This document shows positions 1 to 64,000 of a DNA stretch of 64,000 bases, one piece after another. Numbering within the stretch: position 1 is the stretch's first letter; every line of letters begins with the position of its first letter. The position numbers and the translations under genes are program-made. Source of the DNA: Hansschlegelia quercus (lineage in GTDB: Bacteria; Pseudomonadota; Alphaproteobacteria; Rhizobiales; Methylopilaceae); NCBI RefSeq assembly GCF_004310425.1, contig NZ_SIUB01000005.1, forward strand, positions 124,001 to 188,000, in the 5' to 3' direction. The notes below the pieces were generated by a model that worked only from the letters and a program-made list of their open reading frames with translations, was not told where the DNA came from and ran no database searches.

Positions 1-1
1 G

Positions 2-1576
2 CGCGACGTCGCCTTCCCCTTCCTCAACAATTTCAGCTTCTGGATGACGACCGGCGGCGCCGTGCTCGTCATGATGTCGCTGTTCGTCGGCGAGTTCGCG
101 GCGACCGGCTGGCTCGCTTATCCGCCGCTCTCGGGGATCGAATCAAGTCCGACCGTCGGCGTCGACTACTACATCTGGGCGCTGCAGGTGGCGGGCGTCG
201 GCACGCTGCTCTCCGGCGTCAACCTGATCGCGACCATCGTGAAGATGCGCGCGCCCGGCATGACCATGATGCGCCTGCCGATCTTCGTGTGGACGGCGCT
301 CTGCTCGAACATCCTGATCGTGGCCTCGTTCCCGGTGCTGACGGCGACGCTCGCGCTGCTCTCGGCCGACCGCTACCTCGGAACGGCGTTCTTCACGAAC
401 GATTTCGGCGGCAGCGCCATGATGTACGTGAACCTGATCTGGATCTGGGGCCACCCGGAGGTCTACATCCTGATCCTGCCGGCCTTTGGCATCTTCTCCG
501 AAGTGACCGCCACCTATTGCGGCAAGCGTCTCTTTGGCTACGCCTCGATGGTCTACGCGACGGTCGTCATCACGATCCTCTCCTACCTCGTTTGGCTCCA
601 CCACTTCTTCACGATGGGGTCCGGCGCGAGCGTGAACTCGTTCTTCGGCATTACGACGATGATCATCTCGATCCCCACGGGCGCGAAGATCTTCAACTGG
701 CTGTTCACGATGTATCGCGGCCGCATCCGCTTCGAGCTGCCGATGATGTGGACGGTCTCCTTTATGGTGACCTTCGTGATCGGCGGCATGACCGGCGTGC
801 TGCTCGCCGTGCCGCCGGCCGACTTCGTGCTGCACAACTCGCTGTTCCTGATCGCGCACTTCCATAACGTGATCATCGGCGGGGTGCTGTTCGGTCTGTT
901 CGCCGGCATCGCCTACTGGTTCCCCAAGGCCTTCGGCTTCAAGCTCAACACCTTCTGGGGGACGATCTCCTTCTGGTGCTGGACGATCGGCTTCTACGTC
1001 GCCTTCATGCCGCTCTACGTGCTCGGCTTGATGGGCGTGACGCGTCGTCTGTCGAAGTTCGACGATCCGTCCCTGCAGATCTGGTTCGTCATCGCGGCCC
1101 TTGGCGCCGGACTGATCGCGATCGGCATCGCCTCGTTCCTCATCCAGATTTATGTGAGCTTCCGCGACCGCGAGGCGCTGACCGACACGACCGGCGACCC
1201 CTGGGACGGCCGCACGCTGGAATGGTCCACGTCGTCTCCGCCGCCGGCCTACAACTTCGCCTTCACGCCCGTGGTGCACGACCTCGACGCCTGGCACGAC
1301 ATGAAGAAGCGCGGCTATGTCAGGCCGACCGACGGCTTCATCCCGATCCATATGCCGAAGAACACCGGCGCGGGCGTCGTCCTGGCCGGGATCAGCACCC
1401 TGCTCGGCTTCGCGCTGATCTGGCATATTTGGTGGCTCGCCGGCCTGAGCTTTGTCGCGCTGATAGCGACCGCCATCGGGCACACGTTCAACTACAGCCG
1501 CGACTTCCACATCCCGGCCTCGGACGTCGTCATGACGGAGAACGAGCGCACCCGCCTGCTCGGCGCGGGAGCCTGA
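2..1576 (+). CDS. cyoB: cytochrome bo-type ubiquinol oxidase subunit I, 3' part
   Basis: This frame is open from base 2, so the true start lies before the window. The product is the haem-copper catalytic subunit of a membrane quinol oxidase that reduces oxygen to water and pumps protons. Seen: the WGHPEVY segment (CuB-ligand His and cross-linked Tyr), the paired His of WLHHFF and the haem-ligand His pair in IAHFHNV, all in order, plus many hydrophobic segments and a GDPW..RTLEW..SSPPP C-terminal region very like E. coli CyoB. The gene is followed closely by cyoC and cyoD, which argues for a quinol oxidase and not a cytochrome c oxidase. About 525 residues are visible; the family has about 660. 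Confidence 0.95.
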
Positions 1577-1580
1577 ACCG

Positions 1581-2210
1581 ATGACCGCTCAAGCCCCCGC
1601 CTCCACCGTCCCCGCCGACGATGGCGTGAACTTCTACACCCGGGAGGAGCATCACCCCGAGAACGGGACGCTGCTCGGCTTCTGGATCTACCTGATGAGC
1701 GACTGTCTCATCTTCGCGGTTCTGTTCGCCTGTTACGGCGTGCTCGGCCGGTCCTATGCGGCCGGTCCCTCGGGCGCCGACCTATTCGATCTGAAGCTCG
1801 TCGCCCTCAACACGCTGTTCCTGCTGTTGTCGTCGATCACCTATGGCTTCGCCATGCTGGAGATGGCGAAGAACCGCACGGCGACGACGCTGCTCTGGCT
1901 CGGCGTCACCGGTTTCTTCGGCCTCTGCTTCCTCAGCGTGGAGCTCTACGAGTTCCACCATCTGATCGAGGAGGGCGCGACGCCGCAGCGCTCGGCGTTC
2001 CTGTCGTCGTTCTTCACGCTTGTCGGCACCCATGGCCTGCACGTGACCTTCGGCTCCATCTGGCTCGTCACGCTGATGGTCCAGGTCGCCCGCCTGGGAC
2101 TGACGGCCGAGAACAAGCGGCGGCTGATGTGCCTGTCGATGTTCTGGCATTTCCTCGACGTCGTCTGGATCGGCGTCTTCACCTTCGTCTACCTGATGGG
2201 GACGCTGTGA
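1581..2210 (+). CDS. cyoC: cytochrome bo-type ubiquinol oxidase subunit III
   Basis: A 209-residue integral membrane subunit III of the quinol oxidase. It has about five hydrophobic segments and the family pattern of an N-terminal GFWIYLMSD helix, an SVELYEFHHLI stretch and a C-terminal WHFLDVVWIGVFTF helix. It begins four bases after the cyoB stop and its TGA overlaps the cyoD ATG (TGATG), so translation is probably coupled. Subunit III is thought to stabilise the catalytic core; it carries no metal ligands. Length is normal for CyoC (about 205). Confidence 0.93.
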   Translation: MTAQAPASTVPADDGVNFYTREEHHPENGTLLGFWIYLMSDCLIFAVLFACYGVLGRSYAAGPSGADLFDLKLVALNTLFLLLSSITYGFAMLEMAKNRTATTLLWLGVTGFFGLCFLSVELYEFHHLIEEGATPQRSAFLSSFFTLVGTHGLHVTFGSIWLVTLMVQVARLGLTAENKRRLMCLSMFWHFLDVVWIGVFTFVYLMGTL

Positions 2211-2599
2211 TGTCCAGCGAAGCGCACGCCGCGCACGGCCACGGCCACGAACCCGGCCACGAGGAAGCCGCCCACGGCTCGATGAAGGGCTATGTCACCG
2301 GCTTCGTGCTCTCGGTGATCCTGACTGCGATTCCGTTCTGGATCGTGATGGGCGACGTGTTCCGCGAGCCGGCGACCGCCGCGATCGTCGTGATGGTCTT
2401 CGCGGTCGCGCAGATCGTCGTGCACATGGTCTACTTCCTCCACATGAACGCCAAATCGGAGGGCGGCTGGACCATGCTCGCGATGATCTTCACCGTCGTG
2501 CTGGTCATCATCACACTGTCAGGCTCGCTATGGGTGATGTTCCACCTCAAGTCGAACATGATGCCGGGCGGAACCCACACGATGGGCGCGCCTCAGTGA
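2210..2599 (+). CDS. cyoD: cytochrome bo-type ubiquinol oxidase subunit IV
   Basis: A 129-residue subunit IV. The N terminus is His/Gly/Ala-rich (residues 4-25), followed by three hydrophobic helices at about 30-50, 58-80 and 90-115, the usual CyoD plan with the MVYFLHM motif in helix 2. The start was placed at the ATG overlapping the cyoC stop; a longer frame reaching back to 2129 would overlap cyoC by 80 bases and has no support. The His-rich N terminus is longer than in E. coli. Its 3' end overlaps the GTG of the next gene. Confidence 0.92.
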   Translation: MSSEAHAAHGHGHEPGHEEAAHGSMKGYVTGFVLSVILTAIPFWIVMGDVFREPATAAIVVMVFAVAQIVVHMVYFLHMNAKSEGGWTMLAMIFTVVLVIITLSGSLWVMFHLKSNMMPGGTHTMGAPQ

Positions 2600-3390
2600 G
2601 CGGCGCGGCGGCCGGTCCTCGCGCCGCCGCCGCTTCCGCCAGTCAGGGGGCGAAAGAGCGGCCTTCGGCGGCGCGGCCGCGCTCCGCCGCAACCCTCGTC
2701 GTCCTCGCGCTCGCCGCCCTTGTGGCGTTTTCAGGCTTCGCCGCGCTAGGCGTCTGGCAGATCGAACGGCGCGCCTGGAAACTTGACCTGATCGAGCGGG
2801 TCGACGCTCGCTTCCACGCAGCGCCCGTTCCCGCGCCCGGCCCCGCCGAGTGGCCCCAAATCTCCGCCGAGCGCGACGAATACCGCCGGGTGCGCCTCGA
2901 CGGCGCCTTCCTTCCGGGCCGCGAGACCTTCGTGCAGGCGGTGACGGACCTTGGCGCGGGCTTCTGGGCGCTCGCGCCGTTCCGGACGCGCGACGGCTTC
3001 ACCGTCCTGGTCAATCGCGGCTTCGTCGCCGCCGACCATCGCGCGGAAGCCGCGGCTCCTGCCGCCGAGACATCCGTCGCCGGTCTGCTTCGCATGACGG
3101 AGCCGAAGGGCGGCTTTCTTCGCGCCAACGACCCCGCCACCGACACCTGGCGCTCCCGTGACGTCGCGGCGATCGCTCAAGCCCGCGGCTTAAGCGACGC
3201 GGCGCCCTACTTCGTCGATGCGGACGCGACGCCCAACCCGGGCGGCGTCCCCTTGGGCGGCCTCACCGTCGTCGCCTTCCGCAACAGCCATCTCGTCTAC
3301 GCGCTGACCTGGTTCGCCCTCGCCGCGATGGTTCTGGTCGGGGCGGCGATCGTCGCGCGCGGCGAGATCGCGCTGCGCCGGCGTCACTGA
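2596..3390 (+). CDS. SURF1-family oxidase assembly factor
   Basis: SURF1 proteins help insert haem a or o into subunit I of haem-copper oxidases. The GTG start overlaps the cyoD stop (GTGA), giving 264 residues. Seen: an Ala/Arg-rich N terminus, one membrane helix at about 35-58 ending in the conserved LGVWQIERRAWK, a periplasmic domain with the VNRGFV motif, and a second helix near the C terminus starting at the conserved NSHLVYALTWF. This two-helix topology defines the family. Its place in a cyo operon matches the known SURF1 variant dedicated to a quinol oxidase (Surf1q of Paracoccus), so it probably serves this oxidase. Confidence 0.9.
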   Translation: MSGAAAGPRAAAASASQGAKERPSAARPRSAATLVVLALAALVAFSGFAALGVWQIERRAWKLDLIERVDARFHAAPVPAPGPAEWPQISAERDEYRRVRLDGAFLPGRETFVQAVTDLGAGFWALAPFRTRDGFTVLVNRGFVAADHRAEAAAPAAETSVAGLLRMTEPKGGFLRANDPATDTWRSRDVAAIAQARGLSDAAPYFVDADATPNPGGVPLGGLTVVAFRNSHLVYALTWFALAAMVLVGAAIVARGEIALRRRH

Positions 3391-3392
3391 CC

Positions 3393-4700
3393 GTGAGCCT
3401 CGCGCCGGCGCGAACCGCGCCAGACGATTCCGACATTCGCAAGAACATGCATCAGCTGATCCAGCTGCGCTGGATCGCGGTCGTCGGCCAGATCACCACG
3501 ATCCTTCTCGTCGAATACTGGCTCGGGGTCGCGCTGCCGCTCGCAGCCATGGCGATGGTGACCGCAGCTCTCGTCGCGCTCAACCTGATCAGCCTCGCAA
3601 GGCTTCGGTCGCGCATGTCCGCGACCAACGCCGAGCTGTTCGTCGCGCTCGCCTTCGACGCAGCCGCGCTGACCGCGCAGCTTTATCTCAGCGGCGGGGC
3701 CACCAACCCGTTCGCCTTCCTGTTTCTGCTGCACGTCATGCTGAGCGCGCTGCTGCTGGAGGCCTGGTCGACGTGGGCGATCGTCGTGATCACCGTAGCG
3801 TGCTTCGCCTTCCTCACCATGAACTACCAGCCGCTTGCGCTGCCTGAGGGGCGGGACGGAGACCTGTTCCGCCTGCACATCGAGGGCATGCTGATCTGCT
3901 TCATGCTCAACGCCGCCCTCCTCGTGGTGTTCGTCGCGCGCATCAACCGGAACCTGAAGGAGCGCGACGGACGTCTCGCGACGCTGCGCCAGCATGCAGC
4001 CGAGGAAGATCATATCGTGCGCATGGGTCTGCTCGCCTCCGGAGCCGCGCACGAACTCGGAACGCCGCTCGCGACGATCGACGTGATCCTCAGCGATTGG
4101 CGGCGAGAAGAGGCGTTGACCTCCGAGCCCGAGCGCGCCGCCGAGATCGACGACATGCTGGCTGAGATCCGTCGCTGCAAGTCGATCGTGGGCGGCATCC
4201 TGCTTTCAGCCGGCGAGGCGCGCGGCGAGGAGCTGCGGGTGACGACCGTGCGCGCCTTCCTGAACGACATCGTGGAGGACCGCCGAGCCGCGAGGCCAGC
4301 TGGCCGCATCGACTTCGACGACGCCTTCGGGGAGGATGTCTCCATCATTTCGGATTCGGCGCTGAAGCAGGTGATCGGGAACGTCATAGACAACGCCGTC
4401 GACGCCTCTCCCCGCTGGGTCGGCGTCTCCGCCGTGCGCGAGGGTTCGACGTTGCGGCTCTCCGTCGGGGATTCCGGGCCGGGCTTCACGCGCGAGATGC
4501 TGGCGGGCTTCGGCCGCCCCTACTCCTCGACCAAGGGTCGTCCGGGCGGCGGGCTCGGCCTATTTCTCGTCGTCAACGTGCTGCGCAAGCTCGGCGGCGC
4601 CGTGGCCGCAGCGAACCGTCCCGAAGGCGGCGCGATCGTGACGCTCTCTTTGCCGCTCGCCGCGCTTTCGATCGACGTCGCGGCGGCCGATGCCCTCTGA
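3393..4700 (+). CDS. RegB/PrrB/ActS-type redox-sensing histidine kinase
   Basis: Membrane sensor kinase of the global redox system that tunes respiration to the quinone pool. The 435-residue product has six hydrophobic segments at about 25-185, including GGATNPF at 101-107, which matches the quinone-sensing loop consensus of RegB. The phosphoacceptor is His220 in GAAHELGTPLAT, a RegB hallmark. Cys262 (RRCK) aligns by eye with the redox-active Cys of RegB. The HATPase part has N and G boxes (GNVIDNAVDAS, GDSGPGF, GGGLGLFL). The GTG start is two bases after SURF1, and the gene overlaps the response regulator by 11 bases. Adjacency to the oxidase genes fits control of terminal oxidases. Confidence 0.92.
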   Translation: MSLAPARTAPDDSDIRKNMHQLIQLRWIAVVGQITTILLVEYWLGVALPLAAMAMVTAALVALNLISLARLRSRMSATNAELFVALAFDAAALTAQLYLSGGATNPFAFLFLLHVMLSALLLEAWSTWAIVVITVACFAFLTMNYQPLALPEGRDGDLFRLHIEGMLICFMLNAALLVVFVARINRNLKERDGRLATLRQHAAEEDHIVRMGLLASGAAHELGTPLATIDVILSDWRREEALTSEPERAAEIDDMLAEIRRCKSIVGGILLSAGEARGEELRVTTVRAFLNDIVEDRRAARPAGRIDFDDAFGEDVSIISDSALKQVIGNVIDNAVDASPRWVGVSAVREGSTLRLSVGDSGPGFTREMLAGFGRPYSSTKGRPGGGLGLFLVVNVLRKLGGAVAAANRPEGGAIVTLSLPLAALSIDVAAADAL

Positions 4701-5229
4701 CAGGCTTCTCGTCATCGTCGAGGACGACGAGAAGTTCGCGAGCACGCTCCGCCGCTCGTTCGAGCGGCGCGGCTACGAGGCGTTGGCGGTCCCCAACCTC
4801 GACGCGCTGAACGCCTTGCTGGAGACTAGGAAGCCCGGTTTCGCGGTCGTCGATCTCAGGCTCGCGGCCGGCGCCTCGGGCCTTACCTGCGTGCAGGCGC
4901 TCCATACGGCCGACCCGGCGACGCTGATCGTGGTGCTCACGGGCTTCGCGAGCATCGCGACCGCCGTCGAGGCGATCAAGCTCGGCGCCTGCCATTATCT
5001 CGTGAAGCCCTCCAACACCGACGACATCGAGGCCGCGTTCACCCGCGGCGGCGACGGCGATGTCGACGCGCCGCTGACCGAGCGGGCGACCTCGATCAAG
5101 ACGCTCGAATGGGAGCGTATCCACGAGACGTTGATGGAGACCGGCTTCAACATCTCCGAAACCGCCCGTCGGCTCGGCCTCCACCGCCGGACGCTCGCCC
5201 GCAAGCTCGAGAAGAGACAGGTGAAATGA
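4690..5229 (+). CDS. RegA/PrrA/ActR-type response regulator
   Basis: DNA-binding partner of the preceding kinase. The 179 residues comprise a receiver domain with acidic pocket EDD at 11-13, phosphoacceptor Asp55 (VVDLRL), Thr84 and Lys106 (LVKPSNTDD), then a short linker and a Fis-type helix-turn-helix near the C terminus (about 152-175, NISETARRLGLHRRTLARKL), almost identical to the highly conserved RegA recognition region. The ATG lies inside the kinase gene and the stop overlaps the next start (ATGA), so the kinase, regulator and amidase may be co-translated. Length agrees with RegA (about 180). Confidence 0.93.
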   Translation: MPSDRLLVIVEDDEKFASTLRRSFERRGYEALAVPNLDALNALLETRKPGFAVVDLRLAAGASGLTCVQALHTADPATLIVVLTGFASIATAVEAIKLGACHYLVKPSNTDDIEAAFTRGGDGDVDAPLTERATSIKTLEWERIHETLMETGFNISETARRLGLHRRTLARKLEKRQVK

Positions 5230-6635
5230 CTGAGCCGCTCGACCTCACCGCCGGAGAAATCGCAAATGGCGTGGCGCGCGGCCGCTTCAGCGCGGTCGAG
5301 ATCGTCGAGGCCTCCCTCGCCCGCGCGCACGCCGCGGCGCGAGACTTCAACGCCTTCGTCGTGATCCGTGACGAAGCGGCGCTCGTGGCGGCGCGGCTGG
5401 CGGATGAGGCGGTTCAGGCGAAGAAGCCGCTCGGGCCGCTGCACGGGGTGCCCTTCCTCGCAAAGGACCTGACGCCGACCGCGGGAGACATCACCACGCT
5501 GGGCTCGTGGAGCTCGGGCGATTACGTGCCCGAGAGTTCCGCGCTGATAGTGCGCCGCCTGCAGGAAGCCGGCGGCATCCTCGTGGGCAAGACGACGAGC
5601 CCGGAGTTCGCCCATTCCAGCCTGACCTGGAGCCCGCGTTACGGCGCGACGCGCAACCCTCGCGCGCCGGACCGCACGCCCGGCGGCTCGTCCGGGGGTT
5701 CGGCAGCCTCCGTCGCGGCCGGCGTCGTCCCCTTCGCCGAGGGTACCGACATGGGAGGCTCGATCCGCATCCCGGCGTCGTTCTGCGGAGTGGTTGGCCT
5801 CAAGCCGAGCCTTGGTCGCATCCCGATGACCATCCTGCCGAGCCTGTTCGACGACATCTCGCATTTTGGGCCGCTCGCCCGCACCGTCGACGACGCCGCC
5901 CGCTTCATGGCCGTCGCCGCCGGCCCGAGCGACGAGGACCCGCTGTCGCTGCCGCTCGCTTTCGACCTTGCGGCGACCGCGCCGCGCGACCTCTCCGGAA
6001 TGCGCTTCGCGCTGTCGATGGACCTGGGGTTCTACGCGGTCGCGCCTGGCGTCGAGGCGGCGGTGCGCCGCGCGGTCGACGCGATCCGCAACGCCGGCGG
6101 CGTGGTCGACGAGATCAAGCTCCCTTGGACGCGCGCCGTCCTCGATCGCTGGATCGACCTCTGGGCCGTGTTCATGTCCGCCTATTTCGGCGATCGGCTG
6201 GAGGCCTTCCGCGAGCGCATGGATCCCGCGATCGTCGAACTGATCGAGCAGGGCCGCGCGCTCGGCGCGACGGAGTACAAGCGCATCGAGCTCCTGCGCA
6301 GCGCGATGTGGCGCGACCTTGCCCGGATCCACGCCGAATATGACGCCCTGCTCTGCCCGACCTGCGCGATCACCGCGCCGCCGATCGAAGCGCGCGACGG
6401 GGAGTTCATGGCGGAGGACGAGGCAGGCAAGCTGCTCGGGCTCGACATGACCTGCCCCTTCAACATGACGCCGCACTGCCCCGCGCTGTCGCTCCCGGTC
6501 GGGCGCGCGGCCGATGGGCTGCCGGTCGGCCTGCAGATCGTCGGCCGACGGTATCAGGACGAGGCGCTGCTCGGCGTCGCACGATCGATCGAGAGGCTCG
6601 GGCTGGACGCGACCTCACGGGCCGCCGCTCTATAA
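5226..6635 (+). CDS. amidase signature family enzyme
   Basis: A 469-residue hydrolase of the amidase-signature family, which cleaves carboxamides through a Ser-cis-Ser-Lys triad. The triad is intact: Lys80 (FLAKDLT), the cis-Ser in GGSSGGS (155/156) and nucleophile Ser179 (TDMGGSIRIPA). The C-terminal segment PALSLPVG..GLPVGLQIVG is also typical. The ATG at 5226 overlaps the regulator stop. The upstream open frame back to 5109 is rejected because it lies inside regA. The substrate cannot be read from sequence. It is not the Glu-tRNA amidotransferase subunit, since gatC and gatB are absent nearby. Co-translation with a redox regulator may be incidental. Confidence 0.85.
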   Translation: MTEPLDLTAGEIANGVARGRFSAVEIVEASLARAHAAARDFNAFVVIRDEAALVAARLADEAVQAKKPLGPLHGVPFLAKDLTPTAGDITTLGSWSSGDYVPESSALIVRRLQEAGGILVGKTTSPEFAHSSLTWSPRYGATRNPRAPDRTPGGSSGGSAASVAAGVVPFAEGTDMGGSIRIPASFCGVVGLKPSLGRIPMTILPSLFDDISHFGPLARTVDDAARFMAVAAGPSDEDPLSLPLAFDLAATAPRDLSGMRFALSMDLGFYAVAPGVEAAVRRAVDAIRNAGGVVDEIKLPWTRAVLDRWIDLWAVFMSAYFGDRLEAFRERMDPAIVELIEQGRALGATEYKRIELLRSAMWRDLARIHAEYDALLCPTCAITAPPIEARDGEFMAEDEAGKLLGLDMTCPFNMTPHCPALSLPVGRAADGLPVGLQIVGRRYQDEALLGVARSIERLGLDATSRAAAL

Positions 6636-6684
6636 GCTGTCTCATTGCCGCCTCCGCTTCCCGTCGAACGCTCTGGAGACCCCG

Positions 6685-7674
6685 TTGGCCGTCGGTCTGA
6701 TCGCGCTTCTGGACGATGTCGCCGCCATCGCGAAGGTCGCGGCCGCCTCGCTCGACGACGTCGCAGGACAGGCTGCGAAGGCCGGCGCCAAGGCCGCGGG
6801 CGTCGTGATCGACGACGCGGCGGTCACGCCGCGCTACGTCGTGGGCTTCGCCGCCGAGAGAGAACTGCCGATCGTCTTCCGGATCGCAATCGGTTCGCTG
6901 AAGAACAAGCTGGTCTTCCTATTGCCGGCCGCGCTCGCGCTCAGCTTCTTCGCGCCCTGGCTGATGACGCCGCTGCTGATGCTCGGCGGGGCATACCTTT
7001 GCTACGAAGGCGCGGAGAAGGTCTACGAGGCGCTGTTTCCACACGCCGCCCACGCCCACGAGGCGACGGTCGCTCAACCGGTCGATGCGACGGCGATGGA
7101 GAACCAGAAGGTCGCCGGCGCGATCAAGACGGACTTCATCCTGTCCGCCGAGATCATGGCGATTACGCTTGCAGCGGTTCCTGACGGCGGTTTCTGGACG
7201 CAGGCTATCGTGCTCGCGGCGGTCGGCTTCGGCATCACCGTAGGCGTCTACGGCGTGGTGGCTCTGATCGTAAAAGCGGACGACGCCGGCGTGGCGCTTG
7301 CCGCGAGCCAGTCGCAATCAGCCTTTGGAAGTCTGCTGCGCGGCGTCGGCCGAAGCCTTGTCGTCGGCATGCCGGTCCTGCTGAAAGTCCTCGCGATCAT
7401 CGGCACGGCCGCAATGGTGTGGGTCGGCGGCGGCATTATCGTCCACGGGCTGGAGATCTATGGGCTTCCCGCCCTCGGCCATTTCATCCACGCCGCGGCC
7501 GCAGCCGCAGGGCACGCGGTTCCGTTCGCCGAGTCCGCAATCGAGTGGCTGGTCAGCGCGGCGGGCGCGGGCGTCGTCGGTCTCGCGATCGGAGCGGCGG
7601 TCATTCCGCTGACGAGCTTTGTGCTCGCGCCGATATGGAGCGGCGCCAAGCGGCTGGTCGGAAAGTCGGCCTGA
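6685..7674 (+). CDS. DUF808 (YedI-type) inner membrane protein
   Basis: A 329-residue membrane protein of the DUF808/YedI family, function unknown. The TTG start was chosen because the family begins with ALLDDVAAIAK directly after it; the frame is open further upstream inside the amidase gene, which is not credible. Seen: an amphipathic N terminus, AGVVIDDAAVTP (30s), FAPWLMTPLLMLGGAYLCYEG at about 88-110 (a diagnostic YedI stretch), and several later hydrophobic helices. It starts 49 bases after the amidase. Confidence 0.85.
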   Translation: MAVGLIALLDDVAAIAKVAAASLDDVAGQAAKAGAKAAGVVIDDAAVTPRYVVGFAAERELPIVFRIAIGSLKNKLVFLLPAALALSFFAPWLMTPLLMLGGAYLCYEGAEKVYEALFPHAAHAHEATVAQPVDATAMENQKVAGAIKTDFILSAEIMAITLAAVPDGGFWTQAIVLAAVGFGITVGVYGVVALIVKADDAGVALAASQSQSAFGSLLRGVGRSLVVGMPVLLKVLAIIGTAAMVWVGGGIIVHGLEIYGLPALGHFIHAAAAAAGHAVPFAESAIEWLVSAAGAGVVGLAIGAAVIPLTSFVLAPIWSGAKRLVGKSA

Positions 7675-7718
7675 AATTCATGATGGCGGAGCCGCAGCCC
7701 GTCGATCGAGGAGCCCCG

Positions 7719-8114
7719 ATGTCCGAGCCCATCTTCTTCATGTCGCCTGACGCGCCGACGCCGGTCGCGCCGTTCTCGCATGCGGTCGAAGTCGATGGCT
7801 GGGTGTTCGTGACGGGGCAGATGCCGACATGGCCGGGAGACGACGCGCGTCCGCTGCCTGACGGAGTGGAGGCGCAGACCGCGCGGGTGATGGACAACCT
7901 CATCATCGTGCTGAGGGGTCTCGGCCTCGGGCTCGAGCATGTGGTCCAAGCCCGGATCTACATCACCCGGTTCAAGGAAGACTACGCCGCGATGAACGCC
8001 GTGTACGCGTCCTACTTCCCGCCGGAGCGGCGGCCTGCCCGCACCTGTATCGGCGTGACAGGTCTCGCCCGAGACGCTCTCGTCGAGATCGACCTGATCG
8101 CGCGCCGGCCCTGA
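7719..8114 (+). CDS. RidA/YjgF-family protein
   Basis: A 131-residue member of the RidA family, whose best known members hydrolyse reactive enamine/imine intermediates from PLP enzymes. Seen: the GWVFVTGQMP strand, a MDNLIIVLRGLGLGLEHVVQARIYIT segment and a C-terminal RPARTCIGV..LARDALVEIDLIA. The family Arg is present in RPARTC, next to the usual Cys-like position. Start 7719 was preferred over ATGs at 7680 and 7683 because GAGGAG lies just upstream and the family length is about 130. The gene converges on the nuclease-like gene with only four bases between. Confidence 0.85.
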   Translation: MSEPIFFMSPDAPTPVAPFSHAVEVDGWVFVTGQMPTWPGDDARPLPDGVEAQTARVMDNLIIVLRGLGLGLEHVVQARIYITRFKEDYAAMNAVYASYFPPERRPARTCIGVTGLARDALVEIDLIARRP

Positions 8115-8118
8115 ACCG

Positions 8119-8841
8119 TCAGGCGACGTTGCGGATCGCGACGCTCGGATGATCGAGGTCGATCTCGGCCACCAGCGGAAGGTGATCCGACGCCTTCCGC
8201 GCAAGCAGAGTGTTGTGGACCGACAGATCCTTGATGAGACCGTGCGGCCAGCCGAGGATCCGGTCGAGGGCGAAGATCGGGCGGCGCGACGGAAAGCTCG
8301 CGAGCGGCCGCGGCTCGCCGAACACCGGCTCGAACACGCTGAGCGAGGAGCGCCTGCGGCGTCGCCATTCGTTCAGGTCGCCGAGCAGCACGGTCGGCAT
8401 CGGCGTCAGCTTCGAGAAGGTCGCGAGCAGGGCGTTCGCCTGGCTGACGCGCGAGCGCCGAAGCAGGCCGAAATGGGCCGCGATCACGCGGAACGGACCT
8501 TCGCCAAAATCGAGCTCCGCGATGATCGCGCCGCGCGGTTCGACGCCGGGCAGTTGCATCCGCAGCCGGCGATAGGTCTTCGGGGTCCGGCGCGTCAGCA
8601 AGGCGTTGCCGTGCCAGCCGTGGCCGTCCGGCGCGTCGGACTGGGCGAGCAGGATGAGGCCCGCTTCGCGCTTCACCGCGTCCGGATCGAGCAGGCCCAT
8701 CCGCTTGCCGAAGCGGTGGTCCACCTCCTGCAGCGCGACGAAGTCCGGCGCGATTTCGGCCAGGACCTGGACGATCCTGTCCGGCCTGACGCGACCGTCG
8801 GTGCCTCGGCACTTATGGATGTTGTAGGATGCGAACCGCAC
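8119..8841 (-). CDS. endonuclease/exonuclease/phosphatase (EEP) family protein
   Basis: A 240-residue EEP-superfamily protein: Mg-dependent phosphodiesterase fold shared by exonuclease III, DNase I and inositol phosphatases. The first strand SYNIHK (Asn7), the metal-binding VALQEVD (Glu39), the GDLNEW motif and the terminal SDHLPL all stand in order, so it should be active. No signal peptide is visible. It lies 19 bases downstream of the phospholipase-D-family gene on the same strand, a pairing common in Rhizobiales and suggestive of an operon. Substrate unknown. Confidence 0.85.
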   Translation of the reverse strand: MRFASYNIHKCRGTDGRVRPDRIVQVLAEIAPDFVALQEVDHRFGKRMGLLDPDAVKREAGLILLAQSDAPDGHGWHGNALLTRRTPKTYRRLRMQLPGVEPRGAIIAELDFGEGPFRVIAAHFGLLRRSRVSQANALLATFSKLTPMPTVLLGDLNEWRRRRRSSLSVFEPVFGEPRPLASFPSRRPIFALDRILGWPHGLIKDLSVHNTLLARKASDHLPLVAEIDLDHPSVAIRNVA

Positions 8842-8860
8842 CGCGCCTCCTTCGATCAGA

Positions 8861-10327
8861 TCAGAGATAGGGCAGCGCGAGCCGAGTGGTCGCGTCGCGA
8901 AGTTTTATGAGGAAAGGCCGCCCATCGATCTCCGATAGCGTAATACGCCGCCCGCACTTCTGGTCGATCAGGGTCGACAGCCGCTGGCAGAGATCTCGGT
9001 CGTAGACCTCGAGGCCGAGCTCGAAATTCAGCCTCAGGCTGCGCGCGTCCCAGTTCGCGGAGCCAATCAGGCTCCACTCGTCGTCCACCGTCATGAGCTT
9101 GGCGTGGTCGAAGGGCGGCTGCGAGCGATAAAGGCTGCATCCGGCCTCCAGAAGCGGGCGGATATGCGCCTCGACGGCCCACGCCACCATCTTGTGATTG
9201 TTCACCCCGGGCGTCACCAGCCTGACGTCCACGCCGCGCAGCGAGGCGAGCATGAGCGCCGTCAGAAGCTGTTCCTCCGGCAGGAAGTACGGCGTGGCGA
9301 TCCGTATGGACCGTCGTGCGGCGGTGATGGCCGAAAGCAGCACGAGCAGGAGCTGGCCGACCGCCTGGTCGGGGCCCGCCTGGATCGCGCGGGCGACCTC
9401 GCCCTCGGCCGGCAGCCGCGACGAAGTTCGGCTCGAGCCGCTCGCCTCCTCGCCGGTGGCGAACGCCCAATCGTCGTCGAAGCCCTCCGCGATTTGGCGG
9501 ACCACGTCGCCGCGCACCCGGAAATGGGTGTCGCGGACGCGCGCCTCCTCAGGCGCCGAGGCGAGGTTCTCGGCCGCGATGTTGAGTCCGCCGATGAAGG
9601 CGATCTCGCCGTCGATGATGAGGGCCTTCTTGTGGAGCCGCAGATCGAGGAACGGCATCTTCCACGGCCAGAACGAATGTAGGAAACGTGCGGCCGGCAC
9701 GCCCTCGGCGCGGAGCGCCCGATAGGCCCGAGACAGGAAGAAGCCGCCGCCCATGCCGTCGATCAGCACGCGCACGTCGACGCCTCGGCGCCTGGCCACG
9801 GCAAGCGCCGCGACGAATTTCGAGCCCGGTTCGTCGACGCGGAAGATGAAGGTCGAGAGAGCGACGCTCGACCGCGCGCTCTCGATCGCGGCGAGCATGA
9901 CGGGATAGGCCTCTTCCCCGGAATCGAGCACGAGATCGACGTCCGCCTGCCTGAGGTCGGAGCCGGTAATGGCGCCGACGGCGAGTTGCAGCCGCTCGCG
10001 CCGCGTGGTCGGGGCGGAGCGGTTGCTCGCCTCGGCGTCGAGGGTCTGCTTCAACCCGCGAAGACGACGCGCCTTGCGGTGCACGCGGTTGATGCCGAAG
10101 CCGAGATAGAGCGCCGCCCCGAGAAGCGGCGACAGCCACACGACGCCGATCCACCCGACCGCCGCGCGCACTTCTCGCTTGTTCAGCAGCGCGTGGACGG
10201 TCGTCGCCGAGGCGATCGCGACGTGCAGGACGCTGAGAATGAGGCCGTCGGTTGCGAACAGATTCTGCAGGATGACGACGTCTCCGAAGGCGACGGGCGG
10301 CTTGGCGGCCCGCCGACCAATCAGCAC
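8861..10327 (-). CDS. phospholipase D-family cardiolipin synthase-like protein
   Basis: Likely joins two phosphatidylglycerols to cardiolipin at the inner membrane. With the GTG at 10327 the product has 488 residues, normal for bacterial Cls. Seen: two N-terminal hydrophobic helices (about 28-48 and 58-78), then two HKD motifs, HKKALIIDG..FIGG at 232-247 and HAKLMTVDD..LIGS at 408-422. The open frame extends to 10753, but that part runs antisense through the next gene and is rejected. There is no ATG near the expected start, so 10327 is an estimate. It could also be another PLD-family transphosphatidylase. Confidence 0.85.
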   Translation of the reverse strand: MLIGRRAAKPPVAFGDVVILQNLFATDGLILSVLHVAIASATTVHALLNKREVRAAVGWIGVVWLSPLLGAALYLGFGINRVHRKARRLRGLKQTLDAEASNRSAPTTRRERLQLAVGAITGSDLRQADVDLVLDSGEEAYPVMLAAIESARSSVALSTFIFRVDEPGSKFVAALAVARRRGVDVRVLIDGMGGGFFLSRAYRALRAEGVPAARFLHSFWPWKMPFLDLRLHKKALIIDGEIAFIGGLNIAAENLASAPEEARVRDTHFRVRGDVVRQIAEGFDDDWAFATGEEASGSSRTSSRLPAEGEVARAIQAGPDQAVGQLLLVLLSAITAARRSIRIATPYFLPEEQLLTALMLASLRGVDVRLVTPGVNNHKMVAWAVEAHIRPLLEAGCSLYRSQPPFDHAKLMTVDDEWSLIGSANWDARSLRLNFELGLEVYDRDLCQRLSTLIDQKCGRRITLSEIDGRPFLIKLRDATTRLALPYL

Positions 10328-10496
10328 GCGAACTTCGCCTTGCCAAGCAGCTGGACGCCTCAGCTCAACCCCGACCGCGGGCTCGTCAAACAGATGTGAT
10401 GCAGCTGGCGTCGCGCATCGGCGGCAGCGCTTTAGGTTGAGCTTGCCCGGCCTTGCCAGGCCATCCGATCGCCGCCGGACAAACGAGGAAGCCGCT

Positions 10497-11417
10497 ATGC
10501 TGACCCGACGCTCCCTACTCGCCGCCGCTGCGGCCTCCGCCGCGATCGGCCCGCTTGCGCGGGCGGCGGAACCCTCCGGAGGAAACATGAGCGCGATCGA
10601 AACGCGTGCGATCCCTTCGACCGGCGAGAAGATCCCGGTGATCGGGATGGGCACGTCGGGCAGCTTCGAGGTCAGACCCGGCTCGCCCGAGGAGGCGGCG
10701 CTGCGCGAGGTGGTGAGGACGTTCTTCGCAGGCGGAGGGACGGTCATCGACACCGCCCCGACCTACTCGAACGCGGAGGACATCCTCGGTCCGATCCTCG
10801 CCGAGCAGGACCTGCGCGGAAAAGCCTGGCTCGCGACCAAGCTGTCGGGCGTTCAGGGCCGCGAACGGGGGCTCGAGCAGTTCAACGGTTCGCTGAAGTC
10901 GCTGAAGACCAACAAGGTCGAGCTGCTGCAGGTCCACAATCTCGGCGACACCGCGACCCAGCTGAAGCTCGCGCGCGAGCTGAAGGCCGAAGGCGAGGTG
11001 CGATACGTCGGGCTCACGCATTACCTCGAATCCGCGCACGATCGGCTGCTCGAGGCGATGCGCGAGACCAAGCCCGATTTCATCCAGATCAACTATTCGG
11101 TTGGCGTTCGAGGGGCGGAGGAAAGGCTGCTGCCGGCTGCAAAGGACATGGGCGTCGCGGTCATCATCAACCGCGCCTTCGAAGACGGGAAGCTGTTCGC
11201 CAGGACGAAGGGTAAGGATCTGCCGGGTTGGGCCGCCGAGATCGGCGTCACGTCCTGGGCGCAGGCTTTCCTGAAATTCGCGCTCAGCCAGCCGGCCGTG
11301 ACCGTCGTGATCCCGGCGACGGGCAAGCCCGAGCGGCAGGCCGACAACCTCAAGGCCGGAACGGGGCCGATGCTGGACGAGGCGCAGCGGAAATCGCTGA
11401 TCGAGATGCTGGGCTGA
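10497..11417 (+). CDS. Tat-exported aldo/keto reductase
   Basis: A 306-residue NAD(P)H-dependent aldo/keto reductase. The N terminus (residues 1-23) is a twin-arginine signal (TRRSLL, Ala-rich core, ARA cut site), so the enzyme is probably exported folded with its cofactor. The catalytic tetrad is visible: Asp and Tyr in VIDTAPTYSN, Lys in ATKL, His in LLQVHNL. Start 10497 has a GAGGAAG upstream. The intergenic space with the PLD gene (10328-10496) must hold divergent promoters. The substrate is unknown. The next gene begins three bases after its stop. Confidence 0.88.
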   Translation: MLTRRSLLAAAAASAAIGPLARAAEPSGGNMSAIETRAIPSTGEKIPVIGMGTSGSFEVRPGSPEEAALREVVRTFFAGGGTVIDTAPTYSNAEDILGPILAEQDLRGKAWLATKLSGVQGRERGLEQFNGSLKSLKTNKVELLQVHNLGDTATQLKLARELKAEGEVRYVGLTHYLESAHDRLLEAMRETKPDFIQINYSVGVRGAEERLLPAAKDMGVAVIINRAFEDGKLFARTKGKDLPGWAAEIGVTSWAQAFLKFALSQPAVTVVIPATGKPERQADNLKAGTGPMLDEAQRKSLIEMLG

Positions 11418-11420
11418 GGC

Positions 11421-12764
11421 GTGGCCGCCGGCGACGCCGCCGCCGAGGCGAACGGGGGACGCGGCTTCAGGCGTTTCGCCGACATCCGGCGAGGCGAAGG
11501 CGCGCTGATCGGCTGGGCCGGCCTCTACATCTTCGCCCTGATGACGGCCTATTACGTGCTGCGGCCGATCCGCGACGCGATGGGGGTCGAAGGCGGGATC
11601 GAGAACCTACCGTGGCTGTTCAGCGCGACGCTCGTCGCGATGATCGCGCTGAACCCGCTTTACGCCGCGCTCGTGCGGAGACTCCCGAGCCGGACGCTGA
11701 TCCCGGTCGTCTACCTGTTCTTCGTCGCCAATCTCGCCGCGTTCGGCCTCGCTGCGCATTTCTCTTCGCCTGAGCAACTGGTCTGGGTCGGCCGGGGCTT
11801 CTTCATCTGGCTCTCGGTTTTCAACCTGTTCGTCGTCTCGGTGTTCTGGACCCTGATGGTCGACCTGTTCGACTCGGGCCAAGCCAAGCGGCTGTTCGGT
11901 TTTCTCGCGGCGGCCGCAACGCTCGGAGCGACGCTCGGCTCGGCCATCGCCGCCACGCTCGCCAAGGCGCTCAGCACCGCGGCGATGATGACGGTCGCAG
12001 CGGCGCTCCTTCTGGTCGCGGTCGCCTGCGTCGCCCGCATCGTCCGGCTGGCGCGGGACCTGCCGAGCAGAACCGCCGACCTCGAGCGCGAGACGATCGG
12101 CGGCGGCCTGTGGGCCGGCCTCATCCGCGTCGCGCGTTCGCCTTATCTGATCAATATCGGCCTCTACATCCTGTTCTACGCCGTGACGTCGACGTTCCTG
12201 TATTTCCAGCAGGCCGAGATCGCGAAGAACGCTTTCGCCGATCGCGGCGCGCGCACCGCCTTCTTCGCCTCTGTCGACCTCGCCGTGAACGTGTTGACGC
12301 TGTTCGTGCAGGTATTCCTGACGAGCGGCGTGCTGCGGCGCTTCGGCGTGGCAAAGGCGGCCGCCGTCCTTCCACTACTGACGCTGATCGGCTTCACGGC
12401 TCTGGCCGTCGCGCCCACGATCACGGCGATCGTCGCGTTCCAGGTGCTGCGCCGTGTCGGCAATTTCGGCCTCGCGAAACCGACGCGGGAGCTGATGTTC
12501 ACGGTGCTTTCGCGCGAGGATAAGTACAAGGCGAAGAACGTCGTCGACACGGTGATCTATCGGCTCGGCGACCAAGTCGGCAGTTGGTCCTACGCTCTGC
12601 TTGCAGCTTTTGGGCTCGGCGTCGCGGGAGTCGCGGTCGCGGCGTTGCCCATTGCTGCGGCGTGGCTCATCAACGCTTACTGGCTCGGCGCGCGGCAGGA
12701 GGCGATGGCGAAGTCGAGCGAGCAGGCGCCGGAGCGCGCCGCTCCGCTCGGTGAAAATGCCTGA
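11421..12764 (+). CDS. MFS-like carrier (ATP/ADP-translocase-type fold)
   Basis: A 447-residue polytopic membrane protein with 11-12 hydrophobic helices. The first helix is followed by YYVLRPIRDAMG, a motif seen in MFS proteins annotated as NTP/NDP-exchange-type (TlcC-like) carriers of free-living bacteria. Nucleotide exchange itself is not implied, since this organism is not an obvious obligate intracellular parasite. A GTG start lies three bases after the aldo/keto reductase stop, so the two genes are probably co-transcribed. Substrate unknown. Confidence 0.7.
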   Translation: MAAGDAAAEANGGRGFRRFADIRRGEGALIGWAGLYIFALMTAYYVLRPIRDAMGVEGGIENLPWLFSATLVAMIALNPLYAALVRRLPSRTLIPVVYLFFVANLAAFGLAAHFSSPEQLVWVGRGFFIWLSVFNLFVVSVFWTLMVDLFDSGQAKRLFGFLAAAATLGATLGSAIAATLAKALSTAAMMTVAAALLLVAVACVARIVRLARDLPSRTADLERETIGGGLWAGLIRVARSPYLINIGLYILFYAVTSTFLYFQQAEIAKNAFADRGARTAFFASVDLAVNVLTLFVQVFLTSGVLRRFGVAKAAAVLPLLTLIGFTALAVAPTITAIVAFQVLRRVGNFGLAKPTRELMFTVLSREDKYKAKNVVDTVIYRLGDQVGSWSYALLAAFGLGVAGVAVAALPIAAAWLINAYWLGARQEAMAKSSEQAPERAAPLGENA

Positions 12765-12821
12765 TGTTCGAGGATCGAACGAGCGGTCTGGCTCGTTCTA
12801 GCTTCAACTAGGGAGGTTCAA

Positions 12822-13337
12822 ATGAAAACGACAACCGTACTCGCAGTGCTCCTGCTGGCAGCGTCTCCGGCGCTCGCCCAGTCAGTCGGAGAGAAATCAG
12901 GCGTCAACTCCGTTCTCGGCGTCACGCCTTCGACAGAGGATTTTGTCCTACAAGCCGCGCAAAGCGACATGTTCGAGATTCAGTCGAGCAAACTTGCGTC
13001 GACGCAGAGCGACAAGGTCAAGGACTTCGCTCAGCAGATGGTCGAGGCGCACAGCAAGACGACCTCGGAGCTGAAGTCCGCCGTGGGCTCCAAGATGACG
13101 CTCCCGACCGACGTGAGCAGCTCGCAGAAGAGCATGCTGGACGACCTGAAGACCCGGAAGGGCGACGACCTCGCCGATCAGTATATCGATGATCAGGTCA
13201 GCGCTCATAAGGATGCGGTGTCGCTGTTCCAGCGCTACGCGGACGGCGGCGACTCCCCGGAGCTGAAGGCCTGGGCGGCGAAGACGTTGCCCGATCTCCA
13301 GCATCATCTCGAAATGGCGCAAGCGCTGGACAAGTAA
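12822..13337 (+). CDS. DUF4142 exported protein
   Basis: A 171-residue secreted protein: signal peptide at 1-19 (cut after ALA), then an all-helical DUF4142 domain (TEDFVLQAAQSDMFEIQSSKLA through HHLEMAQAL) related to four-helix ferritin-like bundles. The role is unknown; such genes are often stress-induced. A GGGAGG ribosome-binding site sits seven bases before the ATG, and a strong rho-independent terminator follows, so this is a single-gene unit. Confidence 0.85.
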   Translation: MKTTTVLAVLLLAASPALAQSVGEKSGVNSVLGVTPSTEDFVLQAAQSDMFEIQSSKLASTQSDKVKDFAQQMVEAHSKTTSELKSAVGSKMTLPTDVSSSQKSMLDDLKTRKGDDLADQYIDDQVSAHKDAVSLFQRYADGGDSPELKAWAAKTLPDLQHHLEMAQALDK

Positions 13338-13342
13338 TCTCG

Positions 13343-13372
13343 ATCGGCGCGCCTCACGGCGCGCCGATTTTT
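13343..13372 (+). terminator. rho-independent terminator of the DUF4142 gene
   Basis: A perfect 11-bp stem (ATCGGCGCGCC / GGCGCGCCGAT) with a TCAC loop runs into TTTTT, six bases after the DUF4142 stop. It also lies between convergent genes and would block readthrough into the receiver gene. Confidence 0.92.
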
Positions 13373-13391
13373 CTCTAGACGACGCGTTCGC

Positions 13392-13778
13392 TCATCGAGC
13401 TTGATCCTCGGCTTCTGCGGACTGTTGAACCGCGTTGCGCAAGGCGTCTTGAATCACCCTCGGATAATACGGCTTCGATACAAACCTCCCATCATCCGGG
13501 AGGTCTTCGTTTGCAATAGAGGCGTGGCCGGAAACGACGATAAATTTGATGTTTGGCCACCTCTCGTGGACCAAATAGGAAAGCGCGACGCCGTCCATCG
13601 AGCCGGGCATGTCCACGTCGGTGAAAAGTACAGAGACGTCCGGATTGCTTTCCAGCAGGCTCAACGCTTCGTCCGCGTTTGCGGCTGTCAGAACCCGACT
13701 GCCGGCTTCTCTCACGTTTGATGCGGCCGCCAAGCGGAGGACCGGATCATCCTCAACGACCAGAACAACGCCATCCAT
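13392..13778 (-). CDS. single-domain response regulator (receiver only)
   Basis: A 128-residue receiver domain without an output domain. Seen: acidic pocket VVEDDPVLR, phosphoacceptor Asp in FTDVDMPG, the Ser/Thr position in VVSGHA and Lys in VSKPYY. ATG 13778 was chosen because GGAGG precedes it at correct spacing; the frame extends 15 residues further without family support. It stands divergent from the KaiC-like ATPase and hybrid kinase genes. A phosphotransfer link from that kinase is an inference from position only. Confidence 0.88.
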   Translation of the reverse strand: MDGVVLVVEDDPVLRLAAASNVREAGSRVLTAANADEALSLLESNPDVSVLFTDVDMPGSMDGVALSYLVHERWPNIKFIVVSGHASIANEDLPDDGRFVSKPYYPRVIQDALRNAVQQSAEAEDQAR

Positions 13779-13977
13779 AGCCTCCGTCTCCTGCCTTGAA
13801 GCCTCAACGGAGCAGGCGGTCATAGGTTTCGTGACGTTGGGATCGAGAGGCTACGCGAAGCGGGCATTCGCAGGGGTTGGTTGAGACGGGCATCGACCTC
13901 CAATCCGCTAGGCGGCGCCCTCGGATACCATTAGAAGGCGATATGCTACCTCTCCCCGCATTCAACGTGGCGCGCCA

Positions 13978-15453
13978 GTGAGCTTGATCTCGACGGGAAA
14001 TCAGGGACTCGACCTCGTTCTTCGCGGCGGCCTTCCCGAAAACCGCCTCTACCTTCTCGAAGGGGCGCCAGGAGCCGGTAAGACGACGCTGGCGCTGCAA
14101 TTCCTGCGGGAAGGCGTCCGGCGAGGTGAGCGACCGCTCTACGTCACGCTTTCGGAAACAAGGGAAGAACTGAGGGCCGTCGCCGTCTCCCACGGGTGGG
14201 ACCTCGACGAGTTCGACGTCTTTGAGTTCAGCTCCATCGAGAGCGTCCTCGGCGCCGGCAGCGATCAGTCGATTCTGCATTCCTGGGAGCTGGAGCTTGG
14301 AGAAACTGTTCGCCTCGTGCAGGCCGAGGTGGAACGCACGCAGCCGAAGCGCGTCGTATTCGACAGCCTCTCCGAGATGAGACTGCTCGCGCAGGATCCG
14401 CTTCGCTACCGACGGCAGATCCTGGCCCTCAAGCAGTTCTTCGCCGGCCGCGATACGACCGTCCTGCTCATCGACGACATGACCGGCAATGGCGACGGGA
14501 GAGACACCCACCTCCACAGCCTGTGCCACGGCGTCATCACGCTGGAGCGTCTGACGCTGACTTTCGGGGCGGCTCGCCGCAGACTGCAGATCCAGAAGCT
14601 GCGCGGCGTGGATTTCGTCGCAGGCTTCCACGACTTCAACATCCGCAAGGGCGGCCTCGACATCTATCCGCGCCTGATCGCAGCGGACCACCACACCCCA
14701 TTTACCGGGGACCTCGTGCAAAGCGGCGTGCCGGAACTGGATGGACTTTTCAACGGCGGCCCCATGCGCGGAACCTGCACGTTGATCACGGGTCCCGCCG
14801 GCACGGGCAAGACCACCATCGCGCTTCAGTATCTTTACGCGGCGTGCGAGCGGGGCGAAGCCGCGACCGTCTATCAGTTCGACGAGCGGATCGGGACGCT
14901 TCTGACACGCGCCAGCGCCTTCGGACTGGACTTGCAGAAGCACATCGACGCCGGAACGCTCCGCATCGAGCAGATCGATCCGGCAGAGCTGTCGCCTGGC
15001 GAATTTGCGGCCCGCGTCCGCCGCGAAGTCGAAGCGCGCCAAGCCCAGATGCTCGTCATCGACAGCCTCAACGGCTATCTCTCCTCGATGCCCGAGGAGC
15101 AGCTCCTTATCCTGCAGATGCACGAGTTGCTTTCGTATCTGGGCCAGCAGGGCGTCGTGACGTTCCTCATCAATCCCCAGCAGGGACTTGTGGGCTCGAT
15201 GGCGACCAATCTGAACATCTCCTATGTCGCCGACGCGGTGGTGCTGCTTCGGTTCTTCGAGGCCGAAGGCCGCATCAGAAAAGCGATTTCGGTGCTCAAG
15301 AACCGTGGCGGCAGGCATGAAGATGTCATTCGTGAGCTTCGCATCGACTCCCAGGGCGTTCGGGTGGGCGAAGCGCTGAAACAGTTCAGGGGAGTGCTGA
15401 CGGGGACGCCCGAATACACCGGCGAACGGGCCCCGCTGATGGAAGACCGCTGA
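13978..15453 (+). CDS. KaiC-like double-domain ATPase
   Basis: A 491-residue RecA/KaiC-superfamily ATPase with two KaiC domains (about 1-240 and 245-485). Walker A motifs are GAPGAGKTT (29-37) and GPAGTGKTT (272-280); acidic LSETREEL and QFDERIG follow the first strands, and Walker B-like VVFDSLSEM and MLVIDSLNGYL are present. The C-terminal region NISYVADAVVLLR aligns by eye with the KaiC autophosphorylation segment: the first Ser is kept and the adjacent Thr is Tyr. No kaiA or kaiB is visible, so a clock is not implied. The GTG start has only a weak ribosome-binding site. The gene is one base from the hybrid kinase. Confidence 0.88.
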   Translation: MSLISTGNQGLDLVLRGGLPENRLYLLEGAPGAGKTTLALQFLREGVRRGERPLYVTLSETREELRAVAVSHGWDLDEFDVFEFSSIESVLGAGSDQSILHSWELELGETVRLVQAEVERTQPKRVVFDSLSEMRLLAQDPLRYRRQILALKQFFAGRDTTVLLIDDMTGNGDGRDTHLHSLCHGVITLERLTLTFGAARRRLQIQKLRGVDFVAGFHDFNIRKGGLDIYPRLIAADHHTPFTGDLVQSGVPELDGLFNGGPMRGTCTLITGPAGTGKTTIALQYLYAACERGEAATVYQFDERIGTLLTRASAFGLDLQKHIDAGTLRIEQIDPAELSPGEFAARVRREVEARQAQMLVIDSLNGYLSSMPEEQLLILQMHELLSYLGQQGVVTFLINPQQGLVGSMATNLNISYVADAVVLLRFFEAEGRIRKAISVLKNRGGRHEDVIRELRIDSQGVRVGEALKQFRGVLTGTPEYTGERAPLMEDR

Positions 15454-15454
15454 C

Positions 15455-17569
15455 ATGAGCCACAGGACCGGCCCCGAAGGGCACAAGGTCCTCATACTGG
15501 CGCCTTATGGACGCGACGCCGAAAGTGCGGCGACGCTCCTGTCGCGCGAGGGGCATGACACGCATGTCTGCGTGGATCTCCCGTCCGTCGCGACGGCGCT
15601 GGACGAGGGGACGGGCGTCGTCCTGGTGACGGAAGAAGCGCTTCGAGACGCCGCCGGCGTCGAAGCTCTGCAACAATCGCTGAAAGCGCAGCCCTACTGG
15701 TCGGACGTCCCGTTCATCCTCCTGACCACGCGTAGCACCGAACGAAGCGGCCCCGGAGACCGAACGGGCGGCTGGCTCTTCAACTTCGTCTCCAACGCCA
15801 TCGTGCTCGAACGGCCGCTCGGATTGGCTTCGCTGCTGAGCGCCACGGCGTCTGCGCTGCGGTCGCGCCAGAAGCAGTTCGAGATGCGCGACAGGCTGGC
15901 GGATCTCGACAGAACGCGCGTCGAACTCGTGGAGCGGGAAAACCAGCTCAGGCTTGCGACCGAGGCCGCCGAAATCGGCCTTTGGGATGTCGATCCCATC
16001 AACGACGTCCTCTATTGGCCGCCTCGGGTGAAGAAGATGTTCGGCCTTTCCGCCGACGCCGAGGTCTCGATGACGCACTTCTATGAGGGGCTTCATCCGG
16101 ACGACAGGGACGCGACCGCGGCCGCATTCCAGGCGGCTGCGGATCCCGGGCGCCGCGCGGTCTACGATGTCGAATACCGGACGATCGGCCATGAGGACAA
16201 AATTCTGCGCTGGGTCGCCGCCAAAGGCAGGGGCGTCTTCGACGAGATGGGACGCTGCGTCCGGCTGATCGGAACGGCGATCGACGTGACGGCGCGGAAA
16301 GCCGCCGAGCTTCAGCTGCGATCGCTGAACGAGGAGCTCGAACGCCATGTTGCGGAGCGCACGGACAAGCTGATGGCGGCCGAGGCGGCTCTGCGCCAGA
16401 GCCATAAAATGGAAGCGGTCGGTCAGCTCACCGGCGGCATCGCGCACGACTTCAACAATATGCTGACCGGCGTGATCGGAGCGCTCGACCTGATCAAGCG
16501 CCGTGTCGGCGCCGGACGCCTGGACGATCTCGACCGCTTCATGGACGCCGCTTCATCGTCGGCGCAGCGCGCCGCTGCGCTGACGGCGCGGCTCCTGGCG
16601 TTCTCACGGCGTCAGTCGCTCGACCCCAAGCCGCTCGATCCCAATGCCCTGATCATGTCCCTCGAGGAGCTTCTGCGTCGGACGATCCAGGAAAATATCT
16701 CGCTGAGGATCGTCGCCAATCCGAGAGCCCCTCAGGCGATCGCCGACGCGAACCAGCTCGAGAGCGCGATCGTCAACCTCGCGATCAACGCGCGCGACGC
16801 CATGCCTGAGGGTGGGCAGCTCACGATCGAGACCAGCGTTGTCGAGCTCGACGAAAGCTATGTCGCGCTGAAGCCCGACATGCGGCCGGGGCCGTATGTC
16901 GTGATCTCGGTCTCCGACACCGGCGTCGGCATGAGCCCGGAAATCCTGGAAAAGATCTTCGATCCGTTCTTCACGACCAAGCCCATCGGACAGGGAACCG
17001 GGCTCGGACTGTCGATGATCTATGGCTTCGTGCGCCAGTCAGGGGGGCAGGTGCGAGTGCACAGCGAGCCCGGAGTCGGGACCACCGTGTCGCTTTATCT
17101 GCAGGCGAGCAACGCCATCGCTAAAGAACGCCTCGAAACGCCGCTGCCGCGGGCTCCCGACGGAAAAGGCCAGACGATCTTCCTGATAGAGGACGACGTG
17201 TCCGTGCGCCTCCTGGTCCGGAATGTGCTGGAGGAGCTGTCTTATCAGGTGATCGAAGCCAAGGACGCGGTTACTGCGATCCCAGTCCTCCGGTCGGGAC
17301 AGACGTTCAACCTGATCGTCTCCGACGTCGGGCTTCCGGGAATGAACGGGCGTCAACTCGCCGATATCGCGCGCACGCACCATCCGGACGTGCCGATCCT
17401 GTTCATCACCGGCTATGCCGAGAACGCCGCGATCCGCGCCGGCTTCCTCGGCACGAACATGCAGATGATCACCAAGCCATTCGCTATGGAGCTCCTGGCG
17501 CAGCGAGTCTCGGAGATGCTTGCGGCGGCCGACGCCGCCAAGTCCGAACTCGACCAAGTCTCCAGCTAG
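15455..17569 (+). CDS. hybrid histidine kinase with pseudo-receiver, PAS and receiver domains
   Basis: A 704-residue soluble sensor kinase without membrane segments. Order: a receiver-like N terminus (about 10-130) without the phosphoacceptor Asp (VVLVTEEAL at that strand), a PAS/PAC domain (about 163-283), a coiled coil (285-315), a HisKA domain with His331 in GGIAHDFNN, HATPase with N box [11 protein letters not shown] and G boxes SDTGVGM and GTGLGLS, then a C-terminal receiver (about 572-690) with Asp in [10 protein letters not shown] and Lys in ITKPF. It begins one base after the KaiC-like gene. KaiC-like ATPase plus hybrid kinase is a recurrent bacterial pairing, so the ATPase probably modulates the kinase. 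Confidence 0.9.
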
Positions 17570-17602
17570 CGCAGCCGCGAGCCCGCGGGACGCGCTTTCC
17601 GA

Positions 17603-17630
17603 CGAGGCGGCGCCTCAAGACGCCGCCTCG
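17603..17630. terminator. hairpin between convergent genes
   Basis: A perfect 10-bp stem, CGAGGCGGCG (17603-17612) with CGCCGCCTCG (17621-17630), separates the hybrid kinase from the molybdopterin oxidoreductase. There is no T-run on either side, so it is a plausible but weak two-way terminator. Confidence 0.5.
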
Positions 17631-17637
17631 CTATCCG

Positions 17638-19788
17638 TCAATTCGACAGCGAAACCTCGACGAGGTTGTCCGAAAACGACGGCGCATGGCCCATGTCGGT
17701 GAAGGCTGAGGAGGAGATGCTGTTGACGGTGCCTTCGTTGAGCTGGCGCCAATAGCCAAGCGTCGCCACCACGATCCCGGCCTTCACGTCGTCGGTGATC
17801 CGCGCGACGCCCTTGAAGGCCCCGCGGTCGTTCGCGACGCGAACCCGATCGCCATTGAGGATGCCGCGCTTGTCCGCGTCGATCTGGTTGATCATCACGA
17901 ACTGCTCGCCCTGCACCTGCTGCTTCTGCTCCATATTGGCGTAGCAGGAGTTCAGGAAGGCGTGGCTCTTGGGGCTCACGATGTTGAGCGGGAACCGCTT
18001 GGCGAGCTCGGGATCGTTGGCGTGGCTCTCGCGCGCGCCGACATAATCGGGCAGCGGGTCGAGATCTTCGCCAGGCTGGAAGCCCGCGTACATCTGCCGG
18101 AACGGCGGGGCGACGAAGTTCTTGGCGCCCTCGACCTTGAATTCGCACTTGCCCGAAGGCGTCGGGAAATTGCCTTCCTTGTGCGGAACGCGATCGTCGG
18201 GAGTCCCAACTTTCAACCGCGCAAAACCATGCTCGCGCATGTAAGTGAGGTCGATGCCCTCGCAGGCCGGCGACGACCAGTCGACATAATGCTCAAGGCA
18301 CTCGGCGTCCGACCATTTGAAGTTTTCCTCCTCGAAACCGAGCCGCGCCGCGAGCCGCCGGAAGATCTCGTTGTTCGGAATGGCCTCGCCAGGACTGTCG
18401 GCGCACTTGGTGTTGTAGGTCAGATAGAGATGGCCCCAGGACAGGATCATGTCCTCCATCTCCGCGCCCATTGAAGCCGGCAGCAGGATGTCGGCGTAGG
18501 ACGCGGTGTCGGAGATGAAGTGCTCGGCCGAAACCAGGAACAGGTCTTCGCGCATCAGGCCTGCGACGATCTTGTCGGTTTCCGGCGCCTGCGTCACCGG
18601 GTTCGAGTTCCAGCACATCATCGACATGATCGGCGGATCCATCGGGATCTCGCCGAGCAGCGCGCGGCCGATCTGCAGATTGCTCACCACGCGGGTGCCC
18701 TCGGGGATCAGATCCGGTCGGCACATCACGTCGAACTTGTAAGGGTGCTCCCAGACCGGGAACTGGGTCACGCCGCCGCCGACGTGACGCCAGGCGCCCG
18801 TCAGCGCCGGGATTGAGCTCACGGCGCGGATGGTCTGGCCGCCGCCATAGTGACGCTCGAGCGCGACGCCCATGCGGATCGCCGCCGGCTGCGCGGTTGC
18901 GAGTTCACGCGCCAGCTGGCGAATGTCGGCCACGGGAACGCCGGTGATCGCCTCGGCCCACTCGGGCGTGCGGCTCGCGGCGCGCTCCTTCAGCTCTTCG
19001 TAGCCGAGCGTGTAATTGTCGACATAATCCTGGTCGACCAGCCCCTGTTCGATGATCGAGTTGATCAGCGCCATGGCGAGCGCGCCGTCGGTGCCGGGCT
19101 TCGGAGCGATGTGCCAATCCGCGCCCTTCGCCGTGCGCGAGGCGTAGGAGTCGATCACCACGACTTTCGCGCCCTTCTTCTGCGCGTCGCGGACGATCGC
19201 CCAGTGATGAAGGTTGGTGCTGACCGAGTTGCACGCCCAGATCACGATGTACTTGGAGTGGATGTAGCTCTCGGGATCAAGGCCGGCGGTCGGGCCGACC
19301 GTCAGCAGCCAGGCAGTGCACGAGCCTTCGCCGCAAAAAGTGCGCTCCATCACGGTGGCGCCAAGGCGGTTGAAGAAGGCGTCGCCGCCGTTCAGCCCGT
19401 GCACGAGCCCCTGATTGCCGAGATAGCTGTAGGGCGCGATCGCCTGCGGCCCGTATTGGTCAATGATCGCCTTCCAGCGCGTGACGATCTCGTCGAGCGC
19501 CTCGTCCCATGAGATCCGCTCGAATTGCTTGGAGCCCTTCGGCCCGACACGGCGCATCGGGTAGAGCAGACGGTCCGGATGATAATGGCGCTGCTCGTAA
19601 TCCTTGAGCTTCACGCAGAGCCCGCCGCGCGTCATCGGGTGCTCGGGATTGCCGCGGACGCTGAGCAGCTTGCCGTCCTCGACCTCGAACAGCATCGAGC
19701 AGGTGTCCGGACAATCGTGCGGACAGCCGCCGAAGAAGGTTTCCGACGATTTGCCGAACAGGGTCTCGGGCTTGATGAGCTCGTTCAT
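17638..19788 (-). CDS. cytoplasmic molybdopterin oxidoreductase with 4Fe-4S cluster
   Basis: A 716-residue member of the DMSO reductase/formate dehydrogenase superfamily. An N-terminal cluster site has Cys22, 26, 30 and 58 (C-x3-C-x3-C-x27-C, within GGCPHDCPDTC). Molybdopterin-binding regions follow, and the C-terminal domain ends in LNEGTVNSISSSAFTDMG. There is no Tat signal, so it works in the cytoplasm. No electron-transfer or NAD-binding subunit gene lies beside it, and the substrate cannot be read. It is divergent from a MocR regulator with a repeated operator word between, which suggests control by that regulator. Formate or oxalate metabolism is possible because an oxalate/formate-type carrier lies nearby, but this is only contextual. 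Confidence 0.85.
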   Translation of the reverse strand: MNELIKPETLFGKSSETFFGGCPHDCPDTCSMLFEVEDGKLLSVRGNPEHPMTRGGLCVKLKDYEQRHYHPDRLLYPMRRVGPKGSKQFERISWDEALDEIVTRWKAIIDQYGPQAIAPYSYLGNQGLVHGLNGGDAFFNRLGATVMERTFCGEGSCTAWLLTVGPTAGLDPESYIHSKYIVIWACNSVSTNLHHWAIVRDAQKKGAKVVVIDSYASRTAKGADWHIAPKPGTDGALAMALINSIIEQGLVDQDYVDNYTLGYEELKERAASRTPEWAEAITGVPVADIRQLARELATAQPAAIRMGVALERHYGGGQTIRAVSSIPALTGAWRHVGGGVTQFPVWEHPYKFDVMCRPDLIPEGTRVVSNLQIGRALLGEIPMDPPIMSMMCWNSNPVTQAPETDKIVAGLMREDLFLVSAEHFISDTASYADILLPASMGAEMEDMILSWGHLYLTYNTKCADSPGEAIPNNEIFRRLAARLGFEEENFKWSDAECLEHYVDWSSPACEGIDLTYMREHGFARLKVGTPDDRVPHKEGNFPTPSGKCEFKVEGAKNFVAPPFRQMYAGFQPGEDLDPLPDYVGARESHANDPELAKRFPLNIVSPKSHAFLNSCYANMEQKQQVQGEQFVMINQIDADKRGILNGDRVRVANDRGAFKGVARITDDVKAGIVVATLGYWRQLNEGTVNSISSSAFTDMGHAPSFSDNLVEVSLSN

Positions 19789-19916
19789 GCGGCTTTGCTC
19801 CCAGCGTCTTCCGGGGCGCCTTTAGCGCGGGCCTGACGCGAGGTCCCGTCACATGACGCTTTGGAGATAGAACATCTTGAAGTTTTGGTTTTGCGAAGTA
19901 CCAATTCCGCAAGAAG

Positions 19917-20027
19917 CCATGGCGCCAAGACCGGTTTGGGCAAGAAACCGCTTATCAGTTGGCGCCATGGACAGACGCGATTCTGGGGTCTCAGACTTGT
20001 CGCCTCACCGTCGCTCGATGGCGCCAA
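19917..20027. promoter_or_regulatory. three copies of ATGGCGCCAA in the divergent intergenic region
   Basis: Copy 1 reads CCATGGCGCCAA (19917-19928). Copy 2 is its exact 12-base reverse complement TTGGCGCCATGG (19959-19970). Copy 3 is ATGGCGCCAA (20018-20027). The GGCGCC cores are 40 and 59 bases apart, the first spacing close to four helical turns. They lie between the molybdopterin oxidoreductase and the MocR gene, the usual place for MocR operators. Binding by the MocR protein is inferred. Confidence 0.65.
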
Positions 20028-20049
20028 TCTCACCGGAAGCGGCTCGCGC

Positions 20050-21546
20050 TTGGACCTGACCCTCTCGCTGGACCCCCGATCGTCGAGATCCCTGCAGGCG
20101 CAGATTTTCGACCAGGTGCGCCAGCTCATCCTCGACCGCCAGCTTCAGGCGGGCATGGCGCTGCCGCCGAGCCGCCTGCTCGCCGAGCGGTTCGGCATCT
20201 CGCGCAACACCGCGCTGATCGCCTATGAACGGCTGGCGGCGGAAGGCTATGTCGAAGCGCGCGGCACAGCGGGCGTGTTCGTCACGTCGATCCCGCCCGA
20301 TGGTCTGATCCTCATCCAGAACGGAAGCCGAGCTGAGACCAACGGGCCGATTCCCGAGCCTTCAAGCGAGCCGCTGCTTTGTTTCGCGGGCGCGCCGGGC
20401 GGCGGGAGCGATCGTCCCGCGCTCGATTTCTGGGTGGGCCGGTCCGACCCCGCCGCCTTTCCGCTCCGGATCTGGCGGCGCATCGTCAACCGCCTGCTCG
20501 CGAGCGAGACCTCCTATCTCACCGATTACTGCGACCCCGCCGGGTTGCCGGATTTGCGCAAGGCGATCGCGGGCCATCTCGGCCGCGCCCGCGGCATGAC
20601 GGTCACCGACGACCAGATCATCGTGACCGCCGGCGGTCAGGATGCGCTCAACCTCGTCGTCAACCTGCTCCAGTCGCACACGAAGCAGCTCTGCATCGAA
20701 AACCCCTGCTATCTCGGCGCGTCGATGCTGTTCTCCAGCACCTCTCTCGAGATCCGGCCGATTCCGGTCGACGAGGACGGCGTGCGCACCGACCGGCTCC
20801 CGACCGCGCGGGGCAGCCTGCTCTACGTCACTCCCTCGCACCAGTTTCCAACGGGCGTGATGATGACGCTCCCGCGGCGTCTCGCGCTGCTGAAATGGGC
20901 GGAGGAGACCGACAGCTTCATCGTGGAAGACGATTACGACAGCGACTTCCGCTACGACGGTCCGCCGCTCACCTCGCTCGCCGGCCTCGATCGCGGGCGG
21001 CGCGTCTTCTATGCCGGCACCTTTTCCAAATCGGTCGGCGCCGGCCTGCGCATCGGGTTCGCCGTGACGCCGCGGATGATGTGGGACGACGCCCGGTTCC
21101 TGAAGGCGCGCATGAGCAACGGCCAATCCTGGCTGGAGCAGGCCGCGCTCGCCGCCTTCATCAATGAGGGGCATTTCGACCGACACCTCCGGAAGCTGAG
21201 GCAGGTCTACAAGGCGCGTCGCGACAGCCTGGTCGCCGCGCTGCGCGCGAACTTCGAGAACCCGAGGATTTCAGGCGCCGACAGCGGTCTCCATCTTATC
21301 TGGCGGCTTCCGCCGGGCTTCCCGGCGGCTCGCGAAATCCAAACCCGGGCGCGCGACATCGGCCTTGGCGTCTATGCGCTCTCGAGCGGCGCAGCCTTCG
21401 ACTTCAACGGCGACGCGCCCGACGATGCGTTGGTGCTCGGCTATTCCTCGCTGGATGAGCGGCAGATCGGATCGGCAATAGCGAAGCTGCGGGTCATGCT
21501 CGTAGCGAAGACGTCACCGATTTCCGCCGCATCGGCGGCAGGCTGA
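20050..21546 (+). CDS. MocR/PdxR-type GntR regulator with aminotransferase-like domain
   Basis: A 498-residue fusion of a GntR winged helix-turn-helix (about 15-85, LPPSRLLAERFGISRNTALIAYERL) and a class I aminotransferase-fold domain (about 125-485). The PLP-binding stretch is intact, with Lys in FYAGTFSKSVGAGLRIG and a VEDDYDSDFRYDG motif. MocR proteins usually sense PLP-bound amines or amino acids. The TTG at 20050 was chosen because DLTLSLDP directly follows, as in relatives; the frame stays open to 19861, but that stretch holds the operator repeats. An 8-bp inverted repeat spans the stop codon. It probably regulates the divergent oxidoreductase. Confidence 0.83.
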   Translation: MDLTLSLDPRSSRSLQAQIFDQVRQLILDRQLQAGMALPPSRLLAERFGISRNTALIAYERLAAEGYVEARGTAGVFVTSIPPDGLILIQNGSRAETNGPIPEPSSEPLLCFAGAPGGGSDRPALDFWVGRSDPAAFPLRIWRRIVNRLLASETSYLTDYCDPAGLPDLRKAIAGHLGRARGMTVTDDQIIVTAGGQDALNLVVNLLQSHTKQLCIENPCYLGASMLFSSTSLEIRPIPVDEDGVRTDRLPTARGSLLYVTPSHQFPTGVMMTLPRRLALLKWAEETDSFIVEDDYDSDFRYDGPPLTSLAGLDRGRRVFYAGTFSKSVGAGLRIGFAVTPRMMWDDARFLKARMSNGQSWLEQAALAAFINEGHFDRHLRKLRQVYKARRDSLVAALRANFENPRISGADSGLHLIWRLPPGFPAAREIQTRARDIGLGVYALSSGAAFDFNGDAPDDALVLGYSSLDERQIGSAIAKLRVMLVAKTSPISAASAAG

Positions 21547-22328
21547 CCGCCGCCGATTGGTCGCCGAGCTCAAGGTTTCTCTGGTTCCTCAAGCTCGTCC
21601 ATCGTCAGCATCTATCCATTGTCCGCGAAGATGATCGGCTCACGCTGTTCTTCGCTTCCGAGGCTACGCGCCAGAGACAGAGCCTCGATAACCGTTGGAA
21701 CGAACGACGCCGGTCGTGTCAGCGGTTCCCTGGCCGATTACTGTGTAGGACATCCTGAACCCCGCCGATCAGCAGCTACCTTCAAGCGGACGAGGATCGG
21801 CTTTGGCGGCGGCGGATCGTCATCCGACCAATGGCTGGCGAGCGCCGGCGAACGTCCCCCGGATCATCCGGAAGGCCGGACGTCTCGCGAATAGGGATGG
21901 CTTGGTCCGGGCCGGCTTTGAATCGTCCAGCGACTTCAACGCCGACAGGATTCCATCGAGGCGGACTATGGCCCCGCTATCAAGCTGGCGAAGGTCCGGA
22001 CCGCGCCCGACCGCGTTCTGATCGGACGCCCACGACGCCAGCAGAGCCCGTTTCGCCGCCTTGCTTATCGTTGGGTGCTCGGTCACCTCGATGGGGGACC
22101 GAAATTGTGCCCCATCCCTTCCGGAACGAGGGCCGATGGCTCTTTTGAATAGGTTTCAACGCTCTTGAAGCTCATCTCCAAACTACCCTTCTGGGCAGAG
22201 CGGCGTAAGTCGCCGCAGGGCCATGCAACCGGCCCCTCCTGTGGCCGGCGTGAAAAGCCTCCGAGCGAGATGTTCGAACTTGGCTGCGTGGCGTCGCCGC
22301 ATCGGACGACGCCATGCGCTATGGATCG
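21547..22328. other. 781-base region without a well-supported gene
   Basis: Between the MocR gene and the oxalate/formate-type carrier only one short minus-strand frame (21820-22086, listed separately) looks protein-like. The rest shows no family resemblance, ribosome-binding site or repeat that I can recognise. A GATGGGG/CCCCATC hairpin lies around 22089-22115. Degenerate remains of a lost gene are possible. Confidence 0.4.
21820..22086 (-). CDS. small hypothetical protein
   Basis: An 88-residue frame with a GTG start. Residues 8-55 (KRALLASWASDQNAV, RQLDSGAIVRLDGIL, ALKSLDD) resemble, from memory, small uncharacterised proteins of Rhizobiales with an ASWASD motif followed by a short helical C terminus. 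The last 30 residues are Arg-rich and may be out of family. No good ribosome-binding site is visible. The function is unknown; it could be a remnant. Confidence 0.4.
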   Translation of the reverse strand: MTEHPTISKAAKRALLASWASDQNAVGRGPDLRQLDSGAIVRLDGILSALKSLDDSKPARTKPSLFARRPAFRMIRGTFAGARQPLVG

Positions 22329-23981
22329 CTACCTGAACAGCACGACCGCCTTGCCGAACGTAACGTAGACGCCCCAGAGGATCGGCAGCGCCACGACGAG
22401 CCAGGGGATCACGATCGCGGGCGTGAAGCCTCCCTTGCCGATGCCCTGCGAGCCCGTCGCCGTGGCGGTCTTCTGGCCGTGGCCCTGCGCCTCGCCGACC
22501 TGCGCGTCGCCCATGAACCAGCGCGCCGCGAGCGGGCGGACGAGCAGATTGCAGATGAAGCCGACGATCAGGAAGCCAGCCAGCACGTACATCGTGCGGG
22601 CATAGAGCTCGACGCCCTCGACGCCGGCCGACTGCTGGATCTGCCGTATCTCGGCGACGACGAGCGGACCGACCACGCCGGCCGTCGACCAGGCGGTCAG
22701 CAGCCGGCCGTGGATCGCGCCCACGAACTGCGTTCCGAAGATGTCGGCGAGATAGGCCGGAATGGTGGCGAAGCCGCCGCCATACATCGACAGGATCACG
22801 CAGAAGAAGGCGACGAACAGCGCCTGGCTTCCGAGATGTGCGGCCCATGGCGCGGCCGCGTAGAGCCCGGCCCCGAGCACGAAGAAGATCGCATAGGTCA
22901 GCTTGCGGCCGAGCTTGTCCGACATCGAGGCCCAGAAGAAGCGGCCGGCGATGTTGAACAGCGACAGCAGGCCGACGAAGCCGGCCGCGACCGCAGCGAC
23001 GCCCGCCTTCTGGCCCGCGTCGAGGGAGCCGAGCGGCACGCCCGGCTGGCCGATCAGCGCGCCGCCGAAGATCTCCTGAAGCATGGGAGACGCGAGCGCG
23101 AGCACGCCGATGCCCGCCGAGACGTTGAGGGCGAGCACGAGCCAGAGCATCCAGAACTGGAAGGTTTTGTGCGCGTCGCGCAGATGGACGTGGCCGGAGG
23201 CGATCATGGCGTTCTTCGCGGTGGGCGTCGTCCACCCGTCAGGCGCCCAGCCGGCCGGCGGAACGCGATAGCCGAACGCGCCGCCGAGCATAAACGCGAC
23301 ATAGCCGAGACCCATGACGGTGAGCGTCTCCCAGACGCCGACCGAGGCGGGATTGCCGGCGTGGAAGTGCTTGATCAGCAGATCCGCAAGCGGCGAGCCG
23401 ATCATGGCGCCGCCGCCGAAGCCCATAATGGCCATCCCGGTCGCCATGCCGCGGCGATCGGGGAACCATTTGATGAGCGTCGAGACCGGCGTGATGTAGC
23501 CGATCCCCAGGCCGACGCCGCCGATCAGGCCCATGCCGAGCCAGATGATCCAGAGCTGGTGGACGTAGACGCCGAGCGCGCCGATCAGGAAGCCGCCGCC
23601 CCAGCAGAGCGCCGCAACTGCGCCCGCCTTGCGCGGCCCGGCCTTCTCCAGCCAGCCGCCGAACAGCGCGGCCGAAAGGCCGAGCACGACGATGCCGATG
23701 GAGAAGACGATCACCAGATCGGTCACGCGCCAGTCGCAGGACGTCGTGAACAGCGCCTGCGCAAGCGTCATGTCCGGGCACGCCGCCGCCGGCGCGCTTT
23801 GGCTTAGCGCCTTCGACAGCGGCAGCCAGAACACCGACAGGCCATAGGCCATGCCGATGCACAGATGCGTCGCGAGCGCGGCCGGCGGCGCGAGCCAGCG
23901 ATTGAATCCGGGTCTGGCGACGATCCGCTCCCGCGACAGCAGAGGAGCGGCTCCGGGATTGGGCGCAGTGGCGACGGACAT
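22329..23981 (-). CDS. oxalate/formate antiporter-type MFS carrier
   Basis: A 550-residue major facilitator of the OxlT-like family, which exchanges oxalate with formate or carries other small carboxylates. About 12 hydrophobic helices are visible, with the MFS loop WFPDRRGMATGMAIMGFGGGAMIGSPLADLLI after helix 4, and SMSDKLGRK after helix 7. An additional loop at about 65-80 contains two Cys. Start 23981 has GGGAGG six bases upstream, which is better than the ATG at 23993. The C-terminal extension after GDAQVGEAQGHGQ carries two more hydrophobic stretches and is longer than in OxlT. It follows fixK on the same strand with a terminator-like hairpin between. Confidence 0.82.
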   Translation of the reverse strand: MSVATAPNPGAAPLLSRERIVARPGFNRWLAPPAALATHLCIGMAYGLSVFWLPLSKALSQSAPAAACPDMTLAQALFTTSCDWRVTDLVIVFSIGIVVLGLSAALFGGWLEKAGPRKAGAVAALCWGGGFLIGALGVYVHQLWIIWLGMGLIGGVGLGIGYITPVSTLIKWFPDRRGMATGMAIMGFGGGAMIGSPLADLLIKHFHAGNPASVGVWETLTVMGLGYVAFMLGGAFGYRVPPAGWAPDGWTTPTAKNAMIASGHVHLRDAHKTFQFWMLWLVLALNVSAGIGVLALASPMLQEIFGGALIGQPGVPLGSLDAGQKAGVAAVAAGFVGLLSLFNIAGRFFWASMSDKLGRKLTYAIFFVLGAGLYAAAPWAAHLGSQALFVAFFCVILSMYGGGFATIPAYLADIFGTQFVGAIHGRLLTAWSTAGVVGPLVVAEIRQIQQSAGVEGVELYARTMYVLAGFLIVGFICNLLVRPLAARWFMGDAQVGEAQGHGQKTATATGSQGIGKGGFTPAIVIPWLVVALPILWGVYVTFGKAVVLFR

Positions 23982-24086
23982 TGATCCTCCCAAATGTTCT
24001 TTTGTTATGAACTTGGGATAAAGCCGGATCTCCGTTCACGCCAGCGTGATCACGCCCCGTCCGTACACTGAAGGATTGCATCAAAC

Positions 24087-24108
24087 GCGCGGCCGCCCCC
24101 GGCCGCGC
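24087..24108 (-). terminator. probable terminator downstream of fixK-like gene
   Basis: A perfect 8-bp stem GCGCGGCC / GGCCGCGC with a six-base loop, followed on the minus strand by GTTTGAT. It lies 18 bases past the regulator stop and 105 bases before the carrier ATG. The T-run is weak. Confidence 0.5.
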
Positions 24109-24126
24109 CGCTCGGACGTCCTGGGC

Positions 24127-24789
24127 TTACGCCCGCAGGCGCCTCAGCGCGGCGCGGTCTTTGAGGACGATGCCGCGGCGATTGGCGGGGACCGCGATGA
24201 CGCCCTGGCGCTCGAGCTGGGTGAGCGAGCGCGACACCGTCTCGATGGTCAGGCCGAGATGGTCGGCGATGTCGATGCGGGCCATCGGAAGATCGACCGC
24301 GCCGCCGCTCGTGGTCCGCTCGGCGAGGCCCAGCAGGAAGGTCGCGACCTTTTCGACGGCGCTCTTTCGGCCAAGCAGCAGCATATGCTCCTGCGCGCGG
24401 GCGAGCGCCTCCATCGTCGCGCCCAGGACGTCCCGCGCAAGCGCCGGATTGTCGTAGGACAGGGTATCGATCGAACGGCTGCGATAGCAGACGAGCGAAA
24501 CGTCGCCGATCGCCTCGGCGGTGAAACGATGCTCGGCTCCGGCCTCAGCCCCGAATATCTCCCCGGCGAGATGGAAGGCGTCGATCTGGCGGCGGCCGTC
24601 GCTCAGCAGCTTGTAGGTGCGCACCGCCCCGCTCACCACCTTGTAGAAGACGTCGGTGTCGTCGCCCTCGGCGAAGATCTCCTCATCTTTCGAGAAATTC
24701 CGCAGCGGGCCGACGGCCGTCCGTGAGGCTTCGGCCCGCGTCTCGACGGGACGGAAACGGATAGGATTGGCTTCGAGAGCGGCAAGCAT
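24127..24789 (-). CDS. fixK: FixK-type Crp/Fnr transcription regulator
   Basis: A 220-residue Crp/Fnr protein: cyclic-nucleotide-binding-like beta barrel (about 28-120), dimer helix, and winged helix-turn-helix (172-192) with recognition ETVSR (183-187), the FNR/FixK signature for TTGAT-N4-ATCAA sites. The N-terminal Cys cluster of FNR is absent (only Cys101), so it is the oxygen-insensitive FixK type that relies on FixLJ. It is the last gene of the fixL-fixJ-receiver-fixK run. Likely targets are the usp-hemN and ompW genes, which carry matching boxes. The symbol rests on domain type and context. Confidence 0.85.
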   Translation of the reverse strand: MLAALEANPIRFRPVETRAEASRTAVGPLRNFSKDEEIFAEGDDTDVFYKVVSGAVRTYKLLSDGRRQIDAFHLAGEIFGAEAGAEHRFTAEAIGDVSLVCYRSRSIDTLSYDNPALARDVLGATMEALARAQEHMLLLGRKSAVEKVATFLLGLAERTTSGGAVDLPMARIDIADHLGLTIETVSRSLTQLERQGVIAVPANRRGIVLKDRAALRRLRA

Positions 24790-24865
24790 CTGGCGACCTC
24801 CATCGACCGCGTCTGGCGTCGTCCAGAGCTACGGCCGGGGATGGCTCCGCGAAATTCAGATACGA

Positions 24866-24875
24866 CCCTTAAGGG
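24866..24875. promoter_or_regulatory. palindrome CCCTTAAGGG upstream of fixK
   Basis: A perfect 10-base palindrome about 80 bases before the fixK ATG, within TACGACCCTTAAGGGGAAT. It somewhat resembles FixJ sites before rhizobial fixK genes, but the match is weak. Confidence 0.3.
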
Positions 24876-24903
24876 GAATCCCTGAGTTGCGCGCCGCGCC
24901 GGC

Positions 24904-25284
24904 TCAGCGGGGCCCGAGCGCGCGGTGGATTCCGTCCATCAGGGCGCCGTCGCCGAACGGCTTTTCGACGACCAGCTCGGCGCCCGCCTGCCCCGCGCGA
25001 CGCCGCAATTCCTCGGTCGATTTCGCGGTCATCAGGATGGCCGGCAAGTCCACGTGGCGCTCCCTGAGGCGCGCGATCAGATCGACGCCCTCCATTTCCG
25101 GCATGTACTGGTCGATCAGCAGGCAGCCTGCCGCGGGCAGGTCGCCGGCCGCAAGCAGCGACGCGCCGCCGTCGTAGAGGCGCACGTCGAGGCCTTCGAG
25201 CTCCAGCGCGAAGCGCATCGAGGATCGGACGGCCTCGTCGTCGTCGACGACGATCACGGTGCCGCTGCAAGGCATGGGGGTCAT
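24904..25284 (-). CDS. single-domain response regulator in the fix cluster
   Basis: A 126-residue receiver without an output domain. Seen: VVDDDEAVRSS, phosphoacceptor Asp in LLIDQYMPEM, Thr in LMTAKS and Lys in VEKPFG. The start may be three residues later (ATG 25275). It lies between fixJ and fixK on the same strand. Such lone receivers can compete with FixJ for phosphate from FixL or feed another kinase; which applies here is unknown. Confidence 0.85.
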   Translation of the reverse strand: MTPMPCSGTVIVVDDDEAVRSSMRFALELEGLDVRLYDGGASLLAAGDLPAAGCLLIDQYMPEMEGVDLIARLRERHVDLPAILMTAKSTEELRRRAGQAGAELVVEKPFGDGALMDGIHRALGPR

Positions 25285-25344
25285 CCTGACGTCGTGAACG
25301 CGTCAGAACCTACCGGAGGTTGACGATCGGCGGCTTGATCTCTC

Positions 25345-25983
25345 TCAAACCCGCCGCGGATCTTCGCTTTCGTGGTCGAGGCCTGCGGCGACGGCCATGC
25401 GGACCAGCTCCGACAGGCTTTTCGCCTGCATCTTGGTCATCACGTTGGCCCGGTAGATCTCCACCGTGCGCGCGCTGATTTCGAGCTCGTACGCGATGAC
25501 CTTGTTGGCCTTGCCGGCGACCAGCCTGTCGAGCACCTCGCGCTCGCGGTCCGACAGGCGCTCGATGCGCTCCCGCATCTCGGCGGCGCGCGCGTGTTCG
25601 CGGGTCTCCGCCGCATGGCCCGCGAGCGCCGATCTGACCGCCGCAAGAAACAGATCGTCGCTGAACGGCTTCTCGATGAAGTCCACCGCGCCCTGCTTCA
25701 GCGCCTCGACGGCCATCGGAACGTCGGCGTGTCCCGTCATGACGATCACCGGCAGCCCGAGACCCTCAATCCGAAGCCTCCGCAGGAACTCGATGCCGTC
25801 GATCCCCGGCATCCGCACGTCGGTGACGACGCAGCCCTCCTGAACCCCGTCGATATGATCGAGGAAGGCGTCGGCGGATTCGTGAAGCCGCACCGGCAGG
25901 CCGTCCGAGGCCAGAAGGAACGACAGCGAGCGGCGCACCGCGTCGTCGTCGTCCACCACGTGCACGACAGCCTCATTCGCCAT
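25345..25983 (-). CDS. fixJ: FixJ-type response regulator
   Basis: A 212-residue regulator: receiver domain with [13 protein letters not shown], phosphoacceptor Asp55 (VVTDVRMPG), Thr83 and Lys105 (IEKPF), a linker helix, and a LuxR-type helix-turn-helix at about 145-200 ([30 protein letters not shown]). This is the FixJ layout and length (about 205). It overlaps the fixL stop by 11 bases, so translation is probably coupled. When phosphorylated by FixL at low oxygen it should activate fixK. Confidence 0.92.
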
Positions 25984-27475
25984 TCGCGAGCTCCCGTTCG
26001 TCGACCGAGCGCAGGGTGAAGGTGAATTTCGTGCCTCCGCCTGGAGGCGAGACGACGTTGAGCTTTCCGCCGTGGGCCTCCACGATCGTCCGGCAGATCG
26101 AAAGCCCGACGCCCATGCCGTTCGCCTTTGTGGTGACGAAGGGCTGGAACAGGCGTCCCGCGATCTCGGGCGAGATCCCGGGGCCGGTGTCGGCGACGCT
26201 GACCGCGTGCAGTCCGTCGGCGAGCGCCTCGGTCGCGATCTCCAACTCGCGACGCTCCGCGCCCTCCATCGCCTCGACGGCGTTCCGCATCAGGTTGAGC
26301 AGAACCTGCTGGATCTGGATGCGGTCGGCGAGAACGAGGTTCGCGGCCGGCTTGAAGCGGAACGACACGCGCACTCCCCGCTCCCTGGCGCCCACGAGGG
26401 CGAGCGCGGACGCTTCCTCGATCAGCCGCGGCAGCTCCTCGATGTGCCGCTCGCTTTCGCCGCGGGTGACGAAGTCGCGCAACCGTCGGATCACGTCTCC
26501 TGCGCGCAACGCCTGCTCGGCGGCCTCGTCCACCGCGCCGCGGAGCACAACCGCCTGCTCGCCCTCCATGCGCTCCAGCATCCGGCGGGAGCCCTTGAGG
26601 TAGTTCGTGATCGCCGTCAGCGGCTGGTTGATCTCGTGCGCAAGCGTCGAGGCCATTTCGCCCAGCGCGGTGAAGCGGGACATGTGGATGAGCTCGGACT
26701 GGATCTCCTGCAGCCGGGCCTCGGTCTGCTGCCGCTCGGTCAGGTCGCGGATGAAGCCGGTGAAGTAGCGCGCGCCGGCCGAGCGCATCTCGCCGACCGC
26801 GAGCTCCATCGGAAAAGTCGAGCCGTCCTTGCGCTCGCCGACCACGACGCGGCCGAGCCCGATGATCCGCCGCTCGCCGGTCTTGAGATAGCGGGCCATG
26901 TAGCCGTCATGCTGGGTCCGGTAGGGCTCCGGCATCAGCATGCTGATGTTGCGGCCGACGACCTCCTCCGGCTGGTAGCCGAACTGCCGGATCGCAGCGG
27001 CGCTGAAGGATCGCACGATCGCCTGCTCGTCGATCACGATCATGGCGTCCGGGATCGTCTCCAGGATCGAGCTGAGATGCGCCTCGCGCGCTCTCAGCGC
27101 CGTCTCCGACGCGAAGCTCTCGCTGACGTCGCGAACCGCCTGCGCATAGCCGACGACCTCGCCGCCGCCATCGCGGATCTCCGTTGCGGCCACCTCGGCA
27201 AGAAAGCGCGACCCGTCGGCCCTCGCAAGTTCGATCCGTTCTTGCGAGGGATCAATAGTCTCAAGGACGACCTCGGACCGCCGATCCTCGGGCGGACGGA
27301 GAGCGGAGACGTGCTGGCCGACGATGTCGCCCGCGCGCCATCCACAAACGCGTTCGGCGAACTCCGGCCAGGTCGTGATGCGCCCGGCGGCGTCCAGCGT
27401 GAACGCGGCCAGCCCGACCGAGGCGCGCGGCCCGATCGTCGTCCCGTGATTTTCGCCGTCCCGCGTGGCGCGCAT
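25973..27475 (-). CDS. fixL: FixL-type oxygen-sensing histidine kinase
   Basis: With ATG 27475 the product has 500 residues (family about 505). It has two PAS domains (about 20-118 and 132-250); the second carries the haem ligand His189 in [21 protein letters not shown], the FixL haem signature including its conserved Arg. The kinase core has His280 in [16 protein letters not shown] box [12 protein letters not shown], and G boxes ADTGPGI and [10 protein letters not shown]. No membrane helices are visible, so it is a soluble FixL. Oxygen bound to haem should inhibit it. The frame is open to 27580, but that would run over the FixK box, so the later ATG is preferred. The ribosome-binding site is weak. 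Confidence 0.92.
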
Positions 27476-27526
27476 GCCCGGACGTATAGCGGCTTCGAGG
27501 GCATTCCCGAAACGGCGCCGCGGGAC

Positions 27527-27540
27527 TTGAGCAGGATCAA
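27527..27540 (+). promoter_or_regulatory. FixK/FNR box upstream of usp-hemN
   Basis: TTGAG-CAGG-ATCAA matches nine of the ten defined positions of the FixK/FNR consensus TTGAT-N4-ATCAA. Its centre is 64 bases before the usp ATG, which allows a class II promoter (centre near -41.5) with a leader of about 23 bases. It lies between divergent fixL and usp. Confidence 0.7.
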
Positions 27541-27597
27541 AGCGCCGCAGCGGCTTTCGGCGGACGGTTCCTCCACACATCCGAGAGGAGACGGAGC

Positions 27598-28425
27598 ATG
27601 ACCCGACCGATCGCTGGCTCGCCGTCCTATGCGAGCGTGATGGCGCATTTCGACCTTTCGCCTTACGCGGCGCAGCGTGGCCGGCTCGCCGCGTCGCTCG
27701 CGGACATGTTCGGCGCCCGCATGATCGGCGTCGCGGCCGAGCAGATCATCATGCAGATCACCGGCGAGACCGGCTACGGCGCCGACGATGAACGGCAGCG
27801 CGTCGAACGGAACCTCGAAAGTGCGCACGGAACCTTTCTCGACGTCGTCGGCTCGCGCAACGACGTCGAATGGCGCGCCTGCGTTCATGCGCCGGACCGC
27901 CATGTCGTCGAGCAGGCGCGCGGCGCCGACATCGTCGTCGTCGGTAGGCGGGCGTCCTACGACCATGGCGATCCGGCGCTCGGCGTCTCGCCCGGCTACG
28001 TCGTCATGGAATGCGGCCGACCCGTCCTTGTCGTGCCGCCCGAGACCGAGACCCTGTCGACCAAGTCGGTGGTCGTCGGCTGGAAGGACACGCGCGAGGC
28101 GAGGCGTGCGGTCTTCGACGCGCTTCCCCTGCTCGTGCGCGCCGGCGAAGTCGTCGTCGTCGCCGCCACCTCGTCCTTCCGGGACGAAGGCGCGGAGGAC
28201 GTCGCCGCATGGCTCGCGCGCCACGGCGCCAATAGCCGGCCGCTGGTGCGGGCCGGAGAGCTGTCATCCGTCGCGGAAGAACTGCTCGACGTCGCAGACG
28301 ACCTCGGCGCGGGGCTCGTCGTCTCCGGCGCCTATGGTCACAGCCGCACCCGCGAATGGATCTTCGGCGGCGCGACGAGGGACCTGCTCGAAACCGCCTC
28401 GATCCCCCTCCTGCTCTCGCACTGA
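27598..28425 (+). CDS. tandem-domain universal stress protein
   Basis: A 275-residue protein with two Usp-like Rossmann domains (about 12-145 and 155-275). The second domain ends in the conserved [25 protein letters not shown], and the VVVG..A nucleotide-loop residues are present in both halves. Tandem Usp proteins are typical of FixK/anaerobic regulons. ATG 27598 is preceded by GAGAGGAGACGGAGC. It starts a short operon with hemN (48-base gap) behind a FixK box, so low-oxygen induction is likely. Function of the individual protein is unknown. Confidence 0.88.
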
Positions 28426-28473
28426 AGCTTCGCGAGAAGCCGCGGCCGGACATCGAAAAGCAGAGACCGACGC

Positions 28474-29823
28474 ATGATCCCGCTTCGACTATCGGAACTC
28501 GTGCGTCGGTCCGCGCCACGCTACACGTCGTATCCGACGGCGCCGCAGTTCGGGCCAGCCGTAGGGCCGCAGGACTACGACGGATGGCTCCGCGGACTTA
28601 AGGGCGAGAGCGCTTCGGCCTCGCTCTACCTCCACGTCCCGTTCTGCCGGTCGATCTGCCATTACTGCGCCTGCACGACCAAGGCGACGCGCCGCGACGA
28701 GCCGATCATCGCTTATGCGGACAGGCTGCGCCGGGAGATCGCGCTCGTCGCCGATCGGACGGGACCGCTGCGGGTCTCCCATATCCATTGGGGCGGCGGC
28801 ACGCCGAACCTGCTGCCGCCCGACGTCTTCGACCAGCTCGTGGCGGAGCTCTGCGACCGCTTCGACGTCCGACCGGACGCGGAACACGCGATCGAGCTCG
28901 ACCCGCGCTGGGTCACCCGCGAGAGCGCCCGCCGGCTGAAGGCGAGCGGCGTGACGCGCGCGAGCCTCGGCGTGCAGGATTTCGACGAGGGGGTGCAGCG
29001 CGCCATCGGTCGTCCGCAACCCTATTCCGTCGTGCAATCCGCGATCTCGGCGCTCCGCTCGGCGGGCGTCGACGGGCTGAACCTCGACCTGATCTACGGT
29101 CTTCCAGGCCAGACGATGCGATCTGTCCGCCTCACCGCGCGCCTCGCTGCGTTCCTGGGCCCGGACAGGATCTCGCTGTTCGGCTACGCGCATGTTCCCT
29201 GGTTGCGGGCGAACCAGCGGCTGATCGACGACGCGGCGCTTCCGGATTCCGCCGCGAGGTTCGATCTCGCAGAGACTGCGCGCGAGACGCTGCTGGAGGC
29301 TGGCTATGTCGCGGTCGGCATCGATCACTTCGCGAAGCCGAAGGACGCACTCCGCCGCGCGGCGCAGAAGGGGACGCTGCGCCGCAATTTTCAGGGCTAC
29401 ACGACCGACCGGTCCGACGTCCTGATCGGCTTCGGCCCCTCGGCCGTCGGGCGGCTGCGCGAAGGCTACGTCCAGAACGCCGCCGACGCTGCGGGCTGGG
29501 CAGGCGCGATCGACGCCGGCCGCTTCGCGACGGTCAAGGGACGCGCGCTGACGCCGGAAGACCGCCTGCGGGCGGAAATCATCGAGAAGCTGATGTGCGG
29601 ATTCGAGGTCGACCTCGGAGCGACCGCGGCCGCGCATGGCTTCAAGCCCGCCATCTTCGCGGACGACCTCGAGAAGCTCGGGAAATTGGCCGAGCAGGAG
29701 TTCGTCCGCATCGATGGCTGGCGCGTCACGATCGCCAAGGACGCCCCTGCCCTCGCCCGTATCGTGGCGAGCGCGTTCGACGCCTATCTCGGCGCCGCCG
29801 CGCGGCATTCGCTGGTGGTTTGA
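28474..29823 (+). CDS. hemN: oxygen-independent coproporphyrinogen III oxidase
   Basis: A 449-residue radical-SAM enzyme that decarboxylates coproporphyrinogen III to protoporphyrinogen IX without oxygen, in the cytoplasm. The cluster motif is CRSICHYCAC (Cys58, 62, 65, 67, C-x3-C-x2-C-x-C) characteristic of true HemN, preceded by YLHVPFC and followed by IHWGGGTPNLL. The N terminus PRYTSYPTAPQF is also HemN-specific and separates it from HemW. C-terminal HemN domain at about 365-440. Its position behind a FixK box fits haem synthesis under low oxygen, needed for respiration. Confidence 0.94.
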   Translation: MIPLRLSELVRRSAPRYTSYPTAPQFGPAVGPQDYDGWLRGLKGESASASLYLHVPFCRSICHYCACTTKATRRDEPIIAYADRLRREIALVADRTGPLRVSHIHWGGGTPNLLPPDVFDQLVAELCDRFDVRPDAEHAIELDPRWVTRESARRLKASGVTRASLGVQDFDEGVQRAIGRPQPYSVVQSAISALRSAGVDGLNLDLIYGLPGQTMRSVRLTARLAAFLGPDRISLFGYAHVPWLRANQRLIDDAALPDSAARFDLAETARETLLEAGYVAVGIDHFAKPKDALRRAAQKGTLRRNFQGYTTDRSDVLIGFGPSAVGRLREGYVQNAADAAGWAGAIDAGRFATVKGRALTPEDRLRAEIIEKLMCGFEVDLGATAAAHGFKPAIFADDLEKLGKLAEQEFVRIDGWRVTIAKDAPALARIVASAFDAYLGAAARHSLVV

Positions 29824-29901
29824 TCGTCCTCGATCGTTCAGCCAGCACGCCTCCGTGAGACCACCGTTCGGCGATCCGCATTGTACTTTTGACCAATGTG
29901 T

Positions 29902-29915
29902 TTGATGCAGGTCAA
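29902..29915 (+). promoter_or_regulatory. FixK/FNR box upstream of ompW
   Basis: TTGAT-GCAG-GTCAA matches nine of ten consensus positions. Its centre lies 73-74 bases before the chosen ompW start; with a class II promoter the leader would be about 32 bases. FNR control of ompW is known in enterobacteria, which strengthens the call. Confidence 0.72.
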
Positions 29916-29981
29916 CGCGGTGAGCCGCAGCGCCGCCTAACCTTCAAGGACGGAATAAGTCCGTTTCTGAAGGGGGTTAAC

Positions 29982-30650
29982 GTGAAGTCGCTCTACGCCT
30001 TGTCCGCCGCGTTGCTCGCGTCGGCGTCGCTTGCGGGACAAGCCCGCGCCGCCGACATCCCTGAATCGCCGAGCTTCGTCGCCGCTTCTCCGTCGGACTG
30101 GAGCCGGTTCATGATCCGCGTCCGCGCCATCGGTCTGCTGACCGATTCGTCGGCCAAGCTGAACATCGCGGGAAGCGCCCACGTCTCCTACGACGTGATG
30201 CCGGAGATCGACTTCAGCTACTTCTTCACGCCGAATCTGGCGGTCGAAGTGATCTGCTGCGCGTCCCACCACAAGATCAGGGGCCGTGGGGCGATCGACG
30301 GCTTGAAGATCGGCGACGCCTGGGTGATCCCGGCGACAGTCACGGCGCAGTATCACTTCACCGGTTTCGGCGCGTTCAAGCCTTATGTCGGCGTCGGCGT
30401 GAACTACTCGATCTACTTCAACGAGGACAGCGGTCCGGGCCTGTCGCATCTCAAGCTCAAGAACTCCGTCGGCCCCGCCGCTCAGGTCGGCTTCGACTAC
30501 ATGTTCAACGAGCATTGGGGCGTGAACTTCGACGTCAAGAAGATCTATATGCAGCCGAAGATCAGGCTGACGGCTGGCGGCGCCGACGTGCGCGGCAAGG
30601 CCAAGATCAACCCCTGGGTGACCGGCGTCGGCGTGACCTATCGCTTCTGA
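29982..30650 (+). CDS. ompW: OmpW-family outer membrane protein
   Basis: A 222-residue small outer-membrane beta barrel. A GTG start was chosen because AGGGGG precedes it by six bases and the signal peptide follows directly (hydrophobic 5-20, cut near ARA-AD). The mature part has FMIRVRAIGLL, a TVTAQYHFTGFGAFKPYVGVGVNY strand pair and a terminal VGVTYRF ending in Phe, as outer membrane proteins require. OmpW forms a narrow hydrophobic channel; its role is unsettled. The frame opens earlier at 29889, but that would include the FixK box. Confidence 0.88.
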   Translation: MKSLYALSAALLASASLAGQARAADIPESPSFVAASPSDWSRFMIRVRAIGLLTDSSAKLNIAGSAHVSYDVMPEIDFSYFFTPNLAVEVICCASHHKIRGRGAIDGLKIGDAWVIPATVTAQYHFTGFGAFKPYVGVGVNYSIYFNEDSGPGLSHLKLKNSVGPAAQVGFDYMFNEHWGVNFDVKKIYMQPKIRLTAGGADVRGKAKINPWVTGVGVTYRF

Positions 30651-31846
30651 CCGTCTGCCCGGGACGCGCGCGGCGATTGAAGGCGCAGCCCATGACCAAG
30701 AAACTTCTGGTCGCCTTCAACGCCGCCTAGTCCACGGCGAAGATCGGCCTGTTCGCCTGGAACGAACGGTCCCGCGGCGCGACGTCAAGGAGCGATCGAC
30801 GTCAGCCGGCCGGCGCTGACCTTCCACCTCGTCGAGGGGCCGAAGGTCTTCGACGCGAAGCCCGGCGAGCATTCCGACTCGCAACTGTGACAACGTAGTG
30901 TAACGGAACGCTAGCCCGTCGCTGTGTCAGCGTGGCGTTCCGCCCGGGATGGCCGATCGGCCCTGCTCATCGCCGCGACTGCGTCGATCGCGCCTCGCGG
31001 AGTGAGCTTCCAGCGGTCCAGTTAGCCTGGGACCAGTCCGCACAACTGTCTCATGTAATCGCGCTGTGGAAGGTTAGGTCAGCGGTGGCTGAGAGCAATC
31101 GGCGCTCCGGCTGGCCTGCAAAAGCCCTAAAACTTTGCTTCTTCGAAGATCAAGGTCCGTCCCCCATGCAGCGAGGAAACGCAATGGCCGAACACAAGCG
31201 AGCCAGCCTTAAGCACGCAGCGACCGTCCTGGAGAAAGTGCGCTTCCGTGCGTTGCGCGCCCCGCGCTAGGCAAGCGTTATGACCTGAATAATGCTCACG
31301 CCGCAGCCACTTACGTCAAGCCATACTGACCTGAGACGACGCCGATCCACGAGGTCGCCTTCGCGGCGTTTGTCCGGCTTCCGGTGCTGGCGCTTAGCGC
31401 TTCCGGCTTTTCCTCGCTTATCGATCGCGGTGGCAGCGATCAGGCCAAGCAGTTCGCGGGTCGGAGGACGATCGGCCTGGTTCGCCATCAGCCGAATCCG
31501 GGCGGACCCACAAACGGCCGTAGACGTTCGAGCTCCCTCGCGAAAGCAAGCGTCGATAGAGTTGATATTTTATCTGTAGGAGCTGGATGGAAACGGGCGA
31601 TGAAAGCGTCCCCTCTCCGTCAGAGCCAAGCTGCAAGAGCGCGCAAACGCCTCGAAAACATCGTCCGGCTTAGGCGATGCGAGAAGCCGCTTCTACAAAG
31701 AAGCGCGAACTCCGCGGGAGACACATTTCTCGACCTGCGGAAGTTCTCGCAAGACCGGCCGATCCCCGGCTTGCAAGCGCATCATGGCGCGGTTCGTTCG
31801 TCCGCTGACGACGGAGCGGCAAGCCAGCTCCGTCGTCAGCGCGCGT
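30651..31846. other. 1.2-kb region without a convincing gene, with decayed fragments
   Basis: No frame has a recognisable family. Around 30800-30889 the plus strand reads a gene-like tail (LTFHLVEGPKVFDAKPGEHS) ending at a TGA, with no start and stops upstream, which looks like the 3' remnant of a lost gene. A 28-codon frame at 31184-31270 has GCGAGGAAAC before its ATG and could be a mini-protein. A 73-codon minus-strand frame at 31267-31488 lacks any support. Overall the stretch looks like neutral or eroded sequence. Confidence 0.45.
31804..31840 (-). terminator. 14-bp perfect hairpin after the small membrane protein gene
   Basis: GCTGACGACGGAGC (31804-31817) pairs perfectly with 31827-31840 across a nine-base loop. 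It lies six bases past the stop of the minus-strand gene. No T-run follows, so it may be a terminator or a 3' stabilising structure. Confidence 0.55.
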
Positions 31847-32248
31847 TCAGTTCGCCTCTGAGGCGGTCGCTTTCACCGTCTTGCGAACGGGCGCCTTGCG
31901 CTTCGGCGCGACCGCGATCTCGTCCCCGAGAGTCTCGTCGCTCGACTTGCGCGCCTCGACCGCGTCGAAAGCGGCGTCGGCGCCGTCCTCGAAGCCGCGG
32001 CGAAGCGCATTCCCGGCGGGCAGAAGCTCTTTCAGGAAGACCGCGCCGAAGACGAGGCCGAAGGACAGGCCATAGGCCGTCTTGTAGGCGCCGACGCCGG
32101 CGACCTCGCCAGTCTTGGCCGCCGCCGACTTCACCGAAGCGCCGGCGGTCGCGCCCGCGGCGCTGACATATTCGGCGGCGGTCTCGAGCGCGTCGCCGAG
32201 GGATGAGAAGGTATTGCGCTCGGAGGTGGCGAGAGCGGTGTCAGACAT
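31847..32248 (-). CDS. small Ala-rich protein with one possible membrane helix, paralogue A
   Basis: A 133-residue protein I cannot assign to a named family. Layout: NTFSSLGDALETAAEYVS start, Ala/Gly/Thr-rich helix to about 50, GAYKTAYGLSFG leading into a hydrophobic stretch ending in LKELLP (about 53-76), an RRGFEDGADAAFDAVEAR helix, then a Lys/Arg/Ala-rich tail. It is clearly paralogous to the protein at 37217-37645; both sit on the minus strand beside P-type ATPase genes. The plan recalls mycobacterial PacL/DUF1490 chaperones of P-ATPases (a helix with Ala/Glu repeats next to a membrane segment), but that similarity is structural impression only. Confidence 0.7.
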   Translation of the reverse strand: MSDTALATSERNTFSSLGDALETAAEYVSAAGATAGASVKSAAAKTGEVAGVGAYKTAYGLSFGLVFGAVFLKELLPAGNALRRGFEDGADAAFDAVEARKSSDETLGDEIAVAPKRKAPVRKTVKATASEAN

Positions 32249-32332
32249 CTGGATGTGACCTTTCTTCAGGCTTTTCCGCGACGGCGTTGCTGCCGGGACG
32301 TTTGGAGACGGAGAGCGAGGCGCGCGCTGCGT

Positions 32333-33829
32333 TCAGGCCAGGCGCTCCGCGCCGGCGCCGAACTGAAGCTGAACGTCGGCGACGGCGCCTCTGACGTCGG
32401 AGATCATCCTCGGCCGGCGGATGCGTTCGGCCAGCAGCCATGCGGCGCCGACCGCCATGTATCCGAGAAAGATCGACGCGAGGACGGAGTTGGTGTGATC
32501 GATCGGCGGGAACAAAGCGCTTCCCGGCAGGCCGACCGTGCCGAGCAGCGGCAGGGCCATGAACGCCACGCCGCCAACCGAATAGGCCACCGCGCGCGCC
32601 GACAGCTTACCGATCGACTGCAGATAGAGCGGGGCCGCGACCGTGATCAGGATGTAGACCAGGATAAAGCCGAAGCTGCACAGCGTGCCGAAATAACCCT
32701 GCGCGTCGAACGGCGTGACGCCGGCCATATAGATGGCCGCGGGCGCAGCGAAGGTGATCGCCGCCGAGACCGCCACCGCGATATGAGGCGTCCGGTTGGT
32801 TTCGTGGGCCTCGCCGAGCGCCTCGAAGAACAGCCCGTGGCGCGCCATCGAGAAGATGATGCGGGCGGTCGAATTGATGGCGGCAAGCGTGCAGGCGAAG
32901 AAGCTGAGAGCCACGCCGATGGTGATGATCGTGCCGAGCGGACCCCAGCCGAGGCTGGACGCGAGGTAGTTCAGCGGCGCTTCGGAGGTCGCGAGCGATT
33001 CCGGCGCGCCGTGGAACCCCAGCACAACCACATAGGCCATGAAGATGAAGACGATTCCGGAGAACAGGACGCTGTGCGTGACCGCGCGGGGGATCGACTT
33101 CAGCGGATTCTTGGCCTCCGCGCCGAGCGAACTCGCGCTCTCGAAGCCGGAAAAGCCAAAGACCACGAGGACCACGCCGACCAGGATCCCGCTCGGGGTG
33201 CCGCCCTCAAGCCGGAACTGAGCGGCGTCCACTTCGAAGCCGTGGCTCGACCAGATGATGATTCCGAGCACGACGATGGAGATGAGAGCGACGACCTCGA
33301 AAACCAGCATCGTCTTGGCGGAGAGCTGGATGTTGCGCATCGCGATCCAGCAAGACGCCGCCGCGCCGCCCGCGAACCAGACGAGCATCGGCGCATGCAA
33401 TCCGGCCGCCTGCTGGAGAAGGACGTCGCCGACGATCGCGAAGCCGCAGAGCGTCGACATGCCCGTCAGAATATATGCGAAAACGAGCGCCCATCCCCCG
33501 AGGATGCCGGCGGTCGGGCCGAGGCCCTGGACAATGTAGCTGTAGAGCGAGCCCGGCGACGCCGAGCGCGTGGTGAACTGGTTGACGTTGAGGCTGACCA
33601 GCACGAGGCCGAGCATCCCGAGCGCAAAGCTCAGCCAGGCGCCGTTGCCGGCGGACGCGAAGATGAGGCCGAGAATGGCGGCAGGGACGGTCGACGGCGC
33701 GATGACCGACACCGACTGGGCGAGGACTTCCGGATAGGAAAGACACGAGCGGCGAAGTTCCGTGGGAGCTTCCTGGGTGGATCCGCCTTCAAATCCATTC
33801 TGATCCGAATAAGCCGCCCGTGATGTCAT
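32333..33829 (-). CDS. APC-family amino acid permease
   Basis: A 498-residue transporter with about 12 hydrophobic helices. The first helix region (LAQSVSVIAPSTVPAAILG) has the APC signature, and helix 6 carries FGFSGFESASSLGAEAKNP, the substrate-site motif of this superfamily. The substrate is not readable; it may be an amino acid or amine. It lies on the same strand as paralogue A (84 bases downstream) and 401 bases from the P-ATPase stop, so it may or may not belong to that island. Confidence 0.87.
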   Translation of the reverse strand: MTSRAAYSDQNGFEGGSTQEAPTELRRSCLSYPEVLAQSVSVIAPSTVPAAILGLIFASAGNGAWLSFALGMLGLVLVSLNVNQFTTRSASPGSLYSYIVQGLGPTAGILGGWALVFAYILTGMSTLCGFAIVGDVLLQQAAGLHAPMLVWFAGGAAASCWIAMRNIQLSAKTMLVFEVVALISIVVLGIIIWSSHGFEVDAAQFRLEGGTPSGILVGVVLVVFGFSGFESASSLGAEAKNPLKSIPRAVTHSVLFSGIVFIFMAYVVVLGFHGAPESLATSEAPLNYLASSLGWGPLGTIITIGVALSFFACTLAAINSTARIIFSMARHGLFFEALGEAHETNRTPHIAVAVSAAITFAAPAAIYMAGVTPFDAQGYFGTLCSFGFILVYILITVAAPLYLQSIGKLSARAVAYSVGGVAFMALPLLGTVGLPGSALFPPIDHTNSVLASIFLGYMAVGAAWLLAERIRRPRMISDVRGAVADVQLQFGAGAERLA

Positions 33830-34230
33830 GATGCCGTTGCGCCTCTCGTAAGTTCCGGTTGCTTATCGATCCCGCTCTTGGATCGCCTATGTGCTGGTCG
33901 CTTGAACCCCGGCTTGTCGCACAACTGCCGGACGCGCCGGCGAGGCGCTGAGGCGGCATGCAGTCTTGCGGATGCTCTTCGTCGACGCGGCTTCGGAGCG
34001 CGGCCGACATCGTCACTAACCTGACACATCATGCAGTGCGACTACGGATTTCGCAATGCAGTGCTGCAAAAAAAATCCTTCTAACTCACTGAGAGTAAAA
34101 AGAATTCTATAAGTCTACTAGGAGTATGCTCTTTCTTGACGAGCCTCCGGCTGCTGCGTTGCACCTGAGCAAGGCGTGCATCGATGCGTCAGGTCGGTGG
34201 CCGGCGCGGCGCGGCAGCGCCACGCGGTCC
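33830..34230. other. 401-base intergenic region with an A/T-rich stretch
   Basis: No credible gene. Bases 34060-34130 are unusually A/T-rich for this DNA (a run of eight A, then AATTCTATAAG), and probably carry promoter or terminator signals between the P-ATPase and the permease. I could not fix a promoter on either strand. Confidence 0.4.
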
Positions 34231-36801
34231 TCACCTCAGAAGGAGACGTTCCTTCTCGGCGCGCAGAGCCGTCGCCTTCCGCAGCGGAAGAAGTCCGTTG
34301 CCGACCGCCAGCAATCCGCCGATCTGGTTGAAGATCATCGAGTGCATGACGCCGAAGCCGCCGAAGAACGCGCCCGCGATGCAGATGACGTTCGGGACGA
34401 TGACGAGGCCCCAGCTTCGGTTTATGTTTCGATGGAGGTTGGTGGATACGTCATGGAGCTGCAGAAGCTTCAGGAGACTGTCCTCCATCAGCACGACCTG
34501 CGCGGTGTCTGTCGCAATGCTCGAAGCGCCGCGCAGAGAGATCGAGACGTTGGCCTTCTTCAGCGCGATGGAGTCGTTCACGCCGTCGCCGATGAAGCAC
34601 ACGGTCCGACCTTCCTTCTGGAGCAGCTCGACATAGCGCGCCTTGTCCTGGGGCAGCACCTCGGCGAAGTGCCGGTCCATGCCGAGCCGCTCCGCGAGGC
34701 GGCGCGTGGGCTGCTCGTGATCGCCCGAAATGATCGCTAGGTGTTTCGCGCCGCGAGCGCGCAATCCCCTGATGATCTCGGCCGCCTCCGGACGCTCCGA
34801 AGCGCGGAGTTCGAGAGCGCCGCCGAGCTTTCCGTCGACGCTCACCATGACGAGCGAGTGCCCCTCGGCATGCGCCGCCTCGAGCTCCCTCTCGACGGAA
34901 GAGGGAAGCTTCACGCCTTCATGGGTCATGTACCGCGCGCTGCCGACCCGCACGACATGGCCCTCGACCTCGACCCTGATGCCGTAGCCGACGTCGTATT
35001 TGGAATCGTCGGTGCTCGGCACGCTGACGCCGAGCGCGCGCGCCTTGGCGATGATGGCCTTCGCGATCGGGTGGCTGAAGCGGTTCTCGGCGGACGCCGC
35101 CCAGGCGATGATCTGGTCCTCCGAATCCCCGTTATAGGTGAGGATGCGGCCGACCTCGGGCTGCTCGCGCGTCAGCGTCCCGGTCTTGTCGAACAGGAAT
35201 GTGTCGACCTTCCGAAGCGTCTCGAGCGCGCGGCCGTCCTTGACCAGCACGCCGTGCTCGGCGCTCAGCGTCAGCGAGCTCAGCATGGCGATCGGCGCCG
35301 CCATGCGAATGCCTGTGCCGAGATCGCAGTTCACCACCGCGGTGGCGCTCGCGACGCCCGTAGTCGCGAGGCCGAGAGCGCCCAAGGCAAGCGTCGGGGC
35401 GACGGCCTTGTCGGCGAGCTCCTCGCCGCGGGACTGAGACTTCAGCTTGTAGCCGGCGGTGTCGTTCAGGATCTGCGCGAGCTTGGCGGAGGTTGTCTGG
35501 TCGCCCGCGCTCGTCACCGCGACGCGCACCTTGCCGCCGATCACGGTGGTGGAGGCGAGGACCTTGTCGCCCTTCAGCTTTTCGACCGGCGCGGCTTCGC
35601 CGGTCAGCGTGTGCTGGTCGATCATCGCCATGCCGTCGACGACCTCGCCGTCGACGGGCACGGCCTCGCCGGTATGCACGACGATGACGTCCCCGACCTT
35701 GAGGCGCTCGAGCGGGGTCTCGACCTCGGTCCCGTCGACATCGAGCCAGACGAACCGGGCCTGCTTCCCGAACACGTTCAGGAGCATCTTCTTGGAATCG
35801 TCTTCGGTCTTCTCGACGAGCTTTCGGGAAACGCTGAGCGTGAAGCCGAGGACGGTGCCGGCCAACACCTGGTTGGTCGCGAGGCAAGCCGCGACGACGA
35901 TTGCGTCGAGCACGTCCACGCCGAGGCGTTTCTCCTTGAACAGGACTTCGTAGGCGCTCTTGAAGCTCGGGATCACCGAGAACAGGAACAATGCGGCGCT
36001 GAGCGGCGTGAGGCCCGGAACGAAGAAGCGGCTGACCGTCGCGAGGGCCACCGAGGCGGTCGCTATCGGCAGGTCGAGATCGACGGGCGAAAGAGGAACG
36101 TCCCCGGTCGAGACGACTGCATAATCGAGCAGCTCGACGATCTGATCGGCGCGGATGACCTTCGGATCGTGGTGGACGAGAACCGTCCCGGTTAGCTCGT
36201 TGGTGGCGTAGCGATCGACGCCCAGCGTGTTCATGAACTCGCGTTCGATCGCCTGGCAGAGTTCTCGCCGACGCAGGATTGCGGGATTGTAAAGGCGGAT
36301 GCGGCCGGGGATCGCGCTCCGGACCGTCCATGTCGACAGCCGCTCTCCATGGCGGCGCAGCCTCACCTCCCGGGACGTTCCAAGATCGAAATCCTCCGGC
36401 AGCTTCAGCTCGGGCGCCTGCGGCGGCGAGGTTCGCCCCGACAGCGCTTTGCCGAGCTCGGCGATGCGGCTGTCGTCTCTTGAAAGCGGCGCCCCGAACT
36501 TCACCTGAGCGACGCGCTTCGCGCCGTCCACAGCCACTTCGACGACGCCGGACGATCGGAAGGCGCGCTCGAAGAAAGTCCGGGCGAGTGGTCCGCGCGG
36601 GCTCACGAACAGGCTGTCGCTCGCGAACTGCACCGTGTCATCAGACGGAAAAGTCACGTGAAGCTCGGACGCCTTCGAGCGGGGCCGCCGCGCCCCCCGC
36701 GAGCGCTGGCCGCCGCTGGCGGCATGCGACGCGGCCGTTCGACCGGACTGCCGGGCGGCGGAACGATCGGACCTAGGCGAAGACGATGTGTTCAGCGTCA
36801 T
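34231..36801 (-). CDS. P1B-like P-type ATPase with HMA_2-type N terminus and no CPC motif
   Basis: An 856-residue cation pump. Order: basic Ser/Arg-rich tail (1-45); a small domain (about 46-120); a heavy-metal-domain-like fold without CxxC (about 158-228, GRIRLYNPAIL to TGTVLVHHD); membrane helices from about 245; actuator TGEA (400-403); membrane helix 6 with NCDLGTGIR (491-499) where P1B pumps have CPC; DKTGTLT (538-544); HP motif (577); GDGVNDS (738-744). All catalytic motifs are intact, so it should hydrolyse ATP. The metal is unknown because the CPC site is replaced; only one Cys remains there. It is preceded on the same strand by two small protein genes. Confidence 0.88.
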   Translation of the reverse strand: MTLNTSSSPRSDRSAARQSGRTAASHAASGGQRSRGARRPRSKASELHVTFPSDDTVQFASDSLFVSPRGPLARTFFERAFRSSGVVEVAVDGAKRVAQVKFGAPLSRDDSRIAELGKALSGRTSPPQAPELKLPEDFDLGTSREVRLRRHGERLSTWTVRSAIPGRIRLYNPAILRRRELCQAIEREFMNTLGVDRYATNELTGTVLVHHDPKVIRADQIVELLDYAVVSTGDVPLSPVDLDLPIATASVALATVSRFFVPGLTPLSAALFLFSVIPSFKSAYEVLFKEKRLGVDVLDAIVVAACLATNQVLAGTVLGFTLSVSRKLVEKTEDDSKKMLLNVFGKQARFVWLDVDGTEVETPLERLKVGDVIVVHTGEAVPVDGEVVDGMAMIDQHTLTGEAAPVEKLKGDKVLASTTVIGGKVRVAVTSAGDQTTSAKLAQILNDTAGYKLKSQSRGEELADKAVAPTLALGALGLATTGVASATAVVNCDLGTGIRMAAPIAMLSSLTLSAEHGVLVKDGRALETLRKVDTFLFDKTGTLTREQPEVGRILTYNGDSEDQIIAWAASAENRFSHPIAKAIIAKARALGVSVPSTDDSKYDVGYGIRVEVEGHVVRVGSARYMTHEGVKLPSSVERELEAAHAEGHSLVMVSVDGKLGGALELRASERPEAAEIIRGLRARGAKHLAIISGDHEQPTRRLAERLGMDRHFAEVLPQDKARYVELLQKEGRTVCFIGDGVNDSIALKKANVSISLRGASSIATDTAQVVLMEDSLLKLLQLHDVSTNLHRNINRSWGLVIVPNVICIAGAFFGGFGVMHSMIFNQIGGLLAVGNGLLPLRKATALRAEKERLLLR

Positions 36802-36833
36802 GGGCTCGATTACTCACCGGGGGACGAGTTGCT

Positions 36834-37142
36834 TTAAGCGCGGTGGGCGCCGTCGTGCGGCGCCTCGTGCGTACGGGCGGCCGGGCGCGAGGCCGCACGC
36901 CGTTCGGCGTTCAAATCCTGCAGCGCCTCCTTGCGCTCCAGCGCGCTTCGCGCCGCGCCGGCATAGGCCGCGCCGAGAAGCTCGGCGCTCCAGGACAGGC
37001 CGCCGCTGACCGCAGCGAAGAGGTCGCGGAACAGGAATTGCGTTTCGGGCAGCCGCTTATGGACGATCTCGAAATTGGGGTTTGACAGACGAGCGGGCGG
37101 CAGGGGCCGCCGTGCGGCGGGGGGTCTCGATGGCGTGGTCAA
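36834..37142 (-). CDS. small protein upstream of the P-type ATPase
   Basis: A 102-residue protein of no recognised family. A TTG start has GGAGG eight bases upstream. Layout: Pro/Arg-rich N terminus (1-20), the segment VHKRLPETQFLFRDLFAAVSGGLSW (25-50), a small-residue hydrophobic stretch SAELLGAAYAGAA, and a charged helix (ALERKEALQDLNAERRAA). The stop is 32 bases before the ATPase ATG, so the genes are probably co-transcribed. It is short, amphipathic and ATPase-linked like the neighbouring paralogue B, though I see no clear sequence homology between them. Confidence 0.65.
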   Translation of the reverse strand: MTTPSRPPAARRPLPPARLSNPNFEIVHKRLPETQFLFRDLFAAVSGGLSWSAELLGAAYAGAARSALERKEALQDLNAERRAASRPAARTHEAPHDGAHRA

Positions 37143-37216
37143 GGAGGTCCTCCGGTCGCAAGACCATGATGAAATCGGGCGCGCGACGGTCGCTGCGCAC
37201 GCGCCCGTCGGTCGGC

Positions 37217-37645
37217 TCAGACAGCCGCCTTCTTCGTCACGCGCACCGTCTTACGAGCGCGCGGGGCGGCGGGCTTGCGACCGTTCGCCTGCTCCTTGAG
37301 TTCGTCCTCGAATTCGTCGCCCACGACCGGCGACGCGCCGGCCCTGCGTGCGGCCACCGCGTCGAAGGCCGCCTCGGCCCCTTCTTCGAGCCCACGGCGA
37401 ACCGAACTGTTCTCGGGCAGCAGTTCTTTCAGAAAGACGCCGCTGAACACGATGCCGAAGGACAGGCCGTAGGCGGTGTGATAGGCGCCCGTGCTGACTC
37501 CCGACTTCACCTTGCGGGCGGCGACCTTGGCCTGAGCGCTGGCGTTCGCGCTTGCGTCGCCGATGCTCTCGGCGGCCGCCTCCAGCGCATCTCCAAGAAT
37601 GGAAAAAGCGTTCGCTTCGTTGGGATCGGCGACCGTCGCAGCCAT
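37217..37645 (-). CDS. small Ala-rich protein with one possible membrane helix, paralogue B
   Basis: A 142-residue paralogue of the protein at 31847-32248. Shared segments: NAFSILGDALEAAAE, GAYHTAYGLSFG, LKELLP and RRGLEEGAEAAFDAV. A single moderately hydrophobic stretch (about 56-80) lies between two Ala/Glu-rich helices; the tail is basic. ATG 37645 has AAGGAAA upstream and replaces a TTG one codon earlier. It is the first gene of the minus-strand run small protein B - small protein - P-ATPase. A role as a membrane partner of the ATPase is proposed from position and repeated association only. Confidence 0.72.
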   Translation of the reverse strand: MAATVADPNEANAFSILGDALEAAAESIGDASANASAQAKVAARKVKSGVSTGAYHTAYGLSFGIVFSGVFLKELLPENSSVRRGLEEGAEAAFDAVAARRAGASPVVGDEFEDELKEQANGRKPAAPRARKTVRVTKKAAV

Positions 37646-38060
37646 CAACTCGTTTCCTTCTTACTGTTGCTCAAGCGGCCCAAGTCTCTGGGCTGCAGCG
37701 TGGTTCTGGTCGCGAAGGCGACGCAACGCGGCGACTGTGCTCCGGGGCAAAGATGAGGCCGGCCCTGCTGGCGACGGCTCGCCAGCCTGAGAACGCCATC
37801 ATTCACACCGCCATCAGACAAACTATCTAATCCATAGATTGTGTCTTGAGATCGTTACCGAGAGCGGCCATTGTTGTCAAACCGGACGACGGTCGATCCG
37901 TCGGCTACCGGCCTGCAACGGACGAAGCATCAGCGATGGACAAGTTCCCTCTGAACCTTCGCAAAACTGAAGCAGAAGCAGGCCATCAAGCGGCTGACGC
38001 AGATAGGACCCTGAGTCGTCCCGGCCGCGCGGCGCATATCGTCAAAGAGGGCAGTCGGCT
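37646..38060. other. divergent intergenic region with a possible leader peptide
   Basis: This stretch separates paralogue B (minus) from exoD (plus). A 42-codon frame at 37936-38064 begins MDKFPLNLRKTEAEAGHQ and its TGA overlaps the exoD TTG (TTGA), so it could be a coupled leader peptide, although its ribosome-binding site is poor. Upstream, 37800-37850 is A/T-rich (ATCTAATCCATAGATTG) and is the likeliest promoter area. Confidence 0.35.
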
Positions 38061-38990
38061 TTGATCATCGCATCACGCGTCAGGCCCAGCTCCGAAGCCG
38101 AGCGGCCGCCGATCACGCGAACATCGGATTTGCTTCGGAACGTGCTTGCAAAGAATCCTGACGTCCAAAGTTTCTCCATCGGAGACATCCTGGATTCGAT
38201 CGGGACTGAGAGGGTCGAAACCTCTCTGATGCTGTTCTCCGTTTCGGCGTTTCTTCCGGCGCCCGGCGCACCCGCATTCAGCCCGCGCGCCGCCGCCGCC
38301 GTCGGCGCCCATTTCGCCGCGGGCCGCACCGAGTTCAAACTGCCGAAGGCCATCCTCGAAAAGCAGGTGCCGCGCCGTTCGTTGGCGGTCGCGATTCATG
38401 CGCTTCTGCCGGTCATGGAGTTCGCGGAGAAGAGGACGCGGGCGAGGCTCGCCTGGACCAGCCATCCCGTCAGCCGCTGGATCGTCGGGGTTCTGGTCTT
38501 CATCCTCGCCGCGACGATCGCGTTTCCCGTGATCGGCTTCGACCCGCTGCACGCCATGTCGATCTTCGTGATCTCGCTCGGTCTCGCCGAAAAGGATGGG
38601 CTCGCGATCATCCTTGGCGTGATTGCGGGCTTGCTTTCGCTGGGCCTTGTCGCGCTTTCAGGCGTCAATCTGCGTGCGTTGCGCTCGAAGATCGGCAAGT
38701 GGGTCGGCAAGCTGACACGCCGTCTAGGCTTCAGGGCGCTCGCGAACTACTGCCAGCGCCGAGGCTGGGAACGGCTCGCCGCAATCCTTCGGTTCGAGTG
38801 GGCCGACCTCTTGCTTGCATGGGATCCGGAGCGTCGCGCTGGCGCTGAAGCCGGCTTGGCGGAGACGGCGGGCGCATCCGATCCGTCGATCGCGCGTCGC
38901 AGCATCAAATCTGCGCGGTCAAATGGACGGGCGGAGGCGGCGAAGGCTAGAGATCACAAGATCGGGCGGGGGCAATTGGCCACGGCATGA
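38061..38990 (+). CDS. exoD: ExoD-family exopolysaccharide synthesis protein
   Basis: A 309-residue ExoD-type membrane protein. Seen: a cytoplasmic N-terminal domain with SIGDILDSIGTERVETSLML and FLPAPGAP..SPRAAA, then hydrophobic helices at about 140-160, 165-185 and 190-215. Rhizobial exoD mutants have altered exopolysaccharide and alkali sensitivity, but the biochemical role is unknown. It has a TTG start. The C-terminal extension (about 255-309) is polar and may not be conserved. It overlaps the next gene by four bases. Its link to the flanking P-ATPase genes is positional. Confidence 0.82.
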   Translation: MIIASRVRPSSEAERPPITRTSDLLRNVLAKNPDVQSFSIGDILDSIGTERVETSLMLFSVSAFLPAPGAPAFSPRAAAAVGAHFAAGRTEFKLPKAILEKQVPRRSLAVAIHALLPVMEFAEKRTRARLAWTSHPVSRWIVGVLVFILAATIAFPVIGFDPLHAMSIFVISLGLAEKDGLAIILGVIAGLLSLGLVALSGVNLRALRSKIGKWVGKLTRRLGFRALANYCQRRGWERLAAILRFEWADLLLAWDPERRAGAEAGLAETAGASDPSIARRSIKSARSNGRAEAAKARDHKIGRGQLATA

Positions 38991-39310
38991 AGCGCGAAAA
39001 GATATTCGAGTTCTCGATCGAGAAGCCGCTGAACGCGACGCGACGCAAATCGCTCGAAAAGAACATCGAGAAGAACGCCTCGCTCGCCCCGAAAGATTTC
39101 GAGTACGGGTGGGACGAGGACGACGACAATCTGCTTCACATCGTCATCGATCCAGTCGAGATCGAGATCAGCTTCCTCGCCGACAAGGTCGAGCTCTTCG
39201 CAACGGCCCCGCTATGGGCGCGCGTCGCGTTCACGCAAAAGCGCAAGGCCGAGGTCAAGCAGCTCGTCGAGAGCGTGCTCACGGATTCCAAGTTCGGACC
39301 GAGAGCCTGA
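38987..39310 (+). CDS. small cytosolic protein resembling polyhydroxyalkanoate-system family
   Basis: A 107-residue acidic/basic soluble protein. The C-terminal pattern VEIEISFLADKVELFATAPLWARVAFTQKRKAEVKQLVESVL resembles small proteins annotated as polyhydroxyalkanoic acid system proteins (one beta sheet plus a C-terminal helix). It overlaps exoD by four bases (ATGA), so it is translationally coupled. It converges on the pseudo-ATPase gene 20 bases away. Family assignment is tentative and the function unknown. Confidence 0.55.
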   Translation: MKREKIFEFSIEKPLNATRRKSLEKNIEKNASLAPKDFEYGWDEDDDNLLHIVIDPVEIEISFLADKVELFATAPLWARVAFTQKRKAEVKQLVESVLTDSKFGPRA

Positions 39311-39329
39311 TCTCCGGCTTCCGTTGGCG

Positions 39330-41780
39330 TCAGTGATGGATCGATGATCGCAGCCGGGCGTCGCGGCCCTCGCGTTCCTGCACGAGCGCATCGAGCTGGC
39401 GGATGTGCTGGGCGTAAACCACGGCAGTGCCGAGGTTGGAGAATAGACCGGCGCGAAGGCTTCCGAAGCCTGCGAGAAACGTGCCCGCCACAGCAAGCAG
39501 GTTCGCCGCGTAGACCGTCTTGTAGTCGGCCTTCAGCCGGCGGCGGTGCGCTGCGCCAAGGTCCGCGAGATCGAGCAACCCTGAGAGCCGTCCCTTAAGC
39601 AGTTGGATGTCGGCGTTGTCGCCGGGTGCTGATGAGAGACCGGCAAGCGAGACGCTGACGGCGCTTGCGGTCATCGCCTCCCTCGAATCCTCATGAGAGC
39701 CGTCTCCGATCCAGACGACTGCGCGGGGAAGGGACCGGATGAACGCCGCCTTCTTCCGCGCCGTCAGTCCGCTTGCGACGTGCTCGATCCCGGCGCCTGC
39801 CGCGATCGTCTGCGCTACGGCTTCAGCGCGCCTCGAGACATAGACGAAACGGGCGGACGGCGTCTTAGCCTTCAGCGCCCGAATCACGGCTTCGGCTTCC
39901 GGCGCGCCGCTCCGCCCGAACGTCACCAAGCCAATTGGCGAGCCGTCTCGCACGACCCATAAGGGCTTTGGCTGCCCCTCGCTCGTCGCGCGCGCAGCTG
40001 CGGCCTCGAGCCGAGCCGGCGCTTCGAGCTTCGACAGCGCGAACCGGGCGGGCGACAGTAGTTCGATCGTCTGGCCGACATCATCACGAAACACGACGGC
40101 GCCCGCGCGGCGCAGCGTCTCCGGCCCTGGAATGGTTACGCTCCGAGACTCCAGCAAGGCGCGGATCGCCCGTCCGCGCTCTGAACGCAGATCGGGAAAG
40201 CCGACCGCCGCGTAAGCCAAGATCTCCTTGTCGGAAGCACCGTTGACCAGCACGTTTGAGATCGCGACGGCGCGCCGATCAAGCGCGGCGCTGTCGTCGA
40301 ACACGAAGAGGTCGAATTCGCCGACCTTGTCCAACGCCGCCGGGTTGCGGAAGAAAAGTCCGTGGTCGAGCGCTTTCGCCAGATCGTAGAGCGCCGAGAA
40401 CTGGGCGCTGATGCGCGGCGCCGTCGCGTAGTCCGGTCGGATCACTGCCTGCGAAGGGCGCAGCACGCCCGTAGCGAGAAAGCTCAGCGCCGAGAGCGCC
40501 AGGGCCGGCTTCGCATTGCGGTTCGCGACGAGTTCAGCGACGGCGGACGAAGGCAATCCGTCTACGAAGGCGTGCGGCAAAGACTTCGCGATATGGGCGG
40601 CGGCGGTCGCCGAGCCGGACTGCCTCACGCGGATGACGACTTCTCCATCCCGAAGGAAGGCGCCGGCGTTCACGGGGTCGCCGGGAGCGAGATCCGCATC
40701 GCCATCCGGATCGTTGGCGAGTGCGTCGACAATTGCCGCCACGCCTTCCGTTACGACGCCGTCCACCGGCACGAACTCGCCGCGTCGAACCACGACGAGA
40801 TCGCCGGGCTTAAGGTCATCGACGTGGATCTCGACGTTCACCCCGTCGTCTTGCGGCAGCCGAGCCCAGGCGTGGCGCTTACGGCGGGTCGCGAAGAGCT
40901 TGCGCTGACGATCGATGATCGTACGCTCGGCGAGATGCGGCCAAAGCTGCATGAGCAGGGCCATGATCGTGCCTGTCAGTGGCAGGCCTGTGATGAAGAG
41001 GAAGGCGAGGCCGGTCGAGTAGAGCGCGGGCAGGCCGACCTGGCCGTGCCGAAGCTGGCGCGCCGCGAGCGCGACGTTCGGCGCGCTGAAAAGGGCGACG
41101 CCCGCCACCGCCACTGGGCGCAAGGCGGGAATGGCGAACTGCCCGGCCGCGGCGAGAGCGAGAAGGCCGCCAGCGGCGTAGAGACGCGTCTTGGCGGGAG
41201 GCCCTTCGATCCCGCTCAGCACCCGAGGCCATGCGGCCTCCAATTCACGAGCGATCTTCGAAAGGGTCAGGACGCTGGCGTCGAATCGGAGGCGGACGCC
41301 TCCCGTGAGCCTGCTCGACCGGAATTCCTCAACCCCCACGATTTCGGCCAGAACCTCCTCCAGCCGGAAGGCGACGTCGCGGCGGCCGCGCAGGATCGGG
41401 TGGGCGACTCGCAGATGGTCTTGGCCTTCGGACCGCATTCGCCACGTGGACAGCACGTCCCCGACCTTGGTGACGCGGATAGGCCAGGGAGCCGCGCTGT
41501 TCAGGAACAGGCCGGAGGCGTCGTGCGGCGCTTCCACAGCGCCTCGCAGGGAGGCGTTTAGCCGCCTCCAGATCGCGGCCGCGTCTCGGGTGGCGGCATA
41601 GGACAGGCGAGCGAAGCCGCCATCGGGTCGGATCTCGACCCCGCTCACGTCGGGCACCGAGAAGGCGCGGCTCACGAACTGGCGAAGGTTGTCGGCGTTC
41701 GCGCTTCTGAAGAGGGCGTCGCTCCAGATCGAGACGCCGTCGACGCCAGGCGCGATCTTGAGCTTAGGCGCAGCACTCAT
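39330..41780 (-). CDS. catalytically degenerate P-type ATPase paralogue
   Basis: An 816-residue protein with the same layout as the ATPase at 34231-36801: N-terminal domain (DGVSIWSDALFRSANADNLRQF), HMA-like fold without CxxC (about 120-185), membrane helices, actuator, P and N domains, C-terminal helices. The catalytic motifs are gone: the TGEA loop reads ANDPDGDADLAPGD (355-368), DKTGTLT reads DDSAALD (495-501), GDGVNDS reads GDGSHEDS (692-699), and helix 6 has no Cys (RPDYATAPR). The reading frame is intact over 2.4 kb, so it is a maintained pseudoenzyme and not a decayed gene. ATG 41780 overlaps the upstream small gene's stop. It may be a regulatory or structural partner of the active pump. 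Confidence 0.82.
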   Translation of the reverse strand: MSAAPKLKIAPGVDGVSIWSDALFRSANADNLRQFVSRAFSVPDVSGVEIRPDGGFARLSYAATRDAAAIWRRLNASLRGAVEAPHDASGLFLNSAAPWPIRVTKVGDVLSTWRMRSEGQDHLRVAHPILRGRRDVAFRLEEVLAEIVGVEEFRSSRLTGGVRLRFDASVLTLSKIARELEAAWPRVLSGIEGPPAKTRLYAAGGLLALAAAGQFAIPALRPVAVAGVALFSAPNVALAARQLRHGQVGLPALYSTGLAFLFITGLPLTGTIMALLMQLWPHLAERTIIDRQRKLFATRRKRHAWARLPQDDGVNVEIHVDDLKPGDLVVVRRGEFVPVDGVVTEGVAAIVDALANDPDGDADLAPGDPVNAGAFLRDGEVVIRVRQSGSATAAAHIAKSLPHAFVDGLPSSAVAELVANRNAKPALALSALSFLATGVLRPSQAVIRPDYATAPRISAQFSALYDLAKALDHGLFFRNPAALDKVGEFDLFVFDDSAALDRRAVAISNVLVNGASDKEILAYAAVGFPDLRSERGRAIRALLESRSVTIPGPETLRRAGAVVFRDDVGQTIELLSPARFALSKLEAPARLEAAAARATSEGQPKPLWVVRDGSPIGLVTFGRSGAPEAEAVIRALKAKTPSARFVYVSRRAEAVAQTIAAGAGIEHVASGLTARKKAAFIRSLPRAVVWIGDGSHEDSREAMTASAVSVSLAGLSSAPGDNADIQLLKGRLSGLLDLADLGAAHRRRLKADYKTVYAANLLAVAGTFLAGFGSLRAGLFSNLGTAVVYAQHIRQLDALVQEREGRDARLRSSIHH

Positions 41781-42019
41781 GCAAAGCTGTGCCCGAGCGG
41801 ACGAGCGACGCGAACGGGGCCTGCATCGGGCCAAGCGGAACGTCTCACCGCCAGTGCGTCGCGCACGGCGTTCGTGATTTCGGCGATGCTTCCGAACGTG
41901 CCGTCCTCGACGGGGTAGGCCTCCCTCATCGTCGAGAAGAATCGGAATTGATCCTGCTCGAGGCAGACGGCGATGCCGGCTTGCCGTCCATCGACGCGCA
42001 CGATCGTGGCGTGACTCAT
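41777..42019 (-). CDS. small protein translationally coupled to the pseudo-ATPase
   Basis: An 80-residue soluble protein of unknown family: MSHATIVRVDGRQAGIAVCLEQDQFRFFSTMREAYPVEDG, then IAEITNAVRDALAVRRSA. It reads like a compact beta-beta-alpha domain that displays a short strand pair and a helix. GGAG lies seven bases before the ATG. Its TGA overlaps the ATG of the pseudo-ATPase (ATGA), so the two products are probably made in a fixed ratio. Confidence 0.7.
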   Translation of the reverse strand: MSHATIVRVDGRQAGIAVCLEQDQFRFFSTMREAYPVEDGTFGSIAEITNAVRDALAVRRSAWPDAGPVRVARPLGHSFA

Positions 42020-42245
42020 CTTTTGTCTCCAGACCCCTCGTGATGCGAGCGAGGCGCGTTCCGGCCCTCAGCCCATGCGCCCGTCAGCTAGAGTTCCGCA
42101 TCGGGCGAAGTCAATGTCTTTCCACAAAATTGCTCGACTTTATAGATTGTTGTTGACAGTTCATGTTGCTGCGCCGCACTTTCGCGTGGCCGCCGAGCGG
42201 TTTCCCCTCGCGATCGGCTCGAAATTTGAGCGCAGGAGCGCATTG

Positions 42246-43154
42246 TTGTCTGACGCTGAAATTGGGCGCGCCCTGACTGATCGGGCCTATTCCCAGCATC
42301 GCCGACCTCCTCGCAAAAGGGGACGCGGGACCACTTTCAGAAAGCCGAGCGCAATTCCAGGCTTCGGAGCGGCGCTCGGATTCACCTGGCTCTATCTCGC
42401 GGTCGTCATCCTCGTACCCCTCGGCGCGGTCGTGCTTTGGACCGGTTCGCTCGGGCCGGAGCGGCTCTGGCAGATCGCGAGCGACGCCCGGGTCGGGCAC
42501 GCGCTGAGGCTCAGTTTCGGCCTTTCGCTCGCCGCGGCTGCTGTGAACGCCGTCTTCGGCCTCATCGTGGCTTGGGCGCTGACGCGATACGACTTCCCCG
42601 GCCGCCGCCTCATAGACGCAGCGGTGGATCTGCCGTTCGCGCTTCCAACGGCGGTCGCCGGCATCGCGCTCGCTTCGATCTACGCCCCGAACGGTTGGGT
42701 CGGCTCGATCATCCCGTTCAAGGTCGCCTTCACGCCGGCCGGCATCTTCGTAGCGCTTGTCTTCATCGGCCTGCCGTTCATCGTGCGGACTCTGCAGCCC
42801 GTGCTGGCGGATCTCGATCGCGAGGTCGAGGAAGCCGCGGCGACGCTCGGCGCCTCACGCGCCTGGGCGCTCCTCAAGGTCGTGTTGCCGACGCTTCTTC
42901 CCGCCCTCCTGACAGGCTTCGCCTTGGCGTTCGCACGCGCGGTCGGCGAGTACGGCTCGGTCATCTTCATCGCCGGCAACATTCCGTACGTCTCGGAAAT
43001 TGCGCCCCTTTTGATCGTGATGCGGCTCGAGGAGTTCGACTACGGCAGCGCTACGGCGGTCGCGACGATCATGCTGGCCCTGTCCTTCGCAATCCTGCTG
43101 TTCGTGAACCTCGTCGAGGCGTGGTCCCGCAAGAGGCTCGGTCATGGCCGCTGA
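42246..43154 (+). CDS. cysT: sulfate/thiosulfate ABC transporter permease CysT
   Basis: A 302-residue inner membrane permease of the sulfate importer, with six helices and the permease coupling loop EEAAATLGASRAWALLKVVLP. The family start motif FRKPSAIPGFG appears at about 33. TTG 42246 was chosen because AGGAG lies seven bases upstream; another TTG at 42243 and an ATG at 42114 are in frame but poorer. It overlaps cysW by 11 bases. No sulfate-binding protein gene precedes it, which is unusual. Confidence 0.87.
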   Translation: MSDAEIGRALTDRAYSQHRRPPRKRGRGTTFRKPSAIPGFGAALGFTWLYLAVVILVPLGAVVLWTGSLGPERLWQIASDARVGHALRLSFGLSLAAAAVNAVFGLIVAWALTRYDFPGRRLIDAAVDLPFALPTAVAGIALASIYAPNGWVGSIIPFKVAFTPAGIFVALVFIGLPFIVRTLQPVLADLDREVEEAAATLGASRAWALLKVVLPTLLPALLTGFALAFARAVGEYGSVIFIAGNIPYVSEIAPLLIVMRLEEFDYGSATAVATIMLALSFAILLFVNLVEAWSRKRLGHGR

Positions 43155-44052
43155 CATCGCGCTTCGTTTTCCTGCAACCACCGCGCCCAGCCGCGAAACG
43201 CCGCCCGCGCCGCCGCCTTCGGCGACCACGGAAACTCCCGCCACGCGCCGGGTGGTGATCGCGATATCTCTCGCCTTCATCGCTGCGGTTCTTATCCTTC
43301 CGCTCGCTGCCGTCTTCACCGAGGCCTTCCGCGGCGGCGTGTCGAAATATCTCGAGAGCTTTGACGACCCCGACACCTGGGCGGCGATCAAGCTGACCCT
43401 CCTGGTGACGGCGATTGCGGTGCCATTGAACGTCGTGTTCGGCCTTGCCGCGTCCTGGGCGATCGCGAAGTTCGATTTCCGCGGCAAGAGCGTTCTTGTC
43501 ACGCTCATCGATTTGCCCTTCTCGGTGTCTCCCGTCGTATCCGGCATGTCCTACGTGCTTCTGTTCGGCGCTCAAGGGTATCTCGGCCACTACCTCGACA
43601 CCATCAATCTGCAGATCATCTTCGCGACTCCGGGGCTTGTCCTTGCGACGATCTTCGTGACCTTCCCCTTCGTGGCGCGCGAGCTGATCCCGCTGATGCA
43701 GGAGCAGGGCTCGAGCGAGGAGGAAGCCGCGCTGTCGCTCGGCGCCGGCGGCTGGCGGACTTTCTGGTCCGTGACCCTGCCGAACGTCCGCTGGGCGCTG
43801 CTTTACGGCGTGCTGCTCTCAAACGCGCGGGCGATGGGCGAGTTCGGCGCGGTCTCGGTGGTCTCGGGCCATCTGCGCGGTCTGACCAACACGATCCCGC
43901 TGCAGGTCGAGATTCTCTACAATGACTACAACTTCGTCGCGGCCTTCGCCGTCGCCTCGGTGCTCGCCGGGCTCGGCCTCGTCACCCTCGCCGTGAAGTC
44001 GGCTCTGGAGTGGCGCTACGCGGATCAACTGGCCGCCGGCCGTCGGCGCTGA
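43144..44052 (+). CDS. cysW: sulfate/thiosulfate ABC transporter permease CysW
   Basis: A 302-residue second permease of the sulfate importer. The N terminus is Pro/Ala-rich and cytoplasmic, followed by six helices. The signature LPFSVSPVVSGMSYVLLFG and the coupling loop EEEAALSLGAGGWRTFWSVTLPNV are CysW-like, as is NARAMGEFGAVSVVSGHLRG. It overlaps cysT and is 11 bases from cysA, forming the standard TWA order. Confidence 0.93.
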   Translation: MAADIALRFPATTAPSRETPPAPPPSATTETPATRRVVIAISLAFIAAVLILPLAAVFTEAFRGGVSKYLESFDDPDTWAAIKLTLLVTAIAVPLNVVFGLAASWAIAKFDFRGKSVLVTLIDLPFSVSPVVSGMSYVLLFGAQGYLGHYLDTINLQIIFATPGLVLATIFVTFPFVARELIPLMQEQGSSEEEAALSLGAGGWRTFWSVTLPNVRWALLYGVLLSNARAMGEFGAVSVVSGHLRGLTNTIPLQVEILYNDYNFVAAFAVASVLAGLGLVTLAVKSALEWRYADQLAAGRRR

Positions 44053-44063
44053 GGAGCAAAACG

Positions 44064-45125
44064 ATGGAACTCAAGATCCGCCACGTCAGCAAAGACTACG
44101 GGACCTTCGCGGCGCTTCATGACGTCAGCCTCGACATCCGATCGGGAGAACTCGTCGCGCTGCTCGGGCCCTCCGGCTCCGGCAAGACGACCCTGCTGCG
44201 CGCGATCGCGGGGCTGGAGACAATCGACGAAGGTCAGATCTTCTTTGGCGGGACCGACGCCTCCCGGACCTCCATCCAGCAGCGCAATGTCGGCTTCGTG
44301 TTCCAGCATTACGCTCTGTTCCGGCACATGAAGGTCGCCGACAACATCGCCTTCGGCCTGCGCGCCCGCGACCGTTCGCGCCGGCCCCATGAGTCCGAGA
44401 TCGCCAGGAAGGTGAAGGAGCTCCTGGAGCTCGTTCAACTGCCGGAACTCGGCGACCGCTATCCCGCACAGCTCTCGGGTGGTCAGCGCCAGCGCGTGGC
44501 GCTCGCCCGCGCTCTGGCGATCGAGCCGCAGGTGCTGTTGCTCGACGAGCCGTTCGGGGCCCTCGACGCGCAGGTGAGAAAGGATCTCCGCCGCTGGCTG
44601 CGGGCGATCCACGAAGAGACCGGACACACGACGGTGTTCGTGACGCACGATCAGGAAGAAGCTCTCGAGCTTGCTGATCGCGTCGCGGTTCTGAGCAAGG
44701 GCGAGCTTCAGCAGATCGGGACGCCCGACGACATCTACGACCGTCCGGCGACGCCATTCGTCTACGCCTTCATCGGCGATTCCAGCTTCCTGCCCATTGA
44801 GGTGCGCGGCGGCGAGGCCGTTCTGGATCGCAGTGTCCTGCCTCTCGGCCAGCTCTCCGCGCCCGACGGCCAGGCCCGTCTCCATGTCCGACCGCAGGAC
44901 GTCGTTCTTCGTCCGACCGGAGAAGGCGTATCAGGACGCGTAACGTTGCTTCGCCGTACAGGCGCGTTCCGGCGGGCCGACATCGAGGTCGGCGACGCCC
45001 GTCGGCGCATCGAAGCGCAGTTGCCGCCGGAACTGGCGATCACCGAAGGCGACGAGGTCGGGCTGCATTTCAACCGCTTCGCCGTATTCCCGTCGGACGC
45101 GCCTCATTCTACGGCGCCGAACTAA
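44064..45125 (+). CDS. cysA: sulfate/thiosulfate ABC transporter ATPase CysA
   Basis: A 353-residue cytoplasmic ATPase of the importer. Walker A GPSGSGKTT (about 34-42), Q loop VFQHYALF, signature LSGGQRQRVALARAL, Walker B LLLDEPFGALDA and switch His in VTHDQEEA are all present. The C-terminal regulatory TOBE-like region (about 240-350) includes LHVRPQDVVL, as in CysA. ATG 44064 has GAGGAGC upstream; the longer frame to 44010 lies within cysW. Confidence 0.95.
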   Translation: MELKIRHVSKDYGTFAALHDVSLDIRSGELVALLGPSGSGKTTLLRAIAGLETIDEGQIFFGGTDASRTSIQQRNVGFVFQHYALFRHMKVADNIAFGLRARDRSRRPHESEIARKVKELLELVQLPELGDRYPAQLSGGQRQRVALARALAIEPQVLLLDEPFGALDAQVRKDLRRWLRAIHEETGHTTVFVTHDQEEALELADRVAVLSKGELQQIGTPDDIYDRPATPFVYAFIGDSSFLPIEVRGGEAVLDRSVLPLGQLSAPDGQARLHVRPQDVVLRPTGEGVSGRVTLLRRTGAFRRADIEVGDARRRIEAQLPPELAITEGDEVGLHFNRFAVFPSDAPHSTAPN

Positions 45126-45146
45126 CGAAACGTCTGGTCGCGCGGT

Positions 45147-45596
45147 ATGCTGACCAAAAAAGCGAAGTATGGCCTCAAGGCCATGTTGTATCTGTCGAGG
45201 CTCGACTTCGGGCAGAGCGCCTTCGTGGCGTCGATCGCGGCGCATAACGGCACGCCGAAGAAGTTTCTGGACACGATCCTCGGCGAGCTTCGAACCGCCG
45301 GCATGCTCTCGAGCAAGAAAGGCCGGAACGGCGGCTACGTGCTGGCTCGGCGCCCCGAGCACATCACGATCGGCGCGATCCTGCGCGTCCTGGACGGACC
45401 GCTCGCCCCGATCGCCTGCGCGAGCCGGTCGAACTACGCGCCATGCGCGGACTGCCAGACGATCGAGACCTGCGAGATCAGGATCGTGATGCTCAACGTT
45501 CGGGAAGCCCTCGCCGGCATCCTCGACCATACGACGCTGGCCGAAGTCCGCGACTCGACTTCCGATCGAATGGCGTCGTTCGTTTACGACATCTAG
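45147..45596 (+). CDS. Rrf2-family transcription regulator
   Basis: A 149-residue Rrf2 protein: winged helix-turn-helix (1-75, with KYGLKAMLYLSRL, TPKKFLDTILGELRTAGML, GRNGGYVLAR) and a dimer helix. It carries four Cys as C-x8-C-x2-C-x5-C (CASRSNYAPCADCQTIETC), differing in spacing from the IscR cluster site, so metal or redox sensing is possible but unproven. It starts 21 bases after cysA. Co-transcription suggests that it controls sulfur uptake, as CymR-like Rrf2 proteins do. Confidence 0.9.
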   Translation: MLTKKAKYGLKAMLYLSRLDFGQSAFVASIAAHNGTPKKFLDTILGELRTAGMLSSKKGRNGGYVLARRPEHITIGAILRVLDGPLAPIACASRSNYAPCADCQTIETCEIRIVMLNVREALAGILDHTTLAEVRDSTSDRMASFVYDI

Positions 45597-45649
45597 GCGG
45601 GCGGTCGCTTCTGGTCAGAACGACTTAACCAGCTTGTACATAGCTGCAG

Positions 45650-47863
45650 TCAGAACGCCGTCGGATCAAGAAAACGCCGAAGGACATTGTCCGTGATGCG
45701 GGATACGTTGTTGTCGTAGCCGGCGTGAGAAAGGCTCCCCGCCCAAGCCATCGATCCGACCGAGAAAACCGCGCCTTCGTTTGGCGTCTCGAAGAAGGTC
45801 ATGTCGGCGCGCACTGACGGGTTTTCGTCGCCGCCCAGCGCCGGTCCTGTCTCGAGAAACTCCTCGGGCACGATGTAGTAGGCGTTTGTGTGCGCCTCCG
45901 AGCTCGCAACCACGTAGGCGTTGGGCGGCGTGCCGAGCTCCGGAGCCGCGCGGTCGACCTCGAGGCCTGCGGCCCCCCCGCCGATCAGGCCGAAATCGCC
46001 GATGAGCTCGTCCTCGCCGATCCCCTCGAAGATGAACTGGACTTCAGCCTTCAAGCTGTCCGGCGTGCGGCGGTAGTAAGAAGAGAGATCGAACCCCTGA
46101 GCGGCGAAACCGACGCCGACCAGTCCTTGCGGCGCGCGGCCCTGCCGGAGCCAGAGGCCGCCATAGCGACCGTCGAAGCTCTGGTAGTATTCGCCGGCCT
46201 CGGCCGACCAGGCGCGGACGCCGGTCTCCGCCCGGCGAAGCTCGAGAATCCCCGGGCATTCCCTGTGGTAGGCGACCCGCCAGTAGAAGCCGTCGCCGCC
46301 TAAATACATCAGCCTGCCGCCGCCATCGAGATAGCTGCGGGTCGCCTCCCACATCTCGGTCGAGACGTATTCTGGATGGGAGCCCGTGATGACGACCGCG
46401 TAGGGCTCGAGCAGCGCGACGCCACGGTCGTTCAGCTCCTCGTCGGTGATGACGTCGAAGGCGTGCCCCATGGCGTGGAGCCAGTCGATGATGTGGGTGT
46501 CGGCATTGAGGCCCCAGAGCTTCGATCCGCCATAGCCGCCGAGCACTCCTTGAGTCTTCGGCCGCTGGTTGACGATCGGGCGCAGGCGCGACGAGTAGCA
46601 GATCCCGCTGCCGTCGGAGTGGTTGTCATAAAGCGACCCACCATACTCCCAGTGTTCGTTCAGGAAGAGATCGGGCGGGTTGAGCACGTTCAGGATGTTG
46701 TTCAGCAGCTCGCCGTTGCCGCCATCGGTCCCGAGATGGTCGTTGGCGTAGGCCATGTAGGTCGCGTAGGGCAGCAGGAAGGCGATGCGGCTTTCCTTGC
46801 CCGGCGCCGGCGTCACGGTGAACGGGACGTATTCCTCCGCGCCGTCCATCCGAATGCGCGCTGCGTAGAGCGCGCTCGGCATGTCATCAGGAATAACCAG
46901 CGAGAAGTCGGTCTCCCAACCCGCGTCATAGATGTCGTCGTCATGAAAGTGGATCGCGCCCCACTGAGAAGGGTCTTGCTTCCAGTCCATGATCTCGCCG
47001 GTCCAGTTCCAGCCCGCCATCGCGCGGGCGGGAAAGTTGACCACGCGCCCGTGGAGGCCGTCGGACCGCTCGACGGCGCGCTGAGAGTGCATGTCGGCGC
47101 TGAAGTCCCAAGCCGCGATTGGATCTCCTGTCGCGATCGGAGCGTCCGCAGCGAGGGAGGCAAGCGACGCGTCGTCTAGGGGGCTTCCGAAGATGCGCGG
47201 GCTGTCGATCTTGCCGTTGTAGAATGCGCTCACGGCGCGTAGTTCCGGCAGGGCGGCGATGTAAACGGGGGATGCGGCCTCGGCCGGCTTGAAGGAGGCG
47301 GTGACCTTCATCCGCGCCTCGTCCGCGACGCGTGGAACGGGAGCGAGCGGCAGCTGGAACAGCCGAAGCGAGTTGTCTGACGCGTCGAAGCTCGCGCCGA
47401 CATGGTACCAGCGGCGCGCCAGCAGCGGCGCGTCGGACGACAGGGTCTTGACCGAAGTCCCGTCGCCGACCTCGATCGCAAGACAGCCGCTCGCGTCGAC
47501 CATGAGCGCGAAGCCGGCGTCGGCGTCGCGATGCGCGATCACGCCCTGTACGCCCTTCGCCGGGGTCGTCGGCCAGATGAAGGCCTCGACCGTGAAGCTC
47601 TTGAGAGCGGCGAGCGGCGCCGGATCATCGACCGCGACGTAGGAGCCCGCGCGGATCTCCTGGCGGCGGGCGGGATAGCGGCCGTTCGCGGCGCAGGCGA
47701 ACGGGATTTCCTTGACGCCCGGACCTTCCGGATTGTCGTCGCCGCAGACGATACGGACGATCTCGGCTTCGTATTCTCCGGGATCGTCGCAGTTGATCTT
47801 GAAGTCGATGGTCTCTCCGGCGCGGGCGTAGAGCCGGTCGCTATAGCCGGTGATCTTCAACAT
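45650..47863 (-). CDS. dmfA2: N,N-dimethylformamidase large subunit
   Basis: A 737-residue large (beta) subunit of dimethylformamidase, which hydrolyses N,N-dimethylformamide to dimethylamine and formate; the Paracoccus enzyme is about 760 residues. Order: N-terminal beta domain (1-75), a LamG/concanavalin-like insertion (about 75-250), then the catalytic domain with YATYMAYANDHLG, HWEYGGSLYDNHSDGSG and ITGSHPEYVS. The characterised enzyme uses mononuclear iron held by two Tyr and one Glu; suitable Tyr and Glu occur in these motifs but I cannot fix them without alignment. The small-subunit gene lies 13 bases upstream. True substrate here may be another N-substituted formamide. Confidence 0.87.
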   Translation of the reverse strand: MLKITGYSDRLYARAGETIDFKINCDDPGEYEAEIVRIVCGDDNPEGPGVKEIPFACAANGRYPARRQEIRAGSYVAVDDPAPLAALKSFTVEAFIWPTTPAKGVQGVIAHRDADAGFALMVDASGCLAIEVGDGTSVKTLSSDAPLLARRWYHVGASFDASDNSLRLFQLPLAPVPRVADEARMKVTASFKPAEAASPVYIAALPELRAVSAFYNGKIDSPRIFGSPLDDASLASLAADAPIATGDPIAAWDFSADMHSQRAVERSDGLHGRVVNFPARAMAGWNWTGEIMDWKQDPSQWGAIHFHDDDIYDAGWETDFSLVIPDDMPSALYAARIRMDGAEEYVPFTVTPAPGKESRIAFLLPYATYMAYANDHLGTDGGNGELLNNILNVLNPPDLFLNEHWEYGGSLYDNHSDGSGICYSSRLRPIVNQRPKTQGVLGGYGGSKLWGLNADTHIIDWLHAMGHAFDVITDEELNDRGVALLEPYAVVITGSHPEYVSTEMWEATRSYLDGGGRLMYLGGDGFYWRVAYHRECPGILELRRAETGVRAWSAEAGEYYQSFDGRYGGLWLRQGRAPQGLVGVGFAAQGFDLSSYYRRTPDSLKAEVQFIFEGIGEDELIGDFGLIGGGAAGLEVDRAAPELGTPPNAYVVASSEAHTNAYYIVPEEFLETGPALGGDENPSVRADMTFFETPNEGAVFSVGSMAWAGSLSHAGYDNNVSRITDNVLRRFLDPTAF

Positions 47864-47876
47864 GACGGCCGCCTGC

Positions 47877-48197
47877 TCACTGTATCGCCAGATCCTGGCC
47901 GGTGTGCTCCTTCCACCGCAGCCTGAACACCGCGCGCTCGGCGGTCTCCAGGTCGGTGAAGCGGATGTCGCCGACCAACTCGACGGGCTTGCCGCGCACG
48001 CCGGTCAGGCGCGCGAGCCGCCACTCGCGATGCGGCTTGACGCAGACCAGGACGTATTTGCCTTCGAGGGGCTCGCCGCGGAACAGGTTCAACAGGCGCT
48101 GGAGCCCGGCGCTGTGATGGCCGACCGGCTTCTCCATAAATTCCACCGCGAACGCGAAGTCCTGCTCCGGGTCGACTTTATAGATCGATCGGGTCAT
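47877..48197 (-). CDS. dmfA1: N,N-dimethylformamidase small subunit
   Basis: A 106-residue protein that fits the small (alpha) subunit of dimethylformamidase by size (Paracoccus about 130) and by its place directly before the large subunit. Seen: FAFAVEFMEKPVGHHSAGLQRLLNLFRG at the N-terminal half and YVLVCVKPHREWRLARL followed by a C-terminal helix FTDLETAERAVFRLRWKEHTG. It has no catalytic metal site of its own; it is known to pack on the large subunit. It shares a transcript with the permease gene upstream, unless the hairpin at 48285-48313 terminates. Confidence 0.82.
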   Translation of the reverse strand: MTRSIYKVDPEQDFAFAVEFMEKPVGHHSAGLQRLLNLFRGEPLEGKYVLVCVKPHREWRLARLTGVRGKPVELVGDIRFTDLETAERAVFRLRWKEHTGQDLAIQ

Positions 48198-48284
48198 GGC
48201 CGGCCTGTCGATGGGATGGTGCGGCCGGACTGGCTCGCGTCGTGCGGGCTTGGGGATCCCGTCAGCGGCGGCGCGGGAGGGCGA

Positions 48285-48313
48285 CCGCCGCGCCCGTCAT
48301 CGGGGCGCGGCGG
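48285..48313 (-). terminator. GC hairpin between permease and dmfA1
   Basis: CCGCCGCGCCC (48285-48295) pairs perfectly with GGGCGCGGCGG (48303-48313) around a seven-base loop. It follows the permease stop on the minus strand without a T-run; it may attenuate expression of the dimethylformamidase genes. Confidence 0.45.
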
Positions 48314-48324
48314 CGGCGTTCCAG

Positions 48325-49875
48325 TCAATCGACGCCGTGATAGATCATCCGCCCGATGCTGTCGTATTTCGCAGGGGCCGCCTTTTTCATGATGAAGGCG
48401 CCGACGATCCCGAGGGCGAGGATGGCGAGCGTCAGCCACGGAATATACTTGGCGAAGCTGTAGCCGGCGCTGAGGAAGTCGAGATTGGCGAACAGCATGC
48501 CGATCACCGCGACCTGCGCGATGAAGGCGACGATCGGCGCGACCAGCGTCTCGAACCAGTGATGGTCCTCGGGGTGCTCGCGGCGGAAGTAGAACACGAT
48601 CGCGATCGAGACGACCGCCTGCGCGACGAGGATCAGCGTGGTGCCGAACAGCGCCATCAGGCCGTAGAGGCCCGCAAATGCCTGGTTCGGGTCGTCCTTG
48701 CCGAGCACCGCGGCGAAGGCGAGCACGACGACGGCCGCGATCGCGGTCTGAGCGAAGGAGGCGATGTGCGGCGCCTTGTAGACCGCATGCGTACGGCCGA
48801 GCGCTGAAGGCAGGATGCCTTCACGGCCGAGCGAGTAGATGTAGCGAGCGGCGGTGTTGTGGAACGCCATGCCGCAGGCGAACGAGCTCGTCAGGATGAG
48901 GTAGCTCATCACGTCGTTCAGCCAGTCGCCGACGAATATTGAAGCGGGTTTCAGGAAGAAGTTGGCGGCGTCGGTCTGGCCGGCGACGATGGCGTCCGCG
49001 ACTGAAGGGTAGCTCGAGAGCGCCGCCCAGCTGGTGATGACGTAGAAGATGCCGAGCGAGATCACCGAGATGTAAAGCGAGAGCGGGATGATCTTCTTCG
49101 GGTTCTTGGACTCTTCGGCATAGTTCGGCGCCATCTCGAAGCCGACCCAGCTCCAGAAGGCGAAGAACAGGCCGATCGAGGCGACGCCCGCGGTGGCGGC
49201 GCCGGCTGGCGCCTCGAAACCCTTGAACGACATCAGAGGATTAAGCGCGGCGACGTCGATATGCGCGCCGGTATGGGCGTGGGAGAACACCCCGATGTCG
49301 AAAATCGCGAGCGAGATCACCTCTCCGACGAGGGCCACGCCGAGGATCGCGGCCGACAGCTTCACGTCGAAATAGGACAGGATGGTCACGCCGACGAGCA
49401 TGATCAGAGCGAGATAGGGCCAGGCGATCGTGATGCCCCAGCCGGCAAGCTTGGCGGCGGCGAAGTAGGCGAAGGCGCCGGCGAGCGAGGCTTCGAACAC
49501 GGAGTAAGCGACGATCGAGCCGAGCGCCATCGCCATGCCGAGCTCGCGGCCGAGGCCGTGGCTGATGAAGGAGTAGAAGCCGCCGACCGCCGAGACCTTG
49601 CGGGCCATGGCGGCATAGCCGACCGAGAAGATGGTGAGCACGATCGTCGCGAACAGGAAGGCGGCCGGCGCGCCGATGCCATTGCCATTGCCGATCACGA
49701 TCGGCACGTTGCCGAGCATAGCTGTGATGGGCGCTGCGCCGGTCACAGTGAGCAGCAGCACTCCCGTCAGTCCGATTGCGCCGCCGTGCAGCCGGTGCAC
49801 GTCCTTGCGGCTTGCGATGTCGTAGTTCGGCAAGCCAGGCGCGGAGCCCGTTTGCGCGGTGTCGATCGCCGTCAT
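48325..49875 (-). CDS. APC-family amino acid/amine permease
   Basis: A 516-residue permease with 12 or more hydrophobic helices. Helix 1 begins GLTGVLLLTVTGAAPITAMLGNVP and helix 6 has FWSWVGFEMAPNYAEESKNPKK, both APC hallmarks. AGAGG lies upstream of the ATG at 49875. It is divergent from the glutamine-synthetase-like gene and heads the minus-strand operon that includes dimethylformamidase. By analogy with PuuP it may import the amine or amide that the cluster degrades; substrate inferred only. Confidence 0.87.
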   Translation of the reverse strand: MTAIDTAQTGSAPGLPNYDIASRKDVHRLHGGAIGLTGVLLLTVTGAAPITAMLGNVPIVIGNGNGIGAPAAFLFATIVLTIFSVGYAAMARKVSAVGGFYSFISHGLGRELGMAMALGSIVAYSVFEASLAGAFAYFAAAKLAGWGITIAWPYLALIMLVGVTILSYFDVKLSAAILGVALVGEVISLAIFDIGVFSHAHTGAHIDVAALNPLMSFKGFEAPAGAATAGVASIGLFFAFWSWVGFEMAPNYAEESKNPKKIIPLSLYISVISLGIFYVITSWAALSSYPSVADAIVAGQTDAANFFLKPASIFVGDWLNDVMSYLILTSSFACGMAFHNTAARYIYSLGREGILPSALGRTHAVYKAPHIASFAQTAIAAVVVLAFAAVLGKDDPNQAFAGLYGLMALFGTTLILVAQAVVSIAIVFYFRREHPEDHHWFETLVAPIVAFIAQVAVIGMLFANLDFLSAGYSFAKYIPWLTLAILALGIVGAFIMKKAAPAKYDSIGRMIYHGVD

Positions 49876-49952
49876 GGAAACCTCTGTGCCTAAGATTTGA
49901 CCCTGCCCGGGAATGGCGCAGCGTCTGACACCTTCACTTTTCCGTCAACTGA

Positions 49953-49968
49953 TTTTCGTAAACGAAAA
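49953..49968. promoter_or_regulatory. perfect palindromic operator TTTTCGT-AA-ACGAAAA
   Basis: A 7-2-7 perfect inverted repeat in the 174-base divergent region between the permease and the glutamine-synthetase-like gene, in an A/T-rich patch that stands out in GC-rich DNA. Length and symmetry suit an XRE-type dimer. The likely ligand is the XRE-cupin protein at 53138-53770 in the same cluster; binding is inferred. Confidence 0.65.
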
Positions 49969-50049
49969 AATTTTTCCGATCGGCGCTTGCGTTTGGCAGT
50001 TCCCAGCGGCAGCGTTGAAGGACGATTTCCCTACAACGCGGAACGAGAC

Positions 50050-51501
50050 ATGGCGACTTCAACCGGCCACGAAGGCTTCATCGCGCGACATGGCCTATGG
50101 AGCGAGGATCAGCGCCGCTCGGGCAAGGAGCTGGTCAAGCGGCTCAAAGCTGAGAATATCAAGCGCGTCCGCGTCGGCTGGGGAGACCAGCACGGAGTCA
50201 TCCGGGGGAAGACGCTGAGCGTCGCGGAGTTTGAATCCAGCCTCGTCGGCGGCAAGGATTTTCAGCTTGTCACCGCGATCTTCGACACCACCAATCATCC
50301 GATAGTGCCGCCTTTCGGGGACGAAAATCATCTCAACATTCCGGAGATGATTGGCCTGCCTGACGGCGTCCTTGTGCCGGATCCGACGACCTTCACCACG
50401 ATCCCGTGGGCGCCCGACACCGGCTGGATCCTGTCGGACGCCTACTTCCGAAATGGCGCGCCCTGCCCGCTCTCGACGCGCGGCGTGCTGAAACGCCAGC
50501 TCGACGGTCTGGCGAGCGACGGCTACGGGCTGACGGTCGGCCTCGAATTCGAGTTCTATGTCTTCCGGATGCTCGATCCAAAGCTGTCGCCGGAAGACAG
50601 CGGCTACCCCCCGACCCCGCCGGAAGTCGCGAACATCGCGCACGGCTATCAGTATCTGACCGATCTTCGCGGAGACGAGATCGACCACATCGCCCGGCTG
50701 CTAGAGGACAATCTCGGCGGCCTCGGCCTGCCTGTCGCTACGATCGAGGACGAATGGGGTCCGGGCCAGTGCGAGGTCACCTTCGCGCCGCTGCCGGCCG
50801 CGGAAGCCGCCGACAAAGCCCTGCTGTTCCGCACTGCAGTCAAGCAGATCTGCCGCCGCAACGGCTATCATGCGAGCTTCATGGCCTCGCCGAAGATCGC
50901 GAACACCTTCCCGAGCGGCTGGCATATGCACCAGTCTCTGACCAAGAACGGCTCGAACGCCTTCGTCGCGGAGAGCGGCGACGGCCCGCTGTCGGACGCT
51001 GGGATGGCGTATCTCGGTGGCCTGCTCGCAAACGCCGGCGGCTCGTCTTTGCTCACGACGCCGACGATCAACGGCTACAAGCGTCAGCGCCCGGACGGGT
51101 TCGCGCCCTACAAAGCGGCTTGGGCGCTTGAAAACCGCGGCGCGATGCTGCGCGTGATCGGCGGCCCCGGCGATCCCGCGTCGCGGATCGAGAACCGGAT
51201 CGGCGAGCCGACCGCAAACCCTTATCTCTATGTCGCGTCCCAAATCATTGCGGGCCGCAACGGCATGAAGATCGCAGCCTCGCCGGGCGAAGCGGTGACG
51301 GCCGCCTACCTCTCCGACCGCCCGCTACTGCCGGGAAGTCTTTTCGAAGCCCTTGACGCCTTCAAGGCGAGCGAGACCATGCGAGAGGCGCTGGGCGAGA
51401 CGTTCCACCATTACTTCTATAGCCTGAAGAAGTTCGAGGGCGACCGCTTCCTCTCTGCTGTGACGGACTGGGAGCACAACGAATATTTCGAGATGTATTG
51501 A
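50050..51501 (+). CDS. glutamine synthetase-like gamma-glutamyl-amine ligase
   Basis: A 483-residue member of the glutamine synthetase family. Seen: VRVGWGDQHGVIRGK N-terminal strand, metal-binding GLEFEFYVF, EDEWGPGQCEVTF, and HMHQSL near WH in the ATP site, then ENRIGEPTANPYLY with the family Arg. Context with a PuuD-like amidotransferase, APC permease and XRE-cupin regulator matches the Puu gamma-glutamylation system, so it may glutamylate an amine (methylamine, dimethylamine or a diamine are candidates). True glutamine synthetase activity is less likely but not excluded. ATG 50050 was preferred; the frame opens earlier at 49897 across the operator. Confidence 0.85.
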   Translation: MATSTGHEGFIARHGLWSEDQRRSGKELVKRLKAENIKRVRVGWGDQHGVIRGKTLSVAEFESSLVGGKDFQLVTAIFDTTNHPIVPPFGDENHLNIPEMIGLPDGVLVPDPTTFTTIPWAPDTGWILSDAYFRNGAPCPLSTRGVLKRQLDGLASDGYGLTVGLEFEFYVFRMLDPKLSPEDSGYPPTPPEVANIAHGYQYLTDLRGDEIDHIARLLEDNLGGLGLPVATIEDEWGPGQCEVTFAPLPAAEAADKALLFRTAVKQICRRNGYHASFMASPKIANTFPSGWHMHQSLTKNGSNAFVAESGDGPLSDAGMAYLGGLLANAGGSSLLTTPTINGYKRQRPDGFAPYKAAWALENRGAMLRVIGGPGDPASRIENRIGEPTANPYLYVASQIIAGRNGMKIAASPGEAVTAAYLSDRPLLPGSLFEALDAFKASETMREALGETFHHYFYSLKKFEGDRFLSAVTDWEHNEYFEMY

Positions 51502-51516
51502 ACGATGGGAGATTTG

Positions 51517-52443
51517 ATGAAGGTGGCGGCGGCGCAGCTCCGCCCCGTATGGCTCGACAAGCGCGCGACTGCGGCGAAGGTGATCGATACCATCCACGCC
51601 GCAGCGGCCGACGGCGTCGAGCTGCTGGCGTTCTCGGAGACCTATCTCGCGGGCTACCCGTTCTGGATCTGCCGGACGAACGGGGCCGCTTTCGAGGATC
51701 CCCGGCAGCAGCGAGCCTACGCGCAGTATTTGGAGGCGGCGGTCGAGATCGACTCGCCTCTACTTGCTGACATCGCCGCCGCCGCCCGCGACTGCAAGGT
51801 GGCGGTGTGGCTCGGCATGAGCGAACGCGGGCGGAAGGCCGGACGCGGCAGCGTGTACTGCACGCTGGTCACCATCCTTCCGGACAAGGGGATCGTCGGC
51901 GCCCACCGCAAGCTGATGCCGACCCACGACGAGCGGCTCTGCTGGGGCATGGGCGACGCGAAGGATCTTCGCGCCCATGATTTCGGCGATTGGCGCGTCG
52001 GCGGTCTGAACTGCTGGGAGAACCTGATGCCGCTCGCCCGCGCGGCGCTCTACGCGGAGGGCGAAGACCTCCACGTCAACGTCTGGCCGGGTAATCCGGA
52101 GGTTTCGAGCGACTGCCCGCGTGTCGTCGCGATCGAGGGCCGCGTCTGGTCGCTTGCCGTGAGCGGGCTGATGTCGATCGAGGACGTCGCGGATGATTTT
52201 GAGTTCAAGAAGGATCTGGTGGAGGCCGGAGTCGGCACGATCTTCCGGGGCGGCTCCCGCATCGTCGACCCGCAGGGAAACACCGTCGTCCGCGCCGAGG
52301 ACGGCGTCGAAGGGATCATCTCCTATGAGATTTCGCTCGCGGCGGTGCGCGCGGCGCGCATGAGCTTCGATCCGACCGGCCACTACGCGCGCGACGACGT
52401 CTTCCGCCTGTCGGTCGAGCGCCGGCGCGCCGGCGTGGAATAG
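51517..52443 (+). CDS. nitrilase superfamily hydrolase
   Basis: A 308-residue C-N hydrolase with the triad Glu41 (FSETYLAG), Lys132 (AHRKLMPT) and Cys166 (LNCWENLMPLAR). The Cys-Trp-Glu-Asn context is that of true nitrilases, which convert nitriles to acid and ammonia, more than amidases. ATG 51517 has GGGAG just upstream and gives the usual MKVAAAQ start; an ATG 12 bases earlier is also possible. It overlaps the next gene's GTG by one base and follows the ligase by 15 bases. Confidence 0.88.
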   Translation: MKVAAAQLRPVWLDKRATAAKVIDTIHAAAADGVELLAFSETYLAGYPFWICRTNGAAFEDPRQQRAYAQYLEAAVEIDSPLLADIAAAARDCKVAVWLGMSERGRKAGRGSVYCTLVTILPDKGIVGAHRKLMPTHDERLCWGMGDAKDLRAHDFGDWRVGGLNCWENLMPLARAALYAEGEDLHVNVWPGNPEVSSDCPRVVAIEGRVWSLAVSGLMSIEDVADDFEFKKDLVEAGVGTIFRGGSRIVDPQGNTVVRAEDGVEGIISYEISLAAVRAARMSFDPTGHYARDDVFRLSVERRRAGVE

Positions 52444-53141
52444 TGGGACGCGCAGATCGCATGGACGTAACCGTCATCCAGCATTCGCCGTCCGGCCACG
52501 CGGGCCTCATCGGCGACTACGTCGTCGAGCGTCTTGGCGCGACGCTGCGCACGCTCTATTCGGACGCCCTTCTCCACGCGTCCGTCGATGATCTAAAATC
52601 GGACGCAGTGGTGGTGATGGGGTCCGCGCGCGGCGTCTACGAGACGGAAATTCCTTGGATCGCGCGGCAGCGCGAGCTGATGCGAGGGCTGGTGGAGAGC
52701 GGCGTCCCGGTCTTCGGCGTCTGCTTCGGGGCGCAACTGCTGGCGACGGCGATTGGCGGCGACGTGCGTCCGACAGGCGATTTCCATCTCGGCTGGCGTG
52801 AGAATCCGGAGGCGTCGACGGTCTGGAAGGGCCCATGGCTCAGATGGCACGGCGACCATGTCAGCCTCCCCGCCGACGTCGAGGTGATGGCGCGCGCGGA
52901 CGGTCTTGTGCAGGCCTTCGCGCGCGGGTCGGCCGTCGGGGTCCAATTTCATCCCGAAGCGTCGAGCGACATGCTCGATCGCTGGTCGCAGGAGGCGATG
53001 CTGAAGGGCCGTCTGGCCGAACAGGCGAGCGACGTCGCCGCTTACGCTCGGCAAAACGCCGAGGCGATCAGGGCCAAGTCCTACGACCTGTTCGATCACG
53101 TCTTCGCTCGGCTGGCGGGCGGCGGGGACGCGCGCTCATGA
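52443..53141 (+). CDS. class I glutamine amidotransferase-like protein
   Basis: A 232-residue stand-alone class I amidotransferase: nucleophile Cys94 (FGVCFGAQLLA) and His170/Glu172 (GVQFHPEAS). Stand-alone members include GMP-synthase-like and gamma-glutamyl hydrolases. In this context it may hydrolyse a gamma-glutamyl intermediate, as PuuD does, though PuuD belongs to a different subfamily. The GTG at 52443 overlaps the nitrilase TAG (TAGTG); an ATG at 52461 is the alternative start. It overlaps the regulator gene at its 3' end (ATGA). Confidence 0.85.
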   Translation: MGRADRMDVTVIQHSPSGHAGLIGDYVVERLGATLRTLYSDALLHASVDDLKSDAVVVMGSARGVYETEIPWIARQRELMRGLVESGVPVFGVCFGAQLLATAIGGDVRPTGDFHLGWRENPEASTVWKGPWLRWHGDHVSLPADVEVMARADGLVQAFARGSAVGVQFHPEASSDMLDRWSQEAMLKGRLAEQASDVAAYARQNAEAIRAKSYDLFDHVFARLAGGGDARS

Positions 53142-53770
53142 ACGAGGCCGAGTTCGTCGCGGCGTTCAGTCGCGAATTGAAGTCGCTCAGGCTCTCGAAC
53201 GGCATGACGCTGGAGGAGTTGAGCCGCGCGAGCGAAGTTTCGATCTCCACGATCTCCAAGATCGAGAACCTCCAGCAGAAGCCGTCCTTCGAGACCGCGC
53301 TCAGAGTCGCCCGCGCGCTCAAGGTCAACTTCGTCCAGATGATGGAAGGGCCGGGTCTTCCGCAGAGCGGCATGACGCGCCGGACGATCACCCGCGCCGG
53401 CGAGGCGGACACCTTCCGCTCGGACTATTACACCTACGGAGTCCATGCGACCGAGATTGCCCGCAAGATCATGGTTCCGCTGGTCATGCGCATCCGAAAC
53501 CGCACGCCGCCGCCGCTGGCGGACTGGAGCATCCATGACGGCGAAGAGTTCGTCTATGTCATGAAGGGCGTGCTGGAGTTCCACTCCGAGCAGTATTCGC
53601 CGGCGATCCTGAACGTCGGCGACAGCTGCTACTTCGACAGCACCATGCGTCATGCCTTCGTTTCAAAAGGCGATGGCGATGCGGAGATCCTGTCAATCTG
53701 CCTGTCGATCAAGCCGTTCGAAGAACAGGCCCGCCATTCAGGCGACAGGTCAGTGCAGGACGGCGTCTAA
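53138..53770 (+). CDS. XRE-family regulator with C-terminal cupin domain
   Basis: A 210-residue regulator: N-terminal helix-turn-helix (about 12-65, LRLSNGMTLEELSRASEVSISTISKIE) and a cupin sensor (about 115-195, with WSIHDGEEFVYVMKGVLEFHS and GDSCYFDSTMRHAF holding His ligands). PuuR-type XRE-cupin proteins repress amine and amino-acid catabolism and release DNA when the substrate or product binds. It is the last gene of the plus-strand operon and overlaps its predecessor by four bases, so it is likely autoregulated through the palindrome at 49953. Confidence 0.9.
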   Translation: MNEAEFVAAFSRELKSLRLSNGMTLEELSRASEVSISTISKIENLQQKPSFETALRVARALKVNFVQMMEGPGLPQSGMTRRTITRAGEADTFRSDYYTYGVHATEIARKIMVPLVMRIRNRTPPPLADWSIHDGEEFVYVMKGVLEFHSEQYSPAILNVGDSCYFDSTMRHAFVSKGDGDAEILSICLSIKPFEEQARHSGDRSVQDGV

Positions 53771-53925
53771 ATGGCGGCGGGGCATAAATCGCACTGGCGA
53801 TCGGCGTGCCATTTCGGGGAACGAATTCTGCATCGGTCGGAGGCGCCCGTTCGTGTGACGGTGCGCTGTGACAATGCGAGCGAAAAATCAGGGCATCTGA
53901 CTAAATGAAATCAACGACCTAGCCG

Positions 53926-54015
53926 TGGCGGAGGGAGCGGGATTCGAACCCGCGATACGGTTTCCCGTATACACACTTTCCAGGCGTGCGCCTTCAACCA
54001 CTCGGCCACCCCTCC
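53926..54015 (-). tRNA. tRNA-Ser(GGA)
   Basis: A 90-base type II tRNA with encoded CCA. Acceptor GGAGGGG pairs with the 3' strand (one G-U). Anticodon loop CTGGAAA (anticodon GGA at 53979-53981), long variable arm with a TACGGG...CCGTA stem, and GGTTCGAATCC T arm are all visible. Confidence 0.97.
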
Positions 54016-54177
54016 GGAGGGGCGGGAGTTAGCAGAAGCGGGCGCTTCGTGACAAGCGGGACGACGCGGCCGGCCCGCACATTGCCCGAAACGGGGTCTT
54101 GTCCCATCTTGCCTTGAGGCGCGCGCAGGAGGCCGGCGGGCGTCGGCATCAGCGTGTCCGGCCTTTTGAACGAGCCC

Positions 54178-54486
54178 ATGATCCGCTTCCTGCTTCGTCT
54201 GATCGGCTTCCTCATCCTTGCCGGAGGCTTCGTGGCGCTGGTGATCGACGGGGCGCGCTCGATCGCCGTCGGCGCGCTGAGTTGGACCAGCGCCGAGACG
54301 ACGTGGTCCTCATGGTCGCCGGCGACGCTCGCGAAGACGCGCACGTCGCTCGCCTCCGTGCCGGGGCTCGACCAGGCGTTCGCGTTCATGCTGTCGCTGC
54401 CAGCCTTCGCCCCGTTCGTCGTGATCGGCGTCCTGCTGATGCTGCTCGGCCGCCGCCGGCGGCGCGGGATCGGCGTCGCGCCATAA
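54178..54486 (+). CDS. small two-helix membrane protein
   Basis: A 102-residue protein with a hydrophobic helix at 4-27, a polar Ser/Thr/Trp-rich middle, and a second helix at about 68-91 followed by RRRRRR, which should fix the C terminus in the cytoplasm. Similar short proteins occur across Rhizobiales, sometimes auto-labelled PetM-like; that label is not supported by function. It follows the tRNA divergently. ATG 54178 was preferred to a GTG at 54154. Confidence 0.65.
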   Translation: MIRFLLRLIGFLILAGGFVALVIDGARSIAVGALSWTSAETTWSSWSPATLAKTRTSLASVPGLDQAFAFMLSLPAFAPFVVIGVLLMLLGRRRRRGIGVAP

Positions 54487-54599
54487 CAGCTGGCCGAGCC
54501 CCGCCGGACTGACGAAAACGTATCGGGCGCCAGGCTTGTCCGGCTCGCCGCGTCGTGCAATGCGGGCGGCGGGCGAGACACGACGGAGGACGCACGGCC

Positions 54600-55196
54600 A
54601 TGATCGAGAAGGTGATCGAACGGGGTCTGTTCGCCAGCCGCTGGCTGATGGCGCCGTTCTATATCGGCCTTGTCGTCGGCCTCCTCGTCCTGCTCGTGAA
54701 GTTCGGGCAAGAGCTCATCCACTTCGTCGAGAACGTCCTCCACGCGACCGAAAGCCAGGTCATCCTCGGCATTCTCTCGCTGATCGACCTGTCGCTGACC
54801 GCGAACCTCATCCTGCTCGTGATCTTCTCCGGCTACGAGAACTTCGTCTCGCGCATGGACCTCCACGACCAGAGCGAGCGGCCGGAATGGATGGGGAAGA
54901 TCGACTTCTCCGGCCTCAAGCTGAAGCTGATCGCCTCGATCGTCGCGATCTCCGCGATCCAACTGCTCAAGGCGTTCATGGACCTCGGCGCGGCGAATGA
55001 CCGCGATCTCTGGTGGATGGCCGTCATCCACGTCGTGTTCGTGGGCTCCGGCGTTTTCCTCGCGCTCGCCGACTGGCTGAGCGATCACGCCCATCTCGTC
55101 GAGGCGCGGACCCACGCGCTTCACGAGAAGCACAACGTCGATCCGCGCGACGAGGTGGCTGACCAGAGCGCGCCGGACGCCCCCAAGCAGCACTGA
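54600..55196 (+). CDS. YqhA/UPF0114 membrane protein
   Basis: A 198-residue UPF0114-family membrane protein of unknown function. It has three or four helices; the start MIEKVIERGLFASRWLMAPFYIGLVVGL and the segment LIDLSLTANLILLVIFSGYENFVSR are close to the family consensus. The C terminus is a polar extension (about 165-198). The ATG was chosen by the family start; the frame opens 45 bases earlier. Confidence 0.88.
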   Translation: MIEKVIERGLFASRWLMAPFYIGLVVGLLVLLVKFGQELIHFVENVLHATESQVILGILSLIDLSLTANLILLVIFSGYENFVSRMDLHDQSERPEWMGKIDFSGLKLKLIASIVAISAIQLLKAFMDLGAANDRDLWWMAVIHVVFVGSGVFLALADWLSDHAHLVEARTHALHEKHNVDPRDEVADQSAPDAPKQH

Positions 55197-55295
55197 GCGG
55201 CCGTTGGCCTTCGGCGCCTGCATCGTCTATGAAGCGCGCGACTGACGGAGCGGCGCGGCCGCGACCCGCCGCCTGAACGTTCAAGACCTCCGCCC

Positions 55296-56051
55296 ATGAA
55301 CGATGCGACCCTCGACCAGCTCGCCGAAATCCGTCACGAGATCGACCGGATAGACGAAGCCATGCACCTGCTGCTGATGGAGCGAGGCGCGGTGATCGAC
55401 CGCCTCGTCGCCGTCAAGCGCACGAGCGAGACCGGTTCGGCGTTCCGCCCCGGGCGGGAAGCCGAGATGATGCGGAGGCTCGCCGCGCGCCATCAGGGCC
55501 GGCTGCCGCTCGCGACCGCCGAGCACCTCTGGCGCACGATCATCGCCACTTTCACCCATGTGCAGGCGCCTTTCACGCTGCATGTCGAGCAGGGCGCAGA
55601 TGCGCTCGCGATGCACGATCTCGCCCGCTTCCATGTCGGCTTCGACGTGCCGCTGTCCGGCTGCTCGACCGCCTCGCGCGTGGTGGAGGCTGTCGGCCGC
55701 TCGACCGGCGATCTCGGACTGGTCCGACTCGACGCGGCCCCCGCCGTCGCCTGGTGGGAGACGCTCGGCGGCGACGGGCCGCAGATCATGGCGCGGCTGC
55801 CCTTCTTCTCCGGCGGTGAAGGCCCGATTGCCGTTCCCGCCCTCGTCGTGGCGCGTCCGCTCGGTTCGGCCGGCGCGCTTGAGACGCGGGTATGGGCCGT
55901 CTCTGACGATGGAGACGTCGAACTCGGATCGGAGCACGAGACGCTCGCGGCCGTCACTCGCAATGCGCGCCGGGCCCGCCTGGTGGCGACCAAGGGCGAC
56001 GCGCCGCCGTCGCCCGGCGCCGTGCTTGTCGGCGGTTATGCCCGCGCCTGA
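55296..56051 (+). CDS. chorismate mutase domain protein
   Basis: A 251-residue protein with an AroQ-type chorismate mutase domain at 1-90 ([27 protein letters not shown], later [13 protein letters not shown]) and a C-terminal half (about 95-251) of unassigned fold, related to the extra domain of long alphaproteobacterial chorismate mutases. Chorismate to prephenate is the shared step to Phe and Tyr. It is 16 bases from the hisC-like gene and in operon with a prephenate dehydrogenase, so a role in aromatic amino acids is well supported. Confidence 0.87.
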
Positions 56052-56067
56052 TCGAGAGCAGAGCTCA

Positions 56068-57180
56068 ATGACCGCCAATCCTGGCTTGCACCCCCGGCCC
56101 GGCGCCCTCGCGATCGACGCCTACGTGCCCGGCAAGAGCAAGGCGCCGGCAGGCGTGCGCCTCCACAAACTTTCCTCGAACGAGACGCCGCTTGGACCGA
56201 GCCCAAAAGCGATCGAGGCTTTTCGCGCGGCGGCCGGGAGCCTCGAAATCTATCCTGACGGCTCGTCGACTGCTCTGCGCGAGGCGATCGCGCGCGCGCA
56301 CGGACTCGACCCCGCCCGGATCGTCTGCGGCGCGGGCTCGGACGAGTTGCTGTCGCTGCTCGCTGGAGCCTATCTCGAGCCCGGCGACGAGGGCCTGTTC
56401 ACCGAGCACGGCTTCCTCGTCTACAAGATCGCGATCCTGGCGGCGGGCGGAACGCCGGTGGTCGCGCCAGAGACCAGTCTGACGGCCGATGTCGACGCCC
56501 TGCTCGCGCGCGTCACGGCGCGGACGCGCATCGTCTATCTTGCGAACCCCAACAACCCGACCGGCACCTACCTGCCCTTCGACGAGGTGAAGCGGCTGCA
56601 CGCCGGCCTGCCCGCCTCCACGTTGTTGGTGCTCGACGCGGCCTATGCGGAATATGTCCGTGCTAACGACTATGCGGCCGGGATCGAACTGGTGTCGGCG
56701 TCGGAGAACGTCGTGATGACGCGGACCTTCTCGAAGGTCTTCGGCCTGGCGTCCTTAAGGATCGGGTGGCTCTACGGGCCGGAAGGCGTGGTCGACGCGC
56801 TAAACCGCGTCCGCGGACCGTTCAACGTCTCCGGCCCGGCGATCGCGGCAGGGGCGGCGGCTGCGGCCGATCGCGCGCATATCGAGGCCGCGGTCGACCA
56901 CAACGCCCGCTGGCTGACGGAGATCACCGAGGGCGTGCGCGCCCTCGGGCTCGAGGTCACGCCGAGCGTCGCGAATTTCGTGCTGATCCACTTTCCGCGC
57001 GAGGCGGGACGGTCCGCCGCGGACGCCGACGCCTTCCTCACCGCCCGCGGCCTGATCCTGCGTGCGGTCGGCGCCTATGGCCTCCCCGACGCGCTCAGGC
57101 TCACCATCGGCTCGGAGGAGGCCAACCAAGCGGCGCTCGCCGCTCTGGCGGACTTCGTGAAGGGCGGCGATCGTGGCTGA
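56068..57180 (+). CDS. hisC: histidinol-phosphate/aromatic aminotransferase
   Basis: A 370-residue PLP enzyme of the HisC family. Seen: [15 protein letters not shown] terminus, [16 protein letters not shown] and the PLP Lys in [17 protein letters not shown], then the Arg of [10 protein letters not shown]. Members transaminate histidinol phosphate and often also phenylpyruvate or arogenate. The placement between chorismate mutase and prephenate dehydrogenase points to an aromatic role, perhaps in addition to histidine synthesis. It overlaps the next gene by eight bases. Confidence 0.9.
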
Positions 57181-58102
57181 GCCTCTGTTCGAGAAGGTCG
57201 CGATCATTGGGATCGGCCTGATCGGCTCGTCGATCGCGCGCGGCCTCAGGCGCGGCGGGCTCTCCTCGACCATCGTCATCGCGGACCGCGACGAGCACGC
57301 CCGCGAGCGGGCGGCGGCGCTCGGCCTCGGCGACCTCGTCCTCGCCGATTCCGGCGAGGCAGCGCAGGGAGCGGACCTCGTCATCGTCTGCACGCCGGTC
57401 GGGGTCTGCGGGACGGTGGCGGCGGAGGTCGGTCCGCATCTGAAGCCCGGCGCGATCCTCTCGGACGTCGGCTCCGTCAAAGGAGCGATCATCCGCTCGA
57501 TGGGGCCGCACGTCGCGAGCAGCGTCCATTTCGTGCCCGCTCACCCGATCGCCGGCACCGAGGATTCCGGCCCCGACGCCGGCTTCGCCGAGCTGTTCGA
57601 CGGCCGCTGGACGATCCTCACCCCCGGCCCGGACGCCGACGAGGCTGCGGTCGAGGCCGTGAGAGCGCTCTGGGAGGGCCTTGGGGCCAAGGTCGACGTG
57701 ATGACGCCCGAGCATCACGATCTGGTCTTCGCGATCGTGAGCCACGTGCCGCATCTGATCGCCTACAACATCGTGGGCACGGCCGCCGACCTCGAGGACG
57801 TCACCCAATCCGAGGTGATCAAATATTCGGCGTCCGGCTTCCGCGACTTCACCCGCATCGCCGCCTCCGATCCGACGATGTGGCGTGACGTCTTCCTCAA
57901 CAATCGCGACGCCGTGCTCCAGATGCTCGGCCGCTTCGTCGAGGATCTGACCGCCCTGCAGCGCGCGATCCGCTGGGGCGAGGGCGACAAGCTGTTCGAA
58001 CTCTTCACCCGGACCCGCGCCATCCGCCGCGACATCATCGAGCAGGGTCAGGACACGGCCGCGCCCGATTTCGGGCGCAGAGGCTCGACCAAGGGAAGCT
58101 GA
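57173..58102 (+). CDS. tyrC: prephenate/arogenate dehydrogenase family protein
   Basis: A 309-residue NAD(P)-dependent dehydrogenase. Rossmann motif [13 protein letters not shown] at about 13-25, then the [10 protein letters not shown] segment and [19 protein letters not shown], where the His is catalytic in the TyrA family, and [24 protein letters not shown] start lies inside the hisC-like gene. It catalyses the oxidative step toward tyrosine. No ACT domain is present. TyrA and TyrC naming cannot be settled from sequence. Confidence 0.9.
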
Positions 58103-58200
58103 GCATCACGGATATCCGACCGAAAGTCGCCATTCCGACAGACCGGCGAAGCGCATAGCCTCCGCCTCCCGCGCGGCCTACGTATGAGTCGAGAAAGCGC

Positions 58201-58782
58201 ATGAAAGCTCCGCACGGCGCCGTTCCCGCCGTCCATCCCGCGCTCAAGCTCGCGCTCGAGCTTGGGCCGCTCCTCGTCTTCTTCGTCGCAAATGCGCGAG
58301 CGAATCTGTTCGTCGCGACCGGGGCGTTCATGGTCGCGACGCTGGTCGCGCTGGCGGCGTCGTGGGTCCTGACCCGCCGACTGCCGGTGATGCCGCTGGT
58401 CTCGGGCGCGGTCGTTCTGGTGTTCGGCGGCCTGACGCTCGCGCTTCAGAACGAGCTCTTCATCAAGCTCAAGCCGACCATCGTGAACCTGCTGTTCGCG
58501 GGCTCGCTTTTCGGCGGCCTCGCCTTCGGCCGGCCGCTATTGGCGATCGTGTTCGATCAGGCGTTCTCGCTGACACACGAGGGCTGGACTAAGCTCACCT
58601 GGCGCTGGGCATGGTTCTTCGTCTTCCTCGCCGTGGTGAACGAGGTGGTATGGCGCACCCAGACCACCGACTTCTGGGTCGCGTTCAAGGTGTGGGGCAT
58701 CATGCCCGTCACGATGATCTTTGCGATGGCCCAGGCGCCGCTGCTGCAGCGTTATTCCGCGGGCGACGCGGCCGCCGAATAA
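58201..58782 (+). CDS. yciB: septation protein A / YciB family
   Basis: A 193-residue inner membrane protein with five or six helices. Seen: [58 protein letters not shown] and [20 protein letters not shown], all typical of YciB (IspZ). YciB influences envelope integrity and division through partners such as RodZ. Its 3' end overlaps opgH on the other strand by 31 bases. Confidence 0.93.
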
Positions 58783-60674
58783 CTTCGGCCGTCATCGAAC
58801 CGGAACGGCTGCATCGGAGCCGCAGAGCCGACGAGGCCGGGAAAACCGTCGCTCACCGCACGCACCTCGGCCGGCGGATTGGTCTCCTCCGGAATCGAGA
58901 GCAGCCCTGCAAGCGCGGAGTCGCCTGAGGGCGCGTCATAGGACGTCAGCACCGCGAAGGGCACTGCAAGCAGGAAGCTCAGCAGGACCGGCAGCGCCCA
59001 GGGCAGCACCGCGGGCGCCGAAAGCGCAAGCGAGATCGCGAGCGCCGCGCCGAAGGCGGTCGCGGGCCAGAGCGATTTGGCCGCCTCGCTCCAGCCGACG
59101 CGCTCGCCCTCGCGGTTCTGCGCCTCCCAGCCGATCGGGCGGCGGAAGACGAAGAGACGCACCATGAACTGCGTGACCGCGAAGCTTACGAGCGGCGCGA
59201 ACAGCATGCCGAACGCGCCTTCGACCGCCGTGCCGGACAGGAACCGGTTGCGGCCGCCATAGCGCCGGGTTTCGCTGGCGCGCATGGCGACGTCGAGATA
59301 GCCCATGATCTTCGGCGCGAAGAGCACGATCATCATGGCGGCGAGCAGACCTGCCCCGACGCCCCACGAGAGGTTCGAATCGCCCGTCGCGGGAATGAGC
59401 GCCGGCGGCCCCCAGGCCTGAGCCGCGCCTGCGATCAGGAACAGCGACCATGCCGGCGCGCCGACATACATCAGGATCGCGATGGCGAGGTTGACCCTGC
59501 CCATCATAGGCAGGCCGGGCCGGCCGATCAGGCGCAGATACTGCAAATTGCCCTGGCACCAGCGCAGATTGCGCCGCATGAACTCTGAGAGCGTCGCGGG
59601 ATTGTCCTCCCACGAGCCGCCCTCTTCCGGCAGCACCCGAACTTCGTAGCCGGCCTTGTGCATCAGGACGGCCTCGTAGAGGTCGTGGCTCAGGATCTTG
59701 CCGCCGAGCGGCGCGCCGCCGGGGACCTCGGGCAATTCGCAATGCTCGCGGAACGCTCGGACGCGGATCGCCGCGTTGTGGCCCCAGTAAGGGCCGGCGT
59801 CGCCCGACCACCAGGCGGCGCCCATCGAATAAGACCGCATCGAGGCGCGCATGCCGAACTGGAAGACGCGCGCGAAGATCGTGCGCGCCGGCAAGCCGAC
59901 GACGAGGCTTTGCAGGATGCCCAGCCGCGGATTGGCCTGCATCACCCGCACGAGCCGCAGGATCGCCTCGCCCGACATCACGCTGTCGGCGTCGAGCGCG
60001 ATCATCGTCTCGTAGCCGTCGCCGCGGGAGTGCAGGAACTCGCGGACGTTGCCGGCCTTGAAGCCCTCGTTCGAAGCTCTGCGGCGGTAAAACACGCGCT
60101 CGGGCGCGTCGAGCGTCGCGCGCCACGCGGCGATGGTCGCCTCCTCGTCCGCAACCATTTCCGGCCTCTGGCTGTCGCTCAGGACGTGGACGTCGAACAA
60201 ATCGCCGTACCGAGTCGCGTCGAGACTCGCGATCACGGCGTCGAGGCGGCGCACGACGCGGCGAACGTCTTCGTGGCGCACGCACATCACGACTGCGTGC
60301 CGACCGGAAACGGCTGCGTCGATGGGGGTCGCTGCGACGCAAGGCGCGACGTTTCCGACCGGATCGTCGGAGAAGCGCAACAGTGCGAAGCCGATGACCG
60401 CGTTCCAGAAGCCGATCACAAGCCAGGGCGTCGACACCAGGAAGCAGCCGAACATCACGAGTTCCGGCGCCGACCAGCCGTCGAGCGCGAGAACGGCCGC
60501 GAGCGCGGCGGCGAGCACGACCGACGTTCCGGCAACCAAGAGGCCGAAGGTCGTCCGGCGGAATGCAAGCGTGCGGCGCGACTGAGCGCCGGTCGGCGTC
60601 ATCGAGTTGCTGGCCCTTTTTTGGCCTGATCTCCTGGAAGAAGCGCCTGAGAGGAGGTCGATGCTCTGACGCAT
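58752..60674 (-). CDS. opgH: glucan biosynthesis glucosyltransferase OpgH
   Basis: A 640-residue family 2 glycosyltransferase that builds the beta-glucan backbone of osmoregulated periplasmic glucans at the inner membrane. Order: two N-terminal helices (about 40-65, 72-97), the catalytic domain with [16 protein letters not shown] (DxD) and the [10 protein letters not shown] acceptor motif, then several helices (from about 370). The usual partner opgG is not next to it. ATG 60674 was used; 60602 is a possible later start. It converges on yciB with overlapping 3' ends. Confidence 0.9.
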
Positions 60675-60783
60675 TGCATGCTTTCGATAGCCGGCGGGAA
60701 CGCACTGGCGGCGCAGGGGTGCGCCCTATAACACAAACTGCGCCCGTCGAACCGGCGCGACCCGCCAGCAATTAGGCGCGAGC

Positions 60784-61236
60784 TTGCCCCCGACAACGCC
60801 CCGGAGCGAAACGATCGCGACCCGCGCCCTTTGGTATGACGGCCGTGGCGGCCTCTCCATTCGCGACGGCGCGGCGGCGGGTCCTGGCGAGGGCGAGGCT
60901 GTGGTCCGCACGCTTTTTAGCGGCGTCAGCCGAGGAACCGAGCGCCTCGTACTGGAAGGCCGCGTTCCGGAAAGCGAGTGGCGGCGAATGCGCGCCCCCC
61001 GGCAGGACGGCGGCTTTCCCGGCCCGGTAAAATACGGCTATGCGGCCGTAGGCATGGTCGAGGAAGGGCCTGCGAACCTGCTCGGCTGCTTCGTGTTCTG
61101 CCTCAACCCGCACGAGACCGCCTTCGTCGCGCCGGCGGAGGCGCTTTGCGCCCTGCCGGACGGCCTGTCGCCGAAACGCGCGGTGCTCGCCGCCAACATG
61201 GAGACGGCGCTGAACGCGGTGTGGGATTCCGGCGCC
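60784..61236 (+). pseudogene. 5' part of a zinc-type (MDR) alcohol dehydrogenase-like gene, truncated
   Basis: From TTG 60784, residues 10-151 match the N-terminal half of medium-chain dehydrogenases found in Rhizobiales ([72 protein letters not shown]). The homology stops at the GGCGCC at 61231-61236, just where the Rossmann domain should begin; the frame runs on to 61461 in unrelated sequence (Arg/His-rich, antisense to the RibD fragment). The cofactor domain is gone, so it should be inactive. Confidence 0.75.
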
Positions 61237-61521
61237 GACGACCACTGCGTCGACCAGCGCCCGCAGCCGATGGAGATGATCGATCCCGCCCGGCCCATTG
61301 ATGAAGTGCGAGGCGCCGGTGACGGTCGCGATCCGCCCGTCGAGCGATTGGCCGAGCTGCGCCACCACGATCGATCGCGGGCGCGCCACCGGAAGCAGCA
61401 TGCGGCAGAGCGGGTGGTCCTGGAGCGCCCACGGCGCGACGCCCACGGCGCGCACGGCTAAGATCGTCGCCCAGGCGGCGTCATGATCCCGGTCGTGGAG
61501 CTCGGCCGTCGCGCTCGCCAT
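61231..61521 (-). pseudogene. 5' part of a RibD-reductase-family gene, truncated
   Basis: From ATG 61521 (GAGGTGGGA upstream) the minus strand reads [13 protein letters not shown] and [48 protein letters not shown], which is the N-terminal part of a stand-alone RibD C-terminal (pyrimidine reductase-like) protein. The match ends at the same GGCGCC, and the frame then runs antisense through the dehydrogenase fragment. About 97 of an expected 230-250 residues remain, so it is non-functional. Confidence 0.75.
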
Positions 61522-61710
61522 TCCCACCTCGCGACGCCAATCCAAGCGGCTGACTGGCCCCAGCGGGAGATAGAAGCCTTCCAGGCCATGGGAAGCGGCG
61601 GGAAGCCGACGAAGGTGGCGCCGGCGCGACGGCGGCGCGCATTGACGAGCGCGCGGGGATCGTGATCCGTGCGGCGCATGTCTTTGCGCGCAAGAGAGGG
61701 ACTGCACGCC

Positions 61711-62355
61711 ATGGCCGACGCGAACCCGCCCGCCGGATCGCTCGACGCGCTGTTCGACGGCTATCGTCGGTTTCGCGCCGAGAGCTGGCCCGATCTGCAG
61801 CGGAAGTTCGAGACGCTCTCCCGCGGCCAGTCGCCGAAGGTCATGGTCATCGGCTGCTCCGACAGCCGCGTCGACCCTCAGCAGATTCTTGGGGCTGCGC
61901 CGGGCGAGTTGTTCGTGCTTCGCAACGTCGCCGCGCTCGTGCCGCCCTACGCGCCCGACCAGTCGCATCACGGAGCGAGCGCTGCGCTCGAATTCGCCGT
62001 GCGGGTCCTCAAGGTCGAGCGCATCGTCGTGCTTGCGCATGCCGGCTGCGGCGGCGTCAGCGCGCTGTTCAACGGCGCGCCGCCCGAGGCGTCCGACTTC
62101 GTCGTCAACTGGATGGACATGGCGAAGAGCGCCATCGCCGACGTCGACCCTGCGCTCGAGGGCGACGCGCGTCAGCGGGCGTCGGAGGAGGCCTGCGTCG
62201 GCGTGACCCTCGAAAATCTCCACACTTTCCCTTGGGTGCGCGAGCGCATCGAAAGCGGCGAGCTCGCGCTGACCGGCATGCATTTCGGCGTCGCGACCGG
62301 CTGCCTGCGCTGCCGCGACGACAAGGGTTTCTGGGCCGACGCCCCGCTCGACTGA
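61711..62355 (+). CDS. beta-class carbonic anhydrase
   Basis: A 214-residue zinc enzyme interconverting CO2 and bicarbonate. Zinc ligands and catalytic pair are clear: Cys49, Asp51 and Arg53 in [10 protein letters not shown], and His110 with Cys113 in LAHAGCGGV. No signal peptide is visible with the ATG at 61711, so it is cytoplasmic; earlier starts at 61669 and 61678 are in frame but add an Arg-rich stretch. It is 22 bases from the Fae-like gene, and the pair may share a transcript. Confidence 0.92.
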
Positions 62356-62377
62356 CCGAACACCTCAAGGAGACGAC

Positions 62378-62917
62378 ATGACCGACATCATCTTCCGCAC
62401 CGGCGAGGCGACCGTGCTCGCGGCCGAGGGCCAGGCGACCGACGCCATGCCCGAGATCGTCATCGGCGCCGTGAACGGCCCGGTCGGGACCGCTTTCGCC
62501 TCGATGCTCGGCCAGTCGGTCGGCCACACCCGCATGTTCGTTGTGCGCGACCTGAACCAGGCGGTGAAGCCGGCGGCGATCATGACCAGCAAGGTCACGA
62601 TCCCGTCTGCGGAATATGTCGACCTGCTCGGCGGCGTCGTTCAGGGCGCGATCGGCGACGCCATCCTGGACAGCGTGATCGACGGCGTCATCCCGAAGGA
62701 CATCGTCGACGACATCTGCATCATCCTGACGGTCTGGCTCGACCTGCGCTGCGCGGAGGACCCGAACCTCGATAAGGCCGACCTCTACCGCACGAATTAC
62801 GAGGCGACCAAGCTCGCCATCAAGCGGGCGATGAACAACGAGCCGGGGATCGACGAGCTGATCGCCAACCGCAAGTCCGTCAAGCACTACGCGCTGGACG
62901 GCGTCGTCGAGTACTGA
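62378..62917 (+). CDS. formaldehyde-activating enzyme homologue lacking the catalytic His
   Basis: A 179-residue Fae-family protein. Canonical Fae couples formaldehyde to tetrahydromethanopterin in methylotrophs. Family pattern is clear: IVIGAVNGPVGTAFASML, SKVTIPSAEYVDLLGGVVQGAIGDAILDSVIDGVIPKDIVDD, and NYEATKLAIKRAMNNEPG. The proposed catalytic His17 of M. extorquens Fae (in HIDLIIG) aligns by eye with Met in MPEIVIG, so this may be one of the Fae paralogues (Fae2/Fae3 type) of uncertain function. AAGGAGACGAC precedes the ATG. Confidence 0.88.
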   Translation: MTDIIFRTGEATVLAAEGQATDAMPEIVIGAVNGPVGTAFASMLGQSVGHTRMFVVRDLNQAVKPAAIMTSKVTIPSAEYVDLLGGVVQGAIGDAILDSVIDGVIPKDIVDDICIILTVWLDLRCAEDPNLDKADLYRTNYEATKLAIKRAMNNEPGIDELIANRKSVKHYALDGVVEY

Positions 62918-63013
62918 ACGCCTCCTAAGCGCCCCCGATGTTCGCTTATTGTTCTTGACAGCAAAAACCCTCCCGCTAGTCTCACGGTCCTTACAGGACG
63001 AGGGGCCGGCGGG

Positions 63014-64000
63014 ATGGTCGTCTGGGTGTCGACTGTCGCGTTCGAAGGCGTCGAGGCTCGTGCCGTCGACGTGCAGGTTCAGGTCGCGCCGGGCATGCCG
63101 GGCTTCGCGATCGTCGGCCTGCCTGACAAGGCTGTTTCGGAGGCGAAGGAACGGGTGCGCTCCGCGCTGATCGCCTCCGGCCTCTCCCTGCCGCCGCGGC
63201 GCATCACCATCAACCTCGCCCCCGCCGACCTTCCCAAGGAAGGCTCGCATTTCGACCTGCCGATCGCGCTCGGCCTGATGGCGGCGATCGGCGCCGTGCC
63301 GGAAGGCTCGCTCGACGGCTGCACCGTGCTCGGCGAGCTTGCGCTAGACGGCACGATCGCGAGCGTCGCGGGCTGCCTGCCTGCGGCCGTCGCGGCCCAT
63401 GCCCGCGGCCACATGCTGATCTGTCCCGAGGCCTGCGGAGCGGAAGCCGCCTGGGCGAGCGCGGACCTTCCCATTGTCGCGCCGCGCTCGCTGATCCAGA
63501 TCGCGAACCACCTCAAGGGCGTGCAGGTTCTTGCACGCCCGCGTCCGGGCCTCCCCGAAGCCGACGGTCCGGTGGGCGACCTCGCGGAGGTCCGGGGCCA
63601 AGAGACCGCCAAGCGCGCGCTGGAGATCGCGGCCGCCGGCGGACACAATCTGCTGCTCTCCGGCCCGCCGGGCGCGGGAAAGTCGATGCTGGCGAGCCGG
63701 CTCCCCGGCATCCTCCCGCCGCTCGAACCAAGGGAGCTGCTCGAGGTCGCGATGATCCGCTCGATCGCGGGCGAGCTCGCAGGCGGGCGATTGAGCGACC
63801 GCCGTCCGTTCCGCGCGCCGCACCATTCCGCCTCCATGGCGGCGCTGGTTGGCGGAGGGGCGCGACCGCGGCCGGGCGAGATCGCGCTCGCGCATAACGG
63901 CGTGCTGTTTCTCGACGAGCTGCCGGAGTTCTCCGCCCAGGCGCTCGACGCGTTGCGCCAGCCGCTCGAAAGCGGCGAGGCGGTGATCGCCCGCGCCAAT
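63014..64000 (+). CDS. comM: YifB/ComM-type Mg-chelatase-like AAA ATPase, 5' part
   Basis: The frame is open from ATG 63014 to the window end, giving 329 residues of about 510. It has the N-terminal Lon-like domain of YifB ([34 protein letters not shown]), the linker [22 protein letters not shown], Walker A GPPGAGKS (217-224) and Walker [11 protein letters not shown] (296-305). ComM is a hexameric branch-migration helicase that helps integrate DNA during natural transformation. The 3' end is outside the window. Confidence 0.92.

Follow-up and report, generated by a model that had tools for sequence, protein, structure and literature searches.

A conserved gene set pairing a P1B-like ATPase with a predicted inactive relative: a putative transport module in Hansschlegelia quercus and other bacteria

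The window in this work is the whole 64-kb stretch of Hansschlegelia quercus DNA that was analysed, and all coordinates are positions within it. Two ATPase genes are located on its minus strand, namely the pump (34231–36801), a P1B-like ATPase of 856 aa with an HMA_2 domain, and the pseudo-pump (39330–41780), an apparently inactive P-type ATPase relative of 816 aa. Both reading frames are open, and the two genes are separated by 2.5 kb. A small gene lies directly 5' of each ATPase gene on the same strand. The gene for a 102-aa Ala-rich and weakly hydrophobic protein (36834–37142) lies 32 bp from the pump, and the loosely conserved gene for an 80-aa protein (41777–42019) overlaps the start of the pseudo-pump (ATGA). 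Two SMA paralogues that are 52% identical bracket the pump on the minus strand. The SMA of 143 aa (37217–37648) is encoded two genes upstream of the pump, with the 102-aa gene in between, and the SMA of 133 aa (31847–32248) is encoded directly downstream of an APC-superfamily permease of 498 aa (32333–33829, minus strand; PF00324, 99.4 bits). A sequence-only reading of this DNA had described the gene pair, the small genes, and the bracket, and these parts of its observation are confirmed. Its island is given no support by base composition (GC 63–69% from 24 to 50 kb), and neither its HMA-like N terminus shared by both ATPases nor its total loss of motifs from the pseudo-pump stood in full.

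Two genes on the plus strand lie between the 143-aa SMA and the pseudo-pump. They encode an ExoD-family protein of 309 aa (38061–38990; PF06055, 116.9 bits) and H107, a protein of 107 aa (38987–39310; AF2 pLDDT 77.5) whose gene overlaps exoD. The APC permease, ExoD, and H107 are members of the conserved set that the sequence-only reading left unmentioned within the segment it described. The CysT-CysW-CysA sulfate ABC transporter genes (42075–45125, plus strand) are a neighbour of the set and not part of its core. They score over the cut-offs of TIGR02139, TIGR02140, and TIGR00968, and they form one of three CysT-like loci in the Hansschlegelia quercus genome.

The pump is P1B-type by profile score (TIGR01525, 408.8 bits against a cut-off of 346.25), exceeds the Pfam cut-offs of PF00122, PF00702, and PF19991, and stays under the cut-off of the KdpB equivalog (126.9 against 527.9). 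As had been claimed, it keeps all catalytic motifs (TGE, DKTGTLT, HP, SGD, and GDGxND) and carries NCDLG in TM4; the catalytic motifs are present in all nine pumps of the pump clade. Its TM4 (NCDLGTG) and TM6 (HS...N) are unlike those of other pumps, which take the DYSCA and HN forms. No CPC or SPC metal site was found in TM4 of the nine pumps, eight of which have NCDLG; the pump of Methylobacterium plasmid pMRAD05 has NADLG, in which the Cys is replaced by Ala. An HMA-like N terminus had been proposed for both ATPases. Their N termini do align and both are free of CxxC, as stated, but HMA_2 exceeds its Pfam cut-off only in the pump (32.8 against 30 bits), and the Pfam profile search gave no HMA_2 match in the pseudo-pump.

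The pseudo-pump matches PF00122 (52.5 bits, cut-off 28.1). The complete TGE, the Lys of DKTGT, HP, and ND are found in none of the nine pseudo-pumps, which agrees with the claimed loss of motifs. That loss is not total, as the phospho-Asp position is still Asp in all nine, the P-domain Lys is retained in eight, and the GDG Asp in six. Because TGE, KTGT, HP, and ND are missing, the pseudo-pump should, as far as can be predicted from sequence, be incapable of a full phosphorylation cycle. TM4 exhibits RPD[YF] in 9/9 (IRPDY in the window copy, which has no Cys). In L052 the pseudo-pump has lost, in frame, about 127 residues from its P1/N region, and an A-domain stretch is absent from that of pMRAD05. 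The AF2 model of the pseudo-pump is of low confidence (pLDDT 63.8), and KdpB is among the fold matches of the pseudo-pump.

Pump, pseudo-pump, and SMA occur together in 6/13 genus genomes and the other seven have none of them, counts that are not independent since these genomes are related. SMA was found in 6/101 relatives and 6/397 order members, and the same six genomes hold both ATPases. In the sets searched SMA is thus confined to genomes with both ATPases and is not found mostly away from them. Pump and pseudo-pump are not rare companions either, as they also occur together outside the genus. The set recurs on pMRAD05 and in two MAGs, one labelled Acetobacteraceae and the other Rhodospirillales, both out-of-order members being MAG contigs. 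In G012, four separate places carry the pump, the pseudo-pump (1.36 Mb from the pump), and two additional SMA loci, and all are kept. At least one SMA and ExoD are present in all ten sets. The APC permease is present in nine (missing on pMRAD05), as is H107 (uncertain on pMRAD05); in the Rhodospirillales MAG, H107 and ExoD share a single reading frame. Relatives of the 102-aa protein are found in L051–L055, L066, and L069, with a weak one in L072. The 80-aa gene has relatives in L054 and L056, where they precede TauE and the pseudo-pump, and a further one in L057.

The pseudo-pump dN/dS is 0.30–0.40, and the values for SMA, H107, and the 102-aa protein are 0.15, 0.13, and 0.45. Since the gene set and its sequences are kept in other genomes with dN/dS below 1, the arrangement is more than chance. 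In one pair of pseudo-pumps, pN is 0.047 in TM4 and 0.264 in P1/N. The pseudo-pumps form one group (97/97) that branches like the pumps. The distances of the two proteins are correlated at 0.98, a value reached by none of 10,000 permutations, with shared ancestry still contained in it. The pseudo-pump has evolved approximately 2.8 times faster than the pump. In the midpoint-rooted tree the pseudo-pumps lie on long branches outside the pumps as a whole, among them the ordinary P1B ATPases, and therefore the tree does not show an origin from this pump. Genus-wide pseudo-pump matches are free of internal stops outside G007, an assembly in which many genes are broken. Because natural selection maintains the dead copy, it is probably a genuine component of a transport machine not yet described.

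Each SMA exhibits one hydrophobic stretch with GxxxG, an Ala-rich stretch, and a basic tail by hydropathy. The kinship with PacL that had been suggested for the small proteins found no support, as DUF1490 and DUF6110 were unmatched in 12 SMA members (E<=10, within HMMER's filters) and the C-terminal metal-binding motif of PacL is absent from the two window SMAs (no Cys and 0–1 His). SMA is also not a dedicated partner of P-type ATPases, as had been supposed, since it follows APC and SulP permeases as well; the APC-SMA adjacency recurs in L051, L052, L053, L054, L057, L066, and L069.

The sequence-only reading missed a link to sulfur transport genes, which is new here. Genes for sulfate or sulfonate transport that score over NCBIfam cut-offs flank 6/10 sets, and sulfur transport neighbours flank 9/10 when looser calls (TauE and a CysA-like fragment) are added, with the neighbours for the profile scan being the analyst's own choice. 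A sulfur neighbour would be expected by chance at roughly 5–12% per genome, an estimate for some transporter types only and from one genome. TauE/SafE and SulP are broad families; two TauE proteins were unmatched in NCBIfam within the limits applied, and two SulPs are under the sulP cut-off. The sulfur piece in L066 is an edge fragment whose TOBE_3 match is under cut-off. No sulfur gene was found in L055, the stretch around the G012 pump, which has a Peripla_BP_2 protein instead, a family that often serves iron or cobalamin uptake. None was found in the neighbourhood on pMRAD05, which has a truncated CorA-family neighbour, and a Cation_efflux neighbour occurs in L072.

We tentatively favour a reading in which an SMA-organised transporter assembly with a link to sulfur-oxyanion transport includes the pseudo-pump as a non-catalytic partner. 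One active P1B-like ATPase would work with a catalytically dead P-type ATPase partner in a conserved transport module. The pseudo-pump may serve the pump as a subunit with a structural or regulatory role because its phosphorylation cycle is predicted to be blocked, yet its membrane domain, fixed TM4 RPD[YF], and N-terminal domains are kept. SMA proteins may act as hubs in the membrane, bringing the pump together with other transporters (APC and SulP) in one assembly, by analogy with the PacLs that gather pumps in mycobacteria, but without their metal-binding motif. As most copies are flanked by transport genes of sulfate, sulfonate, or TauE type, the assembly would most likely serve sulfur-oxyanion uptake or efflux, and the pump may move a cation through a site without the CPC cysteines. 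The earlier proposal of one system of pump, inactive paralogue, and small proteins is thus partly supported, having survived on co-occurrence and lost PacL kinship and SMA exclusivity. In a more specific model, which we regard as a long shot, pump and pseudo-pump would form a heteromeric P-type transporter with a Kdp-like division of labour between two P-type ATPases. A sulfur oxyanion would pass through the dead subunit, in which the ion-site position of TM4 has an invariant Arg-Pro-Asp, the live subunit would supply ATP-driven motion, and SMA hubs would dock sulfate permeases.

It is doubtful that the genes are neighbours only, with P-type ATPase, permeases, and small proteins co-regulated without assembly and the pseudo-pump serving an unrelated function. 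Gene order and strands are variable and the parts are scattered in G012, as that explanation would have it, but the parts co-occur in every genome found, the trees of both ATPases are similar, and the adjacency of SMA to transporters is repeated. A PacL-like metal effluxosome conferring resistance, with SMA as the scaffold of a metal efflux pump and the pseudo-pump adding stability, is unlikely. Such an assembly would fit a P1B-type pump that adjoins a small, hydrophobic protein rich in Ala and bearing a Gly motif, and several pumps are gathered by PacLs in the available part of one source (PMC13043812). Its metal-type neighbours (Cation_efflux, truncated CorA, and Peripla_BP_2) are found in single loci and do not recur among the loci scanned. 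The missing family matches of SMA, the lack of a His/Cys metal motif in the two window SMAs, the Ala in TM4 of the pMRAD05 pump, and the Cys-free window pseudo-pump also argue against it.

A ferrosome-like membrane compartment, built by a P1B6-type pump and small membrane proteins, is another candidate, as ferrosomes need the transporter FezB and the membrane protein FezA according to the part of the source available (PMC12574912). This is improbable given that DUF6110 and DUF4405 are unmatched in the module proteins and that TM4 and TM6 of the pump are unlike the DYSCA and HN forms. It is scarcely credible that the second ATPase is a duplicate in decay and about to be lost. The lost motifs and fast evolution speak for decay, but it is already contradicted by the dN/dS, the RPD[YF] of all nine copies, and the intact frames outside G007.

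Small subunits accompany P-type ATPases, some of which dimerise. No described case of a conserved, dedicated, and catalytically dead P-type ATPase partner was found in the literature searched. The terms 'inactive' and 'heterodimer' have no occurrences by term search in the available portion of a 2023 review (PMC10654040). If the pair forms a complex, it would be a natural system for learning what the membrane domain of a P-type ATPase does when the engine is missing. Given the sulfur link, the question of the substrate could be tested in cultured, named strains, among them Methylopila jiangsuensis and Hansschlegelia plantiphila.

Four known systems come closest to the favoured module. In the potassium pump KdpFABC, a P-type ATPase works alongside a transport subunit that is itself non-catalytic, which resembles the module as proposed. 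It differs in that KdpA is not a P-type ATPase and in that the module pump misses the KdpB cut-off. FezA of the ferrosome is linked to DUF6110. The fez clusters and the module both have a P1B-type ATPase with small membrane proteins, but no DUF4405-like FezC or DUF6110-type partner was found in the nine module proteins (E<=1) or the 12 SMAs. The HMA_2/DUF5132 P-type ATPase clusters, such as L090 (DUF5132, HMA_2 protein, pump, EcsC, and DUF445, with the DUF5132 match just under cut-off), share a related pump and an adjoining small membrane protein. L090, L091, and L093 differ from the module in their separate HMA_2 protein and TM4 of DYGTG or DYSCA type, and no match at pseudo-pump level was found in G424 (L090) and G101 (L091). 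PacL (DUF1490), which forms platforms for metal efflux with CtpC, CtpG, and CtpV in mycobacteria, lacks a family match to SMA and has the metal-binding tail that SMA lacks. As far as the available part of its description goes, PacL is like SMA in its Gly motif, Ala-rich region, and gene beside a P1B-type ATPase, and in having paralogues that serve several transporters. To this plan the module adds an inactive ATPase, with SMA genes also beside permeases.

The set in the window comprises an intact P1B-like ATPase (the pump), a related P-type ATPase of 816 aa without complete catalytic motifs (the pseudo-pump), the small protein SMA and their neighbours. The pump (34231-36801, minus strand) matched TIGR01525 at 408.8 bits (cut-off 346.25) and HMA_2 over its cut-off, and in a sequence comparison with solved structures it matched P1B pumps best (CopA, copper and cadmium pumps). 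The other minus-strand genes of the set encode the pseudo-pump (39330-41780, ATGA overlap with an 80-aa gene), two SMA copies (37217-37648 and 31847-32248), a 102-aa protein (36834-37142) and an APC permease (32333-33829). The exoD gene and the overlapping gene of the 107-aa protein H107 are located on the plus strand (38061-39310). ExoD and the APC permease were named by Pfam/NCBIfam profiles, and the small proteins of the window have no Pfam or NCBIfam match over cut-off. A 737-aa protein (45650-47863, minus strand) has no NCBIfam match at E<=1e-20.

The pump, pseudo-pump and SMA are all present in six of the 13 genus genomes (G000, the window's own genome, is counted), and the other seven have none of the three. 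The same six genomes (G000, G003, G005, G007, G010, and G012) have the pseudo-pump at E<=1e-139 (101 genomes searched) and the pump at at least 75% identity (61 genomes searched). SMA is found only in those six among 101 relatives and among 397 order members; among 385 class members it is found in G000 and as one weak match. In five class genomes whose best pump is 32-42% identical, the pseudo-pump search reached only 125-225 bits, far below the 1257-1312 of true pseudo-pumps. The set parts of G012 are spread over four places and all are retained. The pseudo-pump profile scan identified seven loci, four of them within genus genomes G003, G005, G007, and G010. These loci belong to Methylopila jiangsuensis, an uncultured Methylopila, Hansschlegelia plantiphila, Chenggangzhangella methanolivorans, and MAGs labelled Xanthobacter, Acetobacteraceae, and Rhodospirillales. 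The last two MAGs contain the pump, pseudo-pump, SMA, APC, ExoD, and H107 within the fetched stretch. In the C. methanolivorans stretch (L070/L053) the frames of both ATPases, TauE, APC, one SMA, ExoD, and H107 are broken, a pattern that looks like an error of the assembly rather than loss of the genes. A related cluster (L090 8180-13449) consists of a DUF5132-like protein, an HMA_2 protein, a P-ATPase (TM4 IDYGTG), EcsC, and DUF445.

The Methylobacterium radiotolerans plasmid pMRAD05 (L087) carries a pump at 46%, SMA, ExoD, and a shortened pseudo-pump, a 614-aa protein annotated as 'hypothetical'. The plasmid's SMA gene (2507-2965, minus strand), which has no entry in the incomplete gene listing, is flanked by the P-ATPase gene on one side and the exopolysaccharide gene on the other. 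A 112-aa protein may be H107 (hhalign probability 77%). A short CorA-family gene (35509-36405, minus strand) overlaps the start of the shortened pseudo-pump and apparently stops after the first membrane helix. Tblastn of the listed loci found no APC permease in this set. An integrase-like gene (Arm-DNA-bind_3) lies near the set of another locus (L069 3072-4334, plus strand), and together with the mobilizable plasmid copy it hints at horizontal spread of the module.

Nine pump/pseudo-pump pairs were compared for motifs (G007 was left out). Pump motifs are intact in all nine. A complete TGE, the K of DKTGT, HP, and the ND of GDGxND are missing from all nine pseudo-pumps; the phospho-Asp position is retained in nine, a P-domain Lys in eight, and the GDG Asp in six. 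At the TM4 ion site all nine pseudo-pumps have R-P-D-[YF] and the pumps have N-[CA]-D-L-G-T; CPC or SPC occupies this site in other P1B pumps, according to an excerpt of PMC8880997. The pseudo-pump is under selection: its dN/dS by the Nei-Gojobori method is 0.30-0.40, compared with 0.17-0.27 in the pump (three pairs of each), and pN in the closest pseudo-pump pair is 0.047 in TM4 and 0.264 in P1/N. The H. plantiphila pseudo-pump has an in-frame loss of ~127 residues of the P1/N region, and the A-domain stretch is absent from the pMRAD05 pseudo-pump.

The pseudo-pumps form one group (97/97) in the maximum-likelihood tree, with longer branches than the pumps. Their branching mirrors that of the pumps except within one weakly supported triple, and the placement of the very long pMRAD05 row (3.92) is unsure. 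The pairwise distances among pseudo-pumps track those among pumps with a correlation of 0.98 and a slope of 2.8 (0/10,000 permutations as high), a figure that still includes common ancestry. Midpoint rooting places the pseudo-pumps outside all pumps, so the tree does not show an origin from this pump.

Sulfur transport genes are found in six of the ten sets counted (G000, G003, G005, G007, G010, G012, L066, L069, L072, and L087) by NCBIfam cut-offs, and in nine with looser calls (TauE, CysA-like fragment); the sets are not independent, and TauE and SulP are broad families. Over the cut-offs are CysT, CysW, and CysA in G000, a sulfate-binding protein in G005, G010, and L072 (the Rhodospirillales MAG), an SsuA-type protein in L069, and in G012 SsuA-type proteins near the pseudo-pump and near APC-SMA with a sulfate-binding protein beside SulP-SMA. 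The looser calls are TauE in G003, TauE in G007, where the assembly breaks the gene, and in L066 an edge fragment that resembles CysA. TauE occurs further in G010, G012, and L069, and SulP in G010 and L072. CysTWA of G005 are 78-84% identical to those of the window, and its sulfur neighbours include the genome's only SulP. Tblastn with 11 queries covered all listed loci, and the proteins for the profile scan were our choice. No sulfur transport gene was found on pMRAD05, nor any sulfur gene in the G012 pump stretch (tblastn, 11 queries). With 6-15 loci per genome, sulfur neighbours would be expected by chance at roughly 5-12% per genome, an estimate made from partial counts in one genome. The sulfate-binding-protein gene repeatedly adjoins a SulP permease gene, not ABC genes (L052 253-3044 in H. 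plantiphila; L058 1442-4393; L067 19495-20349 with G010:C150:20658-21800), and L072 has both genes with APC between them.

In the mechanism that we infer, which covers the complex, the hub, the ion, and a sulfur role, the active pump would move a cation via a TM4 site that lacks the cysteines of CPC, its dead twin would be a non-catalytic subunit, and SMA would dock both with APC and sulfate permeases. The gene set, the motif state, selection, co-occurrence and the gene neighbourhood are what the data themselves show. A heteromer with the pseudo-pump is plausible since multi-subunit and oligomeric P-ATPases (MgtA dimer, Pma1 hexamer, KdpFABC) occur among the PDB titles of the Foldseek matches. 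The AF2 model of the pseudo-pump used in Foldseek is weak (pLDDT 63.8), and its best matches are P1B ATPases with TM-scores near 0.35. Literature searches on P-type ATPases described as inactive, pseudo- or degenerate found nothing relevant, and one on DUF5132 or HMA_2 returned only plant immune receptor work. In the Rhodospirillales MAG a single open frame (L072 5370-6728, plus strand) encodes both ExoD and H107, which suggests a joint action of the two proteins.

SMA combines one hydrophobic GxxxG stretch with an Ala-rich stretch and a basic tail. In the genus sets one SMA gene is found two genes upstream of the pump, another SMA follows the APC permease, and a third copy in G012 follows a SulP permease. 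SMA thus looks like a hub for several transporters. It differs from PacL in that it has no match to either PacL family and lacks a metal motif. The likeness is that SMA adjoins several transporters, as PacLs serve as hubs for several pumps according to excerpts of PMC13043812 and PMC9374683.
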